Shown one piece after another: positions 1 through 64,000 of a stretch of 64,000 nt of DNA (positions are counted from its first letter, which is position 1; each line of letters opens with the position of its first letter). The notes under the pieces are model-generated. The model was not told where the DNA came from, searched no databases, and saw nothing but the letters and a program-made list of their open reading frames with translations. The position numbers and the translations under genes were made by a program. The stretch covers positions 108,356-172,355 of the forward strand of contig JAUNHC010000006.1 in NCBI GenBank assembly GCA_030524175.1. The letters run 5' to 3'. Source of the DNA: Eubacteriales bacterium. GTDB lineage: Bacteria > Bacillota > Clostridia > Lachnospirales > Lachnospiraceae.

Positions 1-79
1 TGCTAAGCTACCTGTAAACAGATAAGTAACACTACCTACATGATTGAAACTGTATACGCATCTGAAAGGAGGTAAAATT

Positions 80-1240
80 ATGGGCATGTTTTTAAACAGT
101 AGGATTCCTTTTGATTCATACAGAGCAACTGCCTCAGGCAGATATTTTGTGGATAAAACTGATTTGATCAATGAACTAATTCCTGAACTTGGAATGGATG
201 AACGCTTTTTCTGCATCACAAGGCCCCGCCGTTTTGGTAAGAGTGTCATGGCAAACATGGTTGCATCATTCTTTGGAAAAGCAGCTGATGCCAGTGATGT
301 ATTTGATAAACTTAAAATTGCCTCAACTAAAAGCTATCACGATCATTTAAACCATCATGATGTATTATATATAGATTTTAGTGAAATACCAAGAGACTGT
401 ACGAATTACAAAGACTATATTGACCGCATTCAAAACGGAATAAACAGTGATCTGGCTGACATTTATCCTGAATTAGACATTGATATATCAAATGCCACTT
501 GGGATATCCTTACTAAAATTTATTTGAAGACAGACCACAGTTTTATCTTTGTAATGGATGAATGGGATGCTGTTTTTCATATGCCTTTTCTTACAGAGAA
601 GGATAAGGAGACATATCTGCTCTTTTTAAAGTCATTATTAAAAAGCAAAAGGTATGTTGAACTTGCATATATGACTGGTGTACTACCCATTGCCAAGTAT
701 TCTGATGGTTCAGAACTGAATATGTTTAAAGAATACAATATGGCAACCCGGATTAAATTCAGTGAATATTTTGGTTTCCTGGATACAGAGGTTGACTGTT
801 TGTATAATGTTTACCGGCAGACTACCCCAAATCCTCAGATCACTCGTGAAGATTTGCGTATCTGGTATGATGGCTATTTTACTAAAGCAGGTGACAGAAT
901 ATATAATCCCCGCTCCATTGTATGCGCATTGACTGACAATGAATTGGCCAACTATTGGACAAGTTCGGGAACTTATGATTCTGTTTTCAGCTATATAAAA
1001 GATAATGTGGCGGAGGTACAGAATGATTTAGCTCTGCTTTTTGCCGGTGAGCCTATTTCCGCTGATATTCAAGAATATGCTGCAACTTCTATGGTTCTTG
1101 AAACCAAGGATGAGATTTACTCTGCAATGGTGGTTTATGGCCTTTTGACTTATAGAGATGGATATGTATCCATTCCTAATAAAGAACTTATGGACAGCTA
1201 TGTAGCCATGATGAAAAAGGAAAAGTCACTAGTGCACTGA
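80..1240 (+). pseudogene. AAA-ATPase-like / PD-(D/E)XK nuclease family gene, 5' part (disrupted)
   Basis: This is the N-terminal part of a protein from the large family that joins an AAA-ATPase-like domain to a C-terminal PD-(D/E)XK nuclease domain, often multicopy in gut anaerobes and of unproven function. The start at 80 is chosen for the AAAGGAGG site just upstream; an ATG at 44 lacks one. The P-loop-like motif RPRRFGKS lies at residues 48-55, and a Walker B-like stretch (FVMDEWD) lies near residue 170. The frame runs to codon SL at 1226-1231, then leaves the gene and stops at 1240 inside an inserted palindrome. Joining 80-1232 to 1395-1852 gives an open frame of 536 residues, about normal for the family. 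The break is therefore a single insertion, and the gene is probably inactive. Confidence 0.85.
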
Positions 1241-1388
1241 CACATTCATATTCAGCCTAACAGTGCTGCATATTTTGACATCCGCCGCGTTGTCGTCAGT
1301 CAGCGTAGCCACCGCTACGCTTCCTTCCTCCGCCTTGCGGACTGACAAAATATGCAGCACTGTTAGGCTAAACATGAATGTGTCAGCA
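1233..1388. mobile_element. 156-bp palindromic MITE-like insertion with 6-bp target duplication
   Basis: CACTAG occurs directly on both sides (1227-1232 and 1389-1394), and removing one copy plus the element restores the host reading frame. The ends are near-matching inverted repeats (TGCACTGACACATTCAT against TGCTGACACATTCAT). A 41-bp outer stem (1237-1277 with 1346-1386) matches at 39 positions. An inner stem GTCAGTC/GACTGAC follows (1295-1301 with 1340-1346). The tip carries two hairpins, AGCGTAGC/GCTACGCT (1302-1321) and TCCGC/GCGGA (1329-1341). No ORF is present, so it must have been moved by an enzyme encoded elsewhere. Confidence 0.85.
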
Positions 1389-1394
1389 CACTAG

Positions 1395-1852
1395 GTTATA
1401 TTTATAATCTGGCAAGTGTTTCAAAAACTATGATGAAAGCCACCCTTGCCGGTGATACAAAGACAATGGCTGAAATCCTTAAGTTTGCACATGACACAGA
1501 ATCTCCTATTTTTTCTTACAGCAGTGAGATTGAACTGGCTGCGGTTGTGAATCTTGTTTATCTGGCTGCAAGAGACACTTACCGGGTGGAACGTGAGGAT
1601 AAAGCAGGGCAGGGATATGTAGACTTTATCTTCTATCCGGTACGTAAAGATGCAGATGCCCTGATTTTGGAATTAAAGACAGACAGTTCACCAACAGCAG
1701 CAATCCAGCAGATTAAAGATAAGAACTATGCACTACGGTTTAAAGGTAAGCTCGGAGAAAAGCCCAAATACACCGGAAGGATTCTGGCAGTAGGCATCAG
1801 TTATAACAAGAAGACAAAAGAGCATTTATGTAAAATTGAAGAATTGGAGTAA
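1395..1852 (+). pseudogene. AAA-ATPase-like / PD-(D/E)XK nuclease family gene, 3' part (disrupted)
   Basis: This is the C-terminal continuation of the gene that begins at 80. The frame resumes as GYIYNLASVSKT straight after the second CACTAG, with the first internal methionine at 1430. The segment holds the nuclease core: GYVDFIFYP supplies the metal-binding Asp, and LILELKTD is the E-x-K half of the PD-(D/E)XK motif. No ribosome site precedes 1430, so separate translation is unlikely. A short AACTGTTC/GAACAGTT stem-loop (1851-1874) follows the stop codon. Confidence 0.85.
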
Positions 1853-1925
1853 CTGTTCATGGTTCTGAACAGTTACGAATTGGAATAATTTCACTGTCCT
1901 CTTACAAAAAATAGAGAAACACATA

Positions 1926-1959
1926 ATCAGGCCGCTGTCCCTTTTGACAGCGGCCTGAT
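1926..1959 (-). terminator. Terminator of the arabinoside operon
   Basis: A 14-bp perfect stem, ATCAGGCCGCTGTC with its complement and a 6-nt loop, lies directly after the dehydrogenase stop codon on the minus strand. A T-rich stretch follows slightly further on. It probably ends the operon that starts at the binding-protein gene. Confidence 0.7.
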
Positions 1960-1961
1960 CT

Positions 1962-3047
1962 TTAAAATTTAAATGCCACTTTTAAATCACCGTGTTTCCC
2001 GGACGCAAATTCAAATGCCTTCTCCCACTCCTCGATAGTAAACATACTGGTCACAACGCCATTTGTCTTTAATGTGCCTTTGATCATGTTTTCGATCACA
2101 AAGGGATATGCATAAGGACTTAAATGTGCCCCCAGGATATCCAGTTCCTTCCGGTCTCCGATAATTGACCAGTCGACTGTAGTTTCCTGTCCGAAAACGC
2201 TGAATTCTACAAAACGCCCGAGCTTACGTATCATCCCAAGTCCCTGGATAACACTTGAGGGGTGCCCTGTTGCTTCTATATATACATCACATCCATAACC
2301 GTCTGTAAGCTTCTTTATCTCTTCCTCCACATCACACCGGCCTGGATTAAAGACTAAATCCGCTCCAAATTCTTTTGCTTTTTCCAACCGTTTGTCCTGC
2401 ATATCCAGAGCAATCAGCAGTCTTGGATTTTTCATCCTGGCATAAGTGACCATTCCCAGTCCCAATGTACCTGCGCCGGAAATCACCACCACATCCTCAT
2501 TTGTAATACTGCCCCTGTCAACTGCATGCTTCGAACAGCCGTAAGGCTCCACCAGCAAGGCCTGCTCAATGGTCATATCCTCCGGTACTCTGCTGATCAC
2601 ACAATTCTTAGGATAACGTACATACTCAGCCATACCGCCGTTAGTGTAGGACATAAAACCGAGCATATCATGGGGCTGGCACATCCAGTAATGCCCGTCC
2701 CTGCAATACCTGCATTTCCCGCAGGGAACAATCTGGTCTGCTATGATCCGGTCTCCCAGTTTATAGCCTTCCACATTTTCCCCAAGCTCTACAATCCTGC
2801 CGAAAAACTCATGTCCCGGAATAAAGGGCGGCTTCACCCACGGGGGCTGGGTCTCATCTCCCCAAAACATAGCTGCTCCATGATTGCACTTTAAATCACC
2901 GGCACAAATACCACATGCCTCTGTCTTTATGATAATATCATCCGGGCCGCATACAGGACTTGGATATTCCGGTTCAAACCGGTAATCATCCTTTCCATAT
3001 GCCACCAACGCTTTCATTGTTTTCGGTGTAGCACATTTTGAACTCAT
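1962..3047 (-). CDS. Zinc-dependent medium-chain alcohol/polyol dehydrogenase
   Basis: This 361-residue enzyme belongs to the medium-chain dehydrogenase family and would oxidise a sugar alcohol, or reduce a sugar, with NAD(P). Catalytic zinc ligands are visible in CGICAGDLKC and GHEFFGR (residues about 46-80). The four structural zinc cysteines lie in CGKCRYCRDGHYWMC. The Rossmann glycine motif GAGTLGLG is near residue 190. The sequence resembles erythritol/threitol- and sorbitol-type dehydrogenases, but the substrate cannot be settled from sequence. It is the last gene of the arabinoside operon, 20 bp after a GH51 gene, with a GGGGGA ribosome site. A role in metabolising released arabinose or a derived polyol is inferred from this position. 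Confidence 0.88.
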   Translation of the reverse strand: MSSKCATPKTMKALVAYGKDDYRFEPEYPSPVCGPDDIIIKTEACGICAGDLKCNHGAAMFWGDETQPPWVKPPFIPGHEFFGRIVELGENVEGYKLGDRIIADQIVPCGKCRYCRDGHYWMCQPHDMLGFMSYTNGGMAEYVRYPKNCVISRVPEDMTIEQALLVEPYGCSKHAVDRGSITNEDVVVISGAGTLGLGMVTYARMKNPRLLIALDMQDKRLEKAKEFGADLVFNPGRCDVEEEIKKLTDGYGCDVYIEATGHPSSVIQGLGMIRKLGRFVEFSVFGQETTVDWSIIGDRKELDILGAHLSPYAYPFVIENMIKGTLKTNGVVTSMFTIEEWEKAFEFASGKHGDLKVAFKF

Positions 3048-3066
3048 GCTTCACATCCCCCTCTTC

Positions 3067-4602
<1,536 letters not shown>

Positions 4603-4605
4603 TCA

Positions 4606-6108
4606 TTATGCCTCTTCTACGCCAATCCAGATAATGTTTACCGAATGAGGGCAAAGACTGACTTCCATTCCGGGCTGAAACATACCCAGGGATTTTTTCT
4701 CTATCTGTACAGCATCATGCCCTATGTCATTATAGGCTTCTGTGGTGTCTCCGCTGATATAATGTATTGTCACCGGGCCGCTTGCCTCAAAATCAAGCCT
4801 GAAGCTTCTCTCTTCAGAGCCATCCTTGTTTACCGCTGCAATCGCCATTCCTTTCTTATTGCTGAAAGCGGTGGCAGTCACATCCAGCAGCTCCACCTGG
4901 GTTTTCTGCTTTGAAACAGATTCCAATGATTTTACAGGACTGTCTTCTGTCCACGAATCCAGCACTACATCCCCCAGATAGTTCACATACAAATCAAAAA
5001 CATGATAGGTACTGCGCAAAACGATTCCTTCATTATAAGTAAAGATGCAGCCGCGTGTATTGACGATCGGGGCAAAGGCAGCCATCCCCACAACATTGCA
5101 GTTGCGGTTACACATATTTAAAAAGCAGGCTGTAAATACAGCGTCCGCCATGGTATAGCTGCTGTTATCATCGTTCCGGTCCCTTGGATAAAGGTATTCC
5201 TCCTTAGTCACCCCCTGCTTTACTGAATGAACCTTTGGATGATACCATTGCCGGAGATTCCATTCATCAAAGGCAATTTTTATTTTTCCATCCAGTCCCA
5301 TTGCCTGCAGCAGTCCGCTTACCTTTTTCACAGAATTATCTATTTCATTGGTGTACACCATACAGGCATCATAGTCTGCGAGATCATTTGTCTCATGGAT
5401 AGGGTCCCAATACTCATGGATAGAAATCCAGTCTAAAAACTCTCCGCAGTTCTTAAGAAGATTCACGTTCCAGTCTATATCTGTCAGGGCAGCCGCTGAC
5501 AGTTCTGTGCAAGGGTCTGCATGCTTCATCATTTTTGCCGCTTCTGCTGTCAGCCGGCCCCATTCATCCGGGGATTTCGCCCCGATTTCCCAGAAGCCGT
5601 AGTTTTCATTTCCTATACTCCAGTATTTAACCTTATGAGGTTCGTGATAACCATTGGCAATCCGCCACTTTGCGTAACGGCCTTCAGATTCCAGGTTGCA
5701 GTATTCCACCCAGTCACTCATTTCCTCCGCCGTTCCCGTCCCCGCATTTGTACAGATATATGGCTGGCAGTTTATTTTCTTACACAGCTTTATGTACTCA
5801 TCTGTGCCAAAAGCATTACTTTCTTCCACACGCCAAGCTTTATCAAACGTAGGGATGCGCTCGCTGCCCACTCCGTCCTTCCAATGATAAGAGGACACAA
5901 AACATCCGCCCGGCCAGCGCAGCACAGGAACCTTGATTTTTCTCATTGCCTCAAGGACGTCTGTGCGCAGCCCGTCCTCATCTGAAAGAGGGTTTCCCGG
6001 ATCATAGACGCCGCCGTATATCTGCCTGTGAAAATGTTCAATAAAATGTCCGTATATCAATGGGCTTCTTCTCCCAAGCTCACGGTTTTTGTTTATGTAT
6101 AATTTCAC
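4606..6108 (-). CDS. Alpha-L-arabinofuranosidase, GH51 (copy 2)
   Basis: This second GH51 enzyme has 500 residues. It shows IYGHFIEHFHRQIYGG at the N terminus, the acid/base Glu in SIGNENYGFWE (about residue 168) and the nucleophile Glu in AFDEWN (about residue 282). It has no signal sequence. It lies 21 bp after the permease gene and 6 bp before the other GH51 gene, so all are probably co-transcribed. It is clearly a distant relative of its neighbour, not a recent duplicate: the active-site surrounds differ (GNENYGFWE against GNEMDGNWQ). The expected product is free L-arabinose. Confidence 0.94.
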   Translation of the reverse strand: MKLYINKNRELGRRSPLIYGHFIEHFHRQIYGGVYDPGNPLSDEDGLRTDVLEAMRKIKVPVLRWPGGCFVSSYHWKDGVGSERIPTFDKAWRVEESNAFGTDEYIKLCKKINCQPYICTNAGTGTAEEMSDWVEYCNLESEGRYAKWRIANGYHEPHKVKYWSIGNENYGFWEIGAKSPDEWGRLTAEAAKMMKHADPCTELSAAALTDIDWNVNLLKNCGEFLDWISIHEYWDPIHETNDLADYDACMVYTNEIDNSVKKVSGLLQAMGLDGKIKIAFDEWNLRQWYHPKVHSVKQGVTKEEYLYPRDRNDDNSSYTMADAVFTACFLNMCNRNCNVVGMAAFAPIVNTRGCIFTYNEGIVLRSTYHVFDLYVNYLGDVVLDSWTEDSPVKSLESVSKQKTQVELLDVTATAFSNKKGMAIAAVNKDGSEERSFRLDFEASGPVTIHYISGDTTEAYNDIGHDAVQIEKKSLGMFQPGMEVSLCPHSVNIIWIGVEEA

Positions 6109-6129
6109 CCTTCCGCTCTCCTTTCTTTA

Positions 6130-6963
6130 TCATCCTTTCACTCCTCCGGCTGTCATACCTTCAATGAAGTAACGCTGGAAGCATATAAAAAGAATCAATA
6201 TGGGAACAATGGCAAAACAGGATCCTGAAATTAAAAGATCGTAATTATTTCCATATGGCGAAAGAAGACTCTGAAGTCCTACCGGCAGGGTGATTTTATC
6301 AATAGAATTTGTCACCACCATCGGCCAAAGGAAATTGTTCCAGCTTGCCATGCCCTGATAAATTCCCATGGCTGCAAAAGCAGGCTTCATCAGCGGAATC
6401 ATGATCCGGATGAAAATACCATACTCTGAGCACCCGTCCACCCTGGCTGCATCCAGGAAGTCCTTTGGAATACCGGACAGATATTGTCTGAAAAAGAAAA
6501 TCAGCATGGGGATTACAATATACGGCAGAATAATACCCCACATAGTGTTCATAAGCCCCATCTTGATAATAAGCCTGTATAACGGCAGCAGAATTACCTC
6601 TGTAGGGATCATCATTACAAGAAGGACGTTCATAAACAGGATACTCTTCCCTTTAAATTCATACATGGCAAATCCATATCCTACACATGCGCTGAAAAAT
6701 AAGGCTAATGCCACCTGCACCACTGTAATGATAAGACTGTTTTTATACCATGTAAAATAAGCATTCTGTCCGCTGAACAACATCCTGTATTCATCCAGAT
6801 TAATGTTTTTCCAGTCTATATTAAAATTCAGCCCGCTCCTCATCAGTTCTGTTCCTGGCCGCAGAGAGGAGACAGCCAGCAGCACTAAGGGAAGCAAGGT
6901 GACCGCCGCTACAATTACAAAGAAAATAACCAGAAAGACAGTAGCTCCTTTTGATTTTTTCAT
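6130..6963 (-). CDS. Carbohydrate ABC transporter permease (MalG/AraQ type)
   Basis: A 277-residue inner-membrane permease of the CUT1 sugar transporter family. It has an N-terminal membrane segment, about five more, and the EAA loop (DAARVDGCSEYGIFIRIMIP) that docks the ATPase. It ends in the GGVKG-type tail common to MalG-like proteins. It starts 2 bp after the partner permease. No ATPase gene is in the operon, so a shared MsmX-type ATPase elsewhere probably powers it, as is usual for such systems in Bacillota. The arabino-oligosaccharide substrate is inferred from the two GH51 genes downstream. Confidence 0.92.
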   Translation of the reverse strand: MKKSKGATVFLVIFFVIVAAVTLLPLVLLAVSSLRPGTELMRSGLNFNIDWKNINLDEYRMLFSGQNAYFTWYKNSLIITVVQVALALFFSACVGYGFAMYEFKGKSILFMNVLLVMMIPTEVILLPLYRLIIKMGLMNTMWGIILPYIVIPMLIFFFRQYLSGIPKDFLDAARVDGCSEYGIFIRIMIPLMKPAFAAMGIYQGMASWNNFLWPMVVTNSIDKITLPVGLQSLLSPYGNNYDLLISGSCFAIVPILILFICFQRYFIEGMTAGGVKG

Positions 6964-6965
6964 TG

Positions 6966-7868
6966 CTATTTCTCCTTTCTAAAAAATCCATTGACAAAAA
7001 GCTGAACCACATTCACCACCAATACGATCAACAGGAAGATCACACCGATCGCACTAGCGATTCCGATATTATTCTGCTCAAAGCCCATCCGGTAAAGCAT
7101 ACCTACCAGAGTGGTACCTACATTGTTGGGTGATTTATTTCCGTTAAACAGCATATAGGATTCAGAGAACATTGCCATACCGCCGAAAATAGAAATGGTC
7201 AATACATATACGGTAGTCGGTTTGATCAACGGAATTGTTATATACCTGAATTTCTGCATCATAGTTGCGCCGTCGATAGATGCCGACTCATACAAATCCT
7301 CAGGTATCTGCTGCAGGCCGGACAGATAATACATCATATTCACACCTGTCCAACGCCAGAGACACAGCATAAACAGGGCTGCCCATACAGTTACGGGATT
7401 TCTCAGCCATATGAAAGGGCCTTTCCCCCAAAGTGAAATCAATTCATTCATAAAGGAGCCTTCAAGTTCCCCGAACATCAGCCGGAAAACCACACCGGAT
7501 ACTACAACAGAGGTGAGGGCCGGAATGAAGAGAATACTGCGGAAGGCCGCTCTTCCTTTCATATTTCTGCTGTTCAGCATTGCAGCCATGATAAGCGGTA
7601 TCGGTATCATCAGCGCACAGGAAACAACTGTGTAAAAAATACTGTTCTTCAGACTTTTTATAAAAACAGCATTATTAAGAATCTTATAGTTATCCATGCC
7701 TATAAAAACGGCACTTCCTCCTGCCACCTTCTGAAAACTCATAATCACCATACTCACAATGGAATAAGCAAAAAACACAAGAAAGGTTACGAGGAAAGGC
7801 GCAATAAAAACATAGGGAGCCGCCTTCTTGGAATAGAGAAATTTGTCTAAAAATGATTTTTTCTTCAT
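6966..7868 (-). CDS. Carbohydrate ABC transporter permease (MalF/AraP type)
   Basis: A 300-residue CUT1-family permease with about six membrane segments. Its EAA motif reads YESASIDGATMMQKFRYITI followed by PLIKP near residue 200. With the next gene it forms the membrane channel for the binding protein encoded upstream. A strong GC-rich hairpin separates it from that gene, which probably lowers permease transcription relative to the binding protein. The start is supported by an AAGGAGGGC site. Confidence 0.92.
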   Translation of the reverse strand: MKKKSFLDKFLYSKKAAPYVFIAPFLVTFLVFFAYSIVSMVIMSFQKVAGGSAVFIGMDNYKILNNAVFIKSLKNSIFYTVVSCALMIPIPLIMAAMLNSRNMKGRAAFRSILFIPALTSVVVSGVVFRLMFGELEGSFMNELISLWGKGPFIWLRNPVTVWAALFMLCLWRWTGVNMMYYLSGLQQIPEDLYESASIDGATMMQKFRYITIPLIKPTTVYVLTISIFGGMAMFSESYMLFNGNKSPNNVGTTLVGMLYRMGFEQNNIGIASAIGVIFLLIVLVVNVVQLFVNGFFRKEK

Positions 7869-7930
7869 GATGCCCTCCTTACCAACATTCTGTTAACCCC
7901 AAAACGGACAAATCCGCTTCTTATCATAAA

Positions 7931-7969
7931 AGAGGGGCGGCGCCTGTGGTGATTCCGCGCCGCCCCTCT
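7931..7969 (-). terminator. Intercistronic hairpin between binding-protein and permease genes
   Basis: A 13-bp perfect GC-rich stem, AGAGGGGCGGCGC with its complement, has a 13-nt loop and is followed on the minus strand by TTTT. Partial termination or 3'-end protection here would give more binding protein than permease, as is common in sugar ABC operons. Confidence 0.75.
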
Positions 7970-7982
7970 TTAAATACGATAT

Positions 7983-9317
7983 TTAATAGATGATGGTATC
8001 CTGTTCGCCCTGCAGCAGCTCCATAGCATCCTGGTCAGTGGAGATTTCAAATGCATTTGCATAGGTTGTAGATACTAAAGTGCTGTAGGTAGCGGAATAA
8101 TTTCCTGAAATATCCGGTGCAGTCAGATCAGTTCCGTTTTTCTTCAAAATTTCAAATGGATTAGTTGTGAAATACTTAAGGAACTTATTGTCTTTATTTT
8201 CCGTGATCGCAGGGTCATCCCACAGTTCTGTACGAATGGGGTCAAAGCCCAGCACTTCCCATTCATAAGTACATCCTTCTGCAGAAAGCTTGGCAAAAGC
8301 CAGAAATTCTTTGGCCAAATCTGCATTTTCTGTATACTTGATCACAGATGTGCCTGTACCTCCCTGAAGGACTTCACGGGTATCTCCCTCATTCCAAACC
8401 GGGATTTCATAGATTCCCATCTTTCCGGCTAAATCAGGGCAATAATCTGTAAATCTTCCCATATACCACAAAGGTAAGGCAACGGAAGCAACATCCCCGT
8501 TGTTGAGATGGCCGTACCACTCTTCCATATGATATCCGCCGCCCGGGGCAATTTCACAGATTCCCAGGTCAATCATTTCTCTGATGTAATCGATGACATC
8601 CGCATGTTCCTGTGTTGCAATATTGGGATTGCCTTCTTCGTCAACATATTGAACACCCTTTTCAAGAAGCATAAGCTGGGGAAGGAAAAGGTCGGCTGTC
8701 TCAACAGCACACATAGGCTTGCCTGTGGTTTCCAGAACCTTCTTGCCGGCTTCTACATAATCATCCCAGGTCACAATGTCCGCCGGGTCAACGCCTGCTG
8801 CGTCCATAATGTCCATATTATAGTAGCACACCGTAGCTCCAAGGTGGAAATCTGCTCCGTAATAATTGCCTTCCTTATCCCCATACATTTCAACACGTGA
8901 CATAACAATATCGTCCTTATAGGGTTCAACTGCGTCATTGATGGGAAGGAGATATCCATCCTTTAAAAAGGAGCCATAATAGCCGATTTCTATATCCGCC
9001 ATATCAGGAGCTCCTTCCCCAGCCTGACATGCAATAAGAAGCTTGCTGTGCAGGGAGTGGGATTCACCGGTAGTCACAGTGAGGTTAATAGGCCTGTCAG
9101 GATTCTGCTCATTCCAAACATCTGCCATTTCTGTCCAGAAACCCACGTGCAGCTCCTGGAAAGTCCAAAAGGACAACTCTGTTCCTCCATCCACAAAAGT
9201 ATTCGTTCCCTGAGTGGATGCATCATCTGCACTTGCACTGACACTGACACCGCCCGTCAGCACCATTGACATTGTCATTGCAGATGCTAAAATACCTGCC
9301 ATAAGTTTTCTTTTCAT
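7983..9317 (-). CDS. Sugar ABC transporter substrate-binding protein
   Basis: A 444-residue extracellular solute-binding protein of the family-1 type (MalE/AraN-like). A signal peptide (MKRKLMAGILASAMTMSMVL) is followed by an alanine/serine-rich cleavage region and a mature domain that begins around FVDGGTELSFWTFQELHVGF. The mature part carries the usual two-lobe features, such as GADFHLGATVCYYN and GGTGTSVIKYTENADLAKEF. No lipobox cysteine is seen (LTGGVSVS occupies that place), which is unusual for a Gram-positive binding protein. It is first in the arabinoside operon, behind a promoter with two LacI-type operators. The arabino-oligosaccharide ligand is inferred from context. Confidence 0.9.
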   Translation of the reverse strand: MKRKLMAGILASAMTMSMVLTGGVSVSASADDASTQGTNTFVDGGTELSFWTFQELHVGFWTEMADVWNEQNPDRPINLTVTTGESHSLHSKLLIACQAGEGAPDMADIEIGYYGSFLKDGYLLPINDAVEPYKDDIVMSRVEMYGDKEGNYYGADFHLGATVCYYNMDIMDAAGVDPADIVTWDDYVEAGKKVLETTGKPMCAVETADLFLPQLMLLEKGVQYVDEEGNPNIATQEHADVIDYIREMIDLGICEIAPGGGYHMEEWYGHLNNGDVASVALPLWYMGRFTDYCPDLAGKMGIYEIPVWNEGDTREVLQGGTGTSVIKYTENADLAKEFLAFAKLSAEGCTYEWEVLGFDPIRTELWDDPAITENKDNKFLKYFTTNPFEILKKNGTDLTAPDISGNYSATYSTLVSTTYANAFEISTDQDAMELLQGEQDTIIY

Positions 9318-9351
9318 AAACCTTCTCCTTTCGTTTTGCTTTTTGATATAG

Positions 9352-9401
9352 GTTAACGTTAACTCTTACTATAGTTTAACGTTATCCTTACAATTTGTCA
9401 A
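9352..9401 (-). promoter_or_regulatory. LacI-regulated promoter of the arabinoside operon with two operators
   Basis: On the minus strand TTGACA (9396-9401) and TAAACT (9373-9378) are 17 bp apart. Two LacI-family operators are visible: a perfect palindrome GTTAACGTTAAC (9352-9363) and a weaker TTTAACGTTATCC (9375-9387) overlapping the -10 and spacer. Their centres are 23 bp apart. The divergent lacI gene is the likely regulator. Confidence 0.75.
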
Positions 9402-9647
9402 GATATTTTTATGTTTTAACCGTATATTTGTATAATATACACTTAATTTAAATAGTTTTTTTATGCATTATTACTCTTATCTTGTTTTATTGAGTATTTT
9501 CCGTTGCTTTAGCTTGTACACAATCTTGCGGCATGTTATAATTATTTTTCGGCAATGCAACTATCTGCTCTTTTCGATGCTCCTAACCCGCCGTGTCTCT
9601 CATAGTTGCCTGCCAACACACAATTGTATTTAACAGGAGAGTCGCCA

Positions 9648-10667
9648 ATGAGTCAGAACCGTATTACTTTAAAAACTATAGCCGCAGAATGCGGATACTC
9701 TGTAAATACAGTATCCCGGGCACTGCGGAATGATACAAAACTGCCTCCGGAAACACTGGAGAAGATACAGACCTCTGCCCGTAATCTGGGATATATACGA
9801 AACAGTCTGGCCTCCTCCCTCCGTTCCGGAAAAAGCCATGTCATCGCTGTTATTGTTGAGGAAATACAGAATCCCCACTATTCCTATCTGGTTTCCCAGC
9901 TTGATTCAAAGCTGAGAAAGTTGGGGTATGTTGTTATGATCCTCTGTTCACATGCCAGCGAAAAAATAGAACAGCAAATGGTCAATATCGCCATCTCTCA
10001 TTCCGTTGACGGGATTTTGCTGTTTCCCCACAGTAATAAAAGGCACTCTGCAGAGCTTATTACCAAGAATCAAGTACCGCTTGTATTGATCGACCGTGAA
10101 ATCAAAGACTTTACTGCTGATATCGTATGTATTGATGATTACGGCGGCGGTTACTTTATCGGAAAGCGTCTGGCTGAGCTTGGACACCAACGTTTTTTAT
10201 ACATAGCCGGCCCCCTCAATAATGACTCTCAGCCCAAAAGGCAGAACGGCTTTGTCAAAGCCTTGACAGAAGCCGGGATACCGAAAAAAAATATACGTAT
10301 CATCCCCTCCAAAGACATGTTATCAGCAATTTCCGCCAATACCATACGTGATCTTTTATTACCGGTTGACTATACTGCTGTTTTCTCCTTCAATGACGAG
10401 ATGGCGTATTATGCAGTCAATTGCCTGCACAATGAAGGTTTCCGTATGCCGGAAGATCTTTCCATTGCCGGATTTGACCACATACGAAAAAATATTTCCT
10501 ACCTGCTGCCTTTATCCAGTATCTCCTGTCAGGAAAATTGCAATATCGCGGAAATTGCCATAGAGCTTTTATTGAAACGAATAGAAAATCCCGATTTACC
10601 CATCCAGTCCCGGGTTCTCCCTGTATCCTTCTATGACGAAGGCACCATCGGCCCGGCTCCCATGTAA
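9648..10667 (+). CDS. LacI-family transcriptional regulator
   Basis: A 339-residue repressor. The N-terminal helix-turn-helix and hinge read ITLKTIAAECGYSVNTVSRAL through NSLASSLRSGKS, followed by a periplasmic-binding-like ligand domain (IVEEIQNPHYSYLV, DGILLFPHS, IAGFDHIRKN). The start at 9648 has AACAGGAGA upstream; an earlier TTG at 9606 has no ribosome site. It is divergent from the arabinoside operon, and the palindromic operators between them make it the probable local repressor, released by an arabinose-derived sugar. The effector is inferred. Confidence 0.92.
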   Translation: MSQNRITLKTIAAECGYSVNTVSRALRNDTKLPPETLEKIQTSARNLGYIRNSLASSLRSGKSHVIAVIVEEIQNPHYSYLVSQLDSKLRKLGYVVMILCSHASEKIEQQMVNIAISHSVDGILLFPHSNKRHSAELITKNQVPLVLIDREIKDFTADIVCIDDYGGGYFIGKRLAELGHQRFLYIAGPLNNDSQPKRQNGFVKALTEAGIPKKNIRIIPSKDMLSAISANTIRDLLLPVDYTAVFSFNDEMAYYAVNCLHNEGFRMPEDLSIAGFDHIRKNISYLLPLSSISCQENCNIAEIAIELLLKRIENPDLPIQSRVLPVSFYDEGTIGPAPM

Positions 10668-10693
10668 TCTTGCTGACTTCTCATGGCTGTGTC

Positions 10694-10732
10694 AGAAGGC
10701 AGGAAAATCTGCTGCCGGGTTTCCTGCCTTCT
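10694..10732 (+). terminator. Stem-loop after lacI
   Basis: A 13-bp perfect stem, AGAAGGCAGGAAA with its complement and a 13-nt loop, lies 26 bp after the lacI stop codon. It has no run of T, so it may end transcription weakly or protect the 3' end. Confidence 0.5.
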
Positions 10733-10873
10733 GGGTAATAACCTGTCACATAACATTCTTATTCCGTCTGCATCTCATTACAAATTCTTATCTTAACCAT
10801 ATGGGTATCCATATCTTTTCTCTGTATCATCACTTATATCATTTCAGCTAAGCCTGAACTGTTATCATCACTT

Positions 10874-11018
10874 GTTACTGTTCACTGGTAATATTCCGCG
10901 AGGTGTTTTCATGCATCTATGCATGAAAATCCCGAGACATACAACGTGCGAAATTATGCAGTATGCATAATTTCTGTACATCGCGAAGCGTGTTACTGGT
11001 CACGGAGTGAACAGTAAC
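10874..11018. repeat. 145-bp palindromic element with two-hairpin head
   Basis: The outer arms GTTACTGTTCACT (10874-10886) and their complement (11006-11018) enclose two strong hairpins: TTTTCATGCAT/ATGCATGAAAA (10906-10929) and GAAATTATGCA/TGCATAATTTC (10950-10974). There is no ORF. The plan, an outer stem with two tip hairpins, recurs at 1233, 42248 and 42659 with different sequence. It occupies most of the 470-bp gap between lacI and the next promoter. Confidence 0.65.
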
Positions 11019-11057
11019 CATCACTTTTCCCCCGTTGTATAACTTTTCTGAATCCCC

Positions 11058-11111
11058 TTGACATTCAGCAGTAAAGCATATATAATCCTTTTATATAAAT
11101 TAGTTATATAA
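11058..11111 (+). promoter_or_regulatory. Consensus promoter and AT-rich repeats before tetR-flavodoxin operon
   Basis: TTGACA (11058-11063) and TATAAT (11081-11086) are exactly 17 bp apart, a perfect sigma-A consensus. Just downstream are two copies of TTATATAA (11091-11098 and 11104-11111), each a palindrome, placed where a TetR-type repressor could block initiation. Autoregulation by the next gene is inferred. Confidence 0.7.
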
Positions 11112-11138
11112 TAAACTTATATATTTGGAGGAACAACA

Positions 11139-11714
11139 ATGCCGAAACAAAAAATCACAAAAGAAATGGTGGTGGATGCTGCTTTTGAGCTGGCAAGAGC
11201 CGGAGGAATGGAGCAGGTGATGGTAAAGAACATCGCAGAAAAGTTAGGCTGCTCTGTACAGCCAATCTATAGCTATTGTAAAAATATGGACGGACTTCGA
11301 AAGGATGTCACAGAACGGGCACGGCAGTTCATACAAAAATTTGTAGCTGCCCACATTGATAAAAATGACTTATTCCGCAGTACAGGCAGGGCATATATAC
11401 AAATTGCTAAAGAGGAACCCCATATTCTTAAAATGTTTATTTTCCAACAGCGTAAAAATATTTCTTCTTTGGACGATTTATATCAGTGTGAAGCAAGCCC
11501 CCAAATGGCACAAACCATAGCGGATGAGCTGAATATCACTGTAGAAAAAGCTAAACAGTTACATTTGAATATGCTGATCTATACCATTGGCATTGGCACT
11601 ATTTTTTCTGTGACAACCCCGGGGATACCCCCTGAGGAAATCTATTCCCAACAGGAAAATGCATATCGTGTTTTTTTAAGAGCAGCTTTGGAGGAGAATA
11701 ATGATGAACAATAA
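11139..11714 (+). CDS. TetR-family transcriptional regulator
   Basis: A 191-residue regulator. An N-terminal helix-turn-helix (VVDAAFELARAGGMEQVMVK, then IAEKLGCSVQPIYSYCKNMD) is followed by an all-helical ligand domain with a WHG-like middle region. TTGGAGG precedes the ATG. It overlaps the flavodoxin-like gene by 14 bp, so the two are translated together, and it probably controls their shared consensus promoter. The ligand is unknown; a redox- or quinone-related signal is a guess from the partner. Confidence 0.88.
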   Translation: MPKQKITKEMVVDAAFELARAGGMEQVMVKNIAEKLGCSVQPIYSYCKNMDGLRKDVTERARQFIQKFVAAHIDKNDLFRSTGRAYIQIAKEEPHILKMFIFQQRKNISSLDDLYQCEASPQMAQTIADELNITVEKAKQLHLNMLIYTIGIGTIFSVTTPGIPPEEIYSQQENAYRVFLRAALEENNDEQ

Positions 11715-12243
11715 AGTCTTAGTAGTGTATAAAAGTATCAGTGGATTTACCAGGAAATATGCAGAAATGATATCACAGGAAATTGACTGCACACTTATGG
11801 ATTTTAAAGAAGTGAATGAAACAACTATGTCAAACTTTGATACTGTTATTTTCGGCGGCAGGTTACATGCCGGAACAGTTGACGGGCTGAAAAATGCAAA
11901 AAAGCTTTTTATGCAGAGCAAAGCTTCACAATTCGTGGTATATGCCACCGGTGCCATGCCCAATGAATCCACAAAAGTAATCGAAGAAATGTGGGGTAAT
12001 AATCTCTCTCCTGAGGAACTCTCAGATATTCCCCATTTCTATATGCAAGGCGGCATATCCTACGAAAGACTGCCCTTGTCTGACAAACTGATGATGAAAA
12101 TATTCAGCGCTATGCTGAATAAGAAAAAAGATAAAACTGAAGACGAAAAACAAATGGCCCAGGCAATCTCCGGTTCTTACGACATTTCCTCCAAAGATTA
12201 TATTATGCCCCTGATTTCTTCCCTGAAATCCGGCAGGAAATAG
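11701..12243 (+). CDS. Flavodoxin-domain protein (HemG/menaquinone-dependent oxidase-like)
   Basis: A 180-residue flavodoxin-fold protein. The FMN phosphate loop is at the N terminus (VVYKSISGFTRKYAEMI), with further flavodoxin segments DTVIFGGRLHAGTVDGL and FVVYATGAMPNES. It lacks a signal peptide and ends in a basic, Lys-rich tail. Proteins like this are often labelled flavodoxin or protoporphyrinogen-oxidase-like, and the true partner is not clear. It overlaps tetR by 14 bp, and the ribosome site GGAGGAG lies inside tetR. Confidence 0.82.
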   Translation: MMNNKVLVVYKSISGFTRKYAEMISQEIDCTLMDFKEVNETTMSNFDTVIFGGRLHAGTVDGLKNAKKLFMQSKASQFVVYATGAMPNESTKVIEEMWGNNLSPEELSDIPHFYMQGGISYERLPLSDKLMMKIFSAMLNKKKDKTEDEKQMAQAISGSYDISSKDYIMPLISSLKSGRK

Positions 12244-12328
12244 CATACTTTATCCTCTATAGGTATGACAGTTTTTCACTGAATGATATCACCGTTACAT
12301 AAACAAACGTCTTATTTCGTTGGAAAAG

Positions 12329-12357
12329 CACGAAAAGCACGTCCCGGGCATAAACTA
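12329..12357 (+). promoter_or_regulatory. Candidate sigma-K/sigma-E type promoter of sigK
   Basis: GCATAAACTA (12348-12357) fits the mother-cell -10 pattern gCATAnnnTA. An AC at 12330-12331 lies 17 bp upstream, as expected for the sigma-K -35. It starts about 28 bp before the translation start. This suggests autoregulation by sigma-K; a good sigma-E -35 is not evident. Confidence 0.45.
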
Positions 12358-12384
12358 TATAGAAATCCCCTTTGAGGTGAAGAT

Positions 12385-12759
12385 TTGAAGACGTTCTTGA
12401 AACCTTTGACATTAGCCGAGGAAAAAACCTATCTTCAACGTTACCAGGGGGGCGACTTAGAAGCAAAGAATATCCTTATCGAACGTAACCTCCGTCTTGT
12501 GGCCCATGTGGTAAAAAAATACCAGGGCACTGACGAAGATTTGGATGATTTGATTTCCATCGGGACCATTGGACTGATCAAGGCAATTTCAACCTTTGAT
12601 GCAAATAAAGCCACAAGGCTGTCCACATATGCTGCCCGGTGTATTGATAATGCTATAGTTACCCAATGGCTCACAAGGTACATAAACTACTTTTTCACAT
12701 ACCATATCTTAAGGATATATCATCAGAAATGGTGGTGCCGGAACACTACACCACTATAA
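12385..12759 (+). CDS. sigK: Sporulation sigma factor sigma-K, N-terminal segment (interrupted by skin element)
   Basis: The N-terminal half of sigma-K, the late mother-cell RNA polymerase sigma factor. Residues 1-89 carry region 2: NLRLVAHVVKKY, DLISIGTIGLIKAISTFD and TRLSTYAARCIDN. At codon 90 (position 12652) the sequence turns into unrelated DNA and stops at 12759. The start is TTG at 12385, just after GAGGTGA; an in-frame TGA at 12373-12375 rules out a longer N terminus. There is therefore no inhibitory pro-sequence such as Bacillus subtilis pro-sigma-K has; Clostridioides difficile also lacks it. The rest of the gene lies at 21050-21411. In vegetative cells only this non-functional stub would be made. 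Confidence 0.93.
   Translation: MKTFLKPLTLAEEKTYLQRYQGGDLEAKNILIERNLRLVAHVVKKYQGTDEDLDDLISIGTIGLIKAISTFDANKATRLSTYAARCIDNAIVTQWLTRYINYFFTYHILRIYHQKWWCRNTTPL
12649..12652 (+). other. Left attachment core of the skin element
   Basis: AATG here (context TGATAATGCTATAG) matches AATG at 21046-21049 (context ATAGCAAATGAG). Joining upstream sequence through this AATG to AGCTTCTG at 21050 reads CIDN-ELLMMLR in frame, the normal sigma-K sequence. TGCTAT just inside this end and ATAGCA just inside the other form a short inverted repeat. Confidence 0.88.
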
Positions 12760-12770
12760 TTCTTAACCAA

Positions 12771-12800
12771 AAACCGGGACCTCCTCAGAGTTCCCGGTTT
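12771..12800 (-). terminator. Terminator of the skin-borne transporter operon
   Basis: The stem AAACCGGGA/TTCCCGGTTT is followed on the minus strand by TTTTT. It lies about 30 bp after the last cargo gene and insulates it from sigK, which is read in the opposite direction. Confidence 0.75.
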
Positions 12801-12833
12801 ATTGGATCAATTCAATATTTACTTATTTGAATA

Positions 12834-13325
12834 TCAGATATCACCCATACCTTCAAAGCCGTCCGTACCAAGCTCATCTACAGGCGTATCAGTATCTACA
12901 GGTTCTTCCTCAGGTTCCTCTACAACCGTCTGGACAAACTCAGAAAGATAAGCCTCCTCCGGGAGGTCTGCCAGAAGTGCAGGCATATTTAAAATGATAC
13001 CGTCCATATTTTGGGGAAGTTTCACCGCAAGTTCACGTGTCGTGGGTTCATCCCCTTTGTTTTCCGTAATCTCAACAGTCATTTTAAAGTTTGCGCCCAT
13101 CCAGGATGCCATGCCTCGCTCATCCGCTTTGAGCTTGGCGGCTCTCTCTTCTTTTACATAAACATCGATACGGTATGGAGTAGTATAGGTTTTTCCCTCA
13201 TACTCCGTTTCCACATTGTCGAAATAAACTGTATGGCCTCTGCCGATCACCATCATAGCAGCGGCGATCAACAGAAGGACAAGAACTGCCAGAACTCTGA
13301 TCAGGATTGTTTTTTTCTTACTCAT
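12834..13325 (-). CDS. Small membrane-anchored protein of the skin transporter operon
   Basis: A 163-residue protein. Its Lys-rich start and one hydrophobic segment (ILIRVLAVLVLLLIAAAMMVI, residues about 6-26) would anchor a beta-rich extracytoplasmic domain of about 100 residues, followed by an acidic tail (EEPEEEPVDTDTP). The start at 13325 is chosen because AAGGAGG lies 9 bp upstream; it overlaps the stop of the permease gene. I do not recognise a function. Similar small proteins accompany DUF3798-type transporters (possibly the group labelled DUF6672), so an accessory role in the transporter is inferred from position only. Confidence 0.75.
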   Translation of the reverse strand: MSKKKTILIRVLAVLVLLLIAAAMMVIGRGHTVYFDNVETEYEGKTYTTPYRIDVYVKEERAAKLKADERGMASWMGANFKMTVEITENKGDEPTTRELAVKLPQNMDGIILNMPALLADLPEEAYLSEFVQTVVEEPEEEPVDTDTPVDELGTDGFEGMGDI

Positions 13326-14454
13326 CTCCCTCATCCTCCTTCTGTGCTTCCTTCAGACCCTGTCCTACTCTGCTCTTTATCCTGCGCTTTTTGGTCTCAT
13401 ACATGGTGAGGGCAACTGTGATAACACCGTAGGATACAAATACACGGAAATACTCGCCGATCATGGAATCGCCTGTGATCTTCGTACCTGTAGAAGGCGC
13501 AACGATAAACATAAGATGAAACAGAATTACGCCAAGAAATACATTCTTGATGGATGCACGGTCTACGGAAGCACCGCCAATCAACAGAGCCGCTATACAG
13601 AACATACCAATCTGTGAATGAGCGGTATAGGTAGGCAGATTTCCCATATTCTGGATGTAAATGACCATACCGAAGCCTGCAAGCACTGTAGAAATAACGA
13701 TGGAAATAATACGTGTCCTGTCTACATTGATACCTGCGTCCCGTGCAACATCCATATCCTGGCCCACAGCCCTCATATCCTGGCCCAGCTTCGTTTTCCT
13801 GAACCACACAATGAACAGACAGAGTACACCGATAATAATAAAGGTAAGGACCGGAATCTTAACACCCTTTATGGTAACGCTCATCAGGTTATCAAGACAC
13901 TGCCGCATATTCAAAAGACTTACCGTATTCCGGATGCCGTAGCCTCTTGGAAGCCTGATGCTTGAATGCTTGATCGGGATGATAGATCCCATCAAATACA
14001 AAACAATAAGCTGATAGATACCATTGATAAAGAAGCTGATGATATAACTGGTGATCATCTCACGCCCCTTTGCCATATTCAATATCTTTCCGCAGAAAAT
14101 ACCAAGCACTACTGAAATCGGTATGGAAATGATCATAGCAAGGATAACGCCGGGTATTCCGTAAATCTGCCAGTCAGCCACGAAAATAAGGCCGATCTCA
14201 CCTGCCATAGCTCCCAGAGTCATACCAAAGTTCAGTCCCATTCCGGCCATAATGGGGATCAGCAAGCATAGAATGAGGAAAGTATTTCTTCCCATACGAG
14301 TCATAATCTCATTTAACAGATAGCTTGGAGAAAATCCGGATACCGGAATACATACAGCACAGATTATGATAAACATGATCGGTACAGGATTATCGGACAA
14401 AAATCTCCGCAGTTTTTTTCCAAAACTAACTTGTGTCGTCGTATTATTTTTCAT
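13318..14454 (-). CDS. ABC transporter permease, simple-sugar/nucleoside type (second)
   Basis: A 378-residue permease of the branched-chain/ribose (BPD_transp_2) superfamily with about ten membrane segments. It includes GMGLNFGMTLGAMAGEIGLIF and the conserved cytoplasmic loop KTKLGQDMRAVGQDMDVARD followed by AGINVDR. Its gene starts 4 bp inside the preceding permease, so the pair is translationally coupled and probably forms a heterodimeric channel. With the two-domain ATPase and the DUF3798 protein it makes a complete importer inside the skin element. The substrate is unknown. Confidence 0.88.
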   Translation of the reverse strand: MKNNTTTQVSFGKKLRRFLSDNPVPIMFIIICAVCIPVSGFSPSYLLNEIMTRMGRNTFLILCLLIPIMAGMGLNFGMTLGAMAGEIGLIFVADWQIYGIPGVILAMIISIPISVVLGIFCGKILNMAKGREMITSYIISFFINGIYQLIVLYLMGSIIPIKHSSIRLPRGYGIRNTVSLLNMRQCLDNLMSVTIKGVKIPVLTFIIIGVLCLFIVWFRKTKLGQDMRAVGQDMDVARDAGINVDRTRIISIVISTVLAGFGMVIYIQNMGNLPTYTAHSQIGMFCIAALLIGGASVDRASIKNVFLGVILFHLMFIVAPSTGTKITGDSMIGEYFRVFVSYGVITVALTMYETKKRRIKSRVGQGLKEAQKEDEGDE

Positions 14455-15524
14455 TTCGAGCCCTCCGTCCTTCTGGTCAAAGCATACAGAATCATACCGT
14501 TGGAAACAATGATTCGGATAACTTCGCTCACGTCCATATGAATGATAGAGTTCATAACAGTAGGGGTCATGGTTACAATACCCTGGAACAGGAAGGTCCC
14601 AATGATCACATTGGGGATGGATGCCTTATTTACGGAAGCACCGCCGATAAGGATTGCAGATACCGCCGGAAGGGCCATATAAAATGGTGCCATATAAATC
14701 TGTACGAACCCAAAGCCCTGCTCATAAACAAGAATACCTATAGCCGCCAGCCATGTAGACATGATTACGGAAATCATACGCATTTTATCTACGTTTACGC
14801 CTGCCGCCTTTGCAAATGTGGGATTTGAACCGGCAGCCGTCATGGCTGTACCTGTCTTAGTGTGGAAAAATGCCCACACTGCCACAGCCAGCACAGCAAA
14901 AAACAGAAGGTTGCCTACAGGGATGGAAAAGCTTCCGATGTCAATTTTCAGGAAATTTGACAGCACCTGTGCATAATAGCCTTCAAGAGAAATAGTAGTA
15001 CGTAAGCCTTTCCCGGACAGTCCCCAAACCATATTGGGAGCATGGAAAGGAAGCAGGATCCACATCATACACATAAAGGATACAGCCGAAAAGCCTACAT
15101 AGGTAGCGATCATCATCTCGCCGCCTTTAATCTTATTTAAAAGCCAGCCGTAGCCGCTTCCCAGAACAAGCGCAAATGGTGTGGCAAGAACAATGGCCAC
15201 GAAGAAGCTTAAGCCTCCCGTAAACCCAAGCTCGATGGACAACGTTGCGCCCAAAAGCCCGGAAATAATACCAAGAGGCAGACCGAAGTTCAATCCGCAG
15301 CCTGACTGGACCATTGGCACCATAGCCAGAACCAGAATGGCATTCCAGCCAAAACGGTTAATTACATTTGTTAATTGTGTGAAAATATTTGCTCCTACAA
15401 AAGGAGACGCAATAAAGAGCAGCAGAAGGAAACCGGCAATAATCAGTCTCGGCAGGCCGAAGCTTTCCATTAAGCCCCGAATGCGTCCGCCTGCTGTCTT
15501 CTCTTCAGAAGTTTTAGCGTTCAT
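14451..15524 (-). CDS. ABC transporter permease, simple-sugar/nucleoside type (first)
   Basis: A 357-residue permease of the same superfamily as its neighbour, with about nine or ten membrane segments. Matching landmarks are QSGCGLNFGLPLGIISG and TKTGTAMTAAGSNPTFAKAA followed by GVNVDKMR. It starts 10 bp after the ATPase gene and overlaps the next permease by 4 bp. The shared landmarks between the two permeases suggest an old duplication. Confidence 0.88.
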   Translation of the reverse strand: MNAKTSEEKTAGGRIRGLMESFGLPRLIIAGFLLLLFIASPFVGANIFTQLTNVINRFGWNAILVLAMVPMVQSGCGLNFGLPLGIISGLLGATLSIELGFTGGLSFFVAIVLATPFALVLGSGYGWLLNKIKGGEMMIATYVGFSAVSFMCMMWILLPFHAPNMVWGLSGKGLRTTISLEGYYAQVLSNFLKIDIGSFSIPVGNLLFFAVLAVAVWAFFHTKTGTAMTAAGSNPTFAKAAGVNVDKMRMISVIMSTWLAAIGILVYEQGFGFVQIYMAPFYMALPAVSAILIGGASVNKASIPNVIIGTFLFQGIVTMTPTVMNSIIHMDVSEVIRIIVSNGMILYALTRRTEGSK

Positions 15525-15534
15525 TTTATCCTCC

Positions 15535-17127
15535 TTATTTAACCTGGCTGATCATCAGCATACCAAACTTTTCTGATGACTCAGCAGCAGGAAGTATTCC
15601 GGCAACCTTACCGCCTGATACAATTGCAATCCTGTCACAGGTCTGTCTCAGTTCTTCCAGTTCAGACGAGATCACCACCACCGTAGCGCCGTTCTCCCGG
15701 TTGAATTTTTTGATGGCCTCCAGTACCAGGCTCTTAGCGCCTACGTCAATACCACGGGTAGGCTCTGATACGAACAGCAGCTTCGGTTCCATGGCAAAGG
15801 CTTTTGCCAGGCAGATTTTCTGCTGGTTTCCGCCGGAAAGCTCTCTGGCCTTCTGTTTGGAGCTTGTGCATTTGATCATAAAGCTTTCTATGTACTTTTC
15901 CGTAACATCATGGATGGCTTTTTCGTCTCTCCACTTAATAAGACCGCCTAAATAATTCTTCAGATACTTATTCTGCACCTGCATGGCCGGGAATGCAATA
16001 TTCCATTCCAGTGTCTCGTCAAGAAGCAGACCTACGCTTCTTCTGTCCTCGGAAACAAAGGCAATAGAGGAATCCAGGCACTTTCTTGGGTTGTTCAGGG
16101 GAATCTCCTGCCCGTTAAAGGTGATCGTTCCGCCTGCATCGTACAGCCCCATGATGCCGTTAGGGATTCCAAGCTTCCCTTGTCCTGCCAGACCGCCGAT
16201 ACCCAGGATTTCTCCTTCTTTAATATCAAGATCCACATTCCGCACTGTCTCGCCGGGCATATCAACCCACAGCTTACGGACTGTCATGATATTAGGCGCA
16301 TCTGTCCTTATTTTTGCTTCTTTATTTGCAGCAGCTGAACCCACGTCACGGCCAACCATCCATTTGGTGATTTCCTCCACATTGGTTTCTTTGGATTCAA
16401 CATCTTTGACAACATAACCGTCACGCATAACAAGAACACGGTTGCACACAGACAAGATTTCATGCAAACGGTGTGTGATGAAAACAACGGAAATCCCTTT
16501 TGCCGACATGTTGCGGATAGATTCCAGCAAAGCGTCCGCTTCTTTTTCTGTCAAAACGGCTGTCGGCTCATCCAGAATCAACAGTTTCAAATTCTCTTTG
16601 CTAAGCTCTCTGGCGATTTCAGTAAACTGCTTATGCCCTACAGGCATACTATTGATGGGCATGTCCGCATCAATCTGAAAGCCCATCTTGTCAATAGCCT
16701 CTGCTGCGGTTTCCCCCATCTGGCCGCGGTTCAGCGTATCCAGACGATCACCGAACACTTCTGAAAGTACGTTTTTCTTCTTCTGCTCTCTGTTGAGCAC
16801 GATATTTTCTGTTGCGGTAAATCCCGGAATCAGCGAAAATTCCTGATGAACCATGCCGACCCCTGCCGCAAGAGCGTCAAAAGGCGTATTAAACTGAACC
16901 TTTTCTCCATTGATCAGGACATCACCTTCATACCCTCCGGTTTCTCTGATCACATCCATACCAAAAAGAATCTTCATCAGGGTACTTTTACCGGCTCCAT
17001 TCTCACCTACAAGACCAAGGACTTCTCCCTCTTCCAGCTTGAAATTGATGTCTGACAGTACCTGATTTTCGAAGAAACTTTTTTTAACGTTTTTCATCTC
17101 CAATAACGGAGCTTCGTTATTCTTCAT
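15535..17127 (-). CDS. Two-domain ABC transporter ATPase, sugar/nucleoside type
   Basis: A 530-residue duplicated ATPase like RbsA/MglA/YufO. Domain 1 has Walker A GENGAGKSTLMK, Walker B LLILDEPTAVL and a degenerate signature (ARELSKENLK). Domain 2 has a degenerate Walker A (GGLAGQGKLG, with no Ser/Thr after Lys), the signature LSGGNQQKICLAKAF and Walker B LLFVSEPTRGID. This asymmetry is normal for the class. It energises the two permeases downstream. It is separated from the binding-protein gene by about 380 bp that holds two repeat copies and a hairpin. Confidence 0.92.
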   Translation of the reverse strand: MKNNEAPLLEMKNVKKSFFENQVLSDINFKLEEGEVLGLVGENGAGKSTLMKILFGMDVIRETGGYEGDVLINGEKVQFNTPFDALAAGVGMVHQEFSLIPGFTATENIVLNREQKKKNVLSEVFGDRLDTLNRGQMGETAAEAIDKMGFQIDADMPINSMPVGHKQFTEIARELSKENLKLLILDEPTAVLTEKEADALLESIRNMSAKGISVVFITHRLHEILSVCNRVLVMRDGYVVKDVESKETNVEEITKWMVGRDVGSAAANKEAKIRTDAPNIMTVRKLWVDMPGETVRNVDLDIKEGEILGIGGLAGQGKLGIPNGIMGLYDAGGTITFNGQEIPLNNPRKCLDSSIAFVSEDRRSVGLLLDETLEWNIAFPAMQVQNKYLKNYLGGLIKWRDEKAIHDVTEKYIESFMIKCTSSKQKARELSGGNQQKICLAKAFAMEPKLLFVSEPTRGIDVGAKSLVLEAIKKFNRENGATVVVISSELEELRQTCDRIAIVSGGKVAGILPAAESSEKFGMLMISQVK

Positions 17128-17162
17128 AATTTTTCATTCCTTGTCCAAGAATCTTATTTTAC

Positions 17163-17246
17163 TATGAAAGTCCCGTACAGCAGCCATGAGACGGCGCATG
17201 CTTGCATGCAGAGTCTTATGGATATCGGACGGGCTAACCCGTATGA
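17163..17246. repeat. 84-bp repeat, copy A (inside skin element)
   Basis: It begins TATGAAAGTCCCGTACAGCA and ends GCTAACCCGTATGA. Its middle holds a hairpin (GCGCATGC/GCATGC with flanking GAGAC/GTCTT). It matches copy B (17357-17440) closely over all 84 bp and copy C (53656-53713) over the first 58 bp. No convincing ORF lies in it. Confidence 0.8.
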
Positions 17247-17356
17247 GCAAGGAGGCCGACAGGCCGGATCGCGAATACGGGTGGCGATTGCGGGAACGCG
17301 TAAGCGCGGAGCAATCGGCTTTCATGATTGGTGATGTCTGCGTCAGCAGACATATC

Positions 17357-17440
17357 TACGAAAGTCCCGTACGGCAGCCGTGAGACGGCGCATGCCTGCA
17401 TGCAGCGTCTCATGGATGTCGGACGGGCTAACCCATATGA
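17357..17440. repeat. 84-bp repeat, copy B (inside skin element)
   Basis: A direct repeat of copy A, 110 bp downstream, beginning TACGAAAGTCCCGTACGGCA. The stem GAGACGGCGCATGC with GCATGCAGCGTCTC is nearly perfect here. Between A and B are further small hairpins, such as ATGTCTGC/GCAGACAT (17334-17352). Both copies sit between the binding-protein and ATPase genes of the skin cargo operon. Confidence 0.8.
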
Positions 17441-17454
17441 TTTCCGAAAAGAAC

Positions 17455-17476
17455 GGGGAGGAAAATTTTCCTCCCC
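17455..17476 (-). terminator. Perfect GC-rich hairpin after the skin binding-protein gene
   Basis: A 22-bp perfect palindrome (GGGGAGGAAAA and its complement) lies 35 bp after the DUF3798-type gene, followed on the minus strand by TTCTTTT. It is probably a partial terminator that keeps binding-protein expression above that of the downstream genes. Confidence 0.65.
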
Positions 17477-17510
17477 ATCTTGCTTGAATCATGACTAAAC
17501 TGAGAACAGT

Positions 17511-18716
17511 TTATTTAACGGTGAAGTATTTTTCTGGAACCTCAACCTCTGTAGAACCCATGAAATGTCCGGGATCACCCATAATATAGGTATCCTGGTA
17601 GATCAAGAATGTGTTGTCGGATTTCACGCCTGTCTCAGCGTTTGTATAGTTGGAACCATTCCAGTTTGCTTCGCCTGAGAAAACGGTGTATGCTTCAGAA
17701 ACATCATCGATTTCATCAATTTCGCTCTCGCCGTTGAGAACGTTCATAGCGTGCTGTGCAAGACCTGCAGATGTAACATATCCGTAGGAGTATGCCCATG
17801 TTCCGAAGTGGTCAGCACCGCCTTTTTCACAGATGGTTTTTTCAACTTTTGCAAGAATCTTGGAGAAATCGCCTGCTTCTTCAGTAAGGTCGATTCCTAA
17901 TGCTCCCGGGTATCCCATCAGCGGAGACGGAAGATCGGCTTCAATAAAATATCCGCCGTATTCAAGAAGCTGTTTCAGCAACGGCTCTGTATGAGCATCG
18001 TTGGTACAGAAGTAAGCAGCGTTCTCTCCGTATTTCTCAACCCATTCCGGAACCTTCTCAAGAATGTAAGCCTGTGCGCCTGCAACGCCAACGTCAGATG
18101 TCGGGTCCGGAGCAGTCTCAAGTACGAATTTCATACCAAACTCTTCACATGCAGCCTTCATGATGGCAACACGGCGGCTCATTGTTTCATAAGCCATATG
18201 TCTTGGGAAAGAAATATGTACAAATGTGTCACATCCCAGCTCATGAGCTGTTCTGATGATCAGATATCCACGTGCAACGAAGTCATTGTTTACAACCAAG
18301 TCAGCAGCGCTTCCGATTTCCGGAAGGTCCTCGTGGGACTCGCCTGCGATACAAAGGATGTCAGGACGTCTCTCTTTAATCTGACGGAAAGCTTCTGTTG
18401 TTCCGGGAACTGCCTGGTTTACAACGATTGCCTTCATATCAGGATCGTCAGACAGGTTTACGATTGTCTGAATAGTTGTTTCCAGCTCTTCTGTAAAGTT
18501 GTCAGGATAGATGGCGAGCTTAACCATATCTTCCCCATACATTTTCTGGAATTCCTCCGCACCGCGGCGGTCATCTTCTGACTGGGAAACAGAACCGGTT
18601 ACAATACCGATCTTATAATCCGCTTCCTCAGCTTCAGCTTTTACGCTTATGCTTGGCACTACTAACATAGAAACTGCCATAGCTAAGCTTAAGAGTGTTG
18701 CCATTACCTTCTTCAT
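17511..18716 (-). CDS. DUF3798-type substrate-binding protein of the skin transporter
   Basis: A 401-residue exported protein. The signal peptide (MKKVMATLLSLAMAVSMLVV) ends near SVKAEA, without a lipobox cysteine. The mature domain is a periplasmic-binding fold of the BMP/LacI type: YKIGIVTGSVSQSEDDRRGA, VNQAVPGTTEAFRQI, DILCIAGE and AYFCTNDAHTEPLLKQLLE. I recognise it as a DUF3798-like protein, whose ligand is not established. The start at 18716 is preferred because TTGGAGGAG lies about 8 bp upstream. It leads the skin cargo operon behind a promoter with a palindromic operator. Confidence 0.85.
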   Translation of the reverse strand: MKKVMATLLSLAMAVSMLVVPSISVKAEAEEADYKIGIVTGSVSQSEDDRRGAEEFQKMYGEDMVKLAIYPDNFTEELETTIQTIVNLSDDPDMKAIVVNQAVPGTTEAFRQIKERRPDILCIAGESHEDLPEIGSAADLVVNNDFVARGYLIIRTAHELGCDTFVHISFPRHMAYETMSRRVAIMKAACEEFGMKFVLETAPDPTSDVGVAGAQAYILEKVPEWVEKYGENAAYFCTNDAHTEPLLKQLLEYGGYFIEADLPSPLMGYPGALGIDLTEEAGDFSKILAKVEKTICEKGGADHFGTWAYSYGYVTSAGLAQHAMNVLNGESEIDEIDDVSEAYTVFSGEANWNGSNYTNAETGVKSDNTFLIYQDTYIMGDPGHFMGSTEVEVPEKYFTVK

Positions 18717-18786
18717 TGCTCTCTTCTCCTCCAATTTTCTTAATAAAATTAGAAATTGCTGTACTACACAATTCCTTGTTCCTTTG

Positions 18787-18815
18787 ATAATACATTACTT
18801 TAATGTATTAGTCAA
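18787..18815 (-). promoter_or_regulatory. Promoter of the skin cargo operon with palindromic operator
   Basis: On the minus strand TTGACT (18810-18815) and TATTAT (18787-18792) are 17 bp apart. The spacer is almost entirely a perfect 9-3-9 inverted repeat, AATACATTA/TAATGTATT (18789-18809). A dimeric repressor bound here would block RNA polymerase. No regulator gene lies in the element, so it must be chromosomal. Confidence 0.75.
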
Positions 18816-18989
18816 TAGCATATGCACAATATCAAGTACATTTTTTGCTTTTTTTTGTATAAAACAACAAAATGCAACATGACAAAATATTGGTTTCTTT
18901 AGGTTTTTTATATAAATTCAGTCTAATATATCCAGTTTTTGTGACTTTTGTCAAATACATTCAGGGTTGCCCTGTTATGTCCATTTGTG

Positions 18990-19160
18990 TTAATTCTTCT
19001 TTTCTATATTCAGGTCATTAAGCAGCCGTAGTTTGTCTTCCCTGCTGTATGGAAGTGAATCCAGATAACTGATAACAGCATCCGCCTGTATGGCGGCCAC
19101 ACGATTTGCCAGTTCTTTCTTGTCTTTCTCAGATTTTGGAAAATGAACCACAACGTTCAT
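18990..19160 (-). CDS. 56-residue skin-encoded protein, candidate recombination directionality factor
   Basis: A small ORF missed by length cut-offs. It starts at ATG 19160 with AGAGGAG 8 bp upstream and stops at TAA 18990. The product begins MNVVVHFPKSEKDKKELANR and ends LLNDLNIEKKN; it is charged and looks helical after a short beta-like start. It is divergent from the recombinase, 153 bp away. In C. difficile a small skin-encoded protein (CD1234) acts as the directionality factor that limits sigK excision to the mother cell. I infer the same job here from size and position, not from recognised homology. Two copies of CATAAAATA, similar to mother-cell -10 boxes, lie upstream (19188-19196 and 19207-19215), but no matching -35 is clear. 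Confidence 0.65.
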   Translation of the reverse strand: MNVVVHFPKSEKDKKELANRVAAIQADAVISYLDSLPYSREDKLRLLNDLNIEKKN

Positions 19161-19252
19161 ATGATTTGCTCCTCTGTCGTCTCCATTTATTTTATGGGAG
19201 CATATTTATTTTATGTCATCCTCTTCACTTCCTTACACATATCCTGCATCAT

Positions 19253-19282
19253 TTGAACAAAAATGAAATATTACTTTATATA
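19253..19282 (+). promoter_or_regulatory. Candidate vegetative promoter of the skin recombinase
   Basis: TTGAAC (19253-19258) and TTATAT (19276-19281) are 17 bp apart; TATATA one base on fits an 18-bp gap. If real, the recombinase is not mother-cell specific, and control would rest on an accessory factor. Confidence 0.4.
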
Positions 19283-19313
19283 ACACATCATACAAGGAGG
19301 CAGTCTGTAACTT

Positions 19314-21050
19314 ATGGAAGATACTGATAAGTTCATTGCCGTCTATTCCCGTAAATCCAAATTCACAGGGAAAGGAGAAAGCATTGAAAACCAGATCGGT
19401 ATGTGCAGGAAATATATCGAAACCCATCATGGTCCTGAATCTCTGCCTCGTATACGAGTGTATGAAGATGAGGGATTCTCCGGCGGTACGCTCAATCGTC
19501 CCCAATTTAAATCCATGATCCAGGATGCCAAGGACGGAAAAATATGTGAGATCATTGTTTACCGTCTTGACAGGATAAGCCGAAATATCGGTGATTTCTC
19601 CAGACTCATTGAAGAGCTGCAGAAAATGGATATCACCTTTGTCTCCATCACTGAAAATTTTGAAACAGAATCTCCCATGGGGCGGGCCATGATGTATATC
19701 GCTTCTGTATTCTCCCAGCTGGAACGTGAGACCATCGCCGAACGTATCCGCGACAATATGCACGAGCTGGCTAAAACCGGCCGCTGGCTGGGAGGCACCA
19801 CTCCCACAGGATACGGATCAGAAAGTGTTTCCAATGTAACCATAGACGGAAAGAAAAAAAAGGCCTGTAGGCTGAAACTCCTCCCCGAAGAAGCAAAAGT
19901 AGTAGAGCTGATCTACGAAAAGTTCCTGGAAACAGAATCCTTAAGCCAGACAGAAACTTATCTGCTTCTGAACGGATACAAGACAAAAAACAGCAAACCC
20001 TATTCCCGCTTTTCTATTAAAAACATTCTGTCCAATCCAGTATACATGATAGCCGATGAGGATGCTTATCACTACCTCCTTGAAAGTGAGGCAGCCTTGT
20101 TCTCTGAAAAAGAAAGCTTCAACGGCAAGTATGGTATTATGGCCTACAACCGTACCATACAAAAAACTGGAAAAACGAATAAACTTCGGGAGAAAAAAGA
20201 ATGGATCGTTTCCGTTGGCAGACATCCCGGGATCATAGCCGGAAAGACCTGGATCAAAGTACAAAAATTGCTGGAGCGTAACCGCTCAAAAGCATATCCT
20301 TCAAGCAGAAGCAATGTTGCCTTATTATCCGGACTGCTCTGCTGCGGCAGCTGCGGTGACCATATGCGCCCCAAAATTGCCCACGGCACTTATCCCGGCG
20401 GCACTCCTAATTATTACTATCTCTGTACCACAAAAGAAAAAAGCAAGAGAAAGCTCTGCAGCATGAAGAATCCTGACGGTAATCTTCTTGACCAAATGGT
20501 AATTGAAGAAATCAAAAAGCTTACCAGTGACAGACATTTATTCATAAAGCTTTTGGAACATGGAAGGGGAAATCTGTGTGAAGAACATACGGATTATTCG
20601 GAAAATACTGCCCGGCTAAACCAACAGATCACAGAAAACCTGGAAAAAATACAGGCATTGACTGCCGCTCTTTCCACAGCTGCATGCAGCTCTGCTGAAA
20701 AATATATTGTAAAAGAAATTGAAGACTTGGACAAGAAAACGCAGGATTTAAAAGATCAATTAAAACAATTAGAAAAGTTAAATTCCAGGCATGCTCAGTA
20801 TGATATGGAATTTACCGTGATCAAAAACATGGTACACTCCTTCGGCAGTACCATTGATCAGATGAACCTTTTCCAAAAACGTACTGCACTACGTTCCATT
20901 GTAAAAAAGATCATCTGGGATGGTAAAAACGCCCATATTTATCTTTTCACCACTGACGAAGAGTATGAATTTCTGGAAAATCTTCCTCTCATCTCAGAGA
21001 CGGGAACAGATTTCCAGAATAAAGCGCCGTCAGGGGAGGATAGCAAATGA
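19314..21050 (+). CDS. spoIVCA: Large serine recombinase of the skin element (SpoIVCA type)
   Basis: A 578-residue site-specific recombinase that should excise the skin element. The resolvase-type catalytic domain has the nucleophile Ser15 in YSRKS, DEGFSGGTLNRPQF, YRLDRISRN, and MGRAMMYIASVFSQLERE followed by TIAERIRDN. A recombinase domain with GGTTPTGYG and NPVYMIADEDAYHY follows. A zinc ribbon uses Cys344, Cys347, Cys371 and Cys382, and a coiled coil spans about residues 430-490. AAGGAGG lies 13 bp before the ATG. The stop codon TGA (21048-21050) is part of the right attachment core AATGA. On excision the circle joins this frame to the left end, replacing the stop by 59 further codons, up to TGA at 12828. 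Confidence 0.93.
   Translation: MEDTDKFIAVYSRKSKFTGKGESIENQIGMCRKYIETHHGPESLPRIRVYEDEGFSGGTLNRPQFKSMIQDAKDGKICEIIVYRLDRISRNIGDFSRLIEELQKMDITFVSITENFETESPMGRAMMYIASVFSQLERETIAERIRDNMHELAKTGRWLGGTTPTGYGSESVSNVTIDGKKKKACRLKLLPEEAKVVELIYEKFLETESLSQTETYLLLNGYKTKNSKPYSRFSIKNILSNPVYMIADEDAYHYLLESEAALFSEKESFNGKYGIMAYNRTIQKTGKTNKLREKKEWIVSVGRHPGIIAGKTWIKVQKLLERNRSKAYPSSRSNVALLSGLLCCGSCGDHMRPKIAHGTYPGGTPNYYYLCTTKEKSKRKLCSMKNPDGNLLDQMVIEEIKKLTSDRHLFIKLLEHGRGNLCEEHTDYSENTARLNQQITENLEKIQALTAALSTAACSSAEKYIVKEIEDLDKKTQDLKDQLKQLEKLNSRHAQYDMEFTVIKNMVHSFGSTIDQMNLFQKRTALRSIVKKIIWDGKNAHIYLFTTDEEYEFLENLPLISETGTDFQNKAPSGEDSK
21046..21049 (+). other. Right attachment core of the skin element
   Basis: The second AATG, in context GATAGCAAATGAGCTTCTG. 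In B. subtilis the skin junctions share a 5-bp AATGA core. Here the right end has AATGA and the left end AATGC, so the exact strand-exchange bases within AATG cannot be fixed from one sequence. Confidence 0.88.
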
Positions 21051-21411
21051 GCTTCTGATGATGCTTCGTTCCAAGAAGAAACACTCCAAAGAGGTTTCTC
21101 TGTATGAACCGATCGGTACAGATAAAGAAGGGAATGAAATCAACCTTTTAGATGTGATTGAAAGCCCGCTGGTGGATGTGGTGGAAGATTATTCCACAAA
21201 GGAGGACTTGAAGCTGATACTCCAGTCCCTGGAAACCACCTTGACACCTAAGGAGTTTCAGGTGATCTGTTACCGTTACGGGCTGTTCGGGCAAAAGGAA
21301 CAGACACAGCGAGAGATTGCACAGAAATTGTCTATCAGCCGTTCCTATGTGTCCCGCATCGAAAAGAATGCCCTTCTCAAACTTCGCAGGCTTTTCCCGG
21401 ATGTAACGTAA
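21050..21411 (+). CDS. sigK: Sporulation sigma factor sigma-K, C-terminal segment
   Basis: The remainder of sigma-K. From the junction it reads ELLMMLRSKKKHSKEVSLYE, then PIGTDKEGNEINLLDVIESP (region 3), and a region 4 helix-turn-helix near the end (TPKEFQVICYRYGLFGQKEQ, QREIAQKLSISRSYVSRIEK). There is no start codon of its own, and the upstream continuation of the frame is antisense-like noise within the recombinase. With the 5' segment it gives 209 residues, the usual size of mature sigma-K. Expression therefore requires excision of the skin element. Confidence 0.93.
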
Positions 21412-21450
21412 CCGCCGCCGACAGGTTTTCTCTGCCGGCGGCGGTGTTTT
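21412..21450 (+). terminator. Rho-independent terminator of sigK
   Basis: The GC-rich stem CCGCCGCC/GGCGGCGG, plus further pairing in the loop, is followed by GTTTT and starts right after the TAA stop. It separates sigK from the convergent kinase gene. Confidence 0.85.
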
Positions 21451-21469
21451 GTGGACATATACTCGATTT

Positions 21470-22957
21470 TCATTTTACAACCGGCAGAAACATACTGATT
21501 TCATATGTATTTTCCATCTCCTCCACAGTGCATCTTCCATTCATTTTTCCCATCATACGTTTTATATTCAGTACCCCTAAATTTGTGCTTTCCACTCCGT
21601 TGCTGCTGGCTTTCACTTTATTTCTGATCCTTAGATACATACAGCTTTCTTCCATTTTCATTTTTTCCGGTCCGGTATAAAGGCCTGCCATAATTTCCAC
21701 TTTCTCAGATTCATCGGCATATTTCAGCAGGTTAGAAGCGATATTATCCAGAATCCTGTCCATATATTCTGACACAACAGAAATTTTTGCATCCGGCCAG
21801 GAAATGCTGCATTTCACAGTAAAACCCTGGCTCTCCAGAAACATCATCAAGTCGGAAAGTCTTTCTTCCAGCACAGAACGTATGCTGTGAGGCTGCTCAG
21901 GAATAATTTTGTCGTCCCGGGAAATATAGAACTGCTTAAAGAGCTGGTCTGACATACTCTTTATCTGGTTAGCCTTCAGTGCTGTTTTTTCCAGATATTG
22001 TTCCATCTCCTTCTCATCCTTATACTTCTTTTTTGACAATAGTTCTGCATATAAAAGCAGTGAAGTAAGAGGTGTCCGCAGGTCATGGGCCATACCGGTG
22101 ACAAGACTGTTGTTTGCCTGAAGGAGTTCTTCTTTTGCCTTCATATTTTCATCAAGGCTCATTCGCATCTGATTAAGGCCAAAGGCCAATGACGAAAGCT
22201 CATCCATCCCTTGCACCGTAATCTCTTTGTCCATTCCTCCCCCTTCCAGGATTTTCACTTCATTCTCCAATTGACGGACATATTTAAGCTTTTTCTGCAA
22301 AAATGCAAGGAAGATCAGCAGAAATAGGAGGGCGGAAAGAGCCAGTTCTATATAGTGCGCAATGAGATAAAACTGATATTCAAACAACCCCAGCAGATAG
22401 ACTTGACCTGACCCGTCCGAAAATTCCATATCGTACTGTTTTGCCTCATTTCCATACATCTCTTCTATCATATAAGCAGATTCCGCAGTAACGACACCAG
22501 ACTCATCATCAACCGTACTGTCCTCAGCCATTCCCCCATCATCAGCCCCGGCTTCTTCTGCAGCAGCGTCATCAATGAGACCTGCTGTCTCAGATGAAGT
22601 ATCATAAACCGTTTCCCCAGCCCCAATACTCACTTCATCTGTGTCATCAGCATAATAAGAGGTATATGTCATCCGGTCATCCATAAAAACCGTATAGTAC
22701 ACCAGTATATGCTTCCGGGTCCACTTATTCAGGCCCTCTACATCATCTGACGCAAGCTTGTTGTCTGTAATATATTTTTGAAGCTTTGCCGCGGTTCTGT
22801 CAGTGGCCCGTTCTATATAGACAGATACCTGGAAGTAAGTGTCCAGCAGCCGGGCCACTGCCTGGTTAGACACATAATAAAAAAGGATAGATGCAGCCAT
22901 TGCTGCTATCAGCACCAGGCTGCATTTCATTTTTAAACTATACCGTCTCTTAGACAA
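21470..22957 (-). CDS. Sensor histidine kinase with atypical ATP-binding end
   Basis: A 495-residue membrane kinase. It has two membrane segments (about 12-30 and 200-220), an extracytoplasmic domain with a very acidic, low-complexity stretch (about residues 104-154), a HAMP-like region, and the phospho-acceptor box GMAHDLRTPLTSLLLYAELL with His291. The N box is recognisable (RILDNIASNLLKYA), but no D-x-G-x-G box follows: the equivalent region reads RIRNKVKASSNGVESTNLGV. ATP binding may therefore be unusual. It overlaps the response-regulator gene by 8 bp. The ABC genes upstream in the same direction are the probable targets. Confidence 0.87.
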   Translation of the reverse strand: MSKRRYSLKMKCSLVLIAAMAASILFYYVSNQAVARLLDTYFQVSVYIERATDRTAAKLQKYITDNKLASDDVEGLNKWTRKHILVYYTVFMDDRMTYTSYYADDTDEVSIGAGETVYDTSSETAGLIDDAAAEEAGADDGGMAEDSTVDDESGVVTAESAYMIEEMYGNEAKQYDMEFSDGSGQVYLLGLFEYQFYLIAHYIELALSALLFLLIFLAFLQKKLKYVRQLENEVKILEGGGMDKEITVQGMDELSSLAFGLNQMRMSLDENMKAKEELLQANNSLVTGMAHDLRTPLTSLLLYAELLSKKKYKDEKEMEQYLEKTALKANQIKSMSDQLFKQFYISRDDKIIPEQPHSIRSVLEERLSDLMMFLESQGFTVKCSISWPDAKISVVSEYMDRILDNIASNLLKYADESEKVEIMAGLYTGPEKMKMEESCMYLRIRNKVKASSNGVESTNLGVLNIKRMMGKMNGRCTVEEMENTYEISMFLPVVK

Positions 22958-23645
22958 ACATGTACCCCTTTCCCCACACTGTACGGATGTGCTGCGGTTC
23001 CTGCGGGTCTTTCTCTATTTTCACCCTGAGTTTACGGATATGTACCATAACTGTACTGTTTGAGGAATAGAAATACGGTTCCTTCCATATGCTTTCATAT
23101 AAATTCTGGGCAGAAAATATTTTTGACGGGTGTTCCATCATAAGGAGCAATATTTTGTATTCCAAATCGGATAGATCCACTGTCACGCCCCCTGCCTGGA
23201 CCTCGTTAAATTTTCTGCTGATGCGGATTCCGCCGGCTTCCAGATATTCATTGCTGTCCGGTTCCGCCTTTCCGCTGTACACCCGGTAACGGCGCAGCAG
23301 TGCTTTTACCCTCCCCAAAAGCTCAGAATAGGAAAAAGGTTTTCCCAGATAGTCATCTCCTCCTGCCATCAGACCGATAAGCTTATCTGATTCCTGAGCC
23401 TTTGCTGTGAGGAACAGAACGGGCACATACGATATTTTGCGTATTTCTTCACAAGTCTTAAGTCCTGAAATTCCGGGCATCATCACATCAAGGATCACCA
23501 GGTCTGTTTCCGGGGTCAAAAGTGACAGACCCTCACTCCCATTCTCCGCCTCTGTCACTGTATATTGTTCACTTTCCAGCAGGATCCTTACGCCCTCCCG
23601 GATATCTGCATCGTCCTCTATAATCAATATTTTCGCCTTACTCAT
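22950..23645 (-). CDS. OmpR-family response regulator
   Basis: A 231-residue two-domain regulator. The receiver domain has acidic residues DDAD, phospho-acceptor Asp53 in LVILDVMMPG, the Thr in FLTAK and the Lys in GKPFS. The C-terminal winged helix ends VHIRKLRVKIEKDPQEPQHI followed by RTVWGKGYMFV. It overlaps the kinase gene and lies 129 bp after the ABC permease gene on the same strand. It probably controls this ABC operon; direct repeats of TTAAG upstream of the ATPase gene (27690-27735) are candidate binding sites. Confidence 0.92.
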   Translation of the reverse strand: MSKAKILIIEDDADIREGVRILLESEQYTVTEAENGSEGLSLLTPETDLVILDVMMPGISGLKTCEEIRKISYVPVLFLTAKAQESDKLIGLMAGGDDYLGKPFSYSELLGRVKALLRRYRVYSGKAEPDSNEYLEAGGIRISRKFNEVQAGGVTVDLSDLEYKILLLMMEHPSKIFSAQNLYESIWKEPYFYSSNSTVMVHIRKLRVKIEKDPQEPQHIRTVWGKGYMFV

Positions 23646-23774
23646 GCTTCCCTCCAGCTTCCTGCCGGTTACTGTTCATTTGGTATCCGGCAGACTCTTC
23701 CCAATACATAAAGATTAGGTACGCTTCTCTTTTACCACTATATCACAGATCCGGCACAATGATAAGTGTATCTT

Positions 23775-25160
23775 CTATGCCTTCATAGCCTCCAGTGCAG
23801 AGATTTTCACAGCTTTATTGGCCGGATAATACCCTGCGGCCACACCTATGAATATGGAAAATACAAGGGCAAAGACTGCAAGCCATACGGGAATAATGGA
23901 AATTGTAGTTCCGGTAGACGCTACCATCCCCATTGCGCCCATGCCAAAGGTATCCTCCCCTGTGCCGCCGCCCGCTGCTGCTGAGAAATAATTCATTGCC
24001 CAGGAGGCTCCGTAACTTAGTGCGATTCCCACGGTGCCGCCCATAAATCCAATAGTAGCCGCTTCCATAAGAAATTCCTTCCTGATATCTCCCAGAAAGC
24101 ATCCCAGGGCTTTCATGATCCCAATTTCCCTTGTTCTCTCCGCGATAGACATGATCATAGTATTTGCAATCCCTATAGCCGCCACAATCAGCGAAATGGC
24201 GCCAAGCCCGCCCAACATCAACTGCTTTTGCTGTGCATCCTTTTCCATGGGCTTACGGATACTCTCCATGGAAAATGTCTGGAACCCCATCATCTTAATT
24301 ATTTCCTCTGTCTGCACCACATCCTTCATGTCCTTTACACTTACAAGAATCTGGGAGTATTCCTTTTGCTTTTTCCTTCCATCTGCTCTTTGAAGCTGCT
24401 TCTGAAGCTTTTCCAGATCCTTCATCCTCATGACCAGACCGGACATGGTTTCCTCACCAATATCATAATCCTCATTAATGCGGCCTGCCACTGTCAGCTT
24501 TTGAATCTCTTTATACTCAGCAGTTCCGGCTGCGGGCTGCTGTCCTCCATTGTCTGAAGGCTTCTTCTCTTTCTTTTGGGATATGGATACTTCCGCCCCA
24601 AGGGCCTTGAAAAACGGTTTTGCATTTTCATCCATCCAATAATCCACCATGTTTTTACCTTCCGGCCGCTTGCTGTCTGTGAATTCAAAGGCAAAATTTT
24701 TTCCCGACAGGACTTCAAAAGGGCGCTTATCCGGGAACTTCCCCTCAAGAAGCCGGTAGCCTATTTTTTCAAAATCCGTCTCCGAAATTCCTATAATGGT
24801 GGTGCTCCCTCCTACAAACCTGTTCTTTTCTCCTGTTGTCAGCACAAATTCTCCCAGATCCAGACTTCTCTTTGCTATCACTGTGGTGACATTGGGAAGG
24901 GCCTGTATCTCCTTCACTGCTTTTTTGTCCAGAAGGGTTTTCTGGGCATTGTTTACCGGAGACGGCGATACGGTGATCCTTGTAAGATTTCCCATCTGTG
25001 CCAGCATCTCGTTCTGTGCCTCTCTCATGCCTATTCCAAGGGAAACCATGACCACAATGGCGCAGCATCCGATGATCACGCCGGAAACAGTGAGCATGGT
25101 GCGTCCCTTTCTGCGGTAAAGATTGCGGAGACACATTCGCATAATATCCAAAAATGACAT
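23775..25160 (-). CDS. MacB/FtsX-type ABC transporter permease
   Basis: A 461-residue permease with the MacB layout. One N-terminal membrane segment (MLTVSGVIIGCCAIVVMVSL) precedes a large extracytoplasmic domain of about 250 residues. Three membrane segments close the protein, including LGGLGAISLIVAAIGIANTM and the AERTREIGIMKALGC loop. This class works mechanically in efflux, lipoprotein handling or peptide resistance, not in import. It overlaps the stop of the accessory-protein gene by 1 bp, so ATPase, accessory protein and permease are coupled. The substrate is unknown. Confidence 0.92.
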   Translation of the reverse strand: MSFLDIMRMCLRNLYRRKGRTMLTVSGVIIGCCAIVVMVSLGIGMREAQNEMLAQMGNLTRITVSPSPVNNAQKTLLDKKAVKEIQALPNVTTVIAKRSLDLGEFVLTTGEKNRFVGGSTTIIGISETDFEKIGYRLLEGKFPDKRPFEVLSGKNFAFEFTDSKRPEGKNMVDYWMDENAKPFFKALGAEVSISQKKEKKPSDNGGQQPAAGTAEYKEIQKLTVAGRINEDYDIGEETMSGLVMRMKDLEKLQKQLQRADGRKKQKEYSQILVSVKDMKDVVQTEEIIKMMGFQTFSMESIRKPMEKDAQQKQLMLGGLGAISLIVAAIGIANTMIMSIAERTREIGIMKALGCFLGDIRKEFLMEAATIGFMGGTVGIALSYGASWAMNYFSAAAGGGTGEDTFGMGAMGMVASTGTTISIIPVWLAVFALVFSIFIGVAAGYYPANKAVKISALEAMKA

Positions 25161-26932
25161 TATAAAATCTCCTCTTCTTCCAGCTTGATTTTTTTCTGTT
25201 TTCTGCGGCGTAGAACCACAGCAATGATAACTATAAGCACTGCCGCTGCTGCGCCATAAATCATCGTCTTTCCAGAGAAAAATCCTGCCTTATTTACCTC
25301 CATTTCTTCCTCCATTCCGTCCATACTCATAGCATAATCGGACATGTCTGCTTCTCCTTCTGTAACTGCCAGCTCTACCTCCCTCTCCGCAGTTTTCTCA
25401 TTGCCCTCGGCATCTTCATAGGTTACTGTGATTTTTGCCTTCTGGTTTCCTGTCTCATGAGGTGTCACGAAGAAATCAATGGTTCCGCTGGTGCCTGCCT
25501 CCACATTTCCCATGAATTTATATGTCTCTTCACTTGACATATCTGTTTCCAGTCGGGCCTCCATGTTGTAGATCGTTGTCTTCCCTTTATTCACATAAGG
25601 AATGGAAATGGTTGATTCTTCATTTGCTGTTGTCTCATTTTCCTTTTGGATATCTCCGATACTGAAGCGGTCAGGCTGTGTGAAACGGATGGACAGCTTC
25701 TCTGTGGAAGTAGTCTGTACTCTCTCATCTTTTTTCAGATATTCATATTTAAAATTGATTTCCAGTTTCGCATTCTCCGCCTGCCCCTGAGGAAGAACCT
25801 TAAGCTGCATCTCTTTTGCAAAAGTTTCCCGGGGACTCATCCGTTCAACATATGTGGTGTTTGAAGAATCTTCGATGGACAAGGCCTCACCTGCCTCCAC
25901 AGTCATCACAAGATTCTCCACTGCTGTCTGCTTATTCGTGTTCAAAAAAACAAGCTTCAGGGTAAATTCCTCACCTGCTTTTACATCTTTGCCATAATCA
26001 TACTGGCTGATGATGATATTGGGTGTCATAGGATCGATCTGCTTTTTGCTGCCTTCGCCGCCGTCGCTTCCCCCGCTGTATCCGCCTCCGTATGTACCTC
26101 CGGCTTCCTCATTTCCTTCCGGTTGATCTTCCGGATTTCCTTTGTCTCCGGAAACCGGCAGCAGAATGTTTTTTTCCAGCTGTCCTGATTTCACCTGTCC
26201 CTCTTCCTCATAACGGTAAGTCATCTTCACTGTCATCGTCAACGTAGGGATTCCATTCTGTAAGCTGCCGGAAATCAATTTAACCTTTACCTTCCTTTCC
26301 TGGCCCGGCTCAATGTCTTTCACATCAAAAGTGTCTGTCTTCTGGTCTGCATTCATGGAAATTCCCTGGGGCAGCCCGAACTGAAGCTTAATATTTTCAA
26401 GCTTTGTTTTCTTATATGTATTTTTGACAAAAACTACCACCGGAAACTCTTCTCCTGCTTTAATGGCCTTTTTCATCTCATCCCTGGAAATGATGATACC
26501 GCTTCCGTCTATGGGCAGGTCATCCGGATCGGAAGGCTCCGGTCCCGGAACCGGTGTATCCTCCGGGGTGGGCTTAGGTGCCTCTGTCACCGGCGGTTCA
26601 GTCTCCTGGCTGTTCGCCCCTGGTTTTTCTGTACCTGCCTCACCTGACGGTAATCTCCCTGAATCCCATCCGCCTGTTTCTGTCCCGTCTGTCACAGGAG
26701 GCAGATTTCCTTCTTCTGGTTCATCAGAAGCGGACTGCTTTCCCCCTGGCTGCCCGCTGCTGTCCTGAAAATCTAAAAAAACAGAGTTGGCTGTTTCCAA
26801 TTCTTCCTGTATCTGTGCAGGCTCTCCCCAAGCACTGTCTGAAGCCAAAACATTTGCAGCTGAAGTATTCCCGGCCAGCCCCGCACAGAGCAGTGCAAGA
26901 AGTAATTTATTTTTTATATTCTGAATGTTCAT
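25160..26932 (-). CDS. Exported, membrane-anchored CARDB-like accessory protein of the ABC system
   Basis: A 590-residue protein. It has a signal peptide, a Pro/Glu/Thr-rich low-complexity spacer (about residues 50-145), and repeated immunoglobulin-like modules resembling CARDB/COG1361 domains. Each module has a phrase such as IIISRDEMKKAIKAGEEFPV or IIISQYDYGKDVKAGEEFTL. A second Gly/Ser-rich linker (GGTYGGGYSGGSDGGEGS) separates the modules. A C-terminal membrane helix (MIYGAAAAVLIVIIAVVLRR) and a basic tail anchor it. It sits between ATPase and permease, overlapping both by 1-4 bp, so it is probably an extracellular part of the transporter. The function is inferred from context. Confidence 0.8.
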   Translation of the reverse strand: MNIQNIKNKLLLALLCAGLAGNTSAANVLASDSAWGEPAQIQEELETANSVFLDFQDSSGQPGGKQSASDEPEEGNLPPVTDGTETGGWDSGRLPSGEAGTEKPGANSQETEPPVTEAPKPTPEDTPVPGPEPSDPDDLPIDGSGIIISRDEMKKAIKAGEEFPVVVFVKNTYKKTKLENIKLQFGLPQGISMNADQKTDTFDVKDIEPGQERKVKVKLISGSLQNGIPTLTMTVKMTYRYEEEGQVKSGQLEKNILLPVSGDKGNPEDQPEGNEEAGGTYGGGYSGGSDGGEGSKKQIDPMTPNIIISQYDYGKDVKAGEEFTLKLVFLNTNKQTAVENLVMTVEAGEALSIEDSSNTTYVERMSPRETFAKEMQLKVLPQGQAENAKLEINFKYEYLKKDERVQTTSTEKLSIRFTQPDRFSIGDIQKENETTANEESTISIPYVNKGKTTIYNMEARLETDMSSEETYKFMGNVEAGTSGTIDFFVTPHETGNQKAKITVTYEDAEGNEKTAEREVELAVTEGEADMSDYAMSMDGMEEEMEVNKAGFFSGKTMIYGAAAAVLIVIIAVVLRRRKQKKIKLEEEEIL

Positions 26933-27627
26933 CGGCTTTCCTTTCTTTCATCTTTTACAATATTACCGTCGATCAATGTGAGAATCCTGTCTGCATAGGA
27001 TGCCATTTCCGGGTCATGTGTGACCAGAACGATGGTCTGGTTGTTTTTCCCGGCAATTTCCAACACCATCTCCATAATCTGAGATGTGGTTTTTGTATCC
27101 AGGTTTCCTGTAGGTTCATCTGCAAAAATAACCTCCGGGCTTACCGCAAAGGCTCTTGCTATCCCTACTCTCTGCTGCTGTCCTCCTGACATTTGGGATG
27201 GATAATGATGCAGCCTTTTTCCCAACCCTACCTTCTCCAGCAGACTGGCAGCCCGGGCCTCCCTGTCTTTTCGTCCATATCCCTGAAACATAAGGGGCAG
27301 AGCTGTATTTTCCAGTGCTGTCATATAAGGAAGCAGATTGTAAGCCTGGAATATAAATCCTATATGTTTTTGCCGGAAAGCAGCCATCTGGTTTTCCTGA
27401 AGCTTTGTGATATCAACCTTATTGATGATCACTTTCCCCTGGGTAGGCTTTTCCATCCCTGCAAGCTGATTGAGCAATGTACTCTTACCTGAGCCTGAAG
27501 TTCCGAAAATGCAGCAAATCTCCCCTTTTTGGATCTCCGCATTGATCCGGTCCAAGGCCACTACCTTTTCATTCCCTATTTTATATACCTTCCTCACATC
27601 GCTGATCTTTATCATAGTCTCCTGCAT
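26929..27627 (-). CDS. ABC transporter ATPase (LolD/MacB type)
   Basis: A 232-residue ATPase with Walker [14 protein letters not shown]-loop [15 protein letters not shown], signature [16 protein letters not shown], Walker [14 protein letters not shown] and switch His in LVTHD. The sequence is typical of ATPases paired with MacB/FtsX-like permeases. It is first in the operon ATPase, accessory protein, permease, then response regulator and kinase, all on the minus strand. Confidence 0.94.
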
Positions 27628-27682
27628 ATTCTGTCTGCCTCATTTCTGTGTGTGATTTTTCTGTTTCTTTCTTACACCATCT

Positions 27683-27735
27683 ACTATAACTATGAAACCT
27701 TAACAGTTTCTGATTTAATTCTAAATAAATCTTAA
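27683..27735 (-). promoter_or_regulatory. Candidate promoter and OmpR-type direct repeats before the ABC operon
   Basis: On the minus strand TATAGT (27683-27688) is a possible -10. Upstream are two similar blocks, TTAAGGTTTCATAG (27690-27703) and TTAAGATTTATTTAG (27721-27735), a spacing often seen for OmpR-family regulators. The cognate regulator would be the one at 22950. Confidence 0.35.
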
Positions 27736-27757
27736 CTGCGGCAGGAGAAGGTGCTCC

Positions 27758-27793
27758 AATGTGCAGCTGCAAAGCAGCCTTCCTCTGCACATT
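27758..27793. other. Stem-loop in the ABC operon upstream region
   Basis: AATGTGCAG and CTGCACATT pair around an inner GCTGC-AAA-GCAGC hairpin. It may be a transcription end point or a leader structure; no coding sequence was found here. Confidence 0.4.
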
Positions 27794-27824
27794 GTGTGCA
27801 TCCCTCGAAGGGTTTTTATATCAA

Positions 27825-27859
27825 TGAAAAAAGAGACGCTGCTTTTATACAACGTCTCT
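27825..27859 (-). terminator. Terminator after trhP
   Basis: The stem AGAGACG/CGTCTCT is followed on the minus strand by TTTTTTCA. It lies 56 bp after the U32 peptidase gene stop and ends the RNase J-to-trhP gene run. Confidence 0.7.
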
Positions 27860-27914
27860 CTCATACAGGCTGAATTGTTCCAACTCATTCCTTACCTGCT
27901 TATATAGATTCATT

Positions 27915-29144
27915 TCACTCTGCTTCTGCTCTGCGCAAAAGGTCGTAAACCTGGATATCCCCGCCCAGATCCACGAATAATTTCTGCTGTGGATGGGGTG
28001 CGCTTTCCACGGGATTGCCTTCCTCATCATAAATAGCCCGTACAGTAACCTCTGTGTTACGTCCGTCCGGCTTCATGATCTCAATAGTCTCGCCCACAGA
28101 AAATTTATTTCTCTGGGTGATCCGGACCAGCCCCTGTTCATCCACTGCTTCCGCATAACCCAGATACGTATATTCCTTCACATAAGTGTTGTTGTCGTAT
28201 ATCTGGGAATTCTCATCTGTCTTCCCGTAGAAAAAGCCTGTGGTAAACTGACGGTAGGTACAGTTGGATATCTGCTCCTGGTACCAGGACATATTGTTCC
28301 TGTACTTCTCAGGACTCTCCATATAATCGTCAATGGCCTTCCTGTAAGTACGGGCAACGGTTGCCACATAAAGGGCTGTCTTCATACGCCCTTCAATTTT
28401 CAGGCTGTCGATCCCGCTTTCCAGAATATCATCCATATGCTCGATCATACACAGATCCTTGGAATTAAATATATAAGTACCTCTCTCGTTCTCATACACA
28501 GGCATGTACTCTCCAGGCCGTTTCTCCTCCACAATAGAGTATTTCCATCTGCAGGGATGAGTACAGGCTCCCCGGTTGGCATCACGTCCCACCAGATAAT
28601 TGCTTAGCAGACAACGTCCTGAATAAGAAATACACATGGCACCGTGGATGAATGTCTCTATTTCCATATCCACAGGAATATGGGCACGGATCTCCCTGAT
28701 CTCCTCAAGGGAAAGCTCCCTGGCTGTCACCACCCGCTTTGCCCCGAGGTTGTACCAGAAACGGTAGGTTTCATAATTGGTATTATTGGCCTGGGTGCTG
28801 ATATGGCATTCGATTTCCGGGCATATTTCCCTTGCATAAGTGAAAATCCCCGGATCGGCAATGATCAGAGCATCCGGCTTCAGTCCCTTTAACTCCTCCA
28901 GATATTCCCTCACACCAGGCAGATCCTGGTTATGTGCCAGGATATTTACGGTGACATACACTTTTACTCCATGCTCATGGGCAAAAGCAATCCCCTCCGC
29001 CATATCCTCATGGGAAAAATTCTTTGCCTTGGCCCTCAGGCCAAAAGCTTCTCCTCCGATATATACGGCATCTGCGCCGAAAATAACAGCGATCTTCAAT
29101 ACCTCCAGGCTGCTGGCAGGCACCAGTAATTCTATCCTTCGCAT
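27915..29144 (-). CDS. trhP: U32-family protein TrhP, tRNA U34 hydroxylation
   Basis: A 409-residue member of the peptidase U32 family. In B. subtilis and E. coli such proteins (TrhP/YegQ) make 5-hydroxyuridine at tRNA position 34 with prephenate. The start MRRIELLVPASSLEVLK, cysteine-bearing blocks EIECHISTQANNTNYE and GAMCISYSGRCLLSNYLVGR, and NRGACTHPCRWKY are characteristic. The start at 29144 is chosen because AGGAGGT lies 4 bp before it; a GTG at 29186 has no ribosome site. The O-methyltransferase TrmR gene directly upstream uses the hydroxylated base as substrate, which strongly supports the call. Confidence 0.88.
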   Translation of the reverse strand: MRRIELLVPASSLEVLKIAVIFGADAVYIGGEAFGLRAKAKNFSHEDMAEGIAFAHEHGVKVYVTVNILAHNQDLPGVREYLEELKGLKPDALIIADPGIFTYAREICPEIECHISTQANNTNYETYRFWYNLGAKRVVTARELSLEEIREIRAHIPVDMEIETFIHGAMCISYSGRCLLSNYLVGRDANRGACTHPCRWKYSIVEEKRPGEYMPVYENERGTYIFNSKDLCMIEHMDDILESGIDSLKIEGRMKTALYVATVARTYRKAIDDYMESPEKYRNNMSWYQEQISNCTYRQFTTGFFYGKTDENSQIYDNNTYVKEYTYLGYAEAVDEQGLVRITQRNKFSVGETIEIMKPDGRNTEVTVRAIYDEEGNPVESAPHPQQKLFVDLGGDIQVYDLLRRAEAE

Positions 29145-29182
29145 CATACCTCCTGTGCCGCATTCCGCTGTGGCGGCTTTCT

Positions 29183-29827
29183 TCACTCCTGTTTCACGCT
29201 GACAGTCACCCCGTCCCCTAAAGGCAGAATAGAAGTCACCAGAGAGGGGTTATGTGTCAGTTCATACAGATACTCCCGCATCCGTTTATAAATGGTCCTG
29301 TTACGGCGCTCCACCAGATAATGTGACTCAATAATATCCCCCTCCTGCAGCACATTGTCAGACACAAGAACACTGCCGCAGTGCATCAGGGGCAGGATAT
29401 GAGGCAGCCAATTGATATACTGGCCCTTTGCCGCATCCATGAATATAAAATCAAAATCCCCTTCCAGACGCTCCAAAATCTCACCCGCATCTCCTTCCAG
29501 CAGGGTGATCTGCTTTTCCCGGCCGGCCTTACGGAAATTTTCTTTTGCAATGGGGATTCTTTTCTCATAGTTTTCAATTGTGACTATAGTAAGGTCTGGG
29601 GGACCATACTCACACATAAGAAGTGTGGAGAAGCCAATGGCTGTCCCCACCTCCAAAATCCGCTCCGGCCGTTTCACAGCCAGAAGCATCTTCATAAAAC
29701 TCTGCATCTCTTTACGGATGACAGGTACACGTTCTGCAAGGGCATACTGCTCCAGTTCCTCAAGAGCCGGAGTATTTCCCCTGTCCAGAGAATTGATATA
29801 GGTTCTCATCCGTTCGTCTACGATCAC
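29183..29827 (-). CDS. trmR: Class I O-methyltransferase, probable tRNA 5-hydroxyuridine methyltransferase
   Basis: A 214-residue SAM methyltransferase of the COMT-like group. Motif I is ILEVGTAIGFSTLLM; further blocks are FDFIFMDAAKGQYINWLPHI and GSVLVSDNVLQEG, with the metal-binding acidic residues typical of the family. TrmR (YrrM) of B. subtilis has this size and the same neighbours (mltG/yrrL before, U32 genes after) and converts ho5U34 to mo5U34. It overlaps the mltG-like gene by 4 bp. Confidence 0.85.
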   Translation of the reverse strand: MIVDERMRTYINSLDRGNTPALEELEQYALAERVPVIRKEMQSFMKMLLAVKRPERILEVGTAIGFSTLLMCEYGPPDLTIVTIENYEKRIPIAKENFRKAGREKQITLLEGDAGEILERLEGDFDFIFMDAAKGQYINWLPHILPLMHCGSVLVSDNVLQEGDIIESHYLVERRNRTIYKRMREYLYELTHNPSLVTSILPLGDGVTVSVKQE

Positions 29828-30228
29828 GAATTATTTACCCCTTCCTGCTCCGAATCTCCTGCCAGGATCCCCATAATTCTGTTAGGCGTATAGGCTGTAC
29901 TCAAAAGATAGGTTCCCGGTCTTAATCTTCCATGATAATTGGAAAACAGCTCCTGCACATAAAACACCTTGGCATCTTCAACCAAGCCCTTGCTTTCCAG
30001 GGTTTTTGCTATTTTATATACGGACGAATCCTGCTTGATGACAACCGTGACTTCCTGGCCTTCCCCAGGACTCATAGCCTCCTGGTTAAATACATCATAG
30101 CCGAATTGGTATGTGGATTTTCCTATCCAGAAAATAAGGACCACGACACAGACATACAGAGCGATCCTGAAAAAACCTCCTGCCACAACCACTCCTGCTG
30201 CGCCCACCCGTTCTCTTGTATTTCCCAT
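29824..30228 (-). CDS. Short MltG/YceG-like membrane protein lacking the catalytic domain
   Basis: A 134-residue protein with one membrane segment (FRIALYVCVVVLIFWIGK) and the LysM-like start of MltG (VTVVIKQDSSVYKIAKTLES, then KGLVEDAKVFYVQELF). It ends at RPGTYLLSTAYTPNRIMGIL and an acidic tail. Full MltG transglycosylases are about 330-380 residues with a catalytic Glu further on, which is absent here. The position between ylbF and trmR matches yrrL in B. subtilis, so it is a shortened form of that gene. Enzymatic activity is doubtful. Confidence 0.8.
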   Translation of the reverse strand: MGNTRERVGAAGVVVAGGFFRIALYVCVVVLIFWIGKSTYQFGYDVFNQEAMSPGEGQEVTVVIKQDSSVYKIAKTLESKGLVEDAKVFYVQELFSNYHGRLRPGTYLLSTAYTPNRIMGILAGDSEQEGVNNS

Positions 30229-30238
30229 ATATTCCTCC

Positions 30239-30577
30239 TTACAAATCAGGCACGTGAATCTCGATCCCTTCAGTGAGACTCCTGCATATTTTCTGCATCA
30301 TCTTGCACAGGGCAAGCTCTGCATCCAGATATGCATTCACTTCAGGCATTTTCCGAAGCTGTGATGACTCCTTGGCAAGCAATTCTGCCACACTGAACAG
30401 GTTCTCCCTGTCCGACTCATTCTGAAGCCTGAAATTATCTGCCCTGAACTGATCCACTCTTGCCTTCAGCTCCGGATTCCTCTCCAAATTTGCCTCTTGT
30501 TTTTTATATTCCTTATATACTTCACTTCTCTTGATCACAGAAAGAAGTACCTGAATATTCCTGTTGATTGCATCCAT
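30239..30577 (-). CDS. YlbF/YmcA-family regulator
   Basis: A 112-residue, mostly helical protein of the YlbF/YmcA (Com_YlbF) family, with the typical block YKEYKKQEANLERNPELKAR. In B. subtilis YlbF, YmcA and YaaT form the Y-complex, which guides RNase Y-mediated mRNA maturation. It lies 3 bp after the RNase J gene, which fits a role in RNA turnover. No other Y-complex gene is in the window. Confidence 0.85.
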   Translation of the reverse strand: MDAINRNIQVLLSVIKRSEVYKEYKKQEANLERNPELKARVDQFRADNFRLQNESDRENLFSVAELLAKESSQLRKMPEVNAYLDAELALCKMMQKICRSLTEGIEIHVPDL

Positions 30578-30580
30578 TTA

Positions 30581-32515
30581 TTATGCCTCCATGATAATTG
30601 GAAGTATCATCGGGCTTCTCTTGGTGCGTTTCCAGAGAAAATCATTAAGTGCGTCTTTCACAACTGTCTTTATCTTGCCCCAGTCAGTGATATTCCGCTC
30701 AAGACAAGAGTCCAGAGCCTTCTCCACCACTTCCCTTGCATGATCCATCAAGTCCTCAGACTCTCTCACATATACAAATCCCCGGGACACAATGTCCGGG
30801 CCGGCCAGAACAACATTGCTGTGGCGCTCCAGTGTCATAACGACGATCATAATGCCGTCCTCAGCCAGATGCTGGCGGTCACGCAGTACGATATTTCCAA
30901 CATCGCCCACGCCTAAACCATCCACAAGAATTGCACCTGTGTGCACCGTTCCAGTCACCTCTGCGCTCTGGGCATCCATCTCCAGCACATTGCCGGAAGA
31001 TATCACGAAGATATTCTCCTTAGGGATCCCCAAGTCCTCCACGATCCTTCTGTGTGCCGTGAGATGACGGTATTCCCCATGTACAGGGATCGCATATTTA
31101 GGGCGCACCAGGGAATAGATCAGCTTGATTTCTTCCTGGCAGGCATGTCCGGATACATGTGCATCCTGGAAAATAACTTTTGCCCCCTTCATGGAAAGCT
31201 CGTTGATAACTTTGGATACCGCTTTTTCATTGCCCGGAATAGGATTGGAACTGAAAATAATGGTATCGTTAGGTTTAATAGTGATCTTCTTATGAATATT
31301 AGCGGCCATCCGCGACAGAGCTGCCATGGACTCTCCCTGGCTGCCTGTTGTGATGAGCACAACTTTTTCGTCCGGATAATTCTTCACCTGGTCTATCTCT
31401 ATCAGGGTCTGGTCCGGAATACGCAAATATCCAAGCTCTGACGCTGTGGTTATGACATTGACCATACTGCGCCCTTCCACTGCAACCTTCCTCCCGAAGC
31501 GGTAGGCTGTGTTAATGATCTGCTGTACACGGTCCACATTTGAGGCGAATGTAGCGATAAGGATACGGTTATTCTTATATTCATTAAATAAATTGTCAAA
31601 AACCTTTCCCACAGTGCGTTCCGACATGGTGAAGCCGGGACGTTCAGCATTGGTGCTGTCACACATCAGGGCAAGAACACCTTTCTTGCCTATTTCTGCA
31701 AATCGCTGTAAATCAATGGCATCACCGAATACCGGAGTATAGTCCACCTTAAAGTCGCCGGTGTGTACCACAATCCCTGCAGGGGAATAGATCGCCAGTG
31801 CAGATGCATCCTGTATACTATGGTTTGTCTTGATAAACTCAATGGAAAAATCACCCAGATTGATGACTTGTCCATGTTTAACTTCCTTAAGTTTCGTAGA
31901 GCGCACCAGATTGTGCTCTTTCAATTTGTTTGTGATAAGCCCCAGTGTAAGCTTTGTGGAATACACCGGAACATTTACTTCTTTCAGCACATACGGCAAA
32001 GCTCCGATATGATCCTCATGTCCATGGGTGATGACAAATCCCTTTACCTTTGAAATATTATCTTTCAGGTAAGTGACATCCGGGATCACCAGATCGATCC
32101 CCAGCATATCATCTTCCGGGAAAGCCAGTCCGCAGTCTACAACAACGATACTGTCCTCATACTCAAAGGCGGTGATGTTAAGGCCGATCTGCTCCAGTCC
32201 TCCTAAAGGAATGATCTTCAGTCTGGATGCAGATTTACGTCCGCGGCGGCCGCCTGACCTGACAGGATTTTTAAATACCTGGGGTCTTAGCACTTTTTCC
32301 TGTGACTTGTTCTCTTTCTCCGGAAGTTTATTAGCCTTCTCCTGAGGTTTTCCGGTTTTCTCCTGGGTTTTACTGCTGTTTGTCTTGTTCTGCGGCCTGC
32401 TTCTGTAGTTTCTCTGTCTGTTTACCTGTTTCTTTACAGGTTCTCCTGCATTGCTGTTTCCGCCGCTTCTGTTGCTGCCGTTTACATTACTGTTACTGTT
32501 GTTTTCGTTCTTCAA
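30581..32515 (-). CDS. rnj: Ribonuclease J
   Basis: A 644-residue metallo-beta-lactamase/beta-CASP ribonuclease with 5' exo- and endonuclease activity in mRNA decay. The zinc motif ITHGHEDHIGALPYVL, the later HTGDFKVDYTP, CDSTNAERPG, and the C-terminal PVHGEYRHL confirm the family. The first ~95 residues are an extra low-complexity tail rich in Asn, Lys, Gln and Glu, likely disordered and possibly RNA-binding. The start is TTG at 32515, with GGAGGTG 7 bp upstream. Confidence 0.93.
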   Translation of the reverse strand: MKNENNSNSNVNGSNRSGGNSNAGEPVKKQVNRQRNYRSRPQNKTNSSKTQEKTGKPQEKANKLPEKENKSQEKVLRPQVFKNPVRSGGRRGRKSASRLKIIPLGGLEQIGLNITAFEYEDSIVVVDCGLAFPEDDMLGIDLVIPDVTYLKDNISKVKGFVITHGHEDHIGALPYVLKEVNVPVYSTKLTLGLITNKLKEHNLVRSTKLKEVKHGQVINLGDFSIEFIKTNHSIQDASALAIYSPAGIVVHTGDFKVDYTPVFGDAIDLQRFAEIGKKGVLALMCDSTNAERPGFTMSERTVGKVFDNLFNEYKNNRILIATFASNVDRVQQIINTAYRFGRKVAVEGRSMVNVITTASELGYLRIPDQTLIEIDQVKNYPDEKVVLITTGSQGESMAALSRMAANIHKKITIKPNDTIIFSSNPIPGNEKAVSKVINELSMKGAKVIFQDAHVSGHACQEEIKLIYSLVRPKYAIPVHGEYRHLTAHRRIVEDLGIPKENIFVISSGNVLEMDAQSAEVTGTVHTGAILVDGLGVGDVGNIVLRDRQHLAEDGIMIVVMTLERHSNVVLAGPDIVSRGFVYVRESEDLMDHAREVVEKALDSCLERNITDWGKIKTVVKDALNDFLWKRTKRSPMILPIIMEA

Positions 32516-32791
32516 TCAATTGCACCTCCATGCTTGTGTGCAATTTATTCCTTTATCCAGACACTGACGGGTCTTTTGGATTACAGGGCCTGACTCCTAA
32601 TCCGTCTCCTCAGGCCGGTCAAATCTCTCATCTTTTATTTTTTTACTCTCCAGTGTCTGCAGGAACACTCTCAAAAATGGGCATACCTGTCCCCTGACAG
32701 GCCTATGTCTGTTCTGCGTTCAAATAAATTAACACGTTTCCTGTTCTATCAAATAATAAGATAAATAGAATAAATTGCGTATTCTTTTCTT
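32516..32791. other. Gap before RNase J: leader region
   Basis: This 276-bp non-coding gap separates the DUF1292 gene from RNase J. On the minus strand it holds a small stem (CCTGTC/GACAGG, 32683-32700) and a 13-codon ORF just after it (MPIFESVPADTGE). Several weaker pairings lie nearby. It may be a 5' leader of the RNase J transcript; no known riboswitch was recognised. Confidence 0.35.
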
Positions 32792-33049
32792 TTAAATTTC
32801 AAGATCCACGTCTTCCAACATCTGTTCAAAGACTTTAAAAACAGCCTGAAGTTCGTCCTCGTCCTCTACCATCTCATAGCAGGCTTCCAGGCTTGTATCT
32901 TCTGACATATCTTTCAAAATATAGGCGGACGCCTCGTCCTCCTGGGAATCTGATACCAACAGGTATGCAGTCCCGCCGATTACGGTCTGTTCTTCTATAT
33001 AAAATTCAGTTATTGTCCCATCTTCGGACTGAAATCTGATTTTCTCCAT
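32792..33049 (-). CDS. DUF1292 family protein (YrzB-like)
   Basis: An 85-residue acidic protein: MEKIRFQSEDGTITEFYIEE followed by TVIGGTAYLLVSDSQEDEAS. It matches the DUF1292 family that follows ruvX in many Bacillota. The start at 33049 has AAGGA 7 bp upstream; an earlier ATG at 33067 overlaps ruvX. The role is unknown. Conserved linkage with ireB and ruvX is the main clue. Confidence 0.82.
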   Translation of the reverse strand: MEKIRFQSEDGTITEFYIEEQTVIGGTAYLLVSDSQEDEASAYILKDMSEDTSLEACYEMVEDEDELQAVFKVFEQMLEDVDLEI

Positions 33050-33059
33050 AAGTTTTTCC

Positions 33060-33485
33060 TTATCCATTCGCCAGGGAATCCAGATATCCCTGTAAAATAA
33101 AAATGGCAGCCAATTCATCCAGATACTGCTTACGGTTCTCTCTGCGTACCTTGGCTTCCATCAATGTACGGTTGGCTTCCACTGTCGTCAGCCGTTCATC
33201 CCACATAACAACAGGCAGGCCTGTCCTTTTCTCCAGTTTTTCCTTGAATTCCAGAGATTTCAAAGCCCGCTCTCCTATAGTATTATTCATGTTTTTCGGA
33301 TACCCTACCACGATTTTCTCTACCTGGTATTCCGAAACAAGTTCATCAATTCTCGCCAGGGTCTGGCGAAGTTTATTTTCCTGTTTGCGCCAGATGGTTT
33401 CCACACCCTGCGCTGTCAAGCCCAGAGGGTCGCTTAAGGCGACACCTACTGTCTTGGAGCCGTAGTCCAATCCCAGAATCCTCAT
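33060..33485 (-). CDS. ruvX: Holliday junction resolvase-like RuvX (YqgF)
   Basis: A 141-residue RNase H-fold protein of the YqgF/RuvX family, linked to Holliday junction resolution and 16S rRNA 5' processing. The first motif reads [37 protein letters not shown] and [15 protein letters not shown] supply the remaining active-site residues (Asp, Glu, Asp). The start at 33485 comes 1 bp after the ireB stop and gives the normal family length. Confidence 0.92.
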
Positions 33486-33486
33486 A

Positions 33487-33759
33487 TCAGCGTTCCCAGG
33501 ACTTATTCTTAATATATTCATTCAGAAGTTCTTCTACCAGCTCATCTCTCTCCACCTTCATGATCATGCTTCTTGCGCCCTTGTGGCTGGTAATGTACGT
33601 CGGGTCACCGGACATAATATATCCTACGATTTGATTCACCGGATTGTAGCCTTTCTCGTCCATGGCATTGTACACCAGATCCAGAACCTCCTTAACCTGA
33701 AGCTCCTGTTCCGGCTTTGTCCTAAAATATTGGGTGTTTCCCAGATTATTGTCTGTCAT
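33487..33759 (-). CDS. ireB: IreB-family regulatory phosphoprotein
   Basis: A 90-residue protein of the IreB (DUF965/YrzL) family, a substrate of the PASTA-type kinase IreK in enterococci. The family phrase [20 protein letters not shown] is complete. The N-terminal threonines ([15 protein letters not shown]) are the likely phosphorylation region. It heads the conserved trio ireB-ruvX-DUF1292. Confidence 0.92.
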
Positions 33760-33867
33760 TTTCTCTCACGTCCTCACACTTATTTCCTTTATATTTTAAT
33801 ATAATTTACTCTAAAATACAATGAAAACTTTGTCTTATCTTTCAGGACAGGCTTTTTCCCTTGATTT

Positions 33868-35193
33868 TCAGGGAAAAACCTCTCCAAGTAATGTATGTTT
33901 TTCAAGAAAAGACACAGCTTTCACAGATATGATATCATTGATGCCGTACCCTTCCTGTTTCTTAACAGCTGTCTTTACATACTCCCGGCTGTGCCCCGCC
34001 AGGTAAACTTCGCCGTCAACGGAAACCTCCTCCTCAAGAAGCACCTCCAGGACATGCCCCAAAAGGGCTTCCTCATATTCCTGTGCACGCAGATGGTGAA
34101 GGGCTATCATTTTTTCACTGCGACGGGTTTTCTCAGCCTCCGGGATCTGTCCCTCCATGGCAGCCGCCTTTGTACCCTGGCGCCTGGAATATTTAAATAT
34201 ATGTGTCTCATAGAAACGGATACTCTCCACGAAATCAAGAGACGCCTGGAAATCCTCTTCACTCTCCATGGGAAATCCAACGATCACATCAGTGGTAAGG
34301 GCAGGATTCTCATAATATTTCCGGAGCAGCTCACATTTTGCCCGGTATTCCCCGCAGCGGTATCTGCGGTTCATTCTCTCAAGGGTCTTATCACAGCCGC
34401 TCTGCAAAGAGAGATGGAAATGAGGGCACACCTTGGGAAGTGACGAAATACTCTTTACAAATTCTTCGGTAATGATCCCAGGCTCCAGGGAGCCGAGACG
34501 GATTCTTTTAATCCCCTCAACCTCATGAACCTGAGTGATCAGAGAGAGGAGAGTTTCCTTCTCTTCCTCAGGGAAATCCACACCGTAGGAGCTGAGGTGG
34601 ATACCTGTGAGAACCACCTCTTGATACCCCTTTTCCCCGAGGGCTTGTACTTCTTCTATGATTTTCCCTATCTTACGGCTTCTCACCCGGCCCCTTGCAT
34701 AAGGAATGATACAGTAAGTACAGAACTGATTACAGCCGTCCTGTACCTTGATATAAGCCCGCACATGCTCTGCCGTGCGGCTGATGGATAATTCTTCATA
34801 TTCCTTTGTCTGGTTTATTTTTATGACATGAGCCTGTTTACGGCTGTCCTGCCCATACTCTCTGAGAGCTTCCACTATATTCTTCTTCTGGTTGTTGCCC
34901 AGGATCAAATCAACTGCCTCATCCTTGTCAAGCTTCCCTTCGTCTGTCTGGGCGTAACAGCCCGTTGCCACCACGATCGCGTCCGGGTTCATTTTCTTTG
35001 CTTTATGAAGCATCTGCCTTGACTTACGGTCTGCGATATTTGTGACAGTACAAGTATTGATAATATATATATCCGCCCCAGGCTCAAAGGGCATGATCTC
35101 ATACCCTTCCTGCTCAAGAAGCTGCTGCATCGCTTCCACCTCATAGGCGTTTACTTTGCAGCCCAAATTATGAAGTGCAACCTTTCTTTTCAT
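33868..35193 (-). CDS. mtaB: tRNA t6A37 methylthiotransferase MtaB
   Basis: A 441-residue radical-SAM methylthiotransferase that makes ms2t6A37 in tRNA. The N-terminal MTTase domain has cysteines in NLGCKVN, TCTVTN and GCYAQ. The radical-SAM cluster is CNQFCTYCIIPYARG. A C-terminal TRAM domain ends the protein. The length and opening (KVALHNLGCKVNAYE) fit MtaB better than MiaB. Confidence 0.94.
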   Translation of the reverse strand: MKRKVALHNLGCKVNAYEVEAMQQLLEQEGYEIMPFEPGADIYIINTCTVTNIADRKSRQMLHKAKKMNPDAIVVATGCYAQTDEGKLDKDEAVDLILGNNQKKNIVEALREYGQDSRKQAHVIKINQTKEYEELSISRTAEHVRAYIKVQDGCNQFCTYCIIPYARGRVRSRKIGKIIEEVQALGEKGYQEVVLTGIHLSSYGVDFPEEEKETLLSLITQVHEVEGIKRIRLGSLEPGIITEEFVKSISSLPKVCPHFHLSLQSGCDKTLERMNRRYRCGEYRAKCELLRKYYENPALTTDVIVGFPMESEEDFQASLDFVESIRFYETHIFKYSRRQGTKAAAMEGQIPEAEKTRRSEKMIALHHLRAQEYEEALLGHVLEVLLEEEVSVDGEVYLAGHSREYVKTAVKKQEGYGINDIISVKAVSFLEKHTLLGEVFP

Positions 35194-35267
35194 GTTCTAC
35201 CTCTGTTTTTCGTATAAGTTTTATACATTTTCACTAATTCTTTTGTTAAATTTTATCTCTTTTCACC

Positions 35268-35296
35268 TTGACTTTTAGGAGGGCTACAGGTAAGAT
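35268..35296 (+). promoter_or_regulatory. Promoter of the HPr-like gene
   Basis: TTGACT (35268-35273) and TAAGAT (35291-35296) are 17 bp apart. A leader of about 90 nt follows before a GGGAGG ribosome site and the ATG at 35393. Confidence 0.55.
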
Positions 35297-35392
35297 GAAA
35301 ACTGTAAAATAAAGAGTAATGATTCAGGCGCCCCTGACTATAAAGGCACTGAACAGTTACATCAAACAACATTATTAAGGGAGGTCCTCACA

Positions 35393-35629
35393 ATGAAAAC
35401 AGCACAAATCTCACTGAACTCAATTGATAAAGTGAAAGCATTCGTAAATGAAATCAGCAAATTTGACTGCGATTTTGATTTAGTATCCGGAAGATATGTC
35501 ATTGATGCAAAATCCATCATGGGCATTTTCAGCTTAGACTTATCTAAACCGATTGACCTGAACATTCATGCAGACGGTGCAGCACTTGACAACGTAATGG
35601 AAATCATCAACAAATACGTGACTGAATAA
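35393..35629 (+). CDS. HPr-like protein lacking the phosphorylatable histidine
   Basis: A 78-residue protein with the HPr fold. The region AKSIMGIFSLDL matches the HPr Ser46 loop, with Ser41 or Ser47 as the possible kinase site. The usual active-site segment with His15 is replaced by SLNSIDKVKAFV, so PTS phosphotransfer is not possible. It may act like Crh of B. subtilis, as a regulatory HPr paralogue, but this is inference. It is a single gene with its own promoter and strong terminator, facing neighbours on the minus strand. Confidence 0.85.
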   Translation: MKTAQISLNSIDKVKAFVNEISKFDCDFDLVSGRYVIDAKSIMGIFSLDLSKPIDLNIHADGAALDNVMEIINKYVTE

Positions 35630-35656
35630 TTTTACTACAGAATGATTTTAAGCTGC

Positions 35657-35686
35657 AGGAGGAACTGGAAACAGTTCCTCCTTTTT
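35657..35686 (+). terminator. Terminator of the HPr-like gene
   Basis: A perfect 11-bp stem AGGAGGAACTG, loop GAAA, is followed by TTTTT. It is a classic rho-independent terminator. Confidence 0.9.
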
Positions 35687-35704
35687 GCTCCCCGATATCA
35701 TGGA

Positions 35705-35726
35705 AAGTGCTGCTTCGGCAGCACTT
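35705..35726 (-). terminator. Stem-loop after thiI
   Basis: A 9-bp perfect stem AAGTGCTGC with a 4-nt loop ends 8 bp before the thiI stop codon on the map. On the minus strand it is followed by TTTCC, so it is only a weak terminator candidate. Confidence 0.5.
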
Positions 35727-35733
35727 GTCCTGT

Positions 35734-36915
35734 CTACCGGATTTCAATCACCTCTGTTGTTCTCAGCGCTTCTTCCATAAGCTGGTCAATTTTCTCTTCC
35801 AGCTTTGTCTCTGAGCGGTGGATAATATTTAAGTTTGGCTTTGTCACAGGATGTTTTGCCACAAAAATAGTACAGCAGTCTTCAAATGGAAGAATAGATG
35901 TCTCAAAAGTATCAATTTTCTTGGATATTTCCACTATTTCCTGTTTGTCAAACCCGATCACAGGCCGGTATACAGGCAGGGTACACACCTCATTAGTGGC
36001 TGCAAGGCTCTGCATAGTCTGGCTTGCCACCTGGCCGATGCTCTCGCCGGTGATCAGCCCCAGGCATCCGTTCTCCTTTGCAAAATGCTCTGCTATGCGC
36101 ATCATATACCTGCGCATGATAATAGTAAGCTCCTCATGAGGACACTGGTCGTAAATGTAAAGCTGAATGTCTGTAAAGTTTACCACATGAAGACGGATCG
36201 GTCCACTGTATTTTGCCACCAGTTTTGCCAGGTCCACTACTTTCTGTTTGGCACGGTCGCTTGTGTAGGGCGGTGCATGGAAATAAACCGCATCAATTTT
36301 CACACCTCTTTTGGCGATCATATACCCGGCAACAGGGCTGTCGATCCCGCCGGAAAGGAGAAGCATAGCCTTGCCGTTGGTTCCCACCGGCATTCCTCCT
36401 GGTCCTTTGATGGTTTCTGAATATACATAGATCTTCTCCCGGATTTCCACGGATACTGTCAAGGCAGGATCATGAACATCCACAGATGCCTTAGGGAATG
36501 CCTCCAGGATCCGTCCGCCCAGTTCTGAACTCACCTCCATGGAAGTCATGGGATAAGTTTTCTTCGCCCTTCTGGTATACATCTTAAAGGTTCCTTCATA
36601 ACCCGGGTAACGGGACTGCATATAAGAAACCACATCCTCTGCAAGCTTCTCAAAGCCCTGTTCCTCGTAAATCACTACCGGGCAGATCCCTACAATGCCG
36701 AACACCTTCTGCAAAGCTTCCACTGCCTCCTGGAAATCATAATTCTCAGGGCAGAAAACATATACACGTCCCTGCTCCTTCTTTACCTCAAACTCCCCCT
36801 CCACCTGGGACAGGGCGATCTTCATCTGCTTCACAAGGGCATCCTCAAACATATATCTGTTCTTTCCCTTGATGGCGATCTCTGCGTACTTAATTAAAAA
36901 TGCATGAAATAACAT
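35734..36915 (-). CDS. thiI: tRNA 4-thiouridine synthase ThiI
   Basis: A 393-residue enzyme that adenylates and thiolates U8 of tRNA. It has an N-terminal ferredoxin-like region, a THUMP domain and an ATP pyrophosphatase domain with the PP-loop LLSGGIDSPVAGYMIAKRG. The second conserved segment includes CLGLITGESIGQVASQT. There is no C-terminal rhodanese domain, as in other Bacillota. The start at 36915 has AAGGAGA upstream. It follows the cysteine desulfurase gene, its likely sulfur donor, by 16 bp. Confidence 0.94.
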   Translation of the reverse strand: MLFHAFLIKYAEIAIKGKNRYMFEDALVKQMKIALSQVEGEFEVKKEQGRVYVFCPENYDFQEAVEALQKVFGIVGICPVVIYEEQGFEKLAEDVVSYMQSRYPGYEGTFKMYTRRAKKTYPMTSMEVSSELGGRILEAFPKASVDVHDPALTVSVEIREKIYVYSETIKGPGGMPVGTNGKAMLLLSGGIDSPVAGYMIAKRGVKIDAVYFHAPPYTSDRAKQKVVDLAKLVAKYSGPIRLHVVNFTDIQLYIYDQCPHEELTIIMRRYMMRIAEHFAKENGCLGLITGESIGQVASQTMQSLAATNEVCTLPVYRPVIGFDKQEIVEISKKIDTFETSILPFEDCCTIFVAKHPVTKPNLNIIHRSETKLEEKIDQLMEEALRTTEVIEIR

Positions 36916-36931
36916 CTGTATTCTCCTTTTC

Positions 36932-38086
36932 TTAACGGCGTGCATATCTGCGCAGCATGGGCACAGTTTCCTTAAGAACCTCCAGGCAGTAATCCACTTC
37001 CTCAAAAGTATTTTCCTCAGAAAAGCTGATACGCACGGTACTCTCCTTCTGACCGGCAGAAAGCCCCATTGACGTCAGTGTGCCGCTTGCCTTTCGCTTA
37101 TGGCTGGAGCAGGCGCTTCCTGCTGATATATAGATTCCTTTGTCCTCCAGTGTGTGGAGAAGCACTTCACTTCGAATCCCAAGGAAACTCACACTTAAAA
37201 TCTGGGGTGCCCCTTCCCTGAGAGGCATACCATTGATAACTACGTCTTCCATGGTTTCCAGACCGGCGGCCATTCTCTCCTTAAGGGCATAGAGATGCCC
37301 GATCTTCTCATCAAAATCACTGTAGATCATTTCTGCAGCCACACCAAGTCCTGCGATGCCGGGTACATTGTCTGTGCCGGAACGCATACCGCCCTGCTGT
37401 CCTCCCCCGAGAATAAGGGGCTGCACCTTGGCTTTTTCGCTGATATAGAGAAATCCCACCCCTTTTGGCCCATGTATTTTATGTGCGCTCACAGACATGA
37501 GATCAATGCCTGATTTCTTGGGATAAATACGGTATTTGCCAAATCCCTGGATCGCGTCTACATGATAAAGGGCTTTTGGGCTTTTCTCATGGACAAGTGC
37601 TGCGATTTCTTCCACAGGCATCACTGCCCCTACCTCATTGTTTACATACATTGTGGAAACAAGAATGGTATCCGGCCGCAAAGCTTCCTTAAGAGCCTCC
37701 AGCTTCACAACGCCTCTCTCATCTACCGGAAGAAAAGTCACCTCAAATCCCTGCTCCTGGAGAAAAGCTGCAGGCTGTCCCACTGCCGCATGTTCCACTG
37801 AAGTGGTAATAATATGATTCCCGCTCCTTTTGTTTGCCATGGTGCCTCCAATAAGGGCCAGATTGTTGGATTCCGTCCCCCCTGAGGTGAACAGGATTTC
37901 CTTTTCATTTACCTTAAGGATTTTGGCCAGGGTCTGAGCAGCCTGCTTAACATAGTTCTCTGCCTCCACCCCTTTTCTGTGCATTGCAGAAGGATTTCCA
38001 AAGTCCTCCATCATAGTTTTTACCACAATATCTTTCACTGCCTCATAACATCTTGTAGTGGCAGAATTGTCAAAATATACTTCCAT
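36932..38086 (-). CDS. Cysteine desulfurase (NifS/IscS family, NifZ-like)
   Basis: A 384-residue PLP enzyme that takes sulfur from cysteine. MEVYFDNSATTRCYEAV opens the protein. The PLP lysine lies in SVSAHKIHGPKGVGFLY, and the catalytic cysteine in SAGSACSSHKRKASGTL. It lies directly upstream of thiI in the same direction, so sulfur delivery to tRNA thiolation is its probable job, as for NifZ with ThiI in B. subtilis. Confidence 0.93.
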   Translation of the reverse strand: MEVYFDNSATTRCYEAVKDIVVKTMMEDFGNPSAMHRKGVEAENYVKQAAQTLAKILKVNEKEILFTSGGTESNNLALIGGTMANKRSGNHIITTSVEHAAVGQPAAFLQEQGFEVTFLPVDERGVVKLEALKEALRPDTILVSTMYVNNEVGAVMPVEEIAALVHEKSPKALYHVDAIQGFGKYRIYPKKSGIDLMSVSAHKIHGPKGVGFLYISEKAKVQPLILGGGQQGGMRSGTDNVPGIAGLGVAAEMIYSDFDEKIGHLYALKERMAAGLETMEDVVINGMPLREGAPQILSVSFLGIRSEVLLHTLEDKGIYISAGSACSSHKRKASGTLTSMGLSAGQKESTVRISFSEENTFEEVDYCLEVLKETVPMLRRYARR

Positions 38087-38132
38087 TGTCGCTCCTCAAT
38101 TTTAACAGTCCAGGCCGGCCTGAGCTGTCACC

Positions 38133-38876
38133 TTATTTTTCCAGTTGAAACATCAGTATAGAAAGAGCAGCCAGGCCTGCTGTCTCCGTGCGGAGAATCC
38201 GGCGTCCCAGAGTGATAGAATGTGCTCCTGCCTGTATTGCGGCATTCACCTCGTCTTCCTCAAACCCTCCCTCAGGGCCGATAAAAACACCGATGCTCTT
38301 TCCTGGTTCAATTCCCCGGATGATTTTCTTGGTGTCTTCCATCCCTTTTGCCAATTCATAAGGGACAAGGAGAACATCCAGTCCTTTTGCAAATTCCAAG
38401 GCTTCTGCAAATTTCATCACCGGACGGACCTTGGGCACCAGCATCCGTTTAGACTGCTTGGCCGCGCTCTCGGCAATCTGCTGCCAGCGGGCCACCTTCT
38501 TTTCCGCCTTTTTGGCATCCAGCTTTACCACACAACGCTTCATTTCCACCGGTACTGCCTCATGGACTCCCAGCTCCACTGCTTTCTGTATGATCAGTTC
38601 CATCTTGTCTGCCTTAGGCAGCCCCTGGAAAAGATAAATATCATTTGGCAGTTCATAATCCGGCTCCTGGGCATAAAGAATGTGAAGCAGAACCTCCTCC
38701 TGGGAAAAAGCCTGGATATTACAGTGATATTCTTTGCCCTTGCCGTCACTGACCCACAGTTCTTCCCCTTGTTTCATGCGCAGTACATTCTTTATATGGT
38801 TCACATCACTTCCTGCTATATGGATCAAGTTTGCATCTGCCTCTATCTGATAAGGCTCCACAAAAAAGCGCTGCAT
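38133..38876 (-). CDS. rsmE: 16S rRNA m3U1498 methyltransferase RsmE
   Basis: A 247-residue SPOUT methyltransferase that modifies U1498 of 16S rRNA. An N-terminal PUA-like part (MQRFFVEPYQIEADANLIHI, HIKNVLRMKQGEEL) precedes the knotted domain with AAKQSKRMLVPKV, GVFIGPEGGFEEDEV and LGRRILRTETAGLAAL. It follows prmA by 3 bp. Confidence 0.95.
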   Translation of the reverse strand: MQRFFVEPYQIEADANLIHIAGSDVNHIKNVLRMKQGEELWVSDGKGKEYHCNIQAFSQEEVLLHILYAQEPDYELPNDIYLFQGLPKADKMELIIQKAVELGVHEAVPVEMKRCVVKLDAKKAEKKVARWQQIAESAAKQSKRMLVPKVRPVMKFAEALEFAKGLDVLLVPYELAKGMEDTKKIIRGIEPGKSIGVFIGPEGGFEEDEVNAAIQAGAHSITLGRRILRTETAGLAALSILMFQLEK

Positions 38877-38879
38877 ATG

Positions 38880-39833
38880 TCAGTCCTTTCTGGCTGTCAC
38901 AGACACCCACTCTCCCTGATGTGTCACTTCCACAAGAGTAAGTCCTGCAGCCTTCACAGCATCCACCACCACATCCTCTTTCACGTCAAGAATGCCGGAG
39001 GTTATATAATAACCGCCCTTTTTCATCTGATTTACAATTACAGGTGTAAGAGGCACAAGCACATCTGCCAGAATATTGGCAGCCACAATGTCATATTTCT
39101 CATAGCCCACCTTATCCTGCACTTCTTTGTCGTCAATGATATTGCCGATCATCATTTCAAAATCACTGTCCGGAATGTTGTTGGCCTCTTTGTTTTCAGA
39201 CACAGCCGGAATGGCACAGGGATCAAGGTCAGTGCCCACAACATGCTTTGCCCCAAGCTTCAGAGCCACGATCCCCAGGATTCCGCTACCGGTTCCCACA
39301 TCCAAAAGCTCAGTATCCTGGGTCACAAATTTCTTAAGCTGGCGGATCACAAGCTGTGTTGTCTCATGCATACCTGTTCCAAATGCTGTTCCCGGGTCAA
39401 TGTGGAGGATCATCTTGTCCTTGTCCTCAGCCTTGACTTCTTCCCAGGAAGGAACAATAAGAATGTCATCCACATAAAACTGGTGAAAATATTCCTTCCA
39501 GTTGTTGATCCAGTCCTTATCTTCTGTCTGGGATTCCTCAATGGTAGCCTCCCCGATATCCATGAAGCTTTTCAGCTCGTCAAGAGCCTGGCGCACATCT
39601 TTGAGGATTGCATCCTTATCTGCATCTTCCTCAAGATAGAAATTCAGATATGCAATTCCGTCATCCGCCGGACCTTCCGGCATGATATCCACGAACATCT
39701 GCGCCTTATCCTCCTCAGTGAGAGGCTGCTTATCCTGAATTTCAACGCCCTCAATGCCTACCTCGGAAAGAGTGCAGATGACCATATCCTCTGCCTCAGT
39801 TTTTGTCTTGATCGTAAAACGATTCCATCTCAT
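38880..39833 (-). CDS. prmA: Ribosomal protein L11 methyltransferase PrmA
   Basis: A 317-residue SAM methyltransferase for ribosomal protein L11. The substrate-binding N-terminal domain is followed by PGTAFGTGMHETTQL, SAM motif I ELLDVGTGSGILGIVALKLG and the family motif VAANILADVL. It forms a pair with rsmE, a common arrangement near dnaJ in Bacillota. Confidence 0.95.
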   Translation of the reverse strand: MRWNRFTIKTKTEAEDMVICTLSEVGIEGVEIQDKQPLTEEDKAQMFVDIMPEGPADDGIAYLNFYLEEDADKDAILKDVRQALDELKSFMDIGEATIEESQTEDKDWINNWKEYFHQFYVDDILIVPSWEEVKAEDKDKMILHIDPGTAFGTGMHETTQLVIRQLKKFVTQDTELLDVGTGSGILGIVALKLGAKHVVGTDLDPCAIPAVSENKEANNIPDSDFEMMIGNIIDDKEVQDKVGYEKYDIVAANILADVLVPLTPVIVNQMKKGGYYITSGILDVKEDVVVDAVKAAGLTLVEVTHQGEWVSVTARKD

Positions 39834-39894
39834 ACTTTACCTCCAGCGCCGTCTCTGTGGAAATTTTATCATTTCCCATGAGCTGGCTTTATAG

Positions 39895-40602
39895 TTATTT
39901 TTTTAATTTTAATAGTATTTGGTTACATTTTTCATAGAAATTCATAAGCTGTACATGTCTGTCCCCGCTGAAAAAGAACCTCCATGCAATCTCCACCAAC
40001 ACCACCCCTGCAATGGCATCCACAATATAATGCTGCTTCAGCACCTGGGTGGAAATGATGATCAGGAGAGCAAATATCAGTGAAAAGTTCTGATACCATT
40101 TGGGAATCTCTTCTGATCCCTTCACGCTCCTATAACACATCCAGCTCACATAGCAGTGAATAGACGGAAGGAGATTAGAGGGATTGGCACCGCCGTCAAC
40201 TGCATAGATAAACTGCAGCATTTTTTCCGAAACAGTAACCCCTGCCACTTCCGGCCTCACATTGGTTGTGGGCAGAATCAAAAATACCAGCAGGCACACA
40301 ATATGTACTGTCAAATCCGTGGCAACAAAACGGTAGAACTCATCCTTGCCTCTCTGAGCCGCCAGAAGATAGTTCACGCCCCAGAAAGGGAATGCAAGCA
40401 CATAAATCCATATAAACTGCGGAATGAGCGGTACAGCACGGTCAAAGGCCATAGTCAGGTCGAAATGATATCGGCTCGCCGTCAATATAGCGCTCCCTGA
40501 ATACACCAGTGTATTCAGCGCCAAAATAGATATCAATGGAAGTATAGCCCAAACAGGAATAAATTTTTCAAAAAGATTTTTCTGAGTTTTTTCAAATTCC
40601 AA
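39895..40602 (-). CDS. PAP2-family membrane phosphatase
   Basis: A protein of about 235 residues with six membrane segments. PAP2 motifs are present: a weak first motif, SLLPSIHCYVSW-type central motif (LLPSIHCY) and the last motif KQHYIVDAIAGVVL. It probably dephosphorylates a lipid or isoprenoid phosphate at the membrane. The start TTG at 40602 is preferred because AGAAGG lies 6 bp upstream; the frame is open to 40650, where it would overlap the next gene by 8 bp. Confidence 0.82.
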   Translation of the reverse strand: MEFEKTQKNLFEKFIPVWAILPLISILALNTLVYSGSAILTASRYHFDLTMAFDRAVPLIPQFIWIYVLAFPFWGVNYLLAAQRGKDEFYRFVATDLTVHIVCLLVFLILPTTNVRPEVAGVTVSEKMLQFIYAVDGGANPSNLLPSIHCYVSWMCYRSVKGSEEIPKWYQNFSLIFALLIIISTQVLKQHYIVDAIAGVVLVEIAWRFFFSGDRHVQLMNFYEKCNQILLKLKK

Positions 40603-40642
40603 ATATATGCCTTCTTTCTTACACTCAGGATCACTGGAGAAT

Positions 40643-41554
40643 CTAAACAAAGGTAACCACTAACGGTATGGTGACAAGAGACAGGATCGTGCTTAAAATA
40701 ATTCCGCAGGACAGGACTCTCCCATCCCCTCCTATTTCCTCCACCCGCATGAGTGGAAGGTTTGCCACCGGAACAGATGCCATAAGCACCATAACTCCAT
40801 AAACAGTATTGTCATGGATAAAAAGCCGCAGTAAAAAGCTTATTATAACAGGCACTGCCAAAAAACGGACAGCTATGAATAAATACATTTTTCCCTGGCT
40901 GAAGATCTCTAACAGATTTGTCCGCGCCAGAGATATTCCGATCACGATCATGGCAAGGAAAGTTGTGGTATTTGCCATGTGGTCGATGGTACTGACAAAC
41001 ACCTGCGGAAGCTTTGGCTGCCATACAAACAGAATAATTGTCAGTATGATTGAAAAGTTTCCCACATTGAGAAAATTCTTCAGGCGGAACTTCCCCTTGT
41101 CCCCGTCTGCCAGACGAATGCCATAGGTATAAAATATGAGATTAAAATAAGCATTGGTTACTGCCACATATATCAGAGCCTGACTTCCAAGCACTGCTGA
41201 CGCCAGAGGAATTCCGATAAATCCCGTGTTCCCGAACAGACACATCATAGAATAATGATTCTTCCATTTGCTCTCTACCCTTAGAAATTTTGGAAGCAGC
41301 CAGGACACTGCCAGAAGTACCCCATACACAACTGCCCCGCCTAAAACCGCAAGGATAAGTTTATCATACGTCACAGAAGGATCCCTGTCAAACGCACTAC
41401 GAATAAGGATCGCCGGATTGCAAACATTCACCACAAGGGCCGAAATCCCCTTGGAAACCTCAGCCTGTACAATCCCTTTCTTATACACAACATATCCCGT
41501 CAAAATCAGGATAAAAATAATCAGCATCTGCTGCAGCACAATCCCTGCACTCAT
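40643..41554 (-). CDS. AEC-family (auxin efflux carrier-like) transporter
   Basis: A 303-residue membrane protein with about ten helices in two halves, as in the AEC/BASS fold. Landmarks are VVNVCNPAILIRSAFD, FGNTGFIGIPLASAVLG and ASVPVANLPLMRVEEIGG. Bacterial members export or import small carboxylates; the substrate is not predictable. AGAGGTG precedes the ATG. It is upstream of the PAP2 gene in the same direction. Confidence 0.88.
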   Translation of the reverse strand: MSAGIVLQQMLIIFILILTGYVVYKKGIVQAEVSKGISALVVNVCNPAILIRSAFDRDPSVTYDKLILAVLGGAVVYGVLLAVSWLLPKFLRVESKWKNHYSMMCLFGNTGFIGIPLASAVLGSQALIYVAVTNAYFNLIFYTYGIRLADGDKGKFRLKNFLNVGNFSIILTIILFVWQPKLPQVFVSTIDHMANTTTFLAMIVIGISLARTNLLEIFSQGKMYLFIAVRFLAVPVIISFLLRLFIHDNTVYGVMVLMASVPVANLPLMRVEEIGGDGRVLSCGIILSTILSLVTIPLVVTFV

Positions 41555-41666
41555 CTGTACACCTCTCTTAAACTCCCGCCCCTCGTCCTACGGCTCGCTG
41601 CTATTCTCTAATATACACGAAGGATAAAAAAAAGAAAAGAGGGTTCTCCCCCTTTCCTGAAAAAGT

Positions 41667-41739
41667 GTTACTATTCACGGCCTATGGGACGTCGGCCCGG
41701 ATGCCGTACAGCGGGGTGCGCGGCCCCGTGAATAATAAC
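41667..41739. repeat. 73-bp inverted-repeat element
   Basis: The arms GTTACTATTCACGG (41667-41680) and CCGTGAATAATAAC (41726-41739) match at 13 of 14 positions around a GC-rich core with a small CGGC/GCCG hairpin. The arms resemble those of the 10874 element (GTTACTGTTCACT). It occupies much of the gap between the AEC and Hpt genes. Confidence 0.6.
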
Positions 41740-41758
41740 GATAAAATCTCATAGTTAA

Positions 41759-41778
41759 GACGGCCCCGAAAGGCCGTC
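41759..41778 (-). terminator. Stem-loop after the Hpt gene
   Basis: A 7-bp GACGGCC stem with loop CCGAAA lies 10 bp after the stop codon. T-tract is weak. Confidence 0.5.
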
Positions 41779-41788
41779 AATGTTTACT

Positions 41789-42139
41789 TTAGTCAAGCAT
41801 TTTAAGATTCTCGATAATCATCTCATACTCCTGTTTATCTTCCTCAAAAAGAGTATTGATTTTATCCACATTATCATTTCTCACAGCATCAACTATTTCC
41901 TGGTTAATGTAAAACAGCTTCTGGAAACCCAGATTACCTGCCACGCCCTTTAAGGTGTGAGCCGCACGCTCAACTGTAGAAAAATCCTGATTCTCAATAG
42001 CCGTGCGAAGTTCTTCATAGGTTGGGTCACTGACAAATTTCTTCAGGAATTTCACCAACAAGCTTTCCATATTGGCAAAACGCTCTAATGTCCCTTCAAA
42101 ATCCATCTGTGTATTTTCAGCAAATTCCTTTAAAGTCAT
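41789..42139 (-). CDS. Stand-alone histidine phosphotransfer (Hpt) protein
   Basis: A 116-residue helical protein. It carries the Hpt signature AAHTLKGVAGNLGFQKL, with His61 the phosphate carrier. It would relay phosphate between a hybrid kinase and a response regulator, but no hybrid kinase is in the window. It is monocistronic, isolated between two palindrome-rich gaps. Confidence 0.88.
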   Translation of the reverse strand: MTLKEFAENTQMDFEGTLERFANMESLLVKFLKKFVSDPTYEELRTAIENQDFSTVERAAHTLKGVAGNLGFQKLFYINQEIVDAVRNDNVDKINTLFEEDKQEYEMIIENLKMLD

Positions 42140-42247
42140 AGCATACTCCTCTTATTTTAACTGATAGCTTTACAATACGCTATTATAGGGGAAATGTCAA
42201 GATGGTCATTCATTGCGGGGAGGGGATTCCCCGGATAGTTGTCGAAC

Positions 42248-42487
42248 GGGGAGGAGAAGGAAACCCGGGGCGGGGGCTATCGCTTGCGGCGGACAGCTCT
42301 AGGCTTTCATTTGTAGCTTGAGGACGGAAAAGGCGTGCGGCAACTCGCAGCGTTTGCTGATGCAAACGCTGCTCAGACAGGCCTTACTCCGTGCCAAGGC
42401 ACGGCTTTTCCTGATTGCTCCAACTGAAAGCCAAGATCTGTCTCGTCCTCGCTCAACGCCCCCGCCCCGGGTTTCCTCCTCCTCCCC
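42248..42487. repeat. Large GC-rich palindrome 1 with two-hairpin head
   Basis: Thirty-base arms (42248-42277 and 42458-42487) match at 29 positions; the core is AAACCCGGGGCGGGGGC. Inside them a second, imperfect stem pairs GGACAGCTCTAGGCTTTC with GAAAGCCAAGATCTGTC. The tip holds GCAGCGTTTGC/GCAAACGCTGC (42346-42371) and CCGTGCC/GGCACGG (42391-42406). It is non-coding. Confidence 0.8.
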
Positions 42488-42658
42488 TTCCTCTACGTTT
42501 CCACCCCCTCAAAACGTTACGTTCTTAACCGAAAGGTTTTCAAAAGCGAAAAGATAATGCAATAACACTTTCGCCAGTATCATCAATGTTACGATTACAT
42601 TACACTGGAATGCTAGATACGCTAAATACATTAAAATACGTTCCGCATTGAAACGTCA

Positions 42659-42951
42659 GCTTTTGGGGAGGGCTGGGGCTGGGTTGGGTTGGGGGAGAAA
42701 GGGCGGCGGGGCTTTGAGTAAGCATTTGGAATCACTTAGCGGGTGAGGCGGACTGCGCCGAGGTGATTTTGTGCCTCACGCACAAAATCAAGGGAGCCCT
42801 GTCTGAGGAAAATTATCTTCAGATAATTTTCCGAGTTGGCGACCGCTCCGACAAAGCAGTCCGACTCAGCCGCTTAGTGATTCCATGGGAAACGATCGCC
42901 CCGCCGCCCTTTCTCCCCCGGCCCAACCCAGCCCCAGCCCTCCCCAAAAGC
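42659..42951. repeat. Large GC-rich palindrome 2 with two-hairpin head
   Basis: Fifty-four-base arms (42659-42712 and 42898-42951) differ at only two positions and are purine-rich on one side. A second stem pairs GGAATCACTTAGCGG with CCGCTTAGTGATTCC and continues to GGACTGC/GCAGTCC. Two tip hairpins follow: GATTTTGTGC/GCACAAAATC and GAAAATTATCT/AGATAATTTTC. With palindrome 1 it fills the 870-bp gap between the Hpt gene and dnaJ. Confidence 0.85.
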
Positions 42952-43012
42952 GTCCCCTCCACCACCAACAAACGGCCCCAGGAATATCTCTCCTGAAGCC
43001 GTTCACCCTTAT

Positions 43013-44203
43013 TTATTCTTCACCTTCAAAGGTTTCTTTCAATTTATCCATAAAGCTTTTTTTCTTTTTTTCTGCTTTTTCGAAAGTCTCGGTCTTTGCC
43101 CCGGATGGACGGTTTCCGCAGGCTTCGTCGAATTTACGCAGCGCTTCTCTTGCTTCTTCGTTAAGATTTGTAGGCACCTGAACAACCAGAGTAACATAAT
43201 GGTCACCCCGGACATTCTTATTCCTCAGAGATGGGATTCCTTTTCCTTTCAGACGTATCCTGGTATCAGTCTGGGTACCTGGCTTCACGTCATATGCCAC
43301 TTCTCCGTCAACCGTACTGATGCGCACCTCGCCGCCCAAAGCAGCCTGTGCGTAGGTTATAGGAGCAGTGGAAAAGATATTCATATCCTGTCTCTGGAAA
43401 ATCGGATGGCGTGCTACATTCACTTCCACCAGCAGATCGCCTCTTGGTCCGCCGTTGGTGCCCGGCTCACCCTTCTCACGGATACGGATACTCTGTCCGT
43501 TGTCAATACCTGCAGGAACAGAAACCTGGATTTTCTTCCTTCCGGCAGTGTAGCCTGTTCCCCGGCAGGTAGTACATTTATCCTTGATCACCTTACCTGT
43601 TCCGTGACATTCTGGACAAGTCTGAACATTACGCACCATGCCGAACATAGACTGCTGCGTATAGACGATCTGTCCTTCACCGTTACATTTAGGACAGGTC
43701 ACCGGAGAGGTTCCGGGCTTTGCACCGGTTCCATGACAAGTGCCGCACTCATCCTTAAGTGTGATTTCCAGCTCCTTCTCACAGCCGAAAACAGCCTCTT
43801 CAAAGGTGATATTGATCCGTGCCCGCAGGTTTGCGCCCTTCATAGGGCCATTGTTGGCACGTCTTCTTGTTCCGCCGCCAAATAAGTCGCCGAAAATGTC
43901 ACCGAAAATGTCGCCCATATCTGCACCGCCGAAGTCAAATCCTCCGAAGCCGCCGGCACCGCCTCCGCCTCCGTTTTCAAAGGCTGCATGACCAAACTGG
44001 TCATACTGTCTTCTCTTATCCGGATCACTCAGGACAGTATACGCCTCTGTAGCCTCTTTGAATTTCGCTTCCGCATCTTTATCACCCGGATTTACATCCG
44101 GGTGATATTTCTTGGCAACTTGACGATATGCTTTTTTTAACGCTGCGTCATCGGCGTTTTTATCCACGCCTAAGACTTCGTAGTAATCTCTTTTATCAGC
44201 CAT
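43013..44203 (-). CDS. dnaJ: Chaperone DnaJ
   Basis: A 396-residue Hsp40. The J domain has the HPD tripeptide ([18 protein letters not shown]), followed by a Gly/Phe region. The zinc-binding domain has four CxxCxGxG repeats ([32 protein letters not shown]). The two-lobe peptide-binding domain follows. It is the last gene of the hrcA-grpE-dnaK-dnaJ operon, 30 bp after dnaK. Confidence 0.98.
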
Positions 44204-44233
44204 GATTTATCTTTCCTATGCTTGGTAGTCTGA

Positions 44234-46174
<1,941 letters not shown>

Positions 46175-46183
46175 TCAAATGCT

Positions 46184-46870
46184 CTAATTTGCCACCTTCA
46201 CCATGCTGTGGCGGACAACAAAGTCTTTGTAGGTGTAGCCCTTCTGAAGTTCTTCCACCACCATATTGTCGCCTGCGTCTTCATCCTCCACATGCATCAC
46301 TGCATTATGGAAATTGGGATCAAATTCTTTTCCCACAGCTTCGATAGGTTTGACGCCTAGCTCATCCAGTGTTGTCATAAGCTGCTTGTATATCATCTTC
46401 ATTCCTTCTGCAAATGCATCGTCCTCCGGTGCCTGTGTAAGGCCTCTTTCGAAGTTATCCACTACAGGAAGGATTTTCTCTACAATTTCTCTTGCGCCGA
46501 TAATATACATGCTTGCTTTCTCTTTTTCCGTACGTTTGCGGAAATTGTCAAATTCTGCCATACTGCGTCTCAGGCGGTCGGTCAAGTCTTCTATCTGCTG
46601 GTCTTTCTTATCTTTTTCTTTTTTCTTTTTGCCGAAGAAAGAGGTTTTGGTCTTGCCGGTTTTTTCTTCTGCCTGCTGTTCCCCTTCTTCCTGGGGCTCC
46701 TCCGCTTCAGAACCTTCTTCAGATCCCTCTGGGGCCTCCTGACCTTCTGCCTGGCTATCCAGGTCCTCAGCGCCTTCCGCCTCCGGCTTCTCCGTATCCG
46801 GCTCTGTCACCGGAATATCCTTGCATTCCTCATCCTGTACTTCAGATGTGTTTTTATTTTCTTCTGACAC
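46184..46870 (-). CDS. grpE: Nucleotide exchange factor GrpE
   Basis: A 228-residue GrpE. A long acidic, low-complexity N-terminal region (about 70 residues rich in Glu) precedes the coiled coil (DLTDRLRRSMAEFDNFRKRT) and the C-terminal beta domain (DPNFHNAVMHVEDED). It releases ADP from DnaK. The acidic extension is longer than usual but not rare in Clostridia. Confidence 0.96.
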   Translation of the reverse strand: MSEENKNTSEVQDEECKDIPVTEPDTEKPEAEGAEDLDSQAEGQEAPEGSEEGSEAEEPQEEGEQQAEEKTGKTKTSFFGKKKKEKDKKDQQIEDLTDRLRRSMAEFDNFRKRTEKEKASMYIIGAREIVEKILPVVDNFERGLTQAPEDDAFAEGMKMIYKQLMTTLDELGVKPIEAVGKEFDPNFHNAVMHVEDEDAGDNMVVEELQKGYTYKDFVVRHSMVKVAN

Positions 46871-46888
46871 GCTTTCTCTACCGCCTTT

Positions 46889-47929
46889 CTAGGTTTTCTT
46901 TTCTAATACTTGGTCTAGCTGGACTTTTAATTCTTTTAAGCTGTCAACCACATTCTCATAATCCATACGCTTTGGTCCGATGATTCCGATGGTCCCTCGC
47001 ATCCCATCCCCCAGCTCATAGCTTGCTGTCACCACGCTGCAGTCCTTCATAGTCTGAATAGGCATCTCATCTCCGATATATACCTGGATTCCGGTACTCT
47101 CAGTATCTGCCATCCTCTCCTTGACAAGATCCACAAGAAGTTTCTTCTCTTCAAAAGTGGAGATCAAGCCGCTTGCCTTACTGGTATCCGCCAGCTCAGG
47201 GTACTTGAAAATGTTAGTTGCTCCTGATGTATATATTTCCATATCTTCCTCATCCACATGAATGGTAGCAGCAACTGCGTCCAAAACGGTTGCCACCACA
47301 CTGCTGTGGTTTCCCGCCTGCTCCTTAAGCCTTGCTATCATCCCCAGGTTAATGTCCTGGATAGGAAGGCCGTTCAGATTGGTGTTGAGAAGAAGATTTA
47401 ATTTCAGGATCGTCTGGTCGTCCATCTCCTCATCCAGATTAATGATCTGGTTTCGGATCACATTGCCTTCGGCAACCACCACAGCTACCAGCTGCAGTTC
47501 GCTCATTCTGGACAACTGGATGAATTTCAGCCGGCTTCCGCTGTACTGCGGAACAGATATCATTGTCGCATAATTGGTATTGGAGGCCAGTACCTTAGCT
47601 ACCTGCCTTAATACCTTCTCCATCTTGTCGGTCTTCTCGATCATCAAGTCCCGGATCTCTGCGATTTCTGCTTCCTTTTCCTGCATCATCTCATCTACAT
47701 AAAGGCGATAGCCTTTATCGGAAGGAATCCTCCCCGCCGAGGTATGAGGCTGAATGATATACCCCATATCCGTAAGGTCGGACATCTCATTTCTGATAGT
47801 AGCGGAACTGACATTCAAGTCCGTGTACTTTGAAATCGTCCTGGACCCTACCGGCTCACCGGTCTCCATGTAAGTCTTGATGATCGCTTTCAGTATCCTT
47901 TTCTTGCGTTCATCCAATACTTCTTCCAT
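46889..47929 (-). CDS. hrcA: Heat-inducible repressor HrcA
   Basis: A 346-residue repressor that binds CIRCE and controls this operon. The N-terminal winged helix includes LDERKKRILKAIIKTYMETG and SSATIRNEMSDLTDMGYI followed by QPHTSAGRIPSDKGYRLYVD. The start at 47929 has AAGGAGC about 8 bp upstream; the frame is open to 47968, but that part would lie over the operator. First gene of hrcA-grpE-dnaK-dnaJ. Confidence 0.96.
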   Translation of the reverse strand: MEEVLDERKKRILKAIIKTYMETGEPVGSRTISKYTDLNVSSATIRNEMSDLTDMGYIIQPHTSAGRIPSDKGYRLYVDEMMQEKEAEIAEIRDLMIEKTDKMEKVLRQVAKVLASNTNYATMISVPQYSGSRLKFIQLSRMSELQLVAVVVAEGNVIRNQIINLDEEMDDQTILKLNLLLNTNLNGLPIQDINLGMIARLKEQAGNHSSVVATVLDAVAATIHVDEEDMEIYTSGATNIFKYPELADTSKASGLISTFEEKKLLVDLVKERMADTESTGIQVYIGDEMPIQTMKDCSVVTASYELGDGMRGTIGIIGPKRMDYENVVDSLKELKVQLDQVLEKKT

Positions 47930-47957
47930 GCAGTCAGCTCCTTTCCTTCTCGTTCTG

Positions 47958-47984
47958 TTAGCACTCATTTCAGTGGAGTGCTAA
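47958..47984 (-). promoter_or_regulatory. CIRCE operator
   Basis: TTAGCACTC-N9-GAGTGCTAA is a perfect match to the CIRCE consensus. It lies between promoter and hrcA start, where HrcA binding blocks transcription. Confidence 0.97.
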
Positions 47985-47997
47985 CATCTATGGTCTT

Positions 47998-48026
47998 AAG
48001 ATAGCACCGTTGATTTCATTTGTCAA
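47998..48026 (-). promoter_or_regulatory. Promoter of the hrcA-dnaJ operon
   Basis: On the minus strand TTGACA (48021-48026) and TATCTT (47998-48003) are 17 bp apart, directly upstream of CIRCE. Confidence 0.8.
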
Positions 48027-48110
48027 TATCCTTAACAAAATTTTTGTGTGAATTTTTGATGTTTTTACTAAAAGACCTATTGTATATGCTGCTGCAAGGC
48101 AGCTGCCGTC

Positions 48111-48143
48111 AAAAAGGCTGATGCAAATGCATCAGCCTTTTTT
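48111..48143 (-). terminator. Terminator of the second ABC operon
   Basis: The stem AAAAAGGCTGATGCA with its complement overlaps the last codons of the permease gene and is followed on the minus strand by TTTTTGACG. Confidence 0.85.
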
Positions 48144-48770
48144 CCACTTTATCAATATACCCGCTGCAAGTAAAATTATTCCGCTTCCCAGAAGCCAGGG
48201 TGCTGCGCCATACTCCCCTCGTGTCATGGAAAACAAATAGAATCTGCCAAGCCTGTTCCCTGCTGCATAATTAATGCCGTAATAAACCATAGGTACCATA
48301 TAGGAAACCGCTGTATTTCCTGATACAGCCCCGGATATAAAGCCCAGGGCACCAAGGAAAATCCCGTCTGCCACTGTTCCCATTACAAGCCGCACAGTGA
48401 TCTCACATCCCTGGCTTCCTAAATATCCAACGAAAATACAAGTCAGCCCTAAAATAGCAAGAATTGAATAAATTGTTCTTATAAAATATACATGAGTGCA
48501 GCTGATGTATTTCGCTGCCACGGTCTCTGCTATCTGGGGATTCTGTTCCGGCGTAAATACAGGGGTAAGGAGAACAATGCCTATGAGAGAAAAAAACATC
48601 TCAAGGGGCACTGCACAGGCCTGCTCTCTAAGCTCTGTTGTGCCGAACAATACCGGAGTCAACACCATCAGCACAACTGCCATAGCAAAATGTCCGGGAA
48701 AGTTATGCCTGAGATTTGCTTTTGCGATTTCCAAGCTTACGGAAATTCCTGGTGATCTTCTGCATTCCAT
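48132..48770 (-). CDS. ABC-2 type membrane protein (second permease)
   Basis: A 212-residue protein with about six membrane segments and no catalytic motif, resembling small ABC-2 permease subunits. Its frame overlaps the preceding permease gene by 68 bp. The start at 48770 has GGGGGAAG upstream, but a later start is possible. The last codons form one arm of the terminator. With the ATPase and the larger permease it probably forms an exporter controlled by the kinase/regulator pair upstream. Confidence 0.78.
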   Translation of the reverse strand: MECRRSPGISVSLEIAKANLRHNFPGHFAMAVVLMVLTPVLFGTTELREQACAVPLEMFFSLIGIVLLTPVFTPEQNPQIAETVAAKYISCTHVYFIRTIYSILAILGLTCIFVGYLGSQGCEITVRLVMGTVADGIFLGALGFISGAVSGNTAVSYMVPMVYYGINYAAGNRLGRFYLFSMTRGEYGAAPWLLGSGIILLAAGILIKWKKG

Positions 48771-49983
48771 TTATCTTCCCCCTTCTTCTCTGACTATAAA
48801 TCCACACTGTGCCCGCCAGCAGCAGCAAGGCCATGACAGTAAAAAGTATTCTGTTGGCAGTGAATTTGTCCAAGTGATCTATCCACCCCTGGGTATTCTC
48901 AAGAGAATTATGACGGGGTATCAGCCGGAACAAGGCACATCCGTCCCGCTCCCAGATCCCCTGGTTGGAATCAAAGAACCACCACAGACCCTGGATGGCA
49001 ATGGCAATAGACGTCCCTGTAAGCTCTGTAAAAAACATCCCTACGGAAACGGACGTCATCACAGAGGGCAGAATCCATATCACCGCATATTTAAGCGGCG
49101 CCAGATAATCCAAGGCTTCTTCCGGATACAGTCCCCAGGCGGAAGCATTTGATATATAAGCAAGAATAAGTTCAGGAATCATCACCGCCGCAACCACTGC
49201 CAGATAACGTACTGCCACGATCCGGCCTGCCCCTGCCCTTCTCACAAATACCAGTTCCTCCATCCTGGCTCTCTTATCCTTAAGACATAAGGCAACTGCC
49301 AAAAATACCGGAAGGAGTGTCATCACTCCCACAATCATATAATCAGCAAAAAGTCTGGCATATCCGGCTGTAAAACGGTCCTCTTCCCTGGTAAGCCGGT
49401 ACTGCTCCATGGCTTCCTCATAAGTGACAGGTGCCTGACAGAAACGAGTCAAAGATTTTTCCTCATAGCTTGACCCGCCGCCGATAAGCTTATCTGCCTT
49501 CTGCATCGCCTCCACAAATGCTCCATAGGTAATATCCGCTTTCAGAGAAACTGCTTCCAAAATCGGCGTGTGCACGGCAAAATCCGCTTCCTCGGACACA
49601 GTCTCCTCCACACTCTTTTTCTCTTCAGCCCTTTTTAACAGTTCCTCCGGGGAAATATCGGTAAGGCTGCTGATGATCTTTGCCATCTGTTCTCTTTTAG
49701 CCTCATTAAGCTTTACAATTTTATAATATCCTATAGGATAGGCCACATAATTATTGTATAAAAACTCACTGTAAAGAGAGTTCAAGGCAGCCGGCATGAT
49801 CATCTCAGGATTCTCTTCATACTTTTGGCCGTATGTTTGCCCCGGTACCGGTTCTTCCAGTTTCACCCTGCTGAAATTCATGGCATCCTGGGAAACAGGC
49901 ATAATGATCAAAGCTGCCATGAAAACCACAAATACTGCGGAAAACACAACTTTTTTTACTTCTGAGAGAAACAGCATCAGCAT
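48703..49983 (-). CDS. ABC-2 type transporter permease (first permease)
   Basis: A 426-residue membrane protein. An N-terminal membrane helix is followed by an extracytoplasmic region of about 170 residues and about five further helices (such as YMIVGVMTLLPVFLAVALCL). This is the ABC-2 layout of peptide or antibiotic exporters. Its start overlaps the ATPase gene by 7 bp, so it is coupled to it. The substrate is unknown. Confidence 0.82.
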   Translation of the reverse strand: MLMLFLSEVKKVVFSAVFVVFMAALIIMPVSQDAMNFSRVKLEEPVPGQTYGQKYEENPEMIMPAALNSLYSEFLYNNYVAYPIGYYKIVKLNEAKREQMAKIISSLTDISPEELLKRAEEKKSVEETVSEEADFAVHTPILEAVSLKADITYGAFVEAMQKADKLIGGGSSYEEKSLTRFCQAPVTYEEAMEQYRLTREEDRFTAGYARLFADYMIVGVMTLLPVFLAVALCLKDKRARMEELVFVRRAGAGRIVAVRYLAVVAAVMIPELILAYISNASAWGLYPEEALDYLAPLKYAVIWILPSVMTSVSVGMFFTELTGTSIAIAIQGLWWFFDSNQGIWERDGCALFRLIPRHNSLENTQGWIDHLDKFTANRILFTVMALLLLAGTVWIYSQRRRGKINGMQKITRNFRKLGNRKSKSQA

Positions 49984-50888
49984 CCACCTCCCTGTCCCGG
50001 TATTACTTTATCCTTTTGATTTCCATTATTCTCACAGAGACAAACCATATAGGCATCCTCCATGTTGGGAGCTGCACTGTCTGCCCAGGATACTCCCTGC
50101 CCTGACAAGAACCTCACCTCTGTCTTATTTCCTTGTACCCGGGTACTTGTAACTGTGAATTCTTCTTTTATCTTAAAAAGCTCCTCGCTGTCCACCTGGG
50201 CTTCATATACTTTTCCCCGGGCATTTTCCATTAGTTCCTGCACTTTCCCGTTGAAGATCACTCTTCCTTCATTCAGGACAGCAATATCTTCACAGGCCGC
50301 TTCAATATCACCTACAATGTGAGTGGAAAGTATCACGATCCGTTCCCTGGCTTCTGTGCCCAAAAGATTTCTGAAGCGTATACGCTCCTCCGGATCCAGA
50401 CCCGCTGTGGGTTCATCTACGATCAGCACCCTGGGATCATTGAGAAGGGCCTGGGCTATTCCAAGTCTCCTGCGCATTCCGCCTGACAAGGCCTTAACCT
50501 TCTTGTCTCTGTGCTCAGCCAGATTTACCTTTTCCAGCAAAAACTCTCCCCGCTCTTTTCTCTCCTTTTTATCCATTCCCGAGAGTATCCCCAGATAATC
50601 CATCGCCTCATGTACACGCATAGATGGATAAACGGAAAAATCCTGGGGAAGGTAACCTACGATCCTGCGTATTTCTTTTGCATTGTCCACAGGTATCCCA
50701 CAGATGGTGATACTTCCTTCCTTCATTGGAAGAAGGGTGGTCATTGTCCTCATCAGCGTAGTCTTTCCTGCACCGTTTCGGCCTAACAATCCGAACATTC
50801 CTGTGGTCACTGTGAGATTCACATTACTCAGTACCTGTTTTCTGCCATAATACTGATTCAATTTCCTGATTATAATACTTTCATCCAT
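49977..50888 (-). CDS. ABC-2 type transporter ATPase
   Basis: A 303-residue ATPase. Walker A is LLGRNGAGKTTLMRT, the Q loop VGYLPQDFSVYPSM, the signature LSGGMRRRLGIAQALL, Walker B VLIVDEPTAGLDPEER and the switch His ILSTHIVGD. The C-terminal extension of about 80 residues is typical of drug or peptide exporters (CcmA/YhcG-like). It follows the kinase gene by 60 bp in the same direction. Confidence 0.93.
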   Translation of the reverse strand: MDESIIIRKLNQYYGRKQVLSNVNLTVTTGMFGLLGRNGAGKTTLMRTMTTLLPMKEGSITICGIPVDNAKEIRRIVGYLPQDFSVYPSMRVHEAMDYLGILSGMDKKERKERGEFLLEKVNLAEHRDKKVKALSGGMRRRLGIAQALLNDPRVLIVDEPTAGLDPEERIRFRNLLGTEARERIVILSTHIVGDIEAACEDIAVLNEGRVIFNGKVQELMENARGKVYEAQVDSEELFKIKEEFTVTSTRVQGNKTEVRFLSGQGVSWADSAAPNMEDAYMVCLCENNGNQKDKVIPGQGGGC

Positions 50889-50948
50889 AGAAAAAACCTC
50901 CTTGTCATCTTACAAGGAGATTTTATAATATACTTTTCAACTTTTTAT

Positions 50949-50975
50949 CTACTTTTCATAAAATCCGAAAACTGC
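50949..50975 (-). other. Kinase 3' end to ATPase gap
   Basis: The 60-bp gap next to the kinase stop (50889-50948) holds only the ATPase ribosome site (CAAGGAGG-like) and a T-rich stretch; no separate promoter is evident, so the ABC genes are probably co-transcribed with the two-component genes. Confidence 0.4.
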
Positions 50976-52262
50976 GGTGACCGCTGCCCCCTGATCACTG
51001 TTTTCAATCAACAGCCTCCCCTTGTGCTTTTCACAGATGATTTTGCAGATATACAACCCCATCCCCAAATGTCCTCCTTGCAGCGATTGTTCGCCCCGGG
51101 TGTTCTGACCGCCTCGGGGCTGCTGTCCGTCCCGGGGGTTCTGACCTTCCCGGGGCTGCTGTCCGTCCCGGGACTGCTGTTTCCTCTGAGACCGCTGTTC
51201 GCCCCGGTAAAAGGGCCTTACAACTTCGTTAATTTCCTTATTGCTAAAACCAACACCGTCGTCACAGAATTTAATCCTTAGTTCTTTCTCAGCAGAAATC
51301 TTAACTGTAACCTGTGACTTTGCATAACGCACAGCGTTTGATAAAAGATTTTCACAGACCTGCAGCACAAATGACAGATCCACAGGGATAAGACAAGACC
51401 TTTCCTCTGCTGTGTGAAGGATAAATTTCTTATCCCTGCAGAGGATTCCTGCGCTCTCTTTCAGATGGGACACTATCTCCCCTACCGGAATCTTTGCGGC
51501 CCTGACTTCCAAATCCTCAAGCTTCTGTATACGGTTCATTGTCTGTACATACTCCTCCAGCCGGGAAATATGCGCCCTCATAGTCTGTGCCGTGGCCACG
51601 ATTTTCTCCTGGGTCATTTTCCCTTCAGGAACGTATTTCACAAGCATTTCACTCTGCCCCTTAAGGACTGTCAAAGGGGTACGCAGATCATGGGAAAAAG
51701 CAGCATTCAGGCGTTTTCTTTCTTCCATCTGCCTCCACATTTCCCGGTTATTGTCCCTCAGTGCCAGTCTCATCTTCTCAAAAGAATCACAAAGACGGCC
51801 CATCTCATCATTTTTTTCATAGTATACCTCAAAATCAAGATTCTGACGGGCAATCTCTGAGGCAGCAGCATCCAGCACTGCCAAAGGTTTTTTCAGATTT
51901 CTTCTATAGAATTGGGCGCTGGTAACAGCAATGCAGATAACAAACCATACCGGCACAACAACAAAACTCATAATATCAAGTATTTTGTCCAAAAGCTTAT
52001 CTGCATCCGTATAAAAATCTTCAATATCTTTTGTATAATAATACATAGAACCTAATTCCTCGCCTGATGACTCTGTGACGATCCGCCCTGTGTAGCTATC
52101 GCGCCTGTCTTCATACTTTTCTTCCAGCTTATTTATGCCCCACTGACAGGCAGCCGAAGAAAACAGCGACAGTAAAAATGCCGCGGCAAGGCACACCACC
52201 AGATGAATGACAAAAGATTTCCTAATGGATTGTTTCCTGAAGATTTCTTTTATTTTACCCAT
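50949..52262 (-). CDS. Sensor histidine kinase with tandem repeats in the ATP lid
   Basis: A 437-residue kinase with two membrane segments (about 17-38 and 97-116), HAMP, the phospho-acceptor box AFSHDLRTPLTVLKGQSEML (His191), N box ENLLSNAVRYAK and G1 box CDDGVGF. Between G1 and G2 (HLGMGLYICK) is an insert of about 40 residues, positions 356-397, made of short repeats such as GQQPRDG, GQNPRDG and GQQPRGG. This lies in the ATP lid. The gene overlaps the regulator gene by 13 bp. Confidence 0.9.
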   Translation of the reverse strand: MGKIKEIFRKQSIRKSFVIHLVVCLAAAFLLSLFSSAACQWGINKLEEKYEDRRDSYTGRIVTESSGEELGSMYYYTKDIEDFYTDADKLLDKILDIMSFVVVPVWFVICIAVTSAQFYRRNLKKPLAVLDAAASEIARQNLDFEVYYEKNDEMGRLCDSFEKMRLALRDNNREMWRQMEERKRLNAAFSHDLRTPLTVLKGQSEMLVKYVPEGKMTQEKIVATAQTMRAHISRLEEYVQTMNRIQKLEDLEVRAAKIPVGEIVSHLKESAGILCRDKKFILHTAEERSCLIPVDLSFVLQVCENLLSNAVRYAKSQVTVKISAEKELRIKFCDDGVGFSNKEINEVVRPFYRGEQRSQRKQQSRDGQQPREGQNPRDGQQPRGGQNTRGEQSLQGGHLGMGLYICKIICEKHKGRLLIENSDQGAAVTAVFGFYEK

Positions 52263-52924
52263 TTATAGCCCACTCCCCATACAGTTTCCACACAGGAATC
52301 CAAACCTGCTTTGCCAAGTTTCATACGGATGCGCCGGATATGCTCTGCCACCACTGAACTGTCACCTTCACTGTCATATCCCCAAACACGCTCATAAATA
52401 CGTTCTTTATCAAACACCTGCCCTGCATGCTGGGAAAGAAGTTCTATGATATCAAACTCCTTCTTAGCCAAGGCTACGGCCTTCCCTTTCACATATAAAC
52501 AACGCTCCAGATAATCGATCGCCAGATCAGGCCCGAACTTCACCTCATGGGCTGTTTTCTGCCTTTGTTCTCTCCTGAGATGAGCCGCTACCCTTGCCCC
52601 CAGTTCCTCCAGAGAAAAAGGCTTCACAATATAATCATCCCCACCCATTCCAAAGCCCTTGATCTTATCACTGTCCTCAATCCGTGCCGTGAGGAACAGA
52701 ATGGGACAGGAGACAAAATTCCTGATCTGGGCACACACTTGAAGCCCGTCCAGATCCGGCATGTTAATATCCAAAAGAATTAAATCAGGTCTTTTTCCTG
52801 CTTTCTCCACTGCCTCTGCTCCCCCTCCTGCAGTCAGGACACAATAACCGTTATATTGGAAATAGTCTTTCAGCATATCTACTATGTCATTTTCGTCATC
52901 TACGATCAATATGGTCTCCCCCAT
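52250..52924 (-). CDS. OmpR-family response regulator
   Basis: A 224-residue regulator. The receiver domain has DDEND, Asp52 in LILLDINMPDLDG, the Thr in FLTAR and the Lys in VKPFS. The winged helix ends AEHIRRIRMKLGKAGLDSCV followed by ETVWGVGYKWVK. It is first in the operon regulator-kinase-ATPase-permease-permease, preceded by AGGAGGAAG. It probably senses, through its kinase, the compound the ABC exporter handles. Confidence 0.93.
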   Translation of the reverse strand: MGETILIVDDENDIVDMLKDYFQYNGYCVLTAGGGAEAVEKAGKRPDLILLDINMPDLDGLQVCAQIRNFVSCPILFLTARIEDSDKIKGFGMGGDDYIVKPFSLEELGARVAAHLRREQRQKTAHEVKFGPDLAIDYLERCLYVKGKAVALAKKEFDIIELLSQHAGQVFDKERIYERVWGYDSEGDSSVVAEHIRRIRMKLGKAGLDSCVETVWGVGYKWVK

Positions 52925-53037
52925 GGAATCTTCCTCCTGTTTCTATACTTTGATCATTAACGCTATATTGGTAAAAGGATATAAGGAACGGGATAACCCC
53001 TGATATGGTAATGTAGCGATAAGCCGGAATTTACGCC

Positions 53038-53454
53038 TTAAAACTCGTACCTTGTTCCATGAGAAAGCAGCATTCCACTTGCTAATTCCACACATAAAAT
53101 TACGGTATTCTCATCATCGAAATTATTGTGTCCGTTATCAATCCATTCTGCAAAGGCCTTCTTCAATTTCTCAGCTATCACCTGATTATCTTCTTTTCTG
53201 AAATAGCCTAAATTTATACCCTTTCCATGTGCGGTAAACCATTCTCCAGCTATTGCAATACTTGGATTGTTCTCTATGTGCTTCATTTTATTTGAAAGTG
53301 CATATGTAATAATATAAAATGCACCATTCTCATAATAAGCATTTACATATCTCACATAAGGTATCTCATTTTCTACTGTTGCTAATGCAATAACAGTATC
53401 TTTTCCAAAACGTTCTGTCATTATTTTTTCAGCTTCTTCGCTAAATTTTTTCAT
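53038..53454 (-). CDS. Pyridoxamine 5'-phosphate oxidase-family flavin-binding protein
   Basis: A 138-residue split-barrel protein: TVIALATVENEIPYVRYVNA and GAFYIITYALSNKMKHIENN are typical of the PNPOx-like family that binds FMN or F420-like cofactors. It ends ASGMLLSHGTRYEF. The substrate is not predictable. It is a single gene with A/T-rich surroundings and lower GC than its neighbours. Confidence 0.85.
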   Translation of the reverse strand: MKKFSEEAEKIMTERFGKDTVIALATVENEIPYVRYVNAYYENGAFYIITYALSNKMKHIENNPSIAIAGEWFTAHGKGINLGYFRKEDNQVIAEKLKKAFAEWIDNGHNNFDDENTVILCVELASGMLLSHGTRYEF

Positions 53455-53655
53455 AGAATTATCTCCCTTACATATCCGCTTTGTGGTTAAGGATATTTTA
53501 ACACGACACTATGAAGTTTTCTACTGCAGTCCGCCGAGGATTTCCTTCTGTTCTTTTTTCCTCAAATATAGTAAAATATATATGTCCGTTCTCCGAGTAT
53601 TGTACCGGAAGGATGTATAAGTTAATATGATGCTCTTTTAGCTGGAGCTTTTTAC

Positions 53656-53713
53656 TATGAAAGTCCCGGACAGCAGCCGCGAGGCGGCGCATGCCTGCAT
53701 GCAGAGTCTCATG
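53656..53713. repeat. 84-bp repeat, copy C (partial, outside skin element)
   Basis: It matches the first 58 bp of copies A and B at 17163 and 17357, including the lead-in TTTACTATGAAAGTCCCG and the GCGCATGCCTGCATGC hairpin. The final third (GGACGGGCTAACCC) is missing. It lies in the 300-bp gap between the PNPOx gene and the phosphoesterase fusion. Confidence 0.8.
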
Positions 53714-53751
53714 TAATGCTCTTGATCAGCCATTTAAAAGAAAGGATACCT

Positions 53752-55017
53752 ATGAATACAAAATCTAAAATCATAAAAATCGATCAGTCCATTCAGTTCC
53801 TACCCCAATGTACTTCCTTTTCCGTCATCGGTGACCCTGGCTGCGAAGGACTTGGAACCTCCATGATGCAGGTTTATGCCAATGCTCTGGAAGAAGCATC
53901 CCGGGATGATTTTATCCTGATAGCAGGGGACCTGGTTCCTATCGGGGATGCCCGCCACTACCGCACCATCTGCGATATCACTAACTCCTTATCAGAAAAA
54001 GATGTCTATGTCCTTAGAGGTAATCATGATACTGGTGCCTACTGTGACAGCTTCGGCCTGATGAATTATGCTCTGATAAGGCCTGATTTTACTATTGTTG
54101 TCCTGGACAATGCCATGCGCAGATTCGATCCGGAGGGCCTGGAATTGTTAGGAGCGGTCCTGTCCCGGGAGGATTGTAATAATGTAGTGATTTCTTTCCA
54201 CATTCCTTTACCAAATAATTTTATAAAAAACTGCGTCTCCCAGGAGGAATACGAGAAACTGAGAAAGGTTTATCTTCCTTATAAAGACAAAATCAAATAC
54301 TTTGTATGCGGACATGTACACTCCCGTTTTGAAGATTTGGTGGACGGCATCCCCTTTATTTGTACTGGCGGAGGCGGCGCTATGATCGAAGATGTGTCCC
54401 AGGATATTAAAGCATCAGATATAGATTACCACATAGTCCGCTTCCAATGCAAATCCGGGACTCTGTCACACGAGATCATAGATTTAGGGGACAGGCCTTA
54501 TACCAGGGAAATCAAGGATTCCATTGCAAAAGAAAAGCTGGCGGACACAGTGAAGGGTGAATTATATGCGCACCTACATTATCTCACTTTTGCAGAGCGG
54601 GCTGAAAAGAGAGGCTATGATAAGATTGCCAATCTTTTTTATGCGCTTGCGGAATCCGAGTACCGCCATGCCAGAAGCTTCTTTTCCATTTTAAACAAGA
54701 CCCAGCCTTTCGCAGAGACAGGGAAAAGCTTTATTGCCAATGAGGTTTTTGAATACGAAAAATTGTATGCCATAATGCAGGATTATTCTAAAGAACAGGA
54801 CTTACCCCTGTCACGCCAGGCCTACAGAGATGCAGCCGCCGCTGAAAAAATTCATGCAGACCTGCTGAAAGAAGCAGTAGATTTAGACAATTTTGAGAGG
54901 GACACTATCTACGTTTGTCCGGTGTGCGGATTTGTTATGACGGACGAAAAAGAACGGTGCCCCATATGCGGGGCACCGGCTCGGGTGTTTAAAGAATATG
55001 TGGCGGGGAGGGCGTAA
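53752..55017 (+). CDS. Metallophosphoesterase / rubrerythrin / rubredoxin-like fusion
   Basis: A 421-residue three-domain protein. Residues ~20-250 form a calcineurin-like phosphoesterase: AGDLVP (Asp60), RGNHD (91-93), SFHIP (His150) and CGHVHSR (His188, His190). The first motif reads GDPG, where the family normally has D-x-H. Residues ~260-375 are a rubrerythrin-like four-helix bundle with E-x-x-H pairs E303/H306 and E365/H368. Residues ~388-412 are a rubredoxin-like knuckle with Cys389, 392, 403 and 406. The start at 53752 has AAAGGA upstream; an earlier ATG at 53716 does not. A role in oxidative stress joined to phosphate ester cleavage is inferred. Confidence 0.88.
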   Translation: MNTKSKIIKIDQSIQFLPQCTSFSVIGDPGCEGLGTSMMQVYANALEEASRDDFILIAGDLVPIGDARHYRTICDITNSLSEKDVYVLRGNHDTGAYCDSFGLMNYALIRPDFTIVVLDNAMRRFDPEGLELLGAVLSREDCNNVVISFHIPLPNNFIKNCVSQEEYEKLRKVYLPYKDKIKYFVCGHVHSRFEDLVDGIPFICTGGGGAMIEDVSQDIKASDIDYHIVRFQCKSGTLSHEIIDLGDRPYTREIKDSIAKEKLADTVKGELYAHLHYLTFAERAEKRGYDKIANLFYALAESEYRHARSFFSILNKTQPFAETGKSFIANEVFEYEKLYAIMQDYSKEQDLPLSRQAYRDAAAAEKIHADLLKEAVDLDNFERDTIYVCPVCGFVMTDEKERCPICGAPARVFKEYVAGRA

Positions 55018-55025
55018 AGCCCTCC
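55007..55025 (+). terminator. Stem-loop over the stop codon of the phosphoesterase fusion
   Basis: GGAGGGC-GTAAA-GCCCTCC, with the TAA in the loop. It has no T-tract, so it is a weak terminator candidate. Confidence 0.4.
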
Positions 55026-55052
55026 TCCATGCTTTCAAAACTTACAAAGCTT

Positions 55053-55895
55053 TTATGAAACAAGAGAAAAACCCTTATCCGTAATTACCTTCTCAAATTC
55101 ATTATCGTAATATTGATATAAATCATTAATTTGTGTTCCAGGATTTTTAGTATCTGAAGCCCCTATGTCATCACATTGATAAATTTTTCCATCTTTATAT
55201 ATCATAGCAGCTTTCCAACCTGCGGACTTCCCATTGTCTGTGTCACTATACTTGGTAGCTGATGCATATAAAATAACTTTCCCATCTTTTAAAACGTAAG
55301 GTCTCCAATATAAAGTATTAGTTTCAAATTTGCTTCCACTTTTTAAAAGCTGAGATACTTCAGGCAAACTTCCTCCATTATCCTCATAAAATTTTTGTAT
55401 AATCCCTCTATGATCAAAATTCCATCCGCCCTCCTGACCATAATCTCCAGTTCCCCAAATTTTTTCTGCCATTTCTACATAACTATATACATTTTCTATA
55501 CAAGGACATACTGCAACAGGCTTTACATGATTACCACTTGTAGATAGTCTAAGGTTATATTCTTCATTATACACAGGACATTCAGCCTCTGCTGCCTTTA
55601 AAAATCCTAATCTTTCTAAATAATCAAACGGATCCCCTATTTTAACTGCTAACTCCTCAGTCAACGTACATGAATTTAACATACTATCCTCAATACAAGC
55701 AATCTGATACACCCGTTCAATCTCCGCCCTCTGCGCCTCACACTTAGTCACCTTAGATTTCTTCACATACTTCGTATAACTCGGTGCAAGCAGGCCTACC
55801 AGTATTGCAAGAACAGCCACCACAATAACCAGTTCGATTAAAGTAAATCCTTTGTTGCTCTTCCTATATTTCCTCATTGTCATCCTCTTTTTCAC
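55053..55895 (-). CDS. Type IV pilin-like protein with prepilin N terminus
   Basis: A 280-residue protein with a prepilin leader and cleavage motif (KGFTLIELVIVVAVLAILVG, Glu at +5) and a long N-terminal helix. The globular domain has six or more cysteines and no recognised fold. It looks like a major or minor pseudopilin. No assembly ATPase, prepilin peptidase or platform protein is nearby, so its machinery must be elsewhere. Codons beyond the N-terminal part are clearly more AT-rich than in neighbouring genes, which suggests acquisition by transfer. It is monocistronic. Confidence 0.85.
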   Translation of the reverse strand: MKKRMTMRKYRKSNKGFTLIELVIVVAVLAILVGLLAPSYTKYVKKSKVTKCEAQRAEIERVYQIACIEDSMLNSCTLTEELAVKIGDPFDYLERLGFLKAAEAECPVYNEEYNLRLSTSGNHVKPVAVCPCIENVYSYVEMAEKIWGTGDYGQEGGWNFDHRGIIQKFYEDNGGSLPEVSQLLKSGSKFETNTLYWRPYVLKDGKVILYASATKYSDTDNGKSAGWKAAMIYKDGKIYQCDDIGASDTKNPGTQINDLYQYYDNEFEKVITDKGFSLVS

Positions 55896-56099
55896 AAAGC
55901 ATGAAATGCTTCTAAATAGTAATTCTCATCATTTTCTATTTTTACCATCAAGCCTTCCTCTTACTATGTAAGTACAACCGCAATCCGGCACAAGGATCGG
56001 CTTGATTTGATTCCTAACAAAATATGGTAAGTATTTTACTATTCTACAACAAAATACAGAAAAAAGGAACAGCAAAAACAACAAATATTTTTTTCTTAT
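55896..56099. other. AT-rich gap between pilin and tetR genes
   Basis: About 200 bp with no ORF. It is very AT-rich and should hold the pilin promoter on the minus strand; no clear -35/-10 pair or operator was picked out. Confidence 0.3.
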
Positions 56100-56738
56100 T
56101 CACACATTCCGCTGGTAAATCCTGCTGAATTCGGTTATCTGGCGTTCCAGTATCTTCAGTGCTTCCTCTTCTTTCTCAGGCTGCTGCATATATTTGGACA
56201 GGAGGAAAAAAATAGGTGTATAAAAATTCATAGCCATCACTTCCGGGTCGGCATCCACAAATATGTTTGCCCGAATCATTTCCCGGAAAAGTATTGTCTG
56301 ATAAGTTATGCTCTCTTCCATGAAAATCTTCCTGTATACCAGATATATTTCTTCGTTCTGATACTGCTCAATAGTAGCTAGACGCCAAAACCGTGATACA
56401 TAGCTGTCATTTAAATAAAATTGGAGTACCTTTTTACTCAGAGTAATAAGCCCCTTTAAATCCAAATCTCCGTAAGCTTTCGCTGCTGCAGTGTAGTTCT
56501 GTTCGTCAGGCAGCCCCATGGCATTGGACATATCTTCCATTCGGCTGCGCATCTGCCGGATAATGGTGTCCATAATTTCCTTCTTGCTTTTAAAATGCTT
56601 GTAAAGGGAACTGTCCTTTATCCCCACTGCCTCAGCAATATTTTTCACACTGGTTCCGTTAAATCCCTTAACCGCAAACAAGGTCAAAGCTTCGTCCACG
56701 ATTCTCTCTTTGGTTGTCAACTCACAATCCCTGGTCAT
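56100..56738 (-). CDS. TetR-family regulator, second gene of an autoregulated operon
   Basis: A 212-residue TetR-type repressor. The DNA-binding part reads TTKERIVDEALTLFAVKGFN and VKNIAEAVGIKDSSLYKHFK. The helical ligand domain follows. Its gene lies 2 bp after the radical-SAM gene and is transcribed with it. The promoter of that operon contains two inverted repeats of CTAGTG type, the likely binding sites for this protein. The inducer is unknown. Confidence 0.9.
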   Translation of the reverse strand: MTRDCELTTKERIVDEALTLFAVKGFNGTSVKNIAEAVGIKDSSLYKHFKSKKEIMDTIIRQMRSRMEDMSNAMGLPDEQNYTAAAKAYGDLDLKGLITLSKKVLQFYLNDSYVSRFWRLATIEQYQNEEIYLVYRKIFMEESITYQTILFREMIRANIFVDADPEVMAMNFYTPIFFLLSKYMQQPEKEEEALKILERQITEFSRIYQRNV

Positions 56739-56740
56739 GA

Positions 56741-57832
56741 TCAGCCTCCTAATAATTCCTTCACTTTTTTCTCCTGTTCAAAGAGAACGCAGCCTCCAAT
56801 ATGCTCCTTTTCCAAATTCCCCTGACTGTTCAGCCGCCGGAAGAACGGTGATTGCAGAGCATCGCATAATGATGTGTTCACCAGGCTGGTATCTGAGTAT
56901 GGAGAAAAAGGACAAGGTTCCGCCCCTCCCCATGGATTAATATGAAAAAAACCTCTCCCCGCTGCCAGACAGCCTCCGGATTTTCTTTCATCTCCGGGAA
57001 ATGCCACAAACAACAGTTCCTGCCTGGTCTCCCGAAGCACGGCAAGACGCCTGTCCATAAAAGCCCTGGTTTTCTCATCAGGTGCCAGATCCCTGTCAGA
57101 AGGGACTACAGGCACGTATTCCACATATACGACTGCTTTACACCCTGACATTGCCAGTTTCTTTGCAAATTCATCAGAAAAAACTTCTTCTGCATTTTCT
57201 TTTGTAACTGTGACCGACACACCATAAATGATCTCCTTATCTAAAAGCTGTTCCATGGTATGGACAAGCATCCGCCACGTACCAGTACCTCTGCGCCCGT
57301 CAGTGACTTTCTCCCCGCCCTCCATACTAAGAACAGGAATCACATTAGGGTTCTTTAATAAAAACTGTATGTATTCTTCATCGATCAAGGTTCCATTGGT
57401 GAAAACCGGGAATAAGATACGGCGCTGTCTTCCGGCTTCCTCCAAAACATCTTTCCTCACAAAAGGTTCGCCTCCTGCCAGCAAAATAAAACCCACCCCA
57501 AGTTCTGCTGCCTGAGAAAAAATATCACCCCATTGGCTCCTGTCCAGCATTTTTTGTCCTGTTTGGGAATCACAGCAGCTATGATTAGCCCGGGCATAAC
57601 ATCCTTTGCAGTGAAGATTGCATTCTGTTGTGATACTTGCTATAAGAAACGGGGGGATATGAAGTCCCTCACCCTCATACTGGTTGCGTCTTTTCACTGT
57701 CTTCCCGCTTTCTCTGGAATACTGCGCCATGAAAAATTTCATACGGGGGTTTTTCAGGCTTACCTTCATAATTCCTTTTACTATTTGTTCTACTCCATTA
57801 CTTAAATATAATTCTAACTCAGACTTTTTCAC
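56741..57832 (-). CDS. Radical SAM protein with SPASM-like C terminus
   Basis: A 363-residue radical-SAM enzyme. The cluster motif is CNLHCKGCYAR (Cys71, 75, 78), followed by a TIM-barrel region with GFILLAGGEPF and VIPVLSMEGGEKVTDGRRGT. A C-terminal Cys-rich section (CLAAGRGFFHINPWGGAEPC) is SPASM-like, though with few cysteines. The start is GTG at 57832 with AAGGAGC upstream; the frame is open to 57934, but that region is the promoter. The substrate is unknown. Pairing with a TetR repressor suggests induction by a small molecule. Confidence 0.85.
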   Translation of the reverse strand: MKKSELELYLSNGVEQIVKGIMKVSLKNPRMKFFMAQYSRESGKTVKRRNQYEGEGLHIPPFLIASITTECNLHCKGCYARANHSCCDSQTGQKMLDRSQWGDIFSQAAELGVGFILLAGGEPFVRKDVLEEAGRQRRILFPVFTNGTLIDEEYIQFLLKNPNVIPVLSMEGGEKVTDGRRGTGTWRMLVHTMEQLLDKEIIYGVSVTVTKENAEEVFSDEFAKKLAMSGCKAVVYVEYVPVVPSDRDLAPDEKTRAFMDRRLAVLRETRQELLFVAFPGDERKSGGCLAAGRGFFHINPWGGAEPCPFSPYSDTSLVNTSLCDALQSPFFRRLNSQGNLEKEHIGGCVLFEQEKKVKELLGG

Positions 57833-57855
57833 GGGCAGCTCCTTCCTAAATATCA

Positions 57856-57912
57856 GGCTAGTGAATACTAGCCTTTTCTCTTCATTATAGCTAGTGTTCA
57901 CTAGCCTGTCAA
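57856..57912 (-). promoter_or_regulatory. Perfect consensus promoter with two TetR-type operators
   Basis: On the minus strand TTGACA (57907-57912) and TATAAT (57884-57889) are 17 bp apart. The spacer is filled by the palindrome GCTAGTGTTCACTAGC (57890-57905). A second palindrome GGCTAGTGAATACTAGCC (57856-57873) lies just downstream over the start region. The TetR protein of the same operon is the obvious regulator. Confidence 0.9.
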
Positions 57913-58017
57913 GACATTTATATCTACTCTGCACATATTACTGTTTATACAAAGATTTGCATTCATAATCAATATGCAAGGAAAAAAGGAATGAAGTCCC
58001 CGAAAAACTGCCGAATT

Positions 58018-58045
58018 AAAGCCAGTCCCCTCTGAGGCTGGCTTT
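58018..58045 (-). terminator. Stem-loop after the glycosyltransferase gene
   Basis: AAAGCCAG/CTGGCTTT with a short internal stem lies 5 bp after the stop codon; only TTTAATT follows on the minus strand. Confidence 0.55.
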
Positions 58046-58049
58046 GACC

Positions 58050-59468
58050 CTATTTCCTAAGATTATCCACAAGCTTCTCCAGTCGCATTTTCTGCCACTC
58101 GTTCATTACCGCAAGTTTCTCCACGGATGATTTCTGAAGATGTTTCAATGTGTCAATCCCTTCCTTTGGAAAGTTTTTCAGATTCTCCACACTTTCCAGG
58201 GATGACTGCTGCAGATTCCGCAATGTCTCAATTCCTTCCATAGCATTACCTGTAACAGAAATCACTTCATCGGAGAAACGTTTCTGGCTGACAAATTCTT
58301 TTCGGGCATACTTCTCTTTGACCACCTCGTAGCGCTGTGCTGCTCTTGCCACACTGTCCTCCCAGGATAAATAAAGCATATCCATGGCGCGCTGGCCTAC
58401 TTGTCCTGTCACTTCCGGATGCTCCTGAGTACCTTTTAATAAAGAATACATCCCTTCTGCATTTTCTTCACATAGGAACCCATTTACACCATCAATGATT
58501 CCTTCTGCAGCACAGCTGTCTTTAATAAGTGCACTTGCCAGCCCGCAGGCTGCCGCCTCACGGACCACAAGGCCATTGGTATCGTAGCTGGACGGAAACA
58601 GAAATAAATCAGCCCTGCAGTACCATGCCCGAAGAACATCCCTGTCATAGATTGCCCCGGTAAAGATGCATTGGTCCTTAATCCCTGCTTCTTCCACATA
58701 TTCTTCCATTTCTTTTTTATCTTTTCCTTTTCCGATCATGACCAGGCGAAATGGTTTGTGGTCTTCTTTTAATCTGCGCAGTCCGTCAAATACTATTTTC
58801 AGGCCTTTATACCACATCATACGGCCCACAAAGAGATAAACAGGCACACCCTCCGGTAAATCTGCCCCTTCTGCCGCTTTTCGTATTTCTTCCTGTGCTA
58901 CCCGTCCTTTTGGGATATCAACCCCGTTCTGCATCACAATATAATCACCTTTATATCCAAGAGAACGAAGATTTTCTCCTGCCCCCTCACTGACTGTCCA
59001 GACTTCATCACAGGCATTAATATTATCTAGGATCAGGTTCACTGCCTGCCGCTGCAGGATTGTGGACTTGATAGTTTTTGCAATATCCACATCAAATTTT
59101 GTATGGTAAGTAAATACCAGGGGCACATCCACATGTCTGCGTAAGATCCGTGCCAAAACAGTGGACATAAACGGGCAATGGCTGTGGATCAGATCACAGT
59201 TTACTTCTTTCAAATCCTTCATCGCGCTGACGGAGAAAGGATATCCGGCCCGGTAACTCAACAGCTCTGTTGTGTCAAAGCTCCGATAGCGGATAACCGG
59301 AAATGGGAATTTCTCATCCTCTGCATCCGGATGGTACGGGACCGCTACATAGGCACGTCCAAAATTCTTCTGATAAAAGGCTGTATAATTCATCACTGCA
59401 TTGGCAACTCCATCGATCAACGGCGGAAATGAATCATTCATTAAGCATATTGTGTTTTCATTTGACAT
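58050..59468 (-). CDS. Glycosyltransferase family 4, probable membrane glycolipid synthase
   Basis: A 472-residue GT-B glycosyltransferase of the GT4 type. The N-terminal domain includes NDSFPPLIDGVANAV and HSHCPFMSTVLARILRR; the donor site includes VGRMMWYKGLK and FPSSYDTNGLVVREAAACGL. The opening is typical of diacylglycerol glucosyltransferases and their relatives. An extra C-terminal tail of about 65 residues has a repeated helical phrase (GIETLRNLQQSSLESVENLK, GIDTLKHLQKSSVEKL) and may bind the membrane. Substrates are inferred. Confidence 0.88.
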   Translation of the reverse strand: MSNENTICLMNDSFPPLIDGVANAVMNYTAFYQKNFGRAYVAVPYHPDAEDEKFPFPVIRYRSFDTTELLSYRAGYPFSVSAMKDLKEVNCDLIHSHCPFMSTVLARILRRHVDVPLVFTYHTKFDVDIAKTIKSTILQRQAVNLILDNINACDEVWTVSEGAGENLRSLGYKGDYIVMQNGVDIPKGRVAQEEIRKAAEGADLPEGVPVYLFVGRMMWYKGLKIVFDGLRRLKEDHKPFRLVMIGKGKDKKEMEEYVEEAGIKDQCIFTGAIYDRDVLRAWYCRADLFLFPSSYDTNGLVVREAAACGLASALIKDSCAAEGIIDGVNGFLCEENAEGMYSLLKGTQEHPEVTGQVGQRAMDMLYLSWEDSVARAAQRYEVVKEKYARKEFVSQKRFSDEVISVTGNAMEGIETLRNLQQSSLESVENLKNFPKEGIDTLKHLQKSSVEKLAVMNEWQKMRLEKLVDNLRK

Positions 59469-59625
59469 TCCAGTGTCCCCCTGCTTTTTTGTTTACGCTT
59501 CCATGGCAAATGATGGTCCGGATTTCTTGATTTTCACCACTTAATTATTCTTTGTGGTACTTGCATATCTTATGACTTCTATTTGAATATTTTTCATTTT
59601 AGGATTATATTTTCATAAGATGTTA

Positions 59626-59721
59626 CTATTTTTCTTTATCTTTTTTCTTAAATAAGTGGATAATGTAGGTCAAGCCATATCCAGTCAACCCTCCCCCAAT
59701 CCCCCAAAAGGCTAACCCCAT
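59626..59721 (-). CDS. Possible 31-residue glycine-rich membrane peptide or gene remnant
   Basis: The frame reads MGLAFWGIGGGLTGYGLTYI and ends LFKKKDKEK, one membrane segment and a basic tail. No good ribosome site precedes the ATG, and the upstream frame is open without a start for about 25 more codons (YGDAGYLFQSEG). It may be a real small protein or the tail of a decayed gene. It lies in the 570-bp gap before uvrB. Confidence 0.3.
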   Translation of the reverse strand: MGLAFWGIGGGLTGYGLTYIIHLFKKKDKEK

Positions 59722-59933
59722 CCCCTCACTTTGAAACAAATATCCGGCATCCCCATACAGTATCCATAGTATTTCGGATTACCTGGTTGCATTTAGTCTA
59801 TATTTCTGGTAATATGGTATAGAACATACGTTCCCAATTTTATTGTTTATTTTCAGTAGAGTGATTACCATTAAGTAACCATGTAAAAGTGTTAATCTAC
59901 CCCTGGTTGTGTTATACTATGTTAATATGCCGT

Positions 59934-59963
59934 AACAGTTCAGACAAGTCTGCCAGAACTGTT
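59934..59963 (+). other. Stem-loop in the uvrB leader
   Basis: AACAGTTC/GAACTGTT with a 14-nt loop lies 75 bp before the uvrB start, after a possible -10 TATACT at 59913. No LexA box (GAAC-N4-GTTC) was found in this gap. Confidence 0.4.
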
Positions 59964-60037
59964 CCAATATGTCACAATCTAAGTTGATTTATATAAAAAT
60001 CCAGGTTGATATCAGCCATGTAAAGGAGGTTTTTGCT

Positions 60038-62026
60038 TTGGATCATTTTGAATTAGTATCTGAATACAAGCCCACCGGCGACCAGCCGCAGGCCATAGAA
60101 CAGCTCGTGAAAGGGTTTCAGGAAGGCAACCAATGCGAGACGTTGTTGGGAGTTACCGGATCCGGTAAGACCTTTACAATGGCAAATGTTATTCAGCAAT
60201 TAAATAAACCGACCCTGATCTTAGCACATAACAAGACACTGGCAGCCCAGCTCTATGGGGAGTTCAAAGAGTTCTTTCCCAATAATGCTGTTGAGTATTT
60301 TGTGTCCTATTACGATTACTATCAGCCGGAAGCATATGTACCGTCCACAGACACTTACATTGCCAAGGATGCTTCTACTAACGATGAAATCGACAAGCTG
60401 CGCCTCTCGGCCACAGCAGCTTTGTCAGAGAGAAAGGATGTCATCATTGTATCTTCTGTATCCTGCATTTACGGACTTGGTTCTCCCAAGGACTTCCAGG
60501 ATATGGTTATCTCTCTGCGCCCCGGCATGACCAAGGACAGAGACGAGGTTATCCGTCAGCTCATAGATATCCAGTATACAAGAAACGAGATGGATTTCCA
60601 CCGGGGCACCTTCCGGGTCCGGGGGGATGTGCTGGAGATTTATCCTGCCAACTATACGGACAGGGCTGTACGTGTGGAATTTTTCGGTGACGAGATTGAC
60701 AGGATCACAGATATTGATATCCTGACAGGCGAGATCAAGTGTGAGGATGCCCATGTGGGGATTTTTCCGGCCTCCCATTATGTTGTTCCCATGGAGCAGA
60801 TTTTAAAGGCTGCTGATGCCATTGAGGAAGAATTGAAGGAGCAGGTTGAATATTTTAAAAGCGAGGATAAGCTTCTGGAAGCTCAGAGGATTTCTGAGCG
60901 TACAAACTTTGATATAGAGATGATGAAAGAAACCGGATTCTGCTCCGGGATCGAGAATTATTCCAGACACCTTTCCGGGCTGGAGCCAGGACATCCGCCG
61001 TATACGCTGATGGATTATTTCGGGGACGATTTCCTGTTGATCATTGATGAGTCCCACAAAACCATTCCTCAGGTAGGTGGAATGTTTGCAGGTGACCAGA
61101 GCAGGAAACAGACACTTGTAGACTTTGGTTTCCGGCTTCCGTCGGCTAAGGACAACCGGCCTCTTAATTTCCAGGAATTTGAAGAGAAGCTGGATCAGGT
61201 TCTTTTCGTGTCAGCAACTCCTGGCGTGTATGAGCTTAACCATGAGTTACTGCGGGCAGAGCAGATCATCAGGCCTACCGGCCTTCTTGATCCACGTGTG
61301 GAGGTTCGCCCTGTGGAAGGTCAGATTGATGATCTTGTGGGTGAAGTGAACAAAGAAATAGCGAAAAAGAATAAAATACTGATCACCACTCTCACGAAGC
61401 GGATGGCTGAAGATTTGACTGATTATATGCGGGATATCGGAATCCGTATACGGTATCTCCATTCAGACATCGACACCCTGGAGCGAGCGGAAATTATCCG
61501 CGACATGCGCCTGGATGTATTTGACGTGCTTGTGGGTATCAACCTTTTGAGAGAGGGTCTGGATATTCCTGAAATTACTCTTGTGGCTATCCTTGACGCA
61601 GACAAAGAAGGATTTCTGCGTTCAGAAATATCCCTCATCCAGACCATAGGGCGTGCTGCCCGAAACAGCGAGGGCCACGTGATCATGTACGCGGATAATA
61701 TGACTGACTCCATGCGCAAGGCGATCAGTGAGACAGAGAGAAGGCGTGCGATTCAGGAGGCATACAATAAGGAACATGGAATCACTCCTACCACCATCAA
61801 GAAGGCGGTCCGGGATTTGATCGCTGTATCCAAGAAAGTTGCCGAAACTGAAGTCAAACTGAAAAAAGACCCGGAATCCATGAACAAAAAGGAACTGACG
61901 AAGCTTATTTCACAGGTGGAGAAGCAGATGCGTGCCGTCGCTGCGGATTTGAATTTTGAACAGGCCGCAGAGCTCCGTGATAAAATGCTGGAATTAAAAA
62001 AGAATCTGTCTGAGATTTCAGAGTAA
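60038..62026 (+). CDS. uvrB: Excinuclease ABC subunit B
   Basis: A 662-residue UvrB, the damage-verifying helicase-like subunit of nucleotide excision repair. Walker A is [14 protein letters not shown]; the beta-hairpin region is [20 protein letters not shown]. Helicase motifs include [23 protein letters not shown] and [14 protein letters not shown]. The C-terminal UVR domain ([20 protein letters not shown]) binds UvrC. The start is TTG at 60038 because AAAGGAGGT lies 7 bp upstream and the length then matches the family; the frame is open back to an ATG at 59969. uvrA is not directly adjacent here. Confidence 0.97.
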
Positions 62027-62060
62027 AACAACGCTTTAATTTTACAGGCCGGAGGATCCT

Positions 62061-62726
62061 ATGACAAAGATTTTAGTAGTGGAGGACGATGATACCATTT
62101 CTTTCGGAATTATTTCCGCTTTAAAAAATAAGGGATATGAATGTGTAGGCTGTGCGTCTGTAGCACAGGGAAAAGAACTTTTTTCTGAAGAAATTCAGAT
62201 GGTCCTTCTGGATCTTAATCTTCCGGACGGCAACGGATATGATTTCTGCCGATGGGTGAAAGACAGAGCGGACACACCTATTATTTTCCTGACTGTGCGC
62301 GATGACGTAAGGGATATTACAAAGGGGCTGGACATGGGAGCGGATGATTATGTTACAAAGCCCTTTCATATCGCGGTACTGGAATCCCGGATCGCGGCAG
62401 TGCTGCGCCGGGGACAAAAGGATAACAGCCAGGTCATCACCTGCGGAAATATCCGTATGGATAAGAAGAAAATGCAGGTATCCCTGGACGGACAGGATGT
62501 GGATCTGACTGCCCTGGAATACCGTCTCCTTTCTGTGATGCTGGAGAATAAGGGGCGGACGCTGCCCAGGAATCTGATCCTTGAGAAATTGTGGGATGCG
62601 GATGGAAATTTTGTCAATGACAATACTCTCACCGTCACAGTAAAACGGCTGAGGAAAAAGCTGCTGGACACGGAACATATCGTGACGATCCGCGGTATCG
62701 GATACCGGATGGAGGAAAAGATATGA
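62061..62726 (+). CDS. OmpR-family response regulator (BceR/VanR-like)
   Basis: A 221-residue regulator. The receiver domain has EDDD, Asp51 in MVLLDLNLPDGNGYD, the Thr in FLTVRDD and the Lys in VTKPFH; the winged helix ends VTVKRLRKKLLDTEHIVTIR. GGAGGA precedes the ATG. It overlaps its kinase gene by 4 bp. The sequence type is that of regulators of peptide-antibiotic ABC exporters; such genes would be expected downstream, beyond the window. Confidence 0.92.
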   Translation: MTKILVVEDDDTISFGIISALKNKGYECVGCASVAQGKELFSEEIQMVLLDLNLPDGNGYDFCRWVKDRADTPIIFLTVRDDVRDITKGLDMGADDYVTKPFHIAVLESRIAAVLRRGQKDNSQVITCGNIRMDKKKMQVSLDGQDVDLTALEYRLLSVMLENKGRTLPRNLILEKLWDADGNFVNDNTLTVTVKRLRKKLLDTEHIVTIRGIGYRMEEKI

Positions 62727-63937
62727 GGAAAAAAGGGCTGAAGTATTTTATCATTTCCTGCATATTCTGGCTGATACCCGGGTTGGCTGCCGGGCTTTTT
62801 TCTGCTGTTTTTTTCAGCATACAGCAATATGATCTTACTGTACGTCTGACAGAATCAGCCCTGGAGGACAAATCTCTTCCCCAAGCGCTGAAATCTGCCG
62901 TGATCATGAAAAATAACACCAGACAAGACACAGCGGCAGACAGATTTTCTGATAACAGACAGGACGCGGAACAGTATCTGGAGTCCTACGGGTATGGCAG
63001 ATTAAGCAGTCTGCCGGCTCATCTTCCCTATACAATGGGAATATGTATCTCCCTTTTCCAAGGAGCAGGAATCATTTGTTTTTTCCTAAGACTGAGACAA
63101 AATCAATACCAACGGGTCAGGATCGGAGAGCTGACGGAATATCTGAAAGCAGCAGGACATGGCCAGGCAAAGATCTTATCCAGAAAAGAAGATGAATTTT
63201 CTTATTTAGAGGATGAAATATATAAGACTGTCTTTGAATTGGCCTGCACAAAAGAAGAAGCGGTAAAGGACCATGAAATCCTGACAGAAAGAATTGCGGA
63301 TATTGCCCATCAGCTGAAGACACCGCTTACATCTATGTCATTGATGGCAGAACTGCTGGGACCTGCTCAAACTGACCAGCAGGAATATCTGGACAGGCTG
63401 AAAGCCCAGGTGGAACGCCTGAAAGCACTGGTAAGTTCTCTTCTGACATTAGCCAGACTGGATTCCCATACATTGGAATTCCGGCAGGATACCATTGATA
63501 TGGAAGAATTGATCCATATGTCAGCAGAACCTCTCCATGAATTAATGAGACAGAAAAATATCAGACTTAATATCCGGCGTAAATCTGAAGAAGAAATATG
63601 GATTCAGACAGATATGCAGTGGAGCGCTGAAGCGATATTAAATATATTGAAAAATTGTGTGGAGCACACACCGGAAAACGGTGAGATCAATGTTTTCTAT
63701 GAAACTAATCCCCTTTATGTCCTGGTAACTGCAGAGGACGGCGGTACAGGTATCCCCAAAAAGGACCTGTCCCATCTGTTCGAACGTTTTTACCGGGGAG
63801 AAAAAGCGGCAAAGGACAGCGCCGGGATAGGACTTGCCCTTGCCAGATCAATAATAGAAGCACAAAACGGACAGATCCGTGCAGAGAATTCTCCTGCAGG
63901 ACATGCCCGTTTTACCATTAAATGGTATCATCCTTAA
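62723..63937 (+). CDS. Sensor histidine kinase
   Basis: A 404-residue kinase with two membrane segments (about 8-32 and 105-122) around a small extracytoplasmic loop of about 70 residues. The phospho-acceptor box is IADIAHQLKTPLTSMSLMAE (His196), and the N box (ILNILKNCVEHTP), G1 (AEDGGTGI) and G2 (GIGLALARSIIEAQNGQI) are complete. Coupled to the regulator by a 4-bp overlap. It stops 20 bp before a group II intron-like sequence. Confidence 0.92.
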   Translation: MRKKGLKYFIISCIFWLIPGLAAGLFSAVFFSIQQYDLTVRLTESALEDKSLPQALKSAVIMKNNTRQDTAADRFSDNRQDAEQYLESYGYGRLSSLPAHLPYTMGICISLFQGAGIICFFLRLRQNQYQRVRIGELTEYLKAAGHGQAKILSRKEDEFSYLEDEIYKTVFELACTKEEAVKDHEILTERIADIAHQLKTPLTSMSLMAELLGPAQTDQQEYLDRLKAQVERLKALVSSLLTLARLDSHTLEFRQDTIDMEELIHMSAEPLHELMRQKNIRLNIRRKSEEEIWIQTDMQWSAEAILNILKNCVEHTPENGEINVFYETNPLYVLVTAEDGGTGIPKKDLSHLFERFYRGEKAAKDSAGIGLALARSIIEAQNGQIRAENSPAGHARFTIKWYHP

Positions 63938-63956
63938 TGGCTGTAATAATAATCGA

Positions 63957-64000
63957 GTGGGTCGGCGGTATTACTACCGCTTTCCCCTCTAAGAACCGTA
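63957..64000 (-). mobile_element. 3' end of a probable group II intron (continues past the window)
   Basis: On the minus strand the end of the window reads TACGGTTCTTAGAGGGGAAA, then a GCGGTA-GTAA-TACCGC hairpin (63965-63980) and CGACCCAC. This resembles domain V second strand, domain VI and the 3' terminus of bacterial class C introns. The intron's reverse-transcriptase ORF and 5' end would lie beyond position 64000. Recognition is from the pattern only. Confidence 0.5.

Follow-up and report, generated by a model that had tools for sequence, protein, structure and literature searches.

Intervening elements are known from several sporulation genes. One in sigK is skinCd of C. difficile, a prophage-like element of 19 genes with the CD1231 recombinase and the CD1234 recombination directionality factor (RDF); there the recombinase is broadly expressed, the 72-aa RDF is controlled by sigma-E and SpoIIID, and sigma-K is made without a pro-sequence (PMC5025042). 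The same account describes B. subtilis as having a sigma-K with a pro-sequence and a recombinase whose production is specific to the mother cell (PMC5025042). In Bacillus cereus ATCC10987, gerE carries the gin element, which is described with GirC and GirX and a predicted central AA (PMC5595907), while in the paper on yin the RDFs of the elements modelled are all different (PMC10747680).

The element analysed here lies in a stretch of 64,000 nucleotides, referred to as the window. Like skinCd, it splits sigK, carries a large serine recombinase and belongs to a sigma-K without a pro-sequence, but whereas skinCd is prophage-like, this element consists of one presumed host operon, the recombinase and a small ORF. 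The skinCd RDF may have its counterpart in a candidate protein of 56 aa, the promoter of which is sigma-E-like. With the B. subtilis skin element (recombinase SpoIVCA) it shares the position in sigK and the predicted removal by a serine recombinase, but it differs in that its sigma-K has no room for a pro-sequence. The gin element is similar in being a sporulation-gene element without phage genes, with a serine recombinase and a separate directionality factor, but it targets gerE, has three recombinase genes, and its description includes no captured metabolic operon (PMC5595907). Similarly, yin (in yabG) and SP-beta (in spsM) interrupt sporulation genes and have serine recombinases together with small proteins that are RDFs or candidates for this role, but are prophage-like and have other target genes, and the account of them describes no RDF family common to the elements (PMC10747680).

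The split sigK gene and its element

The 5' half of sigK (12385..12648, forward strand) has a TTG start, 88 codons and sigma region 2 (Sigma70_r2, E 1.1e-16), while the 3' half (21046..21411, forward strand) encodes sigma region 4 (Sigma70_r4, E 1.5e-14) and starts at the second copy of a shared AATG. The two copies are found at 12649..12652 (forward strand, left junction) and 21046-21049 (right junction), with the AA at 12649-12650 as the presumed crossover dinucleotide. The original prediction had the halves about 8.4 kb apart and joined at this AATG into a 630-nt in-frame gene for 209 residues with CIDN-ELLMMLR across the joint, and all of this was reproduced on re-checking, with 8,397 bp between the two junctions. 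It had also claimed that removal restores the gene exactly: taking the element out at the short common core puts the two halves back in frame, and the uninterrupted sigK of the relative G077 aligned to two window segments, 12300-12652 and 21046-21442, which share exactly 4 bp (AATG) in the alignment. Together with the purifying selection on both halves and the common break codon next to related recombinases (see below), this makes the split more than chance. A second intact sigK, named beforehand as counter-evidence, was not found in the assembly, a single draft of 119 contigs and 90.7% completeness, in which the element thus interrupts the coding region of a single, otherwise intact sporulation gene. 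An in-frame stop at 12373-12375, upstream of the 5' half, leaves no room for a sigma-K pro-sequence, and spoIIID is present in the genome.

The two arms of attP are inverted repeats of each other on either side of the central AA, with a symmetry that is imperfect in the window and clearer in relatives. The left arm (12651..12672, forward strand), one half of attP, is matched by the corresponding arms in relatives and, in inverted form, by the right arm, which forms the other half (21024..21045, forward strand). A terminator-like hairpin (AACCGGGA / TCCCGGTT; 12770..12801) separates the left arm from the cargo. The PHROGs scan detected no phage structural genes among the seven proteins of the element in the window, and gave matches only for the recombinase and for the ABC ATPase, the latter with ABC-transporter, unknown-function and SbcC-like families. 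As no phage structural or replication genes, which would mark a prophage, were found among these proteins, the intervening element is of the skin-like, non-phage type. The predicted match to skin-type elements is thus supported by the precise restoration, the recombinase and the single sigK. The element is indeed smaller than the known skin elements and has different cargo, but its compactness is not unusual, as 16 complete sigK elements span 2.65 to 14.5 kb.

The recombinase and the 56-aa protein

The large serine recombinase predicted at the right end is a protein of 578 aa (19314..21050, forward strand), the TGA stop of which overlaps the right junction. It contains Resolvase (PF00239), Recombinase (PF07508) and zinc ribbon (PF13408) domains over the Pfam cut-offs, and its best solved relative by sequence is the TP901-1 integrase, while in its C-terminal part, where a coiled-coil motif would be expected, there are only weak Pfam matches below cut-off (residues 396-507). 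We consider it quite probable that this is a skin-like element in which excision by the recombinase restores sigK, and which combines a minimal module with a captured host operon. The recombinase would recombine both junctions across the central AA, releasing the 8.4-kb segment in circular form and leaving behind a sigK with a continuous reading frame. Based on relatives and on what has been published for C. difficile and Bacillus, we infer that this takes place in the mother cell during spore formation, where it would repair sigK and discard the transporter in a dying cell. A lengthening of the recombinase frame on the circle was also considered (+59 codons in the window), but this ranged from 0 to 190 codons in the elements that allowed the calculation (13 of 16), and as it is not conserved, this reading was dropped.

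The second component of the putative module is a 56-aa protein (18990..19160, reverse strand), a candidate RDF whose family occurs in sigK elements. Neither this ORF nor the individual cargo genes had been named in the original prediction. No Pfam, NCBIfam or PHROGs entry matches the protein, and a comparison of its structural model (two helices, mean pLDDT of 82) with the PDB gave no hit at E <= 0.001; it belongs to an undescribed family of small proteins and is, by co-occurrence and promoter pattern, the likely directionality factor. The family is present in all 16 complete sigK elements examined, including the one of only 2.65 kb in Clostridium sp. HBUAS56010 (L097), and in 23 of 89 sources searched; Lacrimispora xylanisolvens DSM 3808 (L100) is another culturable relative that has the module. 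In a sample of the class it was found in nine of 293 genomes (own genome included), each time on the side of the element and at a distance of 0.1 to 6.6 kb to a half of sigK, while in locus L092 it lies outside the sigK gap. The sigma-E-like promoter in the window (ATA-N15-CATAAAAT, 19189..19214, reverse strand) starts 54 nt before the small ORF. Using a pattern that was chosen after inspection of the first 23 loci, and that resembles the mapped sigma-E promoter of C. difficile spoIIID, such a promoter was found in 15 of these 23 regions (shuffle mean 0.34), and by script tally in 6/7 new, non-duplicate loci. The GGACA box of relatives is missing at the window promoter, and is present in only two of eight class loci, one of these a duplicate.

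The 56-aa protein could instead be a repressor or another accessory, with cell-type control coming from sporulation-specific expression of the recombinase as in the B. subtilis skin element, which we see as possible but rather unlikely. It draws on the sequence AATATT-N16-CATACAAG upstream of the window recombinase, which in a looser sigma-E scan had the joint top score of 81 upstream regions (12/14, shared with L061 and reached by about 1.2% of shuffles), suggesting that here the recombinase itself might be sporulation-controlled. The scan used the sigma-E -35 and -10 consensus, and the spread of mismatch scores over the 81 regions was similar to that of shuffles, hence a sigma-E promoter before the recombinase was rejected as a family trait; the pattern of the small ORF was also found in 14/80 recombinase upstream regions. 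TATAAT is present in 40 of these 80, which suggests vegetative expression and argues against the accessory role, as does the resemblance of the small-ORF promoter pattern to that of spoIIID. With regard to distribution, the small ORF was not found in 60 of the 80 named loci. In all of these 60 the available DNA falls short of the left element end, though for many it includes 10 kb before the recombinase, and the result has to be set against the presence of the small ORF in every complete element examined, down to the smallest.

Distribution of the element and its relatives

We compared the 80 nearest recombinase relatives in named genomes, and 72 of these are directly followed by a sigK C-half, which starts at the same codon within 500 nt of the recombinase. 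Related recombinases are found at this codon also in Negativicutes and Erysipelotrichia, with the small protein not seen in these loci within the available DNA. The recombinase tree shows a patchy distribution: the recombinases of genus mates G035 and G030 belong to two subclades of another fully supported clade, and near-identical recombinases occur in different families. Within the genus, three of 64 genomes have a split sigK. In addition, two viral contigs (L320 and L322) have recombinase relatives directly before a sigK C-half. Such findings would fit a selfish integrative element or domesticated prophage remnant, for which sigK is merely the attachment site and which excises sporadically rather than developmentally. 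Sporadic excision would mean that most cells of the lineage cannot make sigma-K, whereas both sigK halves are under purifying selection when compared with four relatives (omega 0.03-0.08, leaving out the C-half versus G077 for saturated dS), like uninterrupted genes (omega 0.04-0.09). Together with the frequent sporulation-type promoter pattern of the small ORF and the lack of phage structural genes among the seven scanned proteins, this makes a selfish element improbable and is consistent with developmental excision.

Three further observations were made in these comparisons. Unequal divergence of the sigK halves was rejected as a trait of the window, as it is present in 11/11 genus pairs compared. 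The 15-base attP pattern is found in at least 120 stretches of viral contigs, by expectation mostly by chance, with one occurrence located between two recombinases (contig L227). Both forms of sigK are present in the assembly of G049 (L053 and L054), but the shared tails are 97% identical rather than identical, which makes two strains or copies likely and gives no evidence of excision.

The transporter cargo

The cargo is an ABC transporter operon on the reverse strand, for which ORF and domain searches identified a DUF3798 substrate-binding-type protein (17511..18716), an ABC ATPase of the sugar-transporter type with two ATP-binding domains (15535..17127; nearest NCBIfam GguA, below its cut-off), two BPD_transp_2 permeases (14451..15524 and 13318..14454) and, as last gene, a DUF6672 protein of 166 aa (12834..13334). 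The block as a whole (12832..18943, reverse strand) has 87-91% DNA identity to G077:C2:274002-279851, which is outside sigK at a distance of about 46 kb, and hence it is probably a host operon captured by the element, having moved into a minimal module of recombinase and small ORF of about 2.3 kb. A dispersed repeat (17160..17442), which occurs in full or in part at 18 places of the own genome including this copy, is absent from the G077 operon. It is very improbable that the operon was placed inside the element by an assembly artefact joining two chromosome places since, despite the separate position in G077 and the draft state of the genome, there is one operon copy over the family cut-off in the genome, and it lies far from the ends of a contig of 172 kb, the rest of which is broadly colinear with G077, flanked on both sides by DNA without match in the G077 stretch.

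Recombinase and one small protein would together form a developmental DNA switch of very small logic, recurrent in the sigK elements of many Clostridia, and the latter would represent a candidate family of directionality factors, set against a paper in which the RDFs of known elements were called all different (PMC10747680). Empty site, minimal module and module with captured operon suggest an evolutionary series that is testable in culturable relatives, and for species of the genus in which sigK is uninterrupted and leaves no space for a pro-sequence, the timing of sigma-K becomes a testable question. Our search of openly accessible journal papers, by titles and the beginnings of abstracts, gave none naming sigK elements in Lachnospiraceae or Lacrimispora, or hydrogenase or ABC-transporter cargo. 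Host metabolic genes are cargo in several sigK elements of Clostridia, and a far-reaching and quite doubtful extension is that these elements are vehicles for programmed somatic deletion: operons would have moved in because their loss in the mother cell only, when sigma-K is switched on, is useful, with the forespore germline keeping them and a common family of 55-75-aa factors under sigma-E/SpoIIID directing the process. Examples of such cargo would be the DUF3798 ABC transporter described here and the [NiFe] hydrogenase carried by Lacrimispora-type sigK elements.

Split sigK gene and its uninterrupted site in a relative

Within the source genome, a 5.95 Mb draft of 119 contigs which is 90.7% complete, the window represents bases 108356-172355 of contig C51, and contains sigK as two halves on the forward strand, with codons 1-88 (Sigma70_r2) at 12385-12648 and codons 89-209 (Sigma70_r4) at 21046-21408, the stop codon extending to 21411. 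The original prediction of a 630 nt gene for 209 residues upon joining at the common AATG was confirmed, and a second intact sigK, named there as refuting it, was not encountered: a search of this 90.7% complete assembly with the joined protein gave the two halves and one sigma-E-type gene (47%), while the family search yielded 27 region-2 matches including the sigK N-half. An in-frame stop (12373-12375) is located 12 nt upstream of the TTG startcodon, thus leaving no space for a pro-sequence; the same beginning was present in all eight relatives compared, and the open frame did not exceed 224 codons in 34 of the 42 near-full-length sigK genes of the genus. The dN/dS of both halves versus four relatives was 0.03-0.08 where computable (saturated dS gave no value for the C-half versus the nearest relative, G077), comparable to the 0.04-0.09 between uninterrupted sigK genes, and the split sigK is neither a dead gene nor a duplicate.

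A search for intact sigK in related genomes gave a near-full-length match (71-88% identity) in 42/64 genus genomes, with a single internal TAG in two of these (G079, G083), whereas sigK is split in three (G000, G030, G035) and undetected at E 1e-30 in 17. The sole match in G025 is of 41%, and G081 carries one fragment on each of two contigs, the first of which spans the joint. The genome closest by sigK is G077 (88% protein identity), in which contig C2, apart from some rearranged pieces, shows broad colinearity with the contig of the window. Window positions 12300-12652 align to C2:325718-326070 (91%) and 21046-21442 to C2:326067-326463 (76%), and the two alignments overlap by exactly four bases, AATG, which identifies an empty site in G077. 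Downstream, a block at 21470-27627, presumably encoding kinase/response-regulator-like and ABC-exporter-like proteins (named from the ORFs), separates sigK from the genes found directly 3' of sigK in four genomes (G024, G028, G017, G067).

Probably captured transporter operon and element contents

The cargo block at 12832-18943 consists of a complete DUF6672-permease-permease-ATPase-DUF3798 operon plus its upstream region, and aligns at 87-91% DNA identity to G077 C2:274002-279851, ~46 kb before the uninterrupted sigK. Additional in the window is a repeat at 17160-17442 (two 85-nt units, 91% alike), dispersed over 18 places in its own genome, this copy counted. The operon family is present in 19/64 genus genomes, with a single copy above the family cut-off in the source genome, and in the five of the 18 other genomes for which the surroundings were viewed (G077, G101, G082, G002, G081), there was no sigK beside the operon. 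As G101, G082 and G002 lack any sigK match at E 1e-30 in the whole genome, G077 provides the informative comparison. Parsimony suggests that the host operon moved into the element rather than the reverse, and the element's own DNA would then be only 12653-12831 and 18944-21045; besides the recombinase, the ORF with relatives found in these two stretches is the 56-aa ORF at 18990-19160 (- strand). In the same 64-genome survey, the DUF3798 operon protein was found in 15 of the 17 genomes lacking a sigK match (E 1e-30) versus 4/47 others, which may reflect a clade effect and low completeness.

The original prediction also described the element as compact, and while its size of 8,397 bp stands, this is not special, since 16 elements complete at both ends range from 2,654 bp (L097) to 14,480 bp (L035). 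In Lacrimispora-type elements, Pfam searches identified melibiase, [NiFe]-hydrogenase small and large subunits and a maturation protease (L105), and HypF and HypD (L118); the same genes were assigned to four others (L083, L095, L100, L131) by ORF resemblance only. Excision of such elements would entail loss of hydrogenase, maturation and melibiase-type genes from the mother cell. The 2.65-kb sigK element of Clostridium sp. HBUAS56010 (L097:9004-11658) encodes a cytochrome-b5-like domain protein in addition to recombinase and small ORF, and is close to a minimal module.

Recombinase family and recombination sites at sigK

Relatives of the recombinase (19314-21050, + strand) were obtained from a scan of 84,980 named species genomes, and the best 80 of 292 (53-59% identical) were compared. 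Among these 80, 72 have a sigK C-half that begins, at one and the same codon, no more than 500 nt from the recombinase end, with AATG (57) or AACG (15) as core, and hosts including Lachnospiraceae, Oscillospiraceae, Sporomusa and Holdemania. Three loci stop at a contig edge (L076, L077, L099; right-arm motif present in the first two), two have the recombinase adjoining an antisense sigK N-half (L062, L102), as if inserted in the opposite orientation, one has the C-half 4.5 kb away (L122), and at two recombinase loci (L068, L124) no C-half was seen. In the recombinase tree, that of the window stands alone on a long branch, its placement being unsure with the quick method used, and those of genus mates G035 and G030 fall in two subclades of another, fully supported clade. 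Near-identical recombinases occur across families (e.g. Holdemania and a Lachnospiraceae record). Together, this suggests that sigK elements were probably acquired repeatedly. The G035 recombinase is identical to one in JAJQBI010000079.1 (Clostridiales bacterium isolate C.2_4).

Side-by-side comparison of the relatives' junctions gave a right arm GAGCCGTTAGGTGAGGATAGCA, followed by AATGA, and, as its inverted repeat around AA, a left arm AATGCTATCCTCACC..AACGGCTC; the window arms (right 21024-21045, left 12651-12672) fit this pattern imperfectly. The gin element of B. cereus likewise has a predicted central AA (PMC5595907). A viral contig (L227:3560-3740) contains an attP-like palindrome between two convergent recombinase genes, perhaps representing an unintegrated element.

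Small protein and predicted control of excision

A profile search seeded with the 56-aa ORF matched 23/89 sources (the window and 88 loci), one of them (L092) with the copy outside the sigK gap. The ORF is present in all 16 complete elements, the 2.65-kb one included, although several are closely related (Lacrimispora group) and there are thus fewer than 16 independent cases. When profile A2 was run against 293 genomes sampled from the class (completeness of 90 required), nine matched including the source genome, and in the other eight the small ORF is located 0.1-6.6 kb away from one of the sigK halves, on the side facing the element, with both halves present in three; one of the eight (G308) is by sequence the genome of L120, and hence a duplicate. 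Searches of Pfam (best E 0.086), NCBIfam and PHROGs gave no match for the small protein, and its predicted structure consists of two helices. In five loci (L035, L112, L121, L128, L134), the small ORF is far from the recombinase, near the left end, and N-terminally extended, the putative start being GTG or ATG.

The pattern ATA-N15..17-CATAnnnT was found in 15/23 regions (130 nt) upstream of the small ORF, versus 0.34 on average, and never more than 3, across 300 dinucleotide shuffles, the pattern being derived from these same 23 loci. A spacer GGACA box, presumably SpoIIID-like by the B. subtilis consensus, accompanies a full -10 in 12/23 and a shorter -10 in 19/23. A script tally found the pattern in 7/8 class loci (shuffle mean 0.09), or 6/7 minus the duplicate, and the locus missed (L339) has two domain rows, with the pattern upstream of the first one. 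As control, the sigma-E-like pattern was also present in 14/80 recombinase upstream regions, and TATAAT in 40/80. The window small ORF has a sigma-E-like promoter ATA-N15-CATAAAAT (19189-19214) without GGACA box, and SpoIIID is encoded in the source genome. The pattern from the 23 loci agrees with the mapped sigma-E promoter of C. difficile spoIIID, ATA-N16-CATATATA (PMC3789822).

We consider it quite probable that this is a skin-like sigK intervening element, with excision by the recombinase and the small factor restoring sigK in the mother cell. In C. difficile the recombinase is broadly expressed and the small factor is under control of sigma-E and SpoIIID (PMC5025042). By analogy, excision would most likely proceed with a broadly expressed recombinase, and with sigma-E and SpoIIID driving mother-cell production of the small protein, a candidate directionality factor, which would turn the recombinase towards attL x attR; the element would be excised, leaving sigK whole in the mother cell, which will lyse, and the forespore would retain the element. 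In the window, the mother cell would by this event also lose the transporter operon. It is rather unlikely that the small protein is instead a repressor or other accessory, with control via sporulation-specific recombinase expression, even though the window recombinase upstream region has the joint highest score in a looser sigma-E scan, the GGACA-box pattern is present in only 2/8 class loci (one being the duplicate), and the small ORF was found in 20 and not in 60 of the 80 named loci (best 80 of 292), these 60 never having both element ends, with many covering 10 kb before the recombinase. These three results also count somewhat against the main reading. While sigK intervening elements are known as a kind, searches of open-licence papers gave none that combines a sigK-targeted recombinase distant from the others in its tree with a host transport operon as probable captured cargo and with a common small-protein family. 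Many relatives have a dyad such as TATGTTAT..ATAACATA overlapping the TATAAT box upstream of the recombinase, resembling a putative operator.
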